From: a virus
DNA: 29,777 bases
Direction: 5' to 3' (one strand)
IMG/VR virus record: IMGVR_UViG_3300042887_001530
Coordinates: 1-29,777 of that record
Of this stretch, positions 1-29,777 are shown piece by piece (positions within the stretch are counted from its first letter, which is position 1; every line of letters starts with the position of its first letter). The translations under genes and the position numbers were made by a program. Below the pieces are notes generated by a model. The model saw only the letters and a program-made list of their open reading frames with translations, was not told the DNA's origin and did no database searches.

Positions 1-289
1 GTGTTGCTAGGCTTTCTTCATAACTCTCAACATCAATGTAAATTTGCAGAACATCTGTAGCACTCATGGATGTGGTGTCGTAATCAAGAGTCAGCACATT
101 GTTGACGAAACTTACGGCGCCGGTGGTTGAACTTGCAAAATTGTAAATAATGGTGTTAGCGGTTACATTGGTAATCAAAAGAATATTAGCCAATGTAACT
201 TGCTGAGACAGTCCTGAAAAGGTTACTGTCTTTGCAGTTGGGTCAAAAGTGTAAGTTCCCGATGTATCTTGTCCTAATAATTTCTTCAT
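1..289 (-). CDS. Virion structural protein, N-terminal part (runs off window)
   Basis: The reading frame opens at the ATG at 289 and stays open to base 1, giving 96 codons; the C-terminus lies outside the window. The protein begins MKKLLGQDTSGTYTFDPTAK and is rich in Thr, Val, Asn and Ile with alternating hydrophobic residues, as expected of a beta-rich virion protein. It has no signal peptide or membrane segment. It follows the collagen-like fibre gene by 16 bases and has a TATAAATA late-type promoter and a GGGGA ribosome-binding-like sequence just upstream. Small proteins of this look are common beside tail fibres in marine phage contigs, but that is recollection and not a search result. 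A role in the tail fibre or baseplate is inferred from position. Confidence 0.7.
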   Translation of the reverse strand, partial: MKKLLGQDTSGTYTFDPTAKTVTFSGLSQQVTLANILLITNVTANTIIYNFASSTTGAVSFVNNVLTLDYDTTSMSATDVLQIYIDVESYEESLAT

Positions 290-302
290 TTAATATCCCC
301 TA

Positions 303-310
303 TATTTATA
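303..310 (-). promoter_or_regulatory. T4-type late promoter candidate (TATAAATA)
   Basis: The minus strand reads TATAAATA from 310 to 303, an exact match to the T4 late promoter core recognised by gp55-type sigma. It overlaps the stop codon of the fibre gene and lies 13 bases before the ATG at 289. The expected start near 297 would leave a leader of only about 8 bases and cut into the GGGGA sequence, which is a point against it. Chance matches are also expected in DNA this AT-rich. Support is positional: it falls between two structural genes. Confidence 0.5.
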
Positions 311-2876
311 GTACGGTTGCCATAGCGATTACGAATGCTTCGTTTACTCCTCCACCACCAGAAGAGTCAATTGTAATTGTATTACCGGATGGAACTAGTG
401 TAATATTTGTACCGGCTGCTAGGGTTACACCACCTGAAAGACCATTTATAGTTTTAACAATATTGGTAAGATTGGTTCCTGATCCAGAGAACCCAACAGT
501 AGAGGATACAAGACCTGTGAAGTTTGCAGTTGTTCCCTGTAATGTTCCTGCAAGAGTCACACCACCCGAAGCTGAAATACCAGCACTAAAGGTTTGCAAT
601 GCAATAAAGTTATTTGCAGTTCCCGTGGTTACTCCAGTTACAGGACTCCATTCTAGAATAGAATTATTACCATCATGTGACTTTACTCTAAGAACATCTC
701 CTGTTACGCCACTAGATTGAGGAAACACAAAGTTTCCATCCACATAAACTACTGGATCTCCTTCTGGATTATCAGTTCTTGTCCATCCAAACTCTATTTT
801 ACCTGTATCATTATCACCCGCCGTATCCTCAGTAACACTAATATAAGTATTACGATCAGTGACACCACCACTTCCAATTTTAATCTGTTTTCCGGTTGCG
901 TGAGATATGCGTAGACCCGCTGATCCACTTGCGGTAACAACTTGAGTTGAACCTCCATGACCAGTCCACTTCATGTCAATGTTATTATTAAATTCTACTT
1001 TGTTTGAGAATGTTGCTCCGCCACCAACAAACAAATTTGCGTTTTCTATTTGTACTATATTTGCACTATCATCAATAGTAAGTTTAGAACCGTTGCCCTC
1101 AAGATTAATATCGCCAAATGTAATAAGTGCAGAATCTGCCTTGAATTCAACTCCTTGAGTAAATCCCGAAATAGTTACATTACCTGTGAATGTTACACCA
1201 CCAGATGCAGAAATTCCTGTTGTGAAAGATTGAAGGGCAACAAAGGTATTTGCGGTTCCTGTTGTTACACCGCTAACTGCTCCAGTAAGTCCGTTAAAAG
1301 ATGATACAACATTTTTAGTAAGTGCTACTGTGCCGGTATCTGTCGGAAATGTTATTGTAGTATTAGATCCACCATCAAGACCAGCAGACCATCGCTGACT
1401 TGCAACATCTATGCCAGTATCAAAATTAATTGTTATTCCACTTCCACCATATTCAGCCAAGTAACTACTGCTAAATGGTCCAGAACCTTGTATTGATTGG
1501 GTTTGATTGAAAGTGTTTGCTGCATTTGTTCTTGCAACATTTGTAATAGCTCCAGTGCTACCGTCAATACTCAGTACCCCAGTATTCGAAACAGTCAGAG
1601 TGTTTCCAGAAACTGATAGACCGATTCCAGAACCGTTGGTTATGCCGACAGCACCAGTAAGACCATTTATTCTGCTGACTCCAACAATTGCTCCAGTAGA
1701 ACCATTAAAACTTTGAACACCAGTATTAGTAATAGTGACAGAACCAGTAGCACCCGACACAGATATGCCTGTTCCGCCCACAGCAGCCGACACGCCTTGA
1801 ATTGCGCCTGTGCGTCCATTGATAGAAGTTACTGCACCACTTAAAATTTCACTAATTGCAAGATCGGAATCAATTTGCAAATTACTATCAAGTATCAGTT
1901 TTTTACCAATTATGGAACTCGTATCAGTATATTCAATTTCGGGTATTTGTACATTCGATGTGATAACATCATTTACCGTAGCAGTATACATGGTTGCGGT
2001 TGAACCAAAAGTTTGCAACAGTAATATATCACTCGGAGCAACTGTAGCAATAGAGGGGAAAGTTAGTCCACCCCTTCTGAAATTTACAGAAAAGGAAATT
2101 CCATTGCTACTCACCGAGTGTGTAATTCCTCTGCCACCTATGAATGTAACCGCACCCGTCAACCCGTTAGCCGAAGACACACCCTGTACTGCACCTGTAA
2201 GTTCGTTGAATGAATAAACACCAGTATTTGAAACAGTCAGAGTCTTTCCAGAAACAGACACACCAATTCCAGAGTCGTTGATAATGTCAACAGCACCAGT
2301 AAGACCACGAATTGAAATTACATAATCACCTACTGGACCAGTTGCTCCAGTATTACCAGTATTACCAGTATTACCCTGAATTCCCTGAATACCTTGAATA
2401 CCTTGAATACCTTGGATTCCTTGAGGACCGGTTTCTCCAGTATTACCAGTATTACCTTGAATACCTTGAATACCTTGGATTCCTTGAGGACCGGTTTCTC
2501 CAGTATTACCAGTATTACCTTGAATACCTTGAATACCTTGGATTCCTTGAGGACCAGTTTCTCCAGTATTACCAGTATTACCTTGAATACCTTGGATTCC
2601 CTGAATACCTTGAATACCTTGGATACCTTGAGAACCAGTTTCTCCAGTATTACCCTGAATACCCTGAATACCTTGGATTCCTTGAGGACCAGTTTCTCCA
2701 GTAGCACCAGTTGTACCTTTTGGTCCCGGAACAGATGGTCCTAATGGGGTGGTAGCAAGAACTGTCGTTTTTTCCGTTGTTGCAATTAAATTAGTTGGAT
2801 TTGCATACGAAGTTACAGTTATATCAGCAGACTGAACTGAATTTACTATAATATTATTGACAGTTGGGTCTGACAT
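306..2876 (-). CDS. Collagen-like tail fibre protein
   Basis: An 856-residue virion fibre protein, probably trimeric and used for host recognition. Residues 1-50 form a short N-terminal part that may attach to the virion. Residues 51-183 are an uninterrupted Gly-X-Y collagen-like tract of 44 triplets, mainly GIQ, GNT, GET and GPQ. Residues 184-840 are beta-rich repeats carrying motifs such as GLTGAV, GSTGAI, VSGNTLTVSNTGV and TGISASGGV. The end is a Gly-rich SGGGG stretch followed by VNEAFVIAMATVL. No intramolecular chaperone or enzymatic domain is recognisable. It starts 3 bases after the upstream structural gene, so both probably come from the late promoter at 3331-3338. Fibre identity is from architecture and context; the receptor is unknown. 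Confidence 0.85.
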   Translation of the reverse strand: MSDPTVNNIIVNSVQSADITVTSYANPTNLIATTEKTTVLATTPLGPSVPGPKGTTGATGETGPQGIQGIQGIQGNTGETGSQGIQGIQGIQGIQGIQGNTGNTGETGPQGIQGIQGIQGNTGNTGETGPQGIQGIQGIQGNTGNTGETGPQGIQGIQGIQGIQGIQGNTGNTGNTGATGPVGDYVISIRGLTGAVDIINDSGIGVSVSGKTLTVSNTGVYSFNELTGAVQGVSSANGLTGAVTFIGGRGITHSVSSNGISFSVNFRRGGLTFPSIATVAPSDILLLQTFGSTATMYTATVNDVITSNVQIPEIEYTDTSSIIGKKLILDSNLQIDSDLAISEILSGAVTSINGRTGAIQGVSAAVGGTGISVSGATGSVTITNTGVQSFNGSTGAIVGVSRINGLTGAVGITNGSGIGLSVSGNTLTVSNTGVLSIDGSTGAITNVARTNAANTFNQTQSIQGSGPFSSSYLAEYGGSGITINFDTGIDVASQRWSAGLDGGSNTTITFPTDTGTVALTKNVVSSFNGLTGAVSGVTTGTANTFVALQSFTTGISASGGVTFTGNVTISGFTQGVEFKADSALITFGDINLEGNGSKLTIDDSANIVQIENANLFVGGGATFSNKVEFNNNIDMKWTGHGGSTQVVTASGSAGLRISHATGKQIKIGSGGVTDRNTYISVTEDTAGDNDTGKIEFGWTRTDNPEGDPVVYVDGNFVFPQSSGVTGDVLRVKSHDGNNSILEWSPVTGVTTGTANNFIALQTFSAGISASGGVTLAGTLQGTTANFTGLVSSTVGFSGSGTNLTNIVKTINGLSGGVTLAAGTNITLVPSGNTITIDSSGGGGVNEAFVIAMATVL
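2328..2726 (-). repeat. Collagen-like tandem repeat tract in fibre gene
   Basis: This tract encodes 44 consecutive Gly-X-Y triplets. At the DNA level it consists of degenerate 9-base units arranged in higher-order units of about 63 bases (21 codons, GETGPQ + GIQ runs + GNTGNT). The 63-base period is clearest between about 2415 and 2570, where copies are almost identical. GIQ runs vary in length from unit to unit (three to five triplets), which fits slippage or unequal recombination changing the stalk length. Confidence 0.9.
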
Positions 2877-2879
2877 TTG

Positions 2880-3311
2880 TTATCTTGTAATTTCTCTAGA
2901 TACCTCAAATGTCCCTTCCACTAATCTATATGTTTCACCTACACTATTTGTGATTTCAAAATCATAAAAGTGTTTTCCTGCTGGAACATTTTTCATGGTA
3001 GTTCTATCTATTTTAAATAATATACCACCAGTATACCCAGAAGATCCAGAAGTTGATGTGTTAAAACTAATACCACCAATTCCTGCAACTCCATCAATAC
3101 CTACAGTAAATTCGCCAGTTGTTCCACCACCAGTGACCCCAACATCTGTTAAAAACAAAACAACTTTAGGATCTTTTTCGGATCTTCTTGCTTGAAGAGC
3201 TCCAGTAAAGTTTGATAAATTTATACCAGTACCACCCTTGTACTTATAATCTAAATGCAATTTAAAGGTAGAACCCTGTTCTGCGTATATGTCGTATCTG
3301 GATGCTGGCAT
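2880..3311 (-). CDS. Small structural protein (baseplate or fibre-associated)
   Basis: A 143-residue protein with no membrane segment. It starts MPASRYDIYAEQGSTFKLHL and is rich in Gly, Thr and Ser with beta-strand-like patterns, ending in a fold with FYDFEITNS and EGTFEVSREITR. The look recalls phage baseplate or receptor-binding upstream proteins (BppU-like N-terminal folds), but I see no decisive motif. It sits directly before the collagen-like fibre gene with 3 bases between them. It has a strong ribosome binding site (AAAGGAAG) and a late promoter 19 bases upstream of its ATG. Its job is most likely to connect or assemble the fibre; this is inference from position and composition. Confidence 0.7.
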   Translation of the reverse strand: MPASRYDIYAEQGSTFKLHLDYKYKGGTGINLSNFTGALQARRSEKDPKVVLFLTDVGVTGGGTTGEFTVGIDGVAGIGGISFNTSTSGSSGYTGGILFKIDRTTMKNVPAGKHFYDFEITNSVGETYRLVEGTFEVSREITR

Positions 3312-3323
3312 TTATATCTTCCT

Positions 3324-4535
3324 TTATGTATATTTATATTTCTTTTTCTTCTTGAATGTTTTCTTCTTTGACACAGGAGATGGGGTTGGTTCTTCTTTAG
3401 GCAATTTTACCAATCCCTGTTCTACTAATCTATCCAATGCTTTTTGATATTCTTCCATGTTCTTTTGAACACGGGGAAGTTCGTCTGGTGGGACATTTCC
3501 TTCCTTTAGCATTTTTTCTGTTGCTAAATACCCAATTGTTGGGTGTCCTGCATAGAAAGCAGTAGATGAAACCTCATCCAAAATACCAAACTTATAAACA
3601 ATGTCCGCAACGAATAGAATATCATTCTTCGGGAAAGGAATATCCATTGCTGCTTTAGCATACAGGTATGCCAAAACCGGCATATTAAACTTTTGACGGT
3701 ATATTTGAGCAATATGGAATAGTGGTTCTGCTCTTGTTGGACGGAAATTATATGCGTCCAAGAAGGTCTGTTGAACCTCAGGCCATGGTTTATTCTGAAG
3801 AGCCTTTGCGATTGCTACTCTATAGATTGAATAGTAAACCTCTTCTGGCCACCCACCCATTTCTGCTCTTTTGATATAAGCAACTTCTGCTTTATCATAT
3901 TGCTGTGAATCAAAATAACTTTGTGCCAGATAGAATTGATATCTTGCATTATCTGGTTCATCGATAAGTGCTTTTTCTAAAACCTCGGCATCTCTGCTGT
4001 ATTTTTCAATTGGAGTAATATCTTGATTTCTTGCACCCATTGTTCTAGCAACTACTCTATAGTTACCTTCTAATTTAGATATTACTGGATTTTGTTTCTC
4101 ACATGCGGCATATTCATGCAACACACCAACATATCTCCACTTTGCATCAAGACGGAATATCTGATTTCTCCACCAAGAGAATTCAGGACGACCCATTCTT
4201 ACAGCATAAGAATCAGCATCCATGACATCAGGAATTGGTAATGTTCCTTCTAAGTAGTCATCAGCATCTATGACAAATGCATAGTCTGCTTTACCTTCGC
4301 ATAGTTGGAATGCCTCAGTTCTATTATGACCGAATCCCTTCCATTCGCGTTCATGAAGTTCTCCGGGTATTCCTTTTTCTTGAAAGAACTTCTTGATTAT
4401 ATCTTGGGTTCCGTCAGTAGAACCAGTATCGCATATTACCCAATAATCAAGAATATTGTAAATGGAATTTAAACATTCCAAAATAATATGTGACTCATTC
4501 TTAACGATCATGCATAGTGTAAGTTTTGGTTTCAT
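3324..4535 (-). CDS. GT2-family glycosyltransferase with TPR-like C-terminal half
   Basis: A 403-residue predicted cytoplasmic glycosyltransferase. The GT-A domain has VKNE at residues 11-14, DTGSTDGT at 36-43 and a metal-binding DADD at 90-93. This is the SPBc2-like GT2 arrangement often found in marine phages and bacteria. Residues about 190-340 are helical with TPR-like repeats (for example ARYQFYLAQSYFDSQQYDKAE) that may bind the acceptor protein. The last 20 residues are strongly basic, with runs of lysine. Its ATG overlaps the stop of the epimerase gene as ATGA, so it belongs to the sugar operon. It is also the gene nearest the fibre genes, which makes fibre glycosylation an attractive but unproven role. 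Donor and acceptor are unknown. Confidence 0.85.
   Translation of the reverse strand: MKPKLTLCMIVKNESHIILECLNSIYNILDYWVICDTGSTDGTQDIIKKFFQEKGIPGELHEREWKGFGHNRTEAFQLCEGKADYAFVIDADDYLEGTLPIPDVMDADSYAVRMGRPEFSWWRNQIFRLDAKWRYVGVLHEYAACEKQNPVISKLEGNYRVVARTMGARNQDITPIEKYSRDAEVLEKALIDEPDNARYQFYLAQSYFDSQQYDKAEVAYIKRAEMGGWPEEVYYSIYRVAIAKALQNKPWPEVQQTFLDAYNFRPTRAEPLFHIAQIYRQKFNMPVLAYLYAKAAMDIPFPKNDILFVADIVYKFGILDEVSSTAFYAGHPTIGYLATEKMLKEGNVPPDELPRVQKNMEEYQKALDRLVEQGLVKLPKEEPTPSPVSKKKTFKKKKKYKYT
3331..3338 (-). promoter_or_regulatory. T4-type late promoter (TATAAATA) before structural genes
   Basis: The minus strand reads TATAAATA from 3338 to 3331. Transcription would start near 3325, giving a 14-base leader that contains the AAGGAAG ribosome binding site and then the ATG at 3311. 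The promoter is embedded in the last codons (Lys-Tyr-Lys-Tyr-Thr-stop) of the upstream glycosyltransferase gene. It marks the boundary between the sugar block and the structural genes. Confidence 0.7.
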
Positions 4536-5539
4536 AAATTTCTATCTCTCATATCCAAATCGGCAGTGCTCATTGCATATTGTGAATCGACCTGAGACTT
4601 TATCCAAGAATAAGTCTTGATTATTCCCTCTCGTAACGATTGAGTGGGTTCCCAACCAACATTTTCACGATATAGTTTATTATCGGAATTTCTACCACGA
4701 ACTCCTACGGGTCCTGGTATGTTATTTATACTGAGATTCTTACCGGAAATATCGATGACCATTTGTGCCAAATCGTTAATTTTAATCATCTCCTCAGAAC
4801 CAATATTCACAGGACCAATGAAATCAGATTGCATCAAACGACAAGTTGCTTCAACACACTCATCGATGTATAGGAAAGAACGGGTTTGTTGACCATCTCC
4901 CCATACATCAATATGAGTATTGTTTGATGCTTCTGCTACCTTTCTGCATAGAGCAGCAGGTGCTTTTTCCTTACCATTACACCATGTTCCCTCTGGTCCA
5001 AAAATATTGTGATAACGAGCAACACGAACATTTAGTCCATGATTTCTTGCAAATGCAAGGAACAAACGCTCGCTGAACAGTTTTTCCCAACCATATTCGC
5101 TATCAGGTGCGGCAGGATACGCTGAATCTTCCGAGCATTTCGGATTGTCCGGGTCTTCTTGATTGTATGCAGGATACATACATGCCGAAGAGGAATAAAA
5201 CACCTTACCGACCTTAGTAGTCAGACAACGCTCAACCACATTTAAATTAATTAATGCGGAATTATGCATGATGTTTGCGTCATTCTCACCTGTAAAAATA
5301 TATCCCGCGCCGCCCATATCAGCAGCAAGTTGATATACTTCATCAAATTTAGTATTAAATGCGTTATCACATACTAATTGATTACGCAAGTCGCCAACAA
5401 TAAAATCGTCAGCAGGAGATGGAGCAAATTCAGGTCGCTTCAAATCGACAACACGAACCCAATGTCCTTCTTTTTTAAATTTCTTTACAAGATGTGAACC
5501 GATAAAACCACCGCCGCCAAGTACTAGTATTTTTTTCAT
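4532..5539 (-). CDS. GDP-mannose 3,5-epimerase-like NAD-dependent epimerase
   Basis: A 335-residue extended short-chain dehydrogenase/reductase. The NAD site GGGGFIGS is at residues 8-15. The active region reads SSSACMYP with Cys120, then Tyr149 and Lys153 (YGWEK), then Lys192 in EKAPAALCRK. Arabidopsis GDP-mannose 3,5-epimerase uses Cys145, Tyr174, Lys178 and Lys217, so the spacings of +29, +33 and +72 are identical. WGDGQQTRSF, IDECVE and GVRGRNSDN also recall that family. The family converts GDP-D-mannose to GDP-L-galactose or GDP-L-gulose. In a block with heptose-type genes, a GDP-heptose substrate is an alternative. The start has three bases between it and the cupin stop. Family assignment is strong; the substrate is inferred. 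Confidence 0.88.
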   Translation of the reverse strand: MKKILVLGGGGFIGSHLVKKFKKEGHWVRVVDLKRPEFAPSPADDFIVGDLRNQLVCDNAFNTKFDEVYQLAADMGGAGYIFTGENDANIMHNSALINLNVVERCLTTKVGKVFYSSSACMYPAYNQEDPDNPKCSEDSAYPAAPDSEYGWEKLFSERLFLAFARNHGLNVRVARYHNIFGPEGTWCNGKEKAPAALCRKVAEASNNTHIDVWGDGQQTRSFLYIDECVEATCRLMQSDFIGPVNIGSEEMIKINDLAQMVIDISGKNLSINNIPGPVGVRGRNSDNKLYRENVGWEPTQSLREGIIKTYSWIKSQVDSQYAMSTADLDMRDRNL

Positions 5540-5542
5540 AAT

Positions 5543-5902
5543 TTAATCACCTTTTATTAATCTATAACTATCGCTATCAAAATGCTCAGTAGAAAATTCA
5601 AACAATTCCGTATTCTCAAGTGCAATCATTCTATGTCTCAATCCACGATATATGTGAAAACTGTCTCCTTTATTTAGTATAATTTCAGAAGCAGTTTCCA
5701 AGTCATCATTGTCCGAATATTTTAAAATTATACTTCCACTTTGCACATAAAAAGTTTCATCTTTCAGAATATGATAATGCCAAGACACTTTTTTGTCTTT
5801 TTCGATATATAGAAGTTTTCCGCAATATTCGGATTTATTTACAATCCACTTTTCATATCCCCATCCTTTGGGGTGTATTTCATTTAAAGAAGTCATTTGC
5901 AT
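5543..5902 (-). CDS. Cupin-domain protein (sugar isomerase/epimerase type)
   Basis: A 119-residue single-domain cupin. Motif 1 is complete: His42, His44, Glu49 and Gly56 in the HxH(x4)E(x6)G pattern. Motif 2 follows with GD at 79-80 and His90, so a metal site with three His and one Glu is expected. Small cupins next to nucleotide-sugar genes are often phosphomannose-isomerase-like or sugar-epimerase-like. The neighbours (HAD phosphatase upstream, GDP-mannose epimerase downstream) suggest a step in making the same sugar. The ATG at 5902 has AAAGGA a few bases upstream; a second ATG two codons later is possible. The start overlaps the end of the phosphatase gene by 23 bases. The exact reaction cannot be read from the sequence. 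Confidence 0.75.
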   Translation of the reverse strand: MQMTSLNEIHPKGWGYEKWIVNKSEYCGKLLYIEKDKKVSWHYHILKDETFYVQSGSIILKYSDNDDLETASEIILNKGDSFHIYRGLRHRMIALENTELFEFSTEHFDSDSYRLIKGD

Positions 5903-6197
5903 TCATTCCTTTGTCGTCAATATAAAAATCACCAGAGGGTTTACCTAAAATTAATTGGTGATATTTTACACCCCATTTATTAATTTGGTCAAGTGTAAAA
6001 TTATAAAATTGTTCATATGCTTTTGTACGATCTCCCTCGTTCCTATTCATACCTCTAGCAGTGAATAAAACTATAATATGACCCGCATCATATAATTCAT
6101 TTATTTTTTGAATCCTATCCATATAGGGTGTTGCAAAATGGTAATTACCATTTTCTATAGTACAAATAGTTCCGTCAATATCAATCACATACTTCAA
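5880..6197 (-). CDS. HAD-family phosphatase, minimal, TTG start
   Basis: A 105-residue cap-less HAD phosphatase with all four motifs: DIDGT (Asp6 nucleophile, Asp8), Thr46 in FTARG, Lys86 and Asp94-Asp95. The only suitable start is a TTG, supported by an AAGGGAG ribosome binding site six bases upstream. No in-frame ATG precedes the first catalytic motif. It overlaps the end of the sugar kinase gene by 17 bases. Next to an HldE-like kinase and nucleotidyltransferase, it is placed where GmhB works in heptose synthesis (heptose 1,7-bisphosphate to heptose 1-phosphate). It is much shorter than GmhB and resembles the small phosphatases of capsule and LPS loci, so that substrate is inference only. 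Confidence 0.8.
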   Translation of the reverse strand: MKYVIDIDGTICTIENGNYHFATPYMDRIQKINELYDAGHIIVLFTARGMNRNEGDRTKAYEQFYNFTLDQINKWGVKYHQLILGKPSGDFYIDDKGMNANDFFK

Positions 6198-6987
6198 GGA
6201 TGTCTCCCTTTGTTAATGTGTATATACCAAGATGTTCGGTTGATCTTGAAGCTAAAATTACTGACTTTCTAATAGATTCTTCCATATTATTTGTCATATA
6301 ATAAAGAACAGAAAGCGCAGAAAGAAAAACATCACCAGCACCAGTAACATCAAACATTTCAACACTTGGGGCAGGAAAATTTTTACTATTCCATGTTGCA
6401 CCATTTTTACCTTTGGTGACAATTAAATTGATATTTTTAGGAACTTCTTTTAGTAAAGAAAATTCATTATCATTACATTTTAATATGCAATTTTTGAAAT
6501 TTGAAAAACAATTTATTGATGTCTTTTTTGTGTCAACAAAGACAGGACATGTTATTTGCTTTGATATCTTTTTAATGAATTTTTCTGTTAATAGTCCCCG
6601 ATTATAATCAGATATTACAACAAAATCATAATTATCATTTACGAGAGAGATCAAAGGATTGATGGTATTTGTTATGTCTTCACGAAGCAGTTGTTGCTTT
6701 GATTTAAGATCTACAAATCTTCGTTTGATTAGTAAAGCAGAAACATTAGTTAAAAATTCAACTTTACAACCGAAAGATTCTAAATTATTCTTTACATTAT
6801 TAGCCATTCCAAATTTAGTTTCACAAGACTGTAAATCAAAAACTGGAACAGGTGCTTCTGGACTTATTCGGTTGACATGTCCAAAGTGATATTCATCTCT
6901 ACACGTTTCCCCCAATAACAATACTTTCAATGGTTTTTGAAGTAGAGTATTCAGGGATTCTTTCGAAAAATTTGACTTCTTTTGCAT
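6181..6987 (-). CDS. PfkB-family kinase, HldE kinase-domain-like
   Basis: A 268-residue ribokinase-fold sugar kinase resembling the N-terminal domain of HldE/RfaE. Key features are GETCRDEY at residues 26-33, ISPEAPVPVF at 41-50 (a hallmark of HldE-type kinases), DYNRG at 127-131 and DVTGAGD at 213-219 with the catalytic Asp219. HldE kinase phosphorylates heptose 7-phosphate at C1. A TTG lies further upstream, but the ATG at 6987 is preferred. Even so, this start lies 89 bases inside the preceding nucleotidyltransferase gene in another frame. No alternative Met exists before the conserved KVLLLGE strand, so the long overlap appears real. Family is firm; the heptose substrate is inferred. Confidence 0.85.
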   Translation of the reverse strand: MQKKSNFSKESLNTLLQKPLKVLLLGETCRDEYHFGHVNRISPEAPVPVFDLQSCETKFGMANNVKNNLESFGCKVEFLTNVSALLIKRRFVDLKSKQQLLREDITNTINPLISLVNDNYDFVVISDYNRGLLTEKFIKKISKQITCPVFVDTKKTSINCFSNFKNCILKCNDNEFSLLKEVPKNINLIVTKGKNGATWNSKNFPAPSVEMFDVTGAGDVFLSALSVLYYMTNNMEESIRKSVILASRSTEHLGIYTLTKGDILEVCD

Positions 6988-7306
6988 GTTCACTACCAAT
7001 CACGGGTTTCCCTATCCAATCTGAACCGACAATCATTATATCTGGTTCAAATTTTTTTACAAGGGATTTTAATTGATTATCATTCTCAAAAACATAAACT
7101 GCATCAACATAACGAAGTGCAAGTAACATTTCCTTACGAACTTCACTAGTATTTATGGGTCGCAAATCACCTTTTTTCTCTTTGACTCGTTCGTCTGAAT
7201 CAATACCAACAACTACTTTGTCACCCAGTGATTTTGCATATTTCAACATTTCTATATGACCGGGATGTAATATATCAAAACAACCATTAGTAAATACTAT
7301 TTTCAT
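6899..7306 (-). CDS. Sugar-phosphate nucleotidyltransferase, HldE C-domain-like
   Basis: A 135-residue cytidylyltransferase-fold protein. NGCFD at residues 7-11 and HPGH at 14-17 form the nucleotide-binding signature, followed by a GDLRP segment and STSKTIESI near the C-terminus. The arrangement matches the C-terminal domain of HldE/RfaE, which activates heptose 1-phosphate with ATP, more than glycerol-3-phosphate cytidylyltransferase. In HldE the kinase comes first in one polypeptide. Here the two halves are separate genes in reversed order, with an 89-base overlap. The ATG overlaps the upstream stop as ATGA. The product could be ADP-, GDP- or CDP-activated; nucleotide choice cannot be told from motifs alone. 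Confidence 0.85.
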   Translation of the reverse strand: MKIVFTNGCFDILHPGHIEMLKYAKSLGDKVVVGIDSDERVKEKKGDLRPINTSEVRKEMLLALRYVDAVYVFENDNQLKSLVKKFEPDIMIVGSDWIGKPVIGSEHAKEVKFFERIPEYSTSKTIESIVIGGNV

Positions 7307-7926
7307 ATATTTTGAGTTCTATCTTTTGGTATTACAATAACATAACCTTCATGATTATATAATTTAGTAATATTATGTGTATCGGAAAAAGCATCATGAA
7401 TAAATTGAATACCATTGCCTCCATAATGAACTCTATCTCTCCAGTTGCCTCCTTCAAAATTTCCATCTTCATATATTCGCAAATCATCTATTATAAAATA
7501 GTCTTTGCAATTTTTTCTATTTTCTTTTATTATTTTTATTTCCTCTTCCAATGGTATTCTTATATTTTTGTCTTTAGTAAAAGTATAAGATGCATTATTA
7601 TGATCGGCATCAGGAAAATGTGCATCTAACCAGAAAAAGATATTTTTATTTTTTGGAATATTTGTTAGAATTTGTTTAAGGCCATCGGGCGAATTGGAAT
7701 TTATTAATTTTATATTATGATTTTTATAATTTTCTTTAATTGATAAACACTGTTCATACAAAACCGTAGAAATCTCTATAGAAAAATATTCATCAAACTT
7801 ATTTTCATTTGTTTTTTCTAAAACAAATTTTAACGAATTACCAACACCCGTTCCTGTTTCCACAAAATAACTTAAATTAAAATTTGTTTTAATAGAATTA
7901 ATATCAAAAATATTCATAGAACCCAT
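7303..7926 (-). CDS. SAM-dependent methyltransferase-like protein
   Basis: A 207-residue soluble protein. YFVETGTGVGNSLKFVL at about residues 20-36 looks like a Rossmann motif I, FSIEIS is a plausible motif II strand, and FFWLDAHFPDADH and FIIDDLRIYEDG resemble later strands of class I methyltransferases found in LPS and capsule loci. There is no zinc motif or membrane segment. The ATG at 7926 begins Met-Gly-Ser-Met, and the second Met is an equally possible start. It is joined by ATGA to the nucleotidyltransferase gene downstream and separated by 15 bases from the epimerase gene upstream. O-methylation of a sugar is a guess from context. Confidence 0.6.
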   Translation of the reverse strand: MGSMNIFDINSIKTNFNLSYFVETGTGVGNSLKFVLEKTNENKFDEYFSIEISTVLYEQCLSIKENYKNHNIKLINSNSPDGLKQILTNIPKNKNIFFWLDAHFPDADHNNASYTFTKDKNIRIPLEEEIKIIKENRKNCKDYFIIDDLRIYEDGNFEGGNWRDRVHYGGNGIQFIHDAFSDTHNITKLYNHEGYVIVIPKDRTQNI

Positions 7927-7941
7927 ATTATTTTCCTTGTT

Positions 7942-8934
7942 TTATTTCCAAAAACTATAAATTCCTTTATCCAATTCATAAGAAGGCCATTCATACCTAT
8001 TTCTTTTTGGTTGATTTTTTGCCCAATTCCACATTTCGGTCAAACCGTGCTTCAAATCAGTCTTATATTCATACTCTAAAATATTAATTGATTTTTCCCA
8101 TGTTGGTACTGCGTGTTTAACTTCATGTCTAGCTTCTTTATATATTTTATTACCAGATCCAATAACTTCAATTAAAGTATCACATGCTTTGTTTATTGAA
8201 ATTTCTTCTATACCGCCTATGTTTATAATTTCTTTAGATGCTTCTTTCTTTATCGCTGCATTCCAAAATGGGATTAAACAATCATCAATATAACTGAATG
8301 CTCTGGTTTGATTACCATCGCCATATATTGTCATTGGTTGATTATTTAAATGTTGATACATCCAAATTCCTAAAACATTTCTATATTTGTCCCATATATT
8401 TTGTTTCATTCCATAAACATTATGCGGCCGCAATATGCACCAATCCAACTCATGTTGTTCGCCGCCAATTTGAATGTCCATTTCACAAGCATATTTTGCT
8501 ACACCATAGGGATCAATTGGTTTGGGTATTTGTTGTTCGTCAAATAAACCACCAAAACCACGACCATATACTGCCATGGTGGAAGCAAACACTAATCGTT
8601 TTACATTATATTTAATACAATTTGTAACAATATTAGTAGTTGCTATTAAATTATTTTCATAATTATATGATCGTATAAATGGTGACAATCCTTCGGCAGC
8701 ATATGCTGCAAAATGATAAACATAATCGGGATTGTGTTCCCTAAAGAGCTTATTCAACGCATTTTGATTTGTCAAATTAATTTCTACAAATTCAACATCA
8801 GGATGAACATTTTCTCTATATCCACCACTCAGATCATCTAAACCAATTATTTTACAATCTTGTACATTTTGTATTAACCAATCTGCAAGTCGTGATCCTA
8901 ATAATCCAGCTACTCCTGTTATCAAAATTTTCAT
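7942..8934 (-). CDS. NAD-dependent nucleotide-sugar epimerase/dehydratase
   Basis: A 330-residue extended SDR enzyme. The NAD-binding GVAGLLG is at residues 7-13. The catalytic set is Ser118-Thr119 in ASTMAVYG, Tyr143 and Lys147 (YGVAK). Later conserved segments include RPHNVYG, YGDGNQTRAFSYIDD and INIGG. It resembles UDP-glucose 4-epimerase (GalE-like) and related WbpP-type enzymes. It lacks the Cys-Lys pattern seen in the GDP-mannose 3,5-epimerase-like protein further down, so the two are not redundant copies. It likely interconverts a nucleotide-activated hexose or heptose. The start is 2 bases from the upstream methyltransferase stop. Confidence 0.85.
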   Translation of the reverse strand: MKILITGVAGLLGSRLADWLIQNVQDCKIIGLDDLSGGYRENVHPDVEFVEINLTNQNALNKLFREHNPDYVYHFAAYAAEGLSPFIRSYNYENNLIATTNIVTNCIKYNVKRLVFASTMAVYGRGFGGLFDEQQIPKPIDPYGVAKYACEMDIQIGGEQHELDWCILRPHNVYGMKQNIWDKYRNVLGIWMYQHLNNQPMTIYGDGNQTRAFSYIDDCLIPFWNAAIKKEASKEIINIGGIEEISINKACDTLIEVIGSGNKIYKEARHEVKHAVPTWEKSINILEYEYKTDLKHGLTEMWNWAKNQPKRNRYEWPSYELDKGIYSFWK

Positions 8935-8936
8935 AT

Positions 8937-10163
8937 TCAGTCCTCTATATTTAAATTAGGAAAATATCTAACGAATAAATCATTACTATTGTTTCTTTTT
9001 TTCTTTATTTTTTCTTTAATTTCTGTATAAAAATTCCATGCTAATGGAACAAATGCTATCTTATCATCTGTTCCAAATTTAATCAACGAATCAGATGAAA
9101 ATATTGAAATATTCATACCGGGGGTAAACAAATTTTGTTTCAATGGATTGTCGTCTATGATAAAATCCAATTTTATCTTTCCAAAATTAAGGAGAGTATT
9201 GCCCTTAGCCGCTGCACCATAACCAATGACAGAATAACCAGACTTACGCAACTCTTCTACTTTATTTTTTAATCCAATAGTCGAAGCATAACATTTTACT
9301 GCATATGATGGATATGTTAATATGTCATACAATCCAATTAATTTCTCTTTTTCAATCATATTTTCTACTGCATTTAGTCCCAACCCATTTTTAGTAATGA
9401 CAAATACATAACTTGTTCCATGTATATCTGTTTTAAATACATCACTAAGAACCAATCCACATCGTTCAACTACACGCTTCATAGAATTGGTATTGAAAAA
9501 TGACAAATGCTCGTGGTAAATTGTATCAAATTCATTATTTTCGACCATGTTTGCTTGTGATGTCTGTATAAACAAAACAGAGGTATCACTCATCAGTTGT
9601 TTACATGATTGGAGAAAATCAACAGTATATTCTGTATGAGCAAATACGTTTTGGGCAGTTATTATATCAAATGTTCTTCCTTTAAAACAAGAAACAGTAC
9701 TTGTATTGAAATAATCACATACTATTGTATGTCCTTTTGAAACAGCAGTTTCATAAAGATTCTTTGCAGGATCTATTCCATAGGTTTCTAATCCAAGTTT
9801 TTTATAAAAATCTAATTGCGTTCCGTCATTACATGCAATGTCCAATATAGATTTTGCAGTATTATTGTATTCTAATGTTTTATGAGCAAAAAATTCAAAA
9901 TAATTTTTTAGTGTCTGTGAAGTACCACTAACATAGAGATAATTCCTGAACATTAGATCGGGATTTACAATATGACTTAATTGGAGATGATAACAAGATG
10001 TACATAGATTAAGTTTTAGCGGAAACTCTTCTTGTTCTATATTTGCATGATAATTATTAGCTAGTGGTTGATTCCCAAGATCTAATATCGTTCTTAGATC
10101 TCTACTCTCACATGCCAAACAGCATTTATTTTCTTTAGATAAAATATCTAATATATTAGTCAT
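8937..10163 (-). CDS. Sugar C-methyltransferase with N-terminal zinc site
   Basis: A 408-residue three-part protein of the NDP-hexose C-methyltransferase type (TylC3/NovU-like). Residues 15-18 and 54-57 provide two CxxC pairs for a zinc-binding N-terminal domain. ILDIACNDGTQLD at 106-118 is SAM motif I. HEHLSFF at about 218 is a family hallmark. VIGYGAAAKGNTLLNF and FIIDDNP belong to the C-terminal domain typical of this family. Such enzymes add a methyl carbon to a keto-sugar, making branched deoxysugars. No sugar 4,6-dehydratase or deoxygenase is evident here, so the keto substrate must come from the host, from one of the local epimerase-like SDRs, or from elsewhere in the phage. Its end overlaps the start of the neighbouring epimerase region by 8 bases. 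Confidence 0.85.
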   Translation of the reverse strand: MTNILDILSKENKCCLACESRDLRTILDLGNQPLANNYHANIEQEEFPLKLNLCTSCYHLQLSHIVNPDLMFRNYLYVSGTSQTLKNYFEFFAHKTLEYNNTAKSILDIACNDGTQLDFYKKLGLETYGIDPAKNLYETAVSKGHTIVCDYFNTSTVSCFKGRTFDIITAQNVFAHTEYTVDFLQSCKQLMSDTSVLFIQTSQANMVENNEFDTIYHEHLSFFNTNSMKRVVERCGLVLSDVFKTDIHGTSYVFVITKNGLGLNAVENMIEKEKLIGLYDILTYPSYAVKCYASTIGLKNKVEELRKSGYSVIGYGAAAKGNTLLNFGKIKLDFIIDDNPLKQNLFTPGMNISIFSSDSLIKFGTDDKIAFVPLAWNFYTEIKEKIKKKRNNSNDLFVRYFPNLNIED

Positions 10164-11118
10164 TTATTGATCTTTTAAAAGTTTCTATATTGTAATATGC
10201 AGTATCATTAAAATTATAATTATTAATATTGATATTATTTAATATATCGTCTATTGACTCTTCGATACCATATATTGATTTATATTTTAAATCTTTTTCT
10301 ATTTTATTTGTTGATGCTTTATAATTTCTAACATCTTGAATATTATTAATTATTAATTCTATATTCATTCCCAAACCAATTAAATGATTGTAAATTTTAT
10401 TTGCTAAATCACCAATAGTCAAATTAATACCAGATAAATTGTATATACCTGATACATTTAATTCTGCAAATATTGCTTTTTCGTATCCCTGAATTACATC
10501 TCGAATGTCAATAAGAGGCCTCCATAAATTTGGATTATTTACCACTATTTTTTTATGAAGAATTGCATCTTTTAACATAGTATTAACAACTAAATCATAT
10601 CTCATTTTAGGTGACCATCCACACACAGTGCCTTTTCTGAAAATTATTGGTCGAAACATATCATCTTGTAGAGTCATTATTCCACATTCTGATTGTAATT
10701 TTGATATACCATATGGATAGTTTGGTTTTATTGCGCTGTTTTCATTTAATATTTTATTTTTAGTATAACCATAAACACTACAAGAACTTGCATAAATAAA
10801 TCTTCTGATACCTGCCATTTTTGTTATATAGGCTATATAAGCAGGCGCAGCTGCATTTTCAATAAAATTTAAATCCGGCCGAAACATTGCCATTGGATCA
10901 TTTGCCAATCCCGCAAGAAAGATAACGGAATCAAATCCAATTAAATCCTTAGACGTTAATTTCCATAAATCTTGTTTTTGTTTTGAAATTTCAGGTAAAA
11001 GAAAATCTCCAAACCAAAATTTATCAATTACCGATACATCATGTCCACTCGTATGTAATTGATTGGACATACGAGTACCAATATATCCAGCACCACCTAT
11101 TATTAATATTTTGCTCAT
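10156..11118 (-). CDS. NAD-dependent epimerase/dehydratase (extended SDR)
   Basis: A 320-residue extended SDR. GGAGYIG at residues 8-14 binds the cofactor. The catalytic set is Ser111-Ser112 in SSCSVYG with Tyr136 and Lys140 (YGISK). FRKGTVCGWSPKMRYDLVVN and RPLIDIRDVI resemble the substrate-loop region of NDP-sugar epimerase-type proteins often paired with C-methyltransferases. The substrate cannot be told. The ATG overlaps the upstream glycosyltransferase stop as ATGA, and its end overlaps the C-methyltransferase start by 8 bases, so the two may act in sequence on the same sugar. The C-terminal 60 residues are very Asn/Ile-rich, reflecting the low GC content here. Confidence 0.8.
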   Translation of the reverse strand: MSKILIIGGAGYIGTRMSNQLHTSGHDVSVIDKFWFGDFLLPEISKQKQDLWKLTSKDLIGFDSVIFLAGLANDPMAMFRPDLNFIENAAAPAYIAYITKMAGIRRFIYASSCSVYGYTKNKILNENSAIKPNYPYGISKLQSECGIMTLQDDMFRPIIFRKGTVCGWSPKMRYDLVVNTMLKDAILHKKIVVNNPNLWRPLIDIRDVIQGYEKAIFAELNVSGIYNLSGINLTIGDLANKIYNHLIGLGMNIELIINNIQDVRNYKASTNKIEKDLKYKSIYGIEESIDDILNNININNYNFNDTAYYNIETFKRSIND

Positions 11119-11912
11119 AATGTATAAATTAATTTTTTAAATTTTTCAATATTTTTTTGAACATATATTGGTAGATGATCTAATGTTTCTATTGAATATA
11201 ATTTTTGTTCATCAGTTCTGCCAAAAGGATCTTCTAATTTTTCTATTCTTTCTTTAAAAAACTCTTCTGTTAAATGATTACATGTATCATGACCAAAATT
11301 AATAGTTTTTAATTTTTGATTTTTTTCATCACCTAATGAACTATAATGCCATCCACCATAACTATGATTTTGACAATTTATTCTTGACCACAATCCATCC
11401 CCTATACAACTATAATATATATTATTTTTCCCAAGAGATTCAAAAGTTGTAATATATGTTCCATGCCATTCAGTTTTATTAAAATCATGAAGAAAACGAG
11501 TATTCATATAATAATAATATAAATTCATTGTTACACAAATTGGAAATTTATGATCAATTTTTATATTATTTATAATTTCACTTTTAGGAATTTCGTCTAA
11601 TGCACCAATCATGATTATGTCGTTATTCTTTGCTGCAATTAAGCCAGTTATAATATAATTCCAACAATTTATTTCATTTTGTCTAGTATTCTCGTTAAAT
11701 AAATTTTCTGGTACTTCTAATCTAATAATTTTATGATTGAATTTTTCAAATCTATCCTTATTATTAAGATAATGACATTCTTTTGGTTTATTCTGAAATG
11801 ATCTTTTAGATTCGACTAAAACAAAATAATCAACTACATCATTTAATTCATTTAATCGTATTTCTAATAAATCTAATTCATTAAAAAAAGTAAAACAATC
11901 ATAAACTTTCAT
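11115..11912 (-). CDS. GT17-family glycosyltransferase
   Basis: A 265-residue protein starting MKVYDCFTFFNELDLLEIR, the typical opening of family GT17 (N-acetylglucosaminyltransferase III-type). FVLVESKRSFQNKPK, IIMIGALDEIP (the D-E position usual for metal binding in the family) and the Gly-Trp-His segment GGWHYS also fit. The ORF extends upstream to a TTG, but the ATG at 11912, sharing one base with the upstream TGA, restores the family N-terminus and is preferred. Eukaryotic members add bisecting GlcNAc to beta-mannose; bacterial and phage members are poorly studied, so donor and acceptor are unknown. Base composition is among the most AT-rich in the window. Confidence 0.85.
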   Translation of the reverse strand: MKVYDCFTFFNELDLLEIRLNELNDVVDYFVLVESKRSFQNKPKECHYLNNKDRFEKFNHKIIRLEVPENLFNENTRQNEINCWNYIITGLIAAKNNDIIMIGALDEIPKSEIINNIKIDHKFPICVTMNLYYYYMNTRFLHDFNKTEWHGTYITTFESLGKNNIYYSCIGDGLWSRINCQNHSYGGWHYSSLGDEKNQKLKTINFGHDTCNHLTEEFFKERIEKLEDPFGRTDEQKLYSIETLDHLPIYVQKNIEKFKKLIYTL

Positions 11913-12520
11913 CAGATATTCCTTTTCAATACAGTAAGACCATTGCAATTTACAAATATTTCATGAATTTTCCAATTACTATTTGATTCTAAAAATTCTT
12001 CCAAAGCAGGCAATAATCCAATCTTATCTTTGCTATTAGTTCCGATCCTCCCTGAATCTTCGTCGGTATATTTGTAAGATTCTGTGTCATGTAGTATTAT
12101 GTATTTTTTAACTTTATGCGAGTGTAGAGACAATTCAGTCTTAAGTTGAGTATATGAATGTAAGGTATCTATGAAAAGTAAATCAGTTTCTTCTATTTCT
12201 ATATTTGTAGTGTCTCCTAAAATAAATTGATAATATACATTATTTAAACGACAATAATTTATTACGCTATTCATTCTATCACCACATTGATGATCATTCC
12301 AATGTAATGTTCCCGAAATAAGGTTTTGCGGATCAACTATATCAATTGATATGAATTTCTTTGGTTTAGCAACAGCAAATGCAAAAGTTGATACTACCCA
12401 TCGAACTCCCATTTCTGTTATGTGGTTACATTCACTAGCATACCGTTTTAGTGTTGGCAGATGCTCATTTATATCTGATGATAAGTTACATAATTTATTG
12501 TAATATTGTTCAGTATCCAT
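11912..12520 (-). CDS. Class I methyltransferase (cephalosporin-hydroxylase/Methyltransf_24-like)
   Basis: A 202-residue soluble protein. TEMGVRW at residues 35-41 is a motif-I-like loop, FISIDI at 56-61 carries the acidic residue for the ribose of SAM, and DLLFIDTLHSY at 113-123 is the characteristic strand-4 motif with a His often used for metal or acid-base chemistry. YIILHDTES is a further conserved strand. These features place it with the cephalosporin-hydroxylase-like and Methyltransf_24 proteins that are frequent in sugar loci. It overlaps the GT17 start by one base. O-methylation of a sugar hydroxyl is the likely reaction, by family and context. Confidence 0.72.
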   Translation of the reverse strand: MDTEQYYNKLCNLSSDINEHLPTLKRYASECNHITEMGVRWVVSTFAFAVAKPKKFISIDIVDPQNLISGTLHWNDHQCGDRMNSVINYCRLNNVYYQFILGDTTNIEIEETDLLFIDTLHSYTQLKTELSLHSHKVKKYIILHDTESYKYTDEDSGRIGTNSKDKIGLLPALEEFLESNSNWKIHEIFVNCNGLTVLKRNI

Positions 12521-12521
12521 A

Positions 12522-13196
12522 TTAAATTTCTTTTATTTGTTGTAATATATCTTTATTTCCATGAAAACCAAATGTATCATTTCTATAATCACCATAATCT
12601 TTTGAAAATTTATCTGCAATTTCAACTGGTGCAAATTTTACACCATTTGAAATAAAATAATCATAGTTATCATTGCATATAAACGCATCTTCTGGTTTTT
12701 GACATTTTGGTAATATACTTTGTGATAATTGTAATAATTTTTTAGATCTCATACTAAATCCACCATTACCAACTCTATTTAGTCCATCGAGTCCTTTTTT
12801 ACTAACAATTTCTGGCAATACTCCTTTTATTTGACATGGGTATCTTCTAAAATCCCAAGTATGTCCAATATAATCGTATTTTAAAAAATCATCCAACCAC
12901 AAATGAGCATTTAATATAAAACCATCTGATTGAACTATTATACAATAATCTGTATTAATATAATTATTCAATTCATGAACTATAAATTCATTATATCCTA
13001 TCCACGACAATGGGGATATTGTATGATGTTTAATTTTAAAATTTTCATTATAATTTTTGGGTGAAATTAAAACGCATTCTGCAAAATTGATATTTTTAGA
13101 ACTTATACGCAATGCATCATATGCATTTTTTATATTTTCTTCTTTTGTTGTTCCTTCAACACACACTAATGTTACATTTGATAATTTTAAAATCAT
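12522..13196 (-). CDS. DUF5672-family putative glycosyltransferase
   Basis: A 224-residue protein with the DUF5672 pattern: NVTLVCVEG near the start, then QSDGF at residues 89-93, WLDDFLKYDYIG at 100-111 and VGNGGFSMR at 142-150. The D-G-F and N-G-G-F-S segments resemble the donor and acceptor loops of GT-A enzymes, and the family is regarded as glycosyltransferase-like. There is no membrane segment. The ATG is preceded only by a weak AAAGAAA ribosome-binding sequence. A TATAAATA match lies 38 bases upstream. One base separates its stop from the methyltransferase gene. Substrate unknown. Confidence 0.78.
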   Translation of the reverse strand: MILKLSNVTLVCVEGTTKEENIKNAYDALRISSKNINFAECVLISPKNYNENFKIKHHTISPLSWIGYNEFIVHELNNYINTDYCIIVQSDGFILNAHLWLDDFLKYDYIGHTWDFRRYPCQIKGVLPEIVSKKGLDGLNRVGNGGFSMRSKKLLQLSQSILPKCQKPEDAFICNDNYDYFISNGVKFAPVEIADKFSKDYGDYRNDTFGFHGNKDILQQIKEI

Positions 13197-13207
13197 AAAT
13201 AATTTCT

Positions 13208-13915
13208 TTATGTCTGGTTATTTAATATTAACGTATTTATACTTTTCCAATCAATACCAAATGATATAACGGGTTCGTGTACCGTGGTAGCAACACTCGG
13301 AATCGGAGAATATAATCTTATATTGTTCTGATAAAGATGTCTAAAAAACAATCTATCCTCTAATCCAAATCTTTTTGCAATTGGAATTATATGAGAAATT
13401 AAATTTCTTGATACTGCCCAAGAACAAGTTGTACTTTCGCAGGTTCTCCAATGTTTTCCTTCATGAAAGTAAATAGATTCGTTACCTAGACAGATATCGT
13501 CATTACTAGTATATCGATCTGGATGATCATATCCGGTGATTAAACCAAATCTTTCAACTCCCGTATAAATGTGGTCTAAAGCATCTAGTGTATAGAGGTA
13601 ATCATCTTCTGCAAAATAGATATTTCCTTCTGATATTTTTTCAGAATAATCAAGTTGAAATTGAAGAGAATTATAATTAGATCTAACTTTGTTATAAATT
13701 ATGGTATAATCTAATTTTTCCATTTCATCAGAAAGTATTGATTTATCTCCATCCATTAATATTATAATTTTTATTTGATCCTTATATTTACAATTTAAAT
13801 AAGAATTATGTAAAGATTTAAAACAATTAACTTTAGAAAACCAAGAAGGTCTTCCTACTCTAGTCGGGATACTTTCCAATTCTTTATCACATGCTCGGTA
13901 CAATATAGTCAACAT
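13208..13915 (-). CDS. GT-A type glycosyltransferase-like protein
   Basis: A 235-residue protein. IKIIILMDGDKS at residues 48-59 and GNIYFAEDDYLYTLDAL at about 98-114 resemble the nucleotide-sugar binding and D-x-D metal site of GT-A transferases. RTCESTTCSWAVSR matches the position of the acceptor-side region. It has no membrane segment. Three bases separate it from the methyltransferase gene upstream. The last codons (encoding SINTLI) contain a TATAAATA sequence in the gene's 3' end. Family membership is probable, but CAZy family and substrate are not determined. Confidence 0.72.
   Translation of the reverse strand: MLTILYRACDKELESIPTRVGRPSWFSKVNCFKSLHNSYLNCKYKDQIKIIILMDGDKSILSDEMEKLDYTIIYNKVRSNYNSLQFQLDYSEKISEGNIYFAEDDYLYTLDALDHIYTGVERFGLITGYDHPDRYTSNDDICLGNESIYFHEGKHWRTCESTTCSWAVSRNLISHIIPIAKRFGLEDRLFFRHLYQNNIRLYSPIPSVATTVHEPVISFGIDWKSINTLILNNQT
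13234..13241 (-). promoter_or_regulatory. Possible late promoter (TATAAATA) inside sugar block
   Basis: The minus strand reads TATAAATA from 13241 to 13234, at the 3' end of a glycosyltransferase gene and 38 bases before the next ATG at 13196. A start near 13228 would leave a 32-base leader. The position is sensible, but with about 70 percent AT several such matches are expected by chance in this block, so support is weak. Confidence 0.25.
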
Positions 13916-13918
13916 AAA

Positions 13919-14413
13919 TTAATTTTTTTCTCCCATTATCATAAATGCATTATTCAAATCAATACCGGATTTAAAAATATCAGTATATCCGCGATCTACC
14001 ATATAATCTTCAATAATTTGTGGTGTAAATATATTGACATGCTTTCGATTGTTCCAAGGACGCCAATACTCTTGACTATAATCCGGAAGATATAAAAACA
14101 ATACTCCACCTATTTTTAATTTTGAATACCAATAATCCATCGCATCTACCCATCGATCAACGTGCTCCAGACAATGTGATGAGAAAATATAATCCAAATC
14201 AGTATATGGAAAATCTAAAGCATGATAATTTCCTTCCAATACAGGATCAACTAATTTGGCGCCTGGAAAGGCCCACTCTTCCTTCATACATCCGATATCG
14301 ACACCATGTCCACTACATACATGTTTAGCAAAAGGTATAGCAAATTGCGAAGCATTTCCTTTACTTTGAAATTTTGGGTATTTTTTATTATTGAATTTTA
14401 TAGTATCAATCAT
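13919..14413 (-). CDS. SAM-dependent methyltransferase (Methyltransf_11 type)
   Basis: A 164-residue class I methyltransferase. GVDIGC at residues 37-42 is motif I, HALDFPYTDLDYIFSSHCLEHV at about 64-85 covers the acidic loop and the CLEHV strand typical of Methyltransf_11, and KIGGVLFLYLPD is motif V/VI. An upstream TTG would add five residues. The ATG at 14413, which overlaps the preceding TGA as ATGA like most junctions here, is the better start. It lies between a GT9-like protein and a GT-A-like protein and so probably methylates a sugar or sugar nucleotide. The N-terminus is short, with no targeting sequence. Confidence 0.78.
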   Translation of the reverse strand: MIDTIKFNNKKYPKFQSKGNASQFAIPFAKHVCSGHGVDIGCMKEEWAFPGAKLVDPVLEGNYHALDFPYTDLDYIFSSHCLEHVDRWVDAMDYWYSKLKIGGVLFLYLPDYSQEYWRPWNNRKHVNIFTPQIIEDYMVDRGYTDIFKSGIDLNNAFMIMGEKN

Positions 14414-15159
14414 ATGTAATATGTCCAATTTGTATTAAATAAATCATGTATTTCTGCTACCGTATTTCTTCCACTTCTAGGATAGCAATAGTTTTTTAGT
14501 GATTTTAATTTTAAAAACTCCATAAAATACATAATACAAGTATCTACTGTAATTATGTATTGAGCGTTTTCTATAACTCCACACCAATCAAATACACTAA
14601 ACTCAGGTAATAATTTCATTTCAACATGTTTTAACGATGATAAATTTAAATCCTTAAAACACGAAGAAACATTTTTAGTAATAATATTAGGTGGAGTTGC
14701 ATATATTGTATTTGTAAAATAGTACAATTCGTTTTTACTCAACCCCAAAGAAGAATATAGTTTTTCTTCTCTTTCTTTATTTCTTACTATCTTTATATCA
14801 TCTTTCCATTGTCTATAATCTAAACCACACATAGCATATTTTGCTGTCATTGTTCTTTCATATTTAACCGCTTCTACATGTTGACTCCATCCAAGAGGAA
14901 TTAAAATAAAATTTTCATCTTTTACTATTTTTTTATTATGGTAAAGTTCTAAAAATTTATCCTTAAATGGAAAATCTTTACTATTATCAAAATAGGTGAC
15001 ACCAGACACACACAAATGTTCTGGTATAGTGTTATATACAAAAGGACTTAATGGCCAAATTACTTCATATCCCTCTTCGACATATTTTTTTGCTATGTTC
15101 TGACAAAAAAATACATCTCCTATTCCACATTCTTGTTGTATTATGCAAGTTTTTTTCAT
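14410..15159 (-). CDS. GT-B-like glycosyltransferase, distant GT9 (heptosyltransferase) resemblance
   Basis: A 249-residue protein. The N-terminus has a glycine-rich GIGDVFF at residues 12-18 followed by a helix and a strand (YEVIWPL), as in GT9 ADP-heptose transferases. Near the C-terminus a segment reading SVFDWCGVIENAQYIITVDT is like the donor-binding part of GT-B enzymes, where the conserved acidic residue and Ser/Thr precede the membrane-proximal helix. It is shorter than typical GT9 enzymes (about 320-350 residues), and the resemblance is weak. If correct, it would be the natural user of the heptose donor made by the HldE-like genes of this block. No membrane segment. Confidence 0.55.
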   Translation of the reverse strand: MKKTCIIQQECGIGDVFFCQNIAKKYVEEGYEVIWPLSPFVYNTIPEHLCVSGVTYFDNSKDFPFKDKFLELYHNKKIVKDENFILIPLGWSQHVEAVKYERTMTAKYAMCGLDYRQWKDDIKIVRNKEREEKLYSSLGLSKNELYYFTNTIYATPPNIITKNVSSCFKDLNLSSLKHVEMKLLPEFSVFDWCGVIENAQYIITVDTCIMYFMEFLKLKSLKNYCYPRSGRNTVAEIHDLFNTNWTYYI

Positions 15160-15837
15160 TTATATTACCTTTATCCAAAAGCTATTACCAGTTCCATTAT
15201 TCAACTCATTATCTAAACCCAAAGAATGTAATTCAAATTTATCACATAAGTATTTTTTTAAATCATCAGAAAAACATTGACCATCATAAACTTGATTTAT
15301 TTTATTTTCAGACATTTGAATTTCTGCAAAAATACAAGAAACCTTCGATAAATCTGTACCCATAAGAACTTCAAGTTCTGCTCCTTGTACATCAATAGAT
15401 AATAAATCAATATTTTCTTTTATAATGTTTGATAATTTATTTGTTTTTACTTTTATTTTTTGTGTACTATTAAAAGAATAACCACTATTATTGTTTTTTA
15501 TTACGGGATATATCGAATCAGATCCCTGCGAAGATGTTCTATAAAAATCAATTTCACCTACTTGGTCTGTTATAGCAAAATTAAATAATTTGCATCGTGA
15601 ATTTGTTCCATATTGTTGTAGAATTACATTAAAATATTCTACTACAGGTTCAAAAATGTAAATCATTGAATTTTTATATGAATCCAAATATTTTTGAGCC
15701 TCCCAACAAGTAAATCCGCCAACTATTACAATAGTCTTTATTTCTTCTTTTGTTTTGTTGATATATTTGTGAAAATTTTCCTCAACATCTCGGGAAATAA
15801 CATCATATGCGTTTTTTTCTGTATATATTTTTGTCAT
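15160..15837 (-). CDS. FkbM-family methyltransferase
   Basis: A 225-residue protein of the FkbM type. IVIVGGFTCWEA at about residues 35-46 is motif I, IFEPV follows as motif II, NFAITDQVGEIDFY is the conserved FAI-D-G region, and IDLLSIDVQGAELEVLMG at about 143-160 is the family's D-V-E/Q-G-A-E hallmark. FkbM proteins O-methylate sugars and polyketides and are common in surface-glycan loci. The start is a clear ATG. Its end is directly adjacent to the ATG of the following gene, and one base separates it from the upstream bifunctional glycosyltransferase. Substrate unknown. Confidence 0.88.
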   Translation of the reverse strand: MTKIYTEKNAYDVISRDVEENFHKYINKTKEEIKTIVIVGGFTCWEAQKYLDSYKNSMIYIFEPVVEYFNVILQQYGTNSRCKLFNFAITDQVGEIDFYRTSSQGSDSIYPVIKNNNSGYSFNSTQKIKVKTNKLSNIIKENIDLLSIDVQGAELEVLMGTDLSKVSCIFAEIQMSENKINQVYDGQCFSDDLKKYLCDKFELHSLGLDNELNNGTGNSFWIKVI

Positions 15838-15838
15838 T

Positions 15839-17404
15839 TTAAACCTGTTGAGTTAATGTTTCCTTTTGTGACCAGAGATAATGATACATAATCTCTTCAA
15901 AATTATATTCACTTCTAATCAATTTAGATTCCAGCAACTTATCACAATAATCCGAATCTTCACCGAAATTTTTCTCTGGATAACCGATTTGTTTTGCAAT
16001 ATGCGTTTTAACCGGATTTAAATGATTAAGTGGTCTATATTGTCTGCCATTATTTTTAAAATGACCATTATTTTTATTTGCATGATTAAACAACATTGCT
16101 GCATTATTATCAACATAATACATTCCCCAGAATCCAATACCATCATACATTCCACTATTTAATTTTCTTACTATTTTTGGAATATAAGTTAAAGACACTA
16201 CATCATCGTCGTCAATAAAAGAAACATATTCACCTTTTGCTTTATTTAAACATTCGTTTCTTTTTTGACCTACTGTTTTTGTTCTATTGTCTTTATTTAC
16301 TATTATTTCTATTCTATGCTTATAACTGACAGGAATAGTTGAATTTAGAATTTCTATAAGACGATTCAATTTATCTTCTCTTCCATCTACAGTTAATATG
16401 CAAATAGACCAAAGAATGTCTTCCTTTTCCATGTGGAATTTATGTTCCGTCTTTACGATATTTTCTATTCTACTAAAGAATGATTTTCCAAACTCTTGCG
16501 CCAATTTGTAATTCTTTTCAATGTATGGTTTCATTGATTCATAAGTAGTTTCATCAATTTTATTGATTTTTTCTATAAAATCATCAAAATTTTCAACAAC
16601 AATCATTCCACGAATATCAAAAAACTCATCGATATCGGGGGCGCCCCAATAGATAGGAACAGTTTTTGTTAATAAGCAATCAATTATTTTTTCTGTAAAA
16701 TAAGAAGTTTCTTTTGTATTTTCTACTGCGATAGAAAATTGATGATCAAAAAGATTTATCTTATCATCGTCTTTTATAAAACCATCATGTAGTGTTGGTG
16801 GATCGGAAAACGGGATAAGTTCCTGTGTGTGTGGATCCAAAAATTTCCATGTAGTTGGATGTCTATTGCTGGAATAAAATTTATTTGGAATTTTTACTTT
16901 GTCTTTATTATTCCAAATTTTTTTCCGTAATTCGTATCCTACTTTTTGTTGTAAGCATGTTGTCAAAAAAGTTACACCAAATTTTTTTTCTTTGATTTTA
17001 TCCAAAATAGATGCATCAAAAGAACCCAAAGAATCTAAATGTGAATTTGATTTTTTATTTAACCATGTTCCGCCATATGGAAAAAATATAGAATTATCTA
17101 CATTTTCTATAATGTCGGGATGTGATGCTAAAATTAAATCATATTGATGAGCATTATCAATAATAACACCATTTAATTCTCTGGATTTGGAAGATGTAGG
17201 TTCATTGGAACAAATAAAAACTTTATATGCGTCTTTATTTTGAAAATCGATTGTATCTTGTCGTTTATCTTCTTTTCTTTCTCGAATACGTGGCGGAGTT
17301 CCGGATACATGAGTTGGCCCAAATCGAGTAATATGAATCTCACAAGGAAAATCTAAATTAATTTCGTCACAAAAATAATCACCATTTTGTACAATTGCTT
17401 TCAT
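15839..17404 (-). CDS. Bifunctional glycosyltransferase: GT10 + GT2 fusion
   Basis: A 521-residue two-domain protein. The N-terminal part (about 1-310) is a GT10, fucosyltransferase-type domain, with its signature at residues 223-256: FSIAVEN, then SYFTEKI, then TVPIYWGAPD. The C-terminal part (about 331-510) is a GT2-type GT-A domain, with WSICILTVDGRED at 332-344, VGQKRNECLN at 378-387, the DDDD metal site at 398-401 and GEDSDYC at 481-487. GT10 enzymes classically use GDP-L-fucose. There is no membrane anchor, unlike eukaryotic fucosyltransferases. The protein could add two sugars in succession. The GT10 domain resembles the separate GT10 gene at 18073-18900, suggesting duplication. Confidence 0.88.
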   Translation of the reverse strand: MKAIVQNGDYFCDEINLDFPCEIHITRFGPTHVSGTPPRIRERKEDKRQDTIDFQNKDAYKVFICSNEPTSSKSRELNGVIIDNAHQYDLILASHPDIIENVDNSIFFPYGGTWLNKKSNSHLDSLGSFDASILDKIKEKKFGVTFLTTCLQQKVGYELRKKIWNNKDKVKIPNKFYSSNRHPTTWKFLDPHTQELIPFSDPPTLHDGFIKDDDKINLFDHQFSIAVENTKETSYFTEKIIDCLLTKTVPIYWGAPDIDEFFDIRGMIVVENFDDFIEKINKIDETTYESMKPYIEKNYKLAQEFGKSFFSRIENIVKTEHKFHMEKEDILWSICILTVDGREDKLNRLIEILNSTIPVSYKHRIEIIVNKDNRTKTVGQKRNECLNKAKGEYVSFIDDDDVVSLTYIPKIVRKLNSGMYDGIGFWGMYYVDNNAAMLFNHANKNNGHFKNNGRQYRPLNHLNPVKTHIAKQIGYPEKNFGEDSDYCDKLLESKLIRSEYNFEEIMYHYLWSQKETLTQQV

Positions 17405-17407
17405 AAT

Positions 17408-18076
17408 TTATATCCTATTTAAATTTAATCTAATTTCACTCTCACTCATACCAACATTAGCAAATTCTTTAAGATTTTCTTCTTTGGACTTATGATCTGC
17501 TATACCCATAGTTATGTATGGTTCCATTCCCTCTGGACATTTACCAGGCCAAACACAATAATTCATGGGTAAACAACCAATCTTCAATTGATTTGCAACA
17601 AAAGGTAAGACCTTAAATAATAATATCTCATGATCAAAAAGTTTTTGATTACTGACAACTGCTTCTTCACATTTTTTAATCCATAATTTCAAAAAATCAA
17701 TTACCTTTTGATTATAATTGCAGAATATGGGAGATGCTTTTGGATTTAATACTTGTATCTGGGAGGGATCTGTTACAAAATAAGCAAAACCTAAATCTGC
17801 TTCATGTTCTAATATTTTATCAAAACCAGTAAGATCTCTATGAATTTGACTATCGATATCAATCCAGACTATTGGTTTTTTCTTTTCTTCCAACATACTT
17901 AGAATGTATTTGGGTTTACGAAGACAATTTAATCTATAATCATTTTCGGTTCTTACTTTTCTAAAATCATGTGGAAGATTTAATCTAAAGCATTCTTCTT
18001 TTATTCTAAATGCATGATCGCTGTAATATGTGTAATCACCAACATCACAATAAAAGGAAATTAATTCTGTTTTCAT
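17408..18076 (-). CDS. GT-A glycosyltransferase-like protein with DxD
   Basis: A 222-residue soluble protein with PIVWIDIDSQI, placing a D-I-D metal motif at residues 72-75 region, preceded by ILSMLEEKKKP, the order seen in nucleotide-diphospho-sugar transferases such as the DUF273/PF03407-type families. FDHEILLFKVLP at about 145 and CVWPG near 175 resemble acceptor-side elements of these families. It overlaps the upstream GT10 gene as ATGA and lies 3 bases before the GT10-GT2 fusion gene, so the three probably build one structure. Exact family and substrate are unassigned. Confidence 0.72.
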   Translation of the reverse strand: MKTELISFYCDVGDYTYYSDHAFRIKEECFRLNLPHDFRKVRTENDYRLNCLRKPKYILSMLEEKKKPIVWIDIDSQIHRDLTGFDKILEHEADLGFAYFVTDPSQIQVLNPKASPIFCNYNQKVIDFLKLWIKKCEEAVVSNQKLFDHEILLFKVLPFVANQLKIGCLPMNYCVWPGKCPEGMEPYITMGIADHKSKEENLKEFANVGMSESEIRLNLNRI

Positions 18077-18900
18077 ATTAGTTTAAAAAGAATATCATCG
18101 GCCAATTCCATATTCTTTACCCTTTCTAGATTATCAATTATTGCCGGAAGTTTACTCTTATAGAGTTCAGATGTCAAGGAAGAAAAATCAAAATCTTTAG
18201 TAAGTTCAATTATTCCTTCCTTATTGAAATAATTACCAATATCAGGAGCACCCCAATAAATAGGAATAGTTCCTGTAGCAAAACAATCCGTTATTTTTTC
18301 AGTAAAATATGTTTCATAACTATCATTTTCTATAGTCACCGAAAACATATAATCATTCATTGCTTCAGATTTATCAGGCCAAACGCCCGCACCAAACCGT
18401 TTGGAACCATTTGCACCGCCGTAGACATCAATTTTGTCTGAATGCTTCGATGCAATGGCATGTCTAAGTTTGTGTCCAAATGTTATTATCTTAGGAGAAG
18501 CAATCATAGATGTCATTTTGCTCTTTGCGTGAATTTTATGTTCCTTTACCCAAGGAGCATTACTTCCTGCAAATGCAAATTTTATGTTTGGTGAATACTT
18601 GCACCATCTACGGTCTGATACAAAAATTGTATCATATGAGTTTATTAACCTCTCAATATTCTTCTCCCAGATATCTTCGGGAAACATCCATGCATGAAAA
18701 ATAGCACGGGATTCGCATACCCATGCTATCTTCTTCTCATTTGGTTTTTTATTATAGGCAACTCCAGACGCAATTGCTTTGTCTATGAAGACTTTAATAT
18801 CACAATCGTCTGTAGTCCATTCAAATGTTTTTGGTTTTAGATTTGAACAGGAAGAATATTCAATCGGAAACGGAGCACCAATAGCTTGTATTTTTTTCAT
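18073..18900 (-). CDS. GT10 (fucosyltransferase-type) glycosyltransferase
   Basis: A 275-residue stand-alone GT10 protein. The family signature lies at residues 186-221: FSVTIEND, then TYFTEKITDCF, then GTIPIYWGAPD. It is short and has no transmembrane anchor, as in bacterial members such as Helicobacter FucT, but lacks their heptad repeats. It is the first gene of the sugar block, 19 bases after regA, with a clear AAGGAT ribosome binding site. GT10 enzymes transfer L-fucose from GDP-L-fucose. With no GDP-fucose synthesis genes seen here but a GDP-mannose 3,5-epimerase-like gene in the block, GDP-L-galactose is a possible donor (inference). Confidence 0.87.
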   Translation of the reverse strand: MKKIQAIGAPFPIEYSSCSNLKPKTFEWTTDDCDIKVFIDKAIASGVAYNKKPNEKKIAWVCESRAIFHAWMFPEDIWEKNIERLINSYDTIFVSDRRWCKYSPNIKFAFAGSNAPWVKEHKIHAKSKMTSMIASPKIITFGHKLRHAIASKHSDKIDVYGGANGSKRFGAGVWPDKSEAMNDYMFSVTIENDSYETYFTEKITDCFATGTIPIYWGAPDIGNYFNKEGIIELTKDFDFSSLTSELYKSKLPAIIDNLERVKNMELADDILFKLI

Positions 18901-18919
18901 AATATAAAAATCCTTAAAT

Positions 18920-19315
18920 TCACTTTCCTATATGGTATTTAGGTACGAGTTCCCAGTCGTTTTTGTCTTTGAATGCTAAAATTTTAATTCTGGCTAAACT
19001 TAATTTGTCCTTATACTTTTCGGGATCGATTGGTTGTATCAATCCCCAATCAGTTAACAATTGAACTATAGTGTTTCTTCTTTGTATGTCTTCAAGAGCT
19101 ATATCGCTCTCAAGACCATCCATAATAAACATTTCTTTGAAATGCATTATGGCATATCTACCTCGTTTATGTAAAATATGACAAGATTGGTATAGTTTCT
19201 TTTCCTTTTTGGAAGAAACTCCCAATCTTGTTAATGTCTCTTTAACTTTTAAAAAGTCTTCTTTATTTTTTAAATTGATTTCTACGCCCAAACTCGAAAA
19301 AATATCATCAGTCAT
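18920..19315 (-). CDS. regA: RegA translational repressor
   Basis: A 131-residue protein, close to the 122 residues of T4 RegA. It carries the conserved core CHILHKRG followed by YAIMHFKEMFIMDG and the IQRRNTIVQLLTDWGL segment. RegA binds the translation start regions of many early T4 mRNAs, including those of the clamp and clamp-loader genes, and so shuts off their synthesis later in infection. It sits directly after gp62 as in T4, separated by 27 bases that hold a GGGG-containing ribosome-binding-like sequence. In T4 the DNA polymerase gene 43 comes next; here a glycosyltransferase gene follows after 19 bases. Confidence 0.93.
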   Translation of the reverse strand: MTDDIFSSLGVEINLKNKEDFLKVKETLTRLGVSSKKEKKLYQSCHILHKRGRYAIMHFKEMFIMDGLESDIALEDIQRRNTIVQLLTDWGLIQPIDPEKYKDKLSLARIKILAFKDKNDWELVPKYHIGK

Positions 19316-19342
19316 AATTATTACCCCATTGTGTGATAATAT

Positions 19343-19732
19343 TTATGATTTTCCCTTTTTTGCGCCGCCTTTATTCAGGGATTGTTTAATATGATCAATT
19401 TGTTCGGGCGGTAGCAACCTAAGAACATCTTTAGCCTTTTGAGTAGAATAACCATAATACTCTTTGATGCAGTCTATGGTATTATCTTCTTCGGGTTTAT
19501 GCCACTTACTAAAACGGTTCTTTTTTGCAACTTTGATACGCAAATAATCGTACTGCAATCTCTTGTCCAAATAAGGCATTTGATTCATTTGATTTACATA
19601 AAAAATAGTATCAATGAAATAAGATAGGCATCTATTGGTAATATACGGGAGATATTCCTTTTCGCATTGAATATCCTCCATAAGATTTTTCTTATTTTGG
19701 TTGATAGAATTTAGAAAATCTTTTAGTTCCAT
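19343..19732 (-). CDS. 62: Clamp loader small subunit gp62
   Basis: A 129-residue protein located exactly where gp62 lies in T4-like genomes, between gp44 and regA, with its ATG overlapping the gp44 stop by one base. The charged helical sequence with YITNRCLSYFIDTIF, NRFSKWHKPE and VLRLLPPEQIDHIKQSL fits the marine T4-like gp62 type. T4 gp62 is 187 residues, so this is a compact form lacking part of the T4 protein. The C-terminus is basic (GGAKKGKS). It pairs with gp44 to load the gp45 clamp onto DNA. Confidence 0.85.
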   Translation of the reverse strand: MELKDFLNSINQNKKNLMEDIQCEKEYLPYITNRCLSYFIDTIFYVNQMNQMPYLDKRLQYDYLRIKVAKKNRFSKWHKPEEDNTIDCIKEYYGYSTQKAKDVLRLLPPEQIDHIKQSLNKGGAKKGKS

Positions 19733-20679
19733 TATTTAAACTCACAACGCATCATCAATTCGACCAAACACGCTACAGTATTGATCTCTTGATCTGCAAC
19801 GAACCCAGACTTGTATTGGTACTCTGCAAGCACTAGAACCGCTTCAGGAACGCTAGAAGGAACTAGAGTGTCGTATAGACAATCGTAGATCTTCCTGAAC
19901 AGTTCTGTCTGTGAATTGTCCAAGTTGTTAACTACCCACTTTCGAACACCTGAGAAGTCTTTAATCTTCATTGAAGATACAAGGGTCTTTATTTCTATGT
20001 CTTTGAGGTTTGCTAGAATTCCGGCATCAATAATACCTGATGCCGAATATCTCTGCAATTCATTAATAATACGCCTAAAGTCAGGAAAATGCTTGATGAT
20101 TAATTGAGATAATGCCTTTTTGTCATACTTGACCTTCTCATTATCTAAAATATATTCACAACGACCAAGCAGTTGCTTTGCAATCTCCGGTTTGTCTGTT
20201 GAGCTAATTGCAAAGTCAATACAAGTACATCTGGAATGAATTGGTTGGATAATTCGATTCTTATAATTACAGGTAATAATGAAACGACAATTGTTGGAAA
20301 ACTCTTCAATTGCTCCGCGTAGTGCGGGTTGAATGCTTTGAGCATTACTATAATCAAACTCGTCTAGAATTACCGTCTTTTTGGATTCAGAAAGAGATAC
20401 CGTGCTTGCAAACTGTCGGATATCGGTTCTCAATGTATCAATATTACCATTCTCGGAGCAGTTAATAATGATATGATCTACACCAATATCATTACACAAT
20501 GCCCTTGCTACGGTCGTCTTTCCTGTACCTGCCGAACCTGCTAAAAGAAGATTTTGTGGTTCTCCTTTAGCAACCATGTCCTCGAAAGATTTCTTCAAGG
20601 ACACGGGCAAAATACAATCTTGTATTGTCTGTGGGCGGTATTTCTCCACCCACAAAAATTCATTTTGCTTATGTTGCAT
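19732..20679 (-). CDS. 44: Clamp loader ATPase subunit gp44
   Basis: A 315-residue AAA+ ATPase (T4 gp44 has 319). Numbered from the ATG at 20679: FLWVEKYRP at 8-16, Walker A GSAGTGKT at 48-55, Walker B VILDEFD at 103-109, sensor 1 TCN at 136-138 and the SRC arginine-finger motif at 149-151. The open frame extends 11 codons upstream into gp45, but the ATG at 20679 gives the family N-terminus and places the start just after the gp45 stop. With gp62 it forms the loader that opens and closes the gp45 clamp using ATP. Translation is probably coupled to gp45 and gp62, and regulated by RegA. Confidence 0.95.
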   Translation of the reverse strand: MQHKQNEFLWVEKYRPQTIQDCILPVSLKKSFEDMVAKGEPQNLLLAGSAGTGKTTVARALCNDIGVDHIIINCSENGNIDTLRTDIRQFASTVSLSESKKTVILDEFDYSNAQSIQPALRGAIEEFSNNCRFIITCNYKNRIIQPIHSRCTCIDFAISSTDKPEIAKQLLGRCEYILDNEKVKYDKKALSQLIIKHFPDFRRIINELQRYSASGIIDAGILANLKDIEIKTLVSSMKIKDFSGVRKWVVNNLDNSQTELFRKIYDCLYDTLVPSSVPEAVLVLAEYQYKSGFVADQEINTVACLVELMMRCEFK

Positions 20680-20680
20680 A

Positions 20681-21373
20681 TTAATTGAACTTAGAATTAG
20701 TCTCCATCGCAAACCAATACTTGAGATCTAGTGTCTCATTCGTAAACTGACCAACAACATTCTTAGAAAATTCAATAGTGTAATCACCGGGAAGAATCTT
20801 AATGTTTTCCATCTTGAAATTCAAACTGAATTCAGAATTAGATTTATTTACACCAACATCAACCTTATAGTTGTTGGTGGTCGGATCTTGCAAATCTGAT
20901 ACTACTGCCATGATTCGATCATTCTCGTTAACAAATGACAAATCAGGCAATTGAAGAACAGAAGATGCTTTCTGTAATTCTGCAAAGATCTTTTCGGTAA
21001 TATCAACCGAAAGAGAAACACTTGGCATATTTACATTCTTGGTCGGAGTTGTCAGCAGTCTTGGTTCTGAGTAAAAATAAGTAACACGAGAACCATTACC
21101 GCCATGTATAACAACCGACTTTTCTCCAAACTCAAACTTTGGCGTCGAAAAAAGACTGACAACGCCAAGAAACTTACTAAGATCCCAAATACCAAATTCA
21201 ACATCAAATGTCTCCTCTACAGTTGCTTCCGCCATACCATTTTTGGAAGGCGTAATAGTTCGAAGAACATTACCGGGTTTTACCAATATGTTAGAATTGA
21301 GCGTAGAAAAATTCTTTAAAACAGATAGCGTAGTCTTACTTAGCGTGATTTCATTTTTTGTCATAGTAGTCAT
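20681..21373 (-). CDS. 45: Sliding clamp gp45
   Basis: A 230-residue clamp protein (T4 gp45 has 228). Family features are ITLSKTTLSVLKNFSTLNSN at the N-terminus, FDVEFGIWDLSKFLGVVSLF in the middle and the terminal YWFAMETNSKFN. It forms a ring on DNA that tethers the polymerase and, in T4, also activates late transcription with gp33 and gp55. The frame is open to 21442, but that start would lie well inside the preceding gene. The ATG at 21373, seven bases after GGAGTGA, is the supported start; another ATG follows three codons later. gp44 follows immediately. Confidence 0.94.
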   Translation of the reverse strand: MTTMTKNEITLSKTTLSVLKNFSTLNSNILVKPGNVLRTITPSKNGMAEATVEETFDVEFGIWDLSKFLGVVSLFSTPKFEFGEKSVVIHGGNGSRVTYFYSEPRLLTTPTKNVNMPSVSLSVDITEKIFAELQKASSVLQLPDLSFVNENDRIMAVVSDLQDPTTNNYKVDVGVNKSNSEFSLNFKMENIKILPGDYTIEFSKNVVGQFTNETLDLKYWFAMETNSKFN

Positions 21374-21374
21374 A

Positions 21375-21563
21375 TTATTCACTCCATTGATCTTTATCAT
21401 CAATATCCAAGTCATTATAGTTGTTGGTGTTGAGATTGTCAACTATATTTCTCAAATCATTTTTCATTTGATTCTTTTTTGACTTCTTTTGTCTTTCAAC
21501 AAATCCGCGATCCCGCCTGGGATTGTTATCTCTGTTGTCTTTTTCATAAAAATCTCGTTTCAC
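21375..21563 (-). CDS. Small highly charged protein between RNase H and gp45
   Basis: A 62-residue protein starting with GTG at 21563, supported by an AGAGGA sequence about eight bases upstream. No upstream ATG is available. The first 35 residues are strongly basic (KRDF, RRDRG, KKSKK), and the tail is acidic (DLDIDDKDQWSE), so it could bind nucleic acid or an acidic protein. The stop is one base short of the gp45 start. T4 has the RNA-polymerase-binding protein RpbA and gene 45.2 in this position, but I see no clear resemblance to either. Function unknown. Confidence 0.65.
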   Translation of the reverse strand: MKRDFYEKDNRDNNPRRDRGFVERQKKSKKNQMKNDLRNIVDNLNTNNYNDLDIDDKDQWSE

Positions 21564-21564
21564 A

Positions 21565-22410
21565 TCAAAATTCCTCTATAATTTCTATCAAGTTCTTCAA
21601 TCTGTTAGTAATCATATAGGGAAGAACCTTAGACCTATCTGTTACTGACGAATTTTTATTAAATTCACTAATAATATTAGTCTCTAATTGCTCAGGAATC
21701 ATATCAAAATCAATAAGAGTTTTGTTTCTATCCCAGTTTCTATAATGGGGAGAACCAGAAATAGTATTGATATTTTCCTTGATTTCGGTAATAACTTTTT
21801 GCGTCAATCTGTTTTGTCGCTTATCATCAACAACAAACACATCATCGTCGGATAGAATATTTGGCACACCATCCCCGGAATCGCCGCGCAAAATATGCTC
21901 CATCAGAAAGTCGTAAGGATTATCACAAACCAAAAGTTGTTTCTTAAATGTGCTGTATTGAAAAACATTTGGATATCTCTGCAATTGCTGAAAATCCTTA
22001 TCATTTGAGATAATCAGAATCTTTTCTTGATCGTGGTATTTTCTTGCAAGGACGGCAATAATATCATCTGCTTCAGCAGAATCTATCTTTACATTCTTGT
22101 ATGGAAAAACATCACGAATTTCATCGCGGATTTTATTTAAGATCTGATAAATTTGATCCCAATCAAATTCAGACTTTTGATGAGCCTTTGCTCTATTTGC
22201 CTTATAATTTGGAAAGTATTGCTTTCTCCAAGAATTAGAAGAATCATGGCAAATCACCAATTCGCCATATTGGTCTTTGAAATGCTTTCTGAGAAGGCGA
22301 TACGAATTCAAAACCATGTGCCGAAGCAAATCTTCACTTATGGTTGAATTGTCTTTTACGCTATGAAAAAGATTCGCTAAAATTATTTGGTTGTTATCTA
22401 AAAGAATCAT
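21565..22410 (-). CDS. rnh: RNase H / 5'-3' exonuclease (T4 Rnh-like)
   Basis: A 281-residue FEN1-family nuclease (T4 RNase H has 305) that removes RNA primers from lagging-strand fragments. Acidic active-site residues are visible: Asp5, Asp56 (CHDSSNSWR), Glu113/Asp115/Asp116 (AEADD), Asp137 and Asp139 (SNDKDF), and Asp177/Asp180 in GDSGDGVPN. The basic segment WRKQYFPNYKANR follows the second Asp as in the family. The ATG at 22410 gives the family N-terminus. No ribosome binding site precedes it, and a sigma70-like promoter lies so close that the transcript may be leaderless. It heads the replication gene group ending in regA. Confidence 0.92.
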   Translation of the reverse strand: MILLDNNQIILANLFHSVKDNSTISEDLLRHMVLNSYRLLRKHFKDQYGELVICHDSSNSWRKQYFPNYKANRAKAHQKSEFDWDQIYQILNKIRDEIRDVFPYKNVKIDSAEADDIIAVLARKYHDQEKILIISNDKDFQQLQRYPNVFQYSTFKKQLLVCDNPYDFLMEHILRGDSGDGVPNILSDDDVFVVDDKRQNRLTQKVITEIKENINTISGSPHYRNWDRNKTLIDFDMIPEQLETNIISEFNKNSSVTDRSKVLPYMITNRLKNLIEIIEEF

Positions 22411-22416
22411 ACACTA

Positions 22417-22444
22417 AGTATACCATTGTAAAAAGTAAAGTCAA
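22417..22444 (-). promoter_or_regulatory. Sigma70-like promoter before RNase H
   Basis: A TTGACT -35 element at 22444-22439 and a TATACT -10 element at 22422-22417 are separated by 16 bases on the minus strand, close to the bacterial consensus. They fill the only intergenic gap of note in the replication region (34 bases). The expected start, about seven bases after the -10 element, falls at or next to the RNase H ATG at 22410, so the mRNA would have little or no leader. An early host-type promoter driving rnh, gp45, gp44, gp62 and regA would make biological sense. Confidence 0.6.
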
Positions 22445-22765
22445 TTATAATTCTACCCAATGTAGACCATTTGTATCACGGATTAATGTATAAGTTATGC
22501 CTGTGTTGGGATTATACCATCGATCTCCGATAGTTTCAGTAATAGGTTCATCAGTTTGATTAAAAAATCTATTAGGATTAATATCACCTATTTGTTCCCA
22601 TCCGCTATCTTTTGATAGAGGATTTAATCCTATAATAGTCTTTGTTGCAGCATAATAAGTGCCATCAAAATCGACAGTATCACCAATAGTATACTTGATG
22701 ATTTTGCCATTAGGATCGTATTTTTTATAAACTCCTAAGAATTTTAAATTATCTGTTTTGTTCAT
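22445..22765 (-). CDS. Small carbohydrate-binding/fibre-like protein
   Basis: A 106-residue protein in two parts. Residues about 9-60 have FLGVYK, YTIGDTVDFDGTYYAAT and GWEQIGD, a pattern like chitin-binding type 3/CBM5-12 domains. Residues about 75-106 have TIGDRWYNPNTGITYTLI and HWVEL, a motif frequent at the ends of marine phage fibre and structural proteins. There is no signal peptide. This points to a virion-associated or glycan-binding protein, unusual among replication genes. The ATG overlaps the upstream stop as ATGA. A TATAAATA late-type sequence lies 83 bases before it inside the upstream gene, which could allow separate late expression. Confidence 0.65.
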   Translation of the reverse strand: MNKTDNLKFLGVYKKYDPNGKIIKYTIGDTVDFDGTYYAATKTIIGLNPLSKDSGWEQIGDINPNRFFNQTDEPITETIGDRWYNPNTGITYTLIRDTNGLHWVEL

Positions 22766-23877
22766 TTTAGCGTTCTGAGCAAAAGAGTATGTGTATTAAT
22801 TCTACCAGTAGGACTAGAATCTTTGGTCTTTTGTGTCTTCCAGTAATTATTTATACTACGAATCCCCTCAGTTTTTGCCTTAGTCATAAATTCAATTGGT
22901 TTTTTCATCTTCTTCTCGACAGATTCAGAAGAAAATCCAATAAGAGTTGACCCCTTGACACTAATTCCCGGCCCAGTTTCATCCGACTTAAAAATGCAAG
23001 CCTTGCCGGTTTTTACATTGAAAGTAATAAGAGTAGAACAACCAACAATAGATTCAGGCAATATAGATTCAATTCCACTTGAAGTATCTTTGGTTAGATA
23101 CTTAAGTTTCTTGATTACCTGTTCAGGCTTCTTCTTTCTCTTCTTTCTTGGTTTTCTATTGCTCTTTGCTATTGTGATTCTGACTGTCAAATGATCACAT
23201 ATTGACTTATAGAAATCATGCATCTTTTGTACTTGCTTCTTGCTAAGAAAGGAATATGCTTCTTTCAATTGAGCGTCTTTGCCTTCTACAACCAAGGCAA
23301 ATTCACTCAACCCCCGCTTAAAGCATTCAAGTAAGAATTCGCAATGCATTGCACTTGGTGCGATTTCTGTCAACCACGATTCAATATCAAATGTCTTATA
23401 ATTTGGCATTTTGCCGCGAATATAAGATTCGTATTCATCGATCTTTTGCTCTAAATATGCACCAAGTTCATATGATTGTTGCCGTACTCGTTCCCGAACA
23501 GGCACTACTGGTACATTTGTATCCTGAATGCTTTTGCCATTTTTAATAAGAGTAGCAATTCCTTGATCAATATTTGTCTGTACTTTTACAGGCAAAATAC
23601 AATGAGATAAGGCAGTTTCGCATCTACCACCAATGCCTCTAAAAGTAAAATCATCGGTTGGAACTTTCGAAACATATTCCAATCCTTCGATTTTAAATTT
23701 CTTCATGTATTCTATTACACTATTTTTATAATCTCTATCGGTAAACTTGGTATTGTACCAATTTAATGCCAAAGCAATAGACCAATATACACGATCTTCG
23801 TCTTTAAAATCTTCAGGTTTCCAATGCTTCCAGTTTGGTTGCTTACCGTAAAAGATTTCTTCTGTTTGCGATTTCAT
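22762..23877 (-). CDS. Unknown protein with basic linker, next to methyltransferase-like gene
   Basis: A 371-residue soluble protein that I do not recognise. The first 90 residues are helical and Trp-rich (WKHWKPEDF). Residues about 120-240 are helical with several Cys and Glu. Residues 241-251 form a strongly basic stretch (RKPRKKRKKKP). The C-terminal third has beta-like segments, including STLITFNVKTGKACIFKS and GSTLIGFSSES. The basic linker suggests nucleic-acid contact. The ATG overlaps the methyltransferase-like gene as ATGA, and it is followed by the small fibre-like gene in the same way. Co-transcription suggests a shared job with the methyltransferase-like and PLP proteins. No catalytic motif can be named. 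Confidence 0.7.
   Translation of the reverse strand: MKSQTEEIFYGKQPNWKHWKPEDFKDEDRVYWSIALALNWYNTKFTDRDYKNSVIEYMKKFKIEGLEYVSKVPTDDFTFRGIGGRCETALSHCILPVKVQTNIDQGIATLIKNGKSIQDTNVPVVPVRERVRQQSYELGAYLEQKIDEYESYIRGKMPNYKTFDIESWLTEIAPSAMHCEFLLECFKRGLSEFALVVEGKDAQLKEAYSFLSKKQVQKMHDFYKSICDHLTVRITIAKSNRKPRKKRKKKPEQVIKKLKYLTKDTSSGIESILPESIVGCSTLITFNVKTGKACIFKSDETGPGISVKGSTLIGFSSESVEKKMKKPIEFMTKAKTEGIRSINNYWKTQKTKDSSPTGRINTHTLLLRTLK
22848..22855 (-). promoter_or_regulatory. Possible late promoter (TATAAATA) for the small fibre-like gene
   Basis: The minus strand reads TATAAATA from 22855 to 22848, inside the 3' part of the 371-residue protein gene and 83 bases before the ATG at 22765. If used, it would give a leader of about 77 bases and late expression of the only virion-like protein in this region. 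The match may also be chance. Confidence 0.3.
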
Positions 23878-25451
23878 GGCTTATAGTATACAAAAACTGG
23901 TTCGTATTTCAAATAATTTCCATTCACTTTACAAAAGTTCTTACATTTTGGTTTGCCATCTTCGTCTAACCGATTCTGCCCAGGCATACCTTCCATTGCC
24001 ATTTTTAATGTTTGAACATATTTCATTCCAAGACTTTCTAATATGTCTCTTGAATCTTTTTCTAATGTTAGATATTTGCCAGAAATTTGAATATCGGCAA
24101 TATTCCATAAAAGGTATCTATTATTTCTCAAATACTCAACACAGGTTTCTAGTGTTGGTCGAAGGAATCCATCTCTCCAAGAATCATAACTGGAAAATTT
24201 CTTATAAGATTGATTTTCGTTTTCCGAATATGCTTCTCTATTGAAATACGGAGGAGAGGTAAAGATCAAATCAACCGATCCCTTATACTTCTGAAATTCA
24301 ACATCATCCTTTATTGTTTCCGAACCATGTTTAAAAATTTCGTAAGTATTGGTGGTTGAGAAGAACGAGTTTCCTCTATAAGTTCTAGTATTATAGAAAT
24401 TAGCAAGATCAGCGTACATGCCGCCATTCCCAACATGAGAAGGGAAATTATCCAAGTTAGGATCAGTCCCGATATAGTGAATATTTCTATTGTCATTGAC
24501 AGACATTGCACCAAGAATGCGGCCGCCCCAGCCAGAAGAAGGGTCATAAACCACAATTTGGTTTTGTGTGTAAAAAGATTCCGTAAATTTTTCATAAAGA
24601 TACCTTGCCGTTAAAGGAGGAAAATTAACTGCGGGTTGAATATAACCTATTCTGAAACTAGGAAAACATTTGGGAAATACTTTGTATCCCTTTTCATATA
24701 CTCTAATTCTAAAAATCTTGTCATCGGGAATATTCTCTGTATCAAATGTTGAATAGTGCCGATACGATAATTTGGGTTTCCAATTCAAAAATTGCTGTTT
24801 AGTTAGTGAAAGTATTTTTGATTGTTCTATTTGATAATAACCCGTATTCACACCATCTTCATCGTCATGTTGATCTAAAATAAAATCATGATCTTTGAAA
24901 ATGGAGGGATTGCTGAAATATGCTTCCATCCACTCTTCTCCACTACCAACAGAAACAATAGCGTATTTGCTATCGTTTTTTATGGCAGAACAAGCAAAAG
25001 TATAAAGAGAGTCACGGCGAATATGCCGTCGAGCACCCTTTATCATTTTTGTTAAATACTTGTCATTTGCAAATAAATCGTAAATAGAATAACCAGTATC
25101 GTTTTCGCTGTAGTTTATTCTAGTCTTGTACATATTAGAAAACCATTGATCTGCTTCCGCACCTAAACGAGATTTATTGATAATTACATCTTTCTCGCCA
25201 GACAATTCATCTACAAATTCAAAAGTATGTACAGGATATCCGGTGAGTTTATTAAACTCTTCGATAATATCATCTTCATTTTTACCAGTTCTAGGAGGAC
25301 AATTAGTTGCATCCCATGCCTCAAGAACAACTTTACGCATATCCTTTACCCACTCTTCGAATTCAGAGTCATTCATAGAAACAATGTCTTCAAAGAAAAC
25401 ATTAATTTTATGATTTAAAAGATAATCGTTTCTTTCGTAAAAATGCTTCAT
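23874..25451 (-). CDS. Amino-DNA-methyltransferase-like protein (DPSSGWGG/SPPY motifs)
   Basis: A 525-residue protein. The C-terminal half has YDPSSGWGGR near residue 302 (SAM motif I) and FTSPPYF near 398-403 (catalytic motif IV of N6-adenine/N4-cytosine methyltransferases), in the order I then IV. YEPVFVYYKP ends the protein. The N-terminal 290 residues are unassigned and could bind DNA or carry a second function. The open frame extends to a TTG at 25466, but the ATG at 25451 overlaps the preceding TGA as ATGA and is preferred. Catalysis of DNA amino-methylation is suggested by motifs; a different SAM-derived transfer is possible, given the adjacent PLP enzyme. Cleavage-type restriction motifs are not seen. 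Confidence 0.78.
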   Translation of the reverse strand: MKHFYERNDYLLNHKINVFFEDIVSMNDSEFEEWVKDMRKVVLEAWDATNCPPRTGKNEDDIIEEFNKLTGYPVHTFEFVDELSGEKDVIINKSRLGAEADQWFSNMYKTRINYSENDTGYSIYDLFANDKYLTKMIKGARRHIRRDSLYTFACSAIKNDSKYAIVSVGSGEEWMEAYFSNPSIFKDHDFILDQHDDEDGVNTGYYQIEQSKILSLTKQQFLNWKPKLSYRHYSTFDTENIPDDKIFRIRVYEKGYKVFPKCFPSFRIGYIQPAVNFPPLTARYLYEKFTESFYTQNQIVVYDPSSGWGGRILGAMSVNDNRNIHYIGTDPNLDNFPSHVGNGGMYADLANFYNTRTYRGNSFFSTTNTYEIFKHGSETIKDDVEFQKYKGSVDLIFTSPPYFNREAYSENENQSYKKFSSYDSWRDGFLRPTLETCVEYLRNNRYLLWNIADIQISGKYLTLEKDSRDILESLGMKYVQTLKMAMEGMPGQNRLDEDGKPKCKNFCKVNGNYLKYEPVFVYYKP

Positions 25452-26179
25452 GCGCCAACATTCCAAAATAAAGCATCAGGGGATGCGTGTTCTTTTATGA
25501 ACTTCCATGCTTTTGCGTCATAAGTCGGAACAGAGGGAAAGGGAGGAGCATCAGCAGGATCGACTGCATCGAAGAAAGGAATGTCACACTTGTACATTTT
25601 TGCTCTACCCAATTCCCTCTGTCCCATTTTATGACCAACAGAAACACAATTAAATTCTGCTTCGGGCCATGCTAACTGCAACCCTCTAGTAAGAGTTCCA
25701 CTAGATCCAACAGTCCATACTTCTTTTGGTTGAATCGGTAGAGTCTTTGCCAATTCGCAAATTTCAGATATTACTTCAGGACAATCAAATCCAATAGGAA
25801 ATAGTTTTCTATTGTCGGTGTCTGAAGCAACATAATCTCTTGCTCTCTTTTGTGTTACACTAAGCATACCGTTGTCTACTCCGTGTATTGTAGCACCATA
25901 ATTCATTGCTTTCAACTGGTAAGGATGAAGATTCTCCGGTTTTCTTTTTGCCATGAAAAGAATACATTTCTTATTCAAATGCTGACATACTCTTGCCAAT
26001 GCAATTTGAGCATATCCTGTTGCTGGCGATGATCCATATACCATCTCAGATTGGGGCGAATTTTTAATTAGATTCTGAACAAATCTAGTTTTAGAACCGC
26101 CTTCAATCAAATCATCACGAACAACATAAAACTGATCGTGCTTTTCTATAACGGGTTTTGGATTTATCTCGTCGCTCAT
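25448..26179 (-). CDS. PLP-dependent enzyme, fold-type II (ACC deaminase/D-cysteine desulfhydrase-like)
   Basis: A 243-residue protein with RDDLIEGGSKTR, placing a probable Schiff-base Lys at position 30, as in the GGNK motif of ACC deaminase and D-cysteine desulfhydrase. GSSGTLTRG at 158-166 fits the phosphate-binding loop of fold type II. These enzymes are usually 325-350 residues, so this is a compact member, probably lacking part of the C-terminal region. They act on small amino acids by elimination or deamination. It is ATGA-linked to gp46 upstream and to the methyltransferase-like gene downstream. Substrate unknown; a role in supplying a nucleotide-modifying group is only a hypothesis. 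Confidence 0.78.
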   Translation of the reverse strand: MSDEINPKPVIEKHDQFYVVRDDLIEGGSKTRFVQNLIKNSPQSEMVYGSSPATGYAQIALARVCQHLNKKCILFMAKRKPENLHPYQLKAMNYGATIHGVDNGMLSVTQKRARDYVASDTDNRKLFPIGFDCPEVISEICELAKTLPIQPKEVWTVGSSGTLTRGLQLAWPEAEFNCVSVGHKMGQRELGRAKMYKCDIPFFDAVDPADAPPFPSVPTYDAKAWKFIKEHASPDALFWNVGA

Positions 26180-27891
26180 GTGAGTTTGCTGAAATTATTT
26201 TTCTTTTCAAAACCAATAACATGTTGAAACTTATCAACTAATTGATCTGATTTATGACTAATAACAAAAATATTAGATTTATCACTTACTGCATTCAATA
26301 ACTTCATTAGTTCATCCATACCCAAGGCATCAAGAGAAGAATCAAAAACTTCATCAAGAATCAAAATATTACAATTTACGCTATTCTTGGTTCTGGCAAT
26401 TTCTCTCCATGCCAACAATAGTGCCAGATCAATTCTCATCTTTTCACCTTCGCTGAAATTCATATAACTGAACTCATCTCTATGCCTACTCTTGATCTTT
26501 TCATTAAAATCTTCATCAAGGGTAAACTGTGCAAAAAAGTCCATAGATGACAAAAATTTATTAATGTACTTATTCATAAATGGCAAATAGTACTTAATAA
26601 TTTTTGCTTTAACCCCTGAATCTTTTAATAGCACATGTGCATGTTCGTGATATAAAAGTTCATCTTTATTCTCTTCCTTTTCCTTTTCAAAAACAGACAA
26701 AGAAGATTGATACTGATTTAACTTTTGTTTCTGTGAATCAAGATGACTCGTAGAAGTCGTCATATCTGACAACTCCTTATTGAGTGTCGAAAGATACTTT
26801 TCAGCGTTCTTAATAGATGTCTTTTTCTGCACAATTTCCAAATTTCTATCTTGTATTTCTTTAGTTATTTTAGAAATTTCAGATAATCTATTAGATACAT
26901 TATTGATATTACCATCCAAACTAACTATTGCTTTTTCGTATTCAGTTTTCTTTTCATTTCTTTTAGATACTTCTGTTTTCTTGGTTTCTGAATCTATAGT
27001 CTGATTGCACGAAGGACAAGAAACATTTTCTTCAAAGAATGAAATATCTTTTTCTATATTCTTAAGATTTATATGAATTTTTGTTTTTAGTTTTTCAAGT
27101 TCATTTAATGATTTATTAGATGAAGTCTGATCTGCAATTTGCTTGACTAGTTCAGTAACTCCGTTTTCTAAATCGACAACTTCACCTCGTAGTGTCTGTA
27201 TGTCATTTGAAATATCGTTTACTTTGTCCTGCACCAGTTTAATATCTTCATTACTTTTCGCTTCCATACTAGTAATGTGTTGTTGTTGCAGAACAATTTT
27301 TTGTTTTTCCAAATCTATCTTTGTTGATATATCTCGAAGTGTTTCTTTTATCTGTAGAATCTTACCCTTAAGTAAAATATTCATTGTACTAAAAACATTA
27401 ATATCAAGAATATTTTCAATTACAGCACGACGATCCGATGCGGACAATTGCATAAAAGGAACAAAGGATGAACTACCCAATATCACAACTTGAGTAAAGG
27501 TCTTATAATTCATCTTTATAATTTGATCTTCAAGAACTTCTTGATAATCAAGACTTTTTGCATCCTGATTAACTAGAACACCATTCTTATGAATTTCAAA
27601 TAACTTAGGATTCAACCCACGACGAACTAAGTATTCATCAGAACCTTTAGTAAATTCAATTTCAACTAAACAATTCTTATCGTTTACAGAATTTACTAAT
27701 TGAGGAATATTGATCTTTCTGAAAGGTTTTCCAAATAGAGCAAATGTAATGGAATCCAGAAAAGCAAATGATTTTCCGCTACCATTATTACCACAAATAA
27801 GAGTGGTTGGATTTTTGTCAAGAATCAGTTCGGTAAAATTATTACCAAACGATCCGAAATTTTTAAACCGTACCTTCTTGAACTTTATCAT
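26176..27891 (-). CDS. 46: Recombination endonuclease subunit gp46 (SbcC/Rad50-like)
   Basis: A 571-residue SMC-like ATPase (T4 gp46 has 560). Walker A GNNGSGKS is at residues 34-41, long coiled coils occupy about 180-430 and are broken by a zinc hook CPSC at 292-295, the ABC signature FSEGEK is at 479-484 and Walker B ILDEVFD is at 511-517. The D-loop and H-loop (VISHKSDQ) follow. With gp47 it resects DNA ends for recombination-dependent replication and host DNA breakdown. It overlaps the SET-domain gene upstream by 29 bases and the PLP gene downstream by 4. Confidence 0.96.
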   Translation of the reverse strand: MIKFKKVRFKNFGSFGNNFTELILDKNPTTLICGNNGSGKSFAFLDSITFALFGKPFRKINIPQLVNSVNDKNCLVEIEFTKGSDEYLVRRGLNPKLFEIHKNGVLVNQDAKSLDYQEVLEDQIIKMNYKTFTQVVILGSSSFVPFMQLSASDRRAVIENILDINVFSTMNILLKGKILQIKETLRDISTKIDLEKQKIVLQQQHITSMEAKSNEDIKLVQDKVNDISNDIQTLRGEVVDLENGVTELVKQIADQTSSNKSLNELEKLKTKIHINLKNIEKDISFFEENVSCPSCNQTIDSETKKTEVSKRNEKKTEYEKAIVSLDGNINNVSNRLSEISKITKEIQDRNLEIVQKKTSIKNAEKYLSTLNKELSDMTTSTSHLDSQKQKLNQYQSSLSVFEKEKEENKDELLYHEHAHVLLKDSGVKAKIIKYYLPFMNKYINKFLSSMDFFAQFTLDEDFNEKIKSRHRDEFSYMNFSEGEKMRIDLALLLAWREIARTKNSVNCNILILDEVFDSSLDALGMDELMKLLNAVSDKSNIFVISHKSDQLVDKFQHVIGFEKKNNFSKLT

Positions 27892-28678
27892 TTAGAATTT
27901 TCTCCGGCACTACCATAGAACGGAAAAGCAAATCTTCAGCAGTTTTTTCTTCAGTTGGTTTGGATTCCGGTAAATCTTCCTTTACCAATTCTATTGGTTC
28001 ATTCTTCTTTCCACACGAAGAACAACCACCACTAACTGAATCTCTTAAATTCTTACCACTTGGTGGCCACCCTTCAGGAGTGCCACGTTCAAATGTCATC
28101 TTAGATTCCATTTTAAGGCGCATAGAATATCCTGCACCATAATACCATGTAATTTCTTCACCTTGTTTGATATCAGTCAATGCATGAAGTGTATAATATT
28201 TCAATGCAGTATCTTGTGTCCAGTATCCATTTGGTTGTTCAGAATGATTATATACCATTCCATTTCCAAGAACTAATGCCATAGTATTACCATACTTTTC
28301 GCATATAGAACAACCACACCCCCAAGCAAAAGCATATCGATTCAATACCCAATCCTTGTTTCCTTTGAACGTACTGTCCAACAAAACAACCGGACATTCC
28401 TCAATAATGTCCCCGGATTTGATGTCCTCGGATGCAAAAACACCTAATCCACTAATTTTTGATTTTCCTACATAAACTTTTGGTTGGATGAACTTAGTTT
28501 TTATTGCAAATTTATTTTCTTTTGCAATATATGCGGAAACATAGTAACTATGCGATTTTCTTGCCGGAAATCCATATTCATCGTACTCAGGAACCATATC
28601 ATCGTTTCCTGGCAAATAAATGGACGGATCAAAAACTTTTGGTCTATCTTCGTTTGATTGCATTTCATTTGTGTTCAT
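27863..28678 (-). CDS. SET-domain protein (putative protein-lysine methyltransferase)
   Basis: A 271-residue protein. SET motifs include GLGVFASEDIKSGDIIEECP near residues 78-97, NHSEQPNG near 145 (the NH..PN SAM-pocket motif) and GEEITWYYG near 170. The C-terminal region has a CSSCGKK cysteine pair, which could be part of a zinc site in place of a classical post-SET domain, followed by an acidic Glu/Pro-rich tail. SET proteins methylate lysines using SAM. Its genomic place between gp47 and gp46 is unusual relative to T4, where small genes 46.1 and 46.2 lie there. Translation is coupled by ATGA to gp47 and by a 29-base overlap to gp46. Target protein unknown. Confidence 0.85.
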   Translation of the reverse strand: MNTNEMQSNEDRPKVFDPSIYLPGNDDMVPEYDEYGFPARKSHSYYVSAYIAKENKFAIKTKFIQPKVYVGKSKISGLGVFASEDIKSGDIIEECPVVLLDSTFKGNKDWVLNRYAFAWGCGCSICEKYGNTMALVLGNGMVYNHSEQPNGYWTQDTALKYYTLHALTDIKQGEEITWYYGAGYSMRLKMESKMTFERGTPEGWPPSGKNLRDSVSGGCSSCGKKNEPIELVKEDLPESKPTEEKTAEDLLFRSMVVPEKILNDKVQEGTV

Positions 28679-29727
28679 AAGGTTAAACTCTCCATGTATA
28701 GGTCTTTTAGTAGAACTTTCAATTTACTTTTATTTTCAATACCCTCAAGTAAATCTATTTCTTTGTTAATTATGCTCAATGTATCTTGTGCAACATCAAT
28801 ATCACTCTCAATGAGTTTTTCTTGATAATCTTCTATTATTGATATTTCTTGTGCAGGAACAGCATACAGAGAATCAATAAATTTGTCAAATACAAAAGGT
28901 TTTGTTTTATTGGATACTATTATCTTTATAAAACAATTTTTAAATATAGAAGGATCTTCTGACAATATTCGTTGGGTTTCTTGCGTGGTGTCATCATACT
29001 TTATCGTATGAAAAATCTTGTTTGGATTTTCAATAAATGTCAATTCTCTTGTATCTGTATCCAAAATATGAAATCCCTTGACGCAATTTACATCACCAAA
29101 ATTCAATTGATACTGAGTACCAAGATAATGAATATTTCTACCTTCTTGCTTCATATGAAAATGGCCAGATAAAACCATTTCAAATCTATTGAATTCTTTT
29201 TCTGTTATTCCATGTGGATGCACAACGCCATTTATAACTTGAAATCCTTTTATCTCAAAATGTCCGACTACAATCGGACAACTACAGGATTTTATAAAAT
29301 TCAAACATTCGGTTTCATTATCTTTGGCAATCCAAGGAACCATGCCAATGCAAAGACCATCGAAGTTTAATTCTTCGGGTCTTTCAATAATACGAATTAC
29401 ATTACTCTCATTATAAAACAACTCACGCAATGAGTTCAATGAATTTGTGTTTTTATAATAAGTGTCATGATTGCCTACTGTTATGTAAGTATTGATTTTA
29501 TTCTCAACCAATGGAGCAAAAAATCTATTTCTTACTTGAGAGAGTGTATTAAAGTTAATAAACTTTCTTCTGTCTAATAGATCGCCAAGGTGGAGAACAT
29601 TATGAATTTTGTTCTCTTTCAAATATGGAAAAAATATTTGTTCAAAGAATTCTAAAGAATGTTCTAGAAAAAATGGTGAATCGTTTCTCGCCCCAAAATG
29701 GGTATCATTAATAATTGCAATTTTCAT
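28675..29727 (-). CDS. 47: Recombination endonuclease subunit gp47 (SbcD/Mre11-like)
   Basis: A 350-residue metallophosphoesterase (T4 gp47 has 339). The metal-binding motifs appear in order: NDTHFG at residues 7-12, GDLLDRR at 48-54, GNHD at 85-88, GHFE at 155-158 and GHFH at 188-191. The C-terminal third is helical and would contact gp46. Together the subunits form the nuclease that processes DNA ends for recombination-dependent replication. The ATG at 29727 lies six bases after the stop of the preceding partial gene, and the end overlaps the SET gene as ATGA. Confidence 0.96.
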   Translation of the reverse strand: MKIAIINDTHFGARNDSPFFLEHSLEFFEQIFFPYLKENKIHNVLHLGDLLDRRKFINFNTLSQVRNRFFAPLVENKINTYITVGNHDTYYKNTNSLNSLRELFYNESNVIRIIERPEELNFDGLCIGMVPWIAKDNETECLNFIKSCSCPIVVGHFEIKGFQVINGVVHPHGITEKEFNRFEMVLSGHFHMKQEGRNIHYLGTQYQLNFGDVNCVKGFHILDTDTRELTFIENPNKIFHTIKYDDTTQETQRILSEDPSIFKNCFIKIIVSNKTKPFVFDKFIDSLYAVPAQEISIIEDYQEKLIESDIDVAQDTLSIINKEIDLLEGIENKSKLKVLLKDLYMESLTL

Positions 29728-29733
29728 TGTATT

Positions 29734-29777
29734 TTAATCGAAAAAATTATCTGTCTTTTTCTTTTTACGCTTCTTCT
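29734..29777 (-). CDS. C-terminal end of an upstream gene (partial)
   Basis: Only 13 codons and a stop are visible, reading a lysine-rich run (KKRKKKK) followed by TDNFFD. The frame is chosen because it ends six bases before the gp47 ATG and gives a natural basic-plus-acidic tail; a second frame is also open across this short stretch. In T4 the region before gp47 leads to the late sigma gene 55, whose C-terminus carries a hydrophobic-acidic clamp-binding motif. The FFD ending is loosely similar, but the identity cannot be decided from so little. Confidence 0.45.
   Translation of the reverse strand, partial: KKRKKKKTDNFFD

Follow-up and report, generated by a model that had tools for sequence, protein, structure and literature searches.

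Why do the genes for a PLP enzyme and an SPPY-type methyltransferase (MTase) lie side by side in a phage replication operon, and what would the two proteins do to DNA? The window (the whole stretch of DNA that was analysed, a 29.8-kb IMG/VR virus fragment of a T4-like phage) carries a minus-strand replication operon that runs, in order, gp47-SET-gp46-PLP-MTase-ORF3-U4-RNase H-gp45-gp44. The first-pass annotation had read the PLP, MTase and ORF3 genes as one coupled chain that could carry out a new base modification. Our preferred answer, to which we give a probability of roughly 55%, is that the PLP enzyme and the SPPY MTase form a two-enzyme DNA base hypermodification module; the module itself is well supported, and its chemistry is what we infer. 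Checking of the ORFs placed the PLP enzyme, the MTase-like gene and the 371-aa gene on the minus strand, exactly where they had been annotated, and the following features (window coordinates) are used below.

25448-26179, minus strand: PLP enzyme, compact fold-type II, 243 aa, of the M6/SN1-type DNA-hypermodification family (phrog_7093); from profiles, alignment, AlphaFold model and structure match.
26090-26092, minus strand: codon of Lys30, the expected PLP Schiff-base lysine (GGSKTR), aligning with the SK of SN1_023; from the 54-homologue alignment.
25685-25708, minus strand: glycine/serine-rich phosphate loop GSSGTLTR, residues 158-165; from alignments.
25505-25546, minus strand: PLP family signature PPFPSVPTYDAKAW, residues 212-225, with the SN1 PLP enzyme counterpart APFPCNPFYDLKAW; from alignments.
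23874-25466, minus strand: SAM-dependent amino-DNA-MTase-like protein, 530 aa from TTG, likely start ATG 25451 (525 aa); from ORF, profile and model.
24519-24545, minus strand: MTase motif I DPSSGWGGR, predicted to bind SAM; from alignment.
24243-24260, minus strand: MTase motif IV TSPPYF, the amino-MTase catalytic motif; from sequence and alignment.
22762-23877, minus strand: ORF3, 371 aa, phrog_11903, with a basic linker, a neighbour judged to lie outside the module; from profile and neighbourhoods of relatives.

The coupling of the three genes is real, in that 4-bp ATGA-type overlaps occur at PLP/MTase (counted from the MTase ATG at 25451) and at MTase/ORF3, but the same overlaps occur at gp46/PLP and ORF3/U4, and the coupling is therefore a mark of the longer replication operon and not special to these three genes. 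ORF3, described earlier as an orphan with a basic linker, has the length and the linker (NRKPRKKRKKKP) but matches phrog_11903 (E 1e-42) and hence is no true orphan. It is missing or shortened in many T4-like PLP-MTase phages and also occurs near RNase H in phages with no PLP or MTase gene annotated beside it, on which grounds we judged it to lie outside the PLP-MTase module and rejected it as a third component; a three-gene system is not supported. Elsewhere in the window, a SET-domain protein of 271 aa (27863-28678), variable in length and absent in some relatives, lies between gp47 and gp46. Positions 3324-18900 hold a long block of sugar-nucleotide epimerase, kinase, cytidylyltransferase-like, glycosyltransferase-like and methyltransferase-like genes (heptose/LPS-like and unusually large for a T4-like phage, as read from translations only), and positions 306-2876 encode a tail-fibre-like protein with collagen-like GxxGxQGIQGIQG repeats.

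The PLP protein (243 aa) matches PF00291 (E 1e-5) and, over residues 14-243, positions 15-279 of the 279-position phrog_7093 profile (E 5e-43). Its AlphaFold model (pLDDT 94.7) has the fold-type II fold and the N-terminal lysine of ACC deaminase and D-cysteine desulfhydrase, and its best PDB folds are the ACC-deaminase homologue 1j0a (TMq 0.80) and D-cysteine desulfhydrase 4d8w (0.71); these profiles, the model and the 1j0a match bear out the annotation as a compact fold-type II PLP enzyme. The ACC-deaminase-type substrate-binding loop and active-site tyrosine region are shortened here, and their usual motifs are not alignable by sequence. Among the 54 aligned homologues sampled, Lys30 never varies (54 of 54), and conservation is also strong across the PLP signature motifs. 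A full-length homologue is SN1_023, which is the PLP enzyme of an M6-like thymidine-hypermodification gene set (BLASTP 28% identity, E 6e-15); our family profile scores 55.5 bits against the SN1/M6 PLP enzyme versus at most 23.6 bits against any solved PLP enzyme, and hhalign gives 98.4% (E 7e-15) over 220 columns. The SN1 cassette comprises a hydroxymethylase, Nmad5, aGPT-Pplase1, a kinase, a radical SAM enzyme, the PLP enzyme (SN1_023) and aGPT-Pplase2 (PMC9476957). An identity of 28% to SN1_023 may leave room for a different reaction of the window enzyme.

Amino-acid-based DNA hypermodification is known on 5-hydroxymethyluracil. Lee et al. (NAR 2022) reportedly describe PLP-dependent decarboxylases that work on amino acids joined to that base, and we take the M6 homologue of the window enzyme to be such a decarboxylase, trimming an amino acid already on DNA and not free SAM. 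By analogy with this activity, the window enzyme may decarboxylate a DNA-bound amino acid.

In the MTase, for which homologues begin at MKHFYERN (ATG 25451, giving 525 aa), DPSSGWGGR is followed by TSPPYF, and PF01555 matches with E 4e-6. Motifs I and IV are conserved. The structure model (pLDDT 88.5) shows a class I amino-MTase fold in the C-terminal half, and SAM motif I and the [DNS]PP[YFW] motif IV of the Rossmann MTase fold are both present. The amino-DNA-MTase motifs and the large unassigned N-terminal half of the first-pass annotation thus both stand: the N-terminal half (about 250 aa) has no family match. Structure prediction, which had been proposed for it, gave a fold of good confidence; we found no sequence or PDB relative that would suggest a function, the top matches in a viral structure library were nearly all MTases, and we dropped the attempt to derive a function from this half. 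Nothing in the sequence tells transfer of a 3-amino-3-carboxypropyl (acp) group from transfer of methyl. The same 530-aa MTase is also found without PLP in T4-like relatives; two loci (L082:6695-9888 and L085) carry two tandem diverged copies of it after the PLP gene.

How firmly are the two genes tied to each other? With each query, IMG/VR scans returned, as a minimum, more than 550 stretches that encode relatives of the PLP enzyme, a scan of bacterial genomes found 36 PLP loci (many in alphaproteobacterial contigs), and a plasmid collection gave no match to the PLP enzyme. An amino-MTase lies within 3 kb of the PLP gene in 150 of 168 non-redundant PLP loci, and in 134 of those 150 it is within 200 bp of it or fused to it; the PLP loci without a nearby MTase are nearly all contig ends, broken genes or members of a separate X328-cassette clade. 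The link between PLP and MTase is far beyond chance. Linkage of the original three genes in other phages is accordingly seen for the PLP-MTase pair, which recurs, but not for ORF3, which is often missing, shortened or located elsewhere.

The pair takes several forms, and the MTase partners of the PLP enzyme come from different subfamilies. The PLP gene precedes the MTase gene in T4-like phages, and in alphaproteobacterial prophages the order is MTase then PLP, with ParB. Erythrobacter phages carry the PLP domain within the MTase itself, after motif I and ahead of the CPPY motif: a single 812-aa protein (Erythrobacter P0001) has DPFAGG at 341 and SCPPY at 661, with the PLP domain spanning about 407-622 between them, whereas in the Microcystis MTase, which has a separate PLP gene downstream, only 69 residues part motif I from the CPPY-type motif, indicating insertion of PLP into the MTase fold. 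A further locus (L287) is a tail fusion of PLP and MTase, 571 aa in length. On the tree of alphaproteobacterial MTases the state of the adjoining PLP changed 15 times (at least 6 of these forced), PLP mostly coming back downstream of the MTase and overlapping it, and about half of the MTases on the tree lack PLP. Taken with the PLP-less MTases of T4-like phages, this half shows that PLP is an add-on that turns the MTase into something else, and not an obligate subunit.

Some loci have additional neighbours. The same Asp/Asn-hydroxylase-like 2OG enzyme (30% identity, E 6e-61) accompanies PLP and MTase in two backgrounds that are unrelated to each other: in T4-like phages it adjoins PLP, and elsewhere its gene separates those of the MTase and PLP; examples of this enzyme (about 385 aa, Asp_Arg_Hydrox) lie at L039:4799-5947, L341:3807-4967 and L276:1790-2935. 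Ligases resembling glutamine synthetase (GS) directly adjoin the MTase or PLP gene in 18 loci, and one OTCase-like gene and two CysH-like genes occur near PLP-MTase loci. GlnII-like glutamine synthetase genes adjoin the T4-like MTase, often in PLP-less phages (L229:6578-8035, L213:6591-7682, L245:3929-4990), one type of them preceded by a weak thioredoxin-domain match. As proof of hypermodification the GS-like and PAPS-reductase-like neighbours are weakened, being GlnII-like (as in L245) and CysH-like (as in L074), and because these genes resemble metabolic enzymes we give them little weight.

A divergent clade of PLP enzymes, which form one branch of the PLP tree, sits in a sister cassette of T4-like freshwater phages, X368-X328-PLP-X364, some copies of which have a C5-MTase (examples are L365-L444, L275, L277, L278 and L280; for instance, L277:3503-9051). 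PLP was present in 81 of the 86 sister-cassette loci inspected, and a gene like thymidylate synthase (TS) lies close upstream of X368 in the contigs checked. X328 and X368 are mutually related and match no known family; an 'ED..C.F.(K/R)' motif had raised the suspicion that they are relatives of HMUDK or ADDT, and profile comparisons were negative. X364 adjoins a protein with the 5-hmdU-kinase helical domain in L363:108-2394 (44 bits), and as phrog_13881 it is fused to a weak match to that domain (17 bits, below the cut-off) in Aeromonas phage 44RR2.8t ORF233c (L362:4001-6388), which suggests a role for X364 in base hypermodification. The cassette is a candidate new pyrimidine-hypermodification pathway, and the sister clade speaks for a role of the PLP family as a whole in DNA base hypermodification. 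The target would be a hydroxymethylase-made pyrimidine in the sister clade and a different base in the phages that pair PLP with an amino-MTase.

The plainest alternative to a hypermodification module is ordinary N4mC or N6mA methylation, with the PLP protein as an auxiliary metabolic enzyme (ACC-deaminase- or D-cysteine-desulfhydrase-like) for amino-acid, sulphur or SAM supply. The best structural matches are indeed ACC deaminase and D-cysteine desulfhydrase, GlnII-like and CysH-like genes occur near PLP-MTase in some relatives, and the MTase is also found without PLP; yet insertion into, fusion with and repeated re-pairing with DNA MTases have no rationale for a metabolic enzyme, and the homologue of the PLP protein belongs to a hypermodification cassette, so that we regard this alternative as unlikely. 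The occurrence of the MTase without PLP, in T4-like relatives and in about half of the alphaproteobacterial MTases, nonetheless counts against our own reading as well, because the MTase may simply methylate while PLP adds something else. PLP occupies, within the MTase or next to it, a place at which target-recognition parts sit in other MTases, and this would fit a PLP fold that has become a non-catalytic specificity or regulatory domain, but a scaffold would not need an invariant Lys30 or strongly conserved PLP motifs, and we consider this very improbable.

The homology of the PLP enzyme to that of M6/SN1, the TS-like genes beside the sister PLP clade and the small extent of the window (a 29.8-kb fragment) also leave some room for an M6-like thymidine hypermodification, in which the hydroxymethylase, kinase and amino-acid transferase would be encoded beyond the fragment, the MTase being an unrelated anti-restriction enzyme. 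The fusion of PLP into MTases counts against this reading. A TS-type hydroxymethylase gene is present in 0 of 11 MTase-type PLP contigs (fragments of 53-170 kb) versus 10 of 10 sister-cassette contigs. The 5-hmdU kinase helical domain (HMUDK_hel, PF18723) was found in none of the 25 IMG/VR contigs searched, its sole match being in a bacterial bin, and ADDT (PF18724) had no credible match in those 25 contigs, the one sub-threshold hit (14 bits, L364) falling in a glycosyltransferase-like ORF. All these contigs are fragments, and no single absence weighs much; as a set, however, the absences leave the M6 thymidine route unlikely, and we rejected a complete M6 pathway for the MTase-type phages, the M6-like explanation as a whole being rather less likely than auxiliary metabolism. 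Since the contigs searched gave no TS-like gene, no 5-hmdU kinase and no credible ADDT, thymine is an unlikely target in the lineage of the window. A variant closer to our preferred reading gives the same product in another order: the PLP enzyme would decarboxylate free SAM first, and the MTase-fold enzyme, in the manner of spermidine synthase, would then use the decarboxylated SAM as donor of the aminopropyl group. SAM is an alpha-amino acid, the partner is a SAM enzyme, and the PLP domain of the fused forms is inserted beside the SAM motif; against this order, the M6 homologue is reported to act on a DNA-bound amino acid and not on free SAM, and we hold it to be improbable.

We therefore return to the two-enzyme module. 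Joint action of the two enzymes on DNA is, in our judgement, likely; that the outcome is an amino-acid-derived hypermodification of an amino base we slightly favour. Their recurrent and sometimes fused pairing, coupled with the homology to the PLP enzyme of M6-like cassettes, makes a new base hypermodification the most likely role of the pair, as judged from sequence comparison, and suggests attachment of an amino-acid-derived group to the base in a manner not described before. The earlier proposal of a new base modification thus survives for PLP and MTase, and loses its ORF3 component. If PLP acts on a DNA-bound amino acid, the MTase-fold protein would be what attaches it, because it is the only transferase always present, and the site would be an exocyclic amine, cytosine N4 or adenine N6. 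The simplest donor would be SAM, whose acp group would be moved in place of methyl; the PLP enzyme would then decarboxylate the acp adduct to an N-(3-aminopropyl) base. Since SAM has an amino-acid side arm, this sequence of transfer and decarboxylation is the most economical proposal. An acp/aminopropyl route of any kind, including one in which PLP acts on SAM first, is nevertheless tentative, and equally speculative is the specific form of a two-component system that dispenses with a modified nucleotide pool, places acp on cytosine N4 or adenine N6 and yields a positively charged aminopropyl base. In some lineages the optional 2OG enzyme, GS-like ligase or carbamoyltransferase could decorate the same group, and the modified base would shield phage DNA from restriction. 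If true, the system would be the first in which a PLP enzyme processes a modification on an exocyclic amine of DNA, and a PLP family tied to and inserted in amino-MTases across hundreds of viral contigs would point to a distinct and widespread chemistry for modifying other bases.

We did not find the PLP-MTase pair described in the literature searched, and our analysis corrects the labels 'threonine dehydratase' and plain 'DNA methylase' that the two genes have carried. Cultured carriers of both exist in Erythrobacter phages R6L and ZS04 (fused) and Microcystis phage Mae-JY30 (ParB, MTase and PLP genes). Compared with known systems, the window PLP enzyme shares with the M6/SN1 (Yuavirus) enzyme (phrog_7093, 'threonine dehydratase') full-length homology, the PFPxxPxYDxKAW ... 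FWNxG signature and the lysine; the M6-type enzyme, however, has a hydroxymethylase, aGPT-Pplase1/2, a kinase and a radical SAM enzyme as neighbours, whereas the window-type enzyme is paired with an amino-MTase, and the M6-type neighbours were not found. With ACC deaminase and D-cysteine desulfhydrase it has the fold and the lysine position in common, but these are about 325 aa in length (versus 243 aa) and about 15% identical, and only the window-type PLP is MTase-linked. The CcrM-like ParB-MTase proteins of phages are the same MTase partner as in alphaproteobacterial prophages and Erythrobacter and Microcystis phages; R6L ORF1 was annotated only as a CcrM-like methylase, with no mention of an embedded or adjacent PLP domain (PMC5463345). 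In the CmoX/CmoY carboxymethylcytosine system, CmoX is a C5-MTase that uses Cx-SAM made by CmoA (PMC12783734), in contrast to the amino-MTase and PLP enzyme of the window-type module, and because CmoA (TIGR00740) exceeded the cut-off in 0 of 30 contigs we rejected Cx-SAM chemistry for the latter. The two systems would nevertheless follow a common logic, in which an MTase-fold enzyme adds a larger handle to the base and a second enzyme elaborates it.
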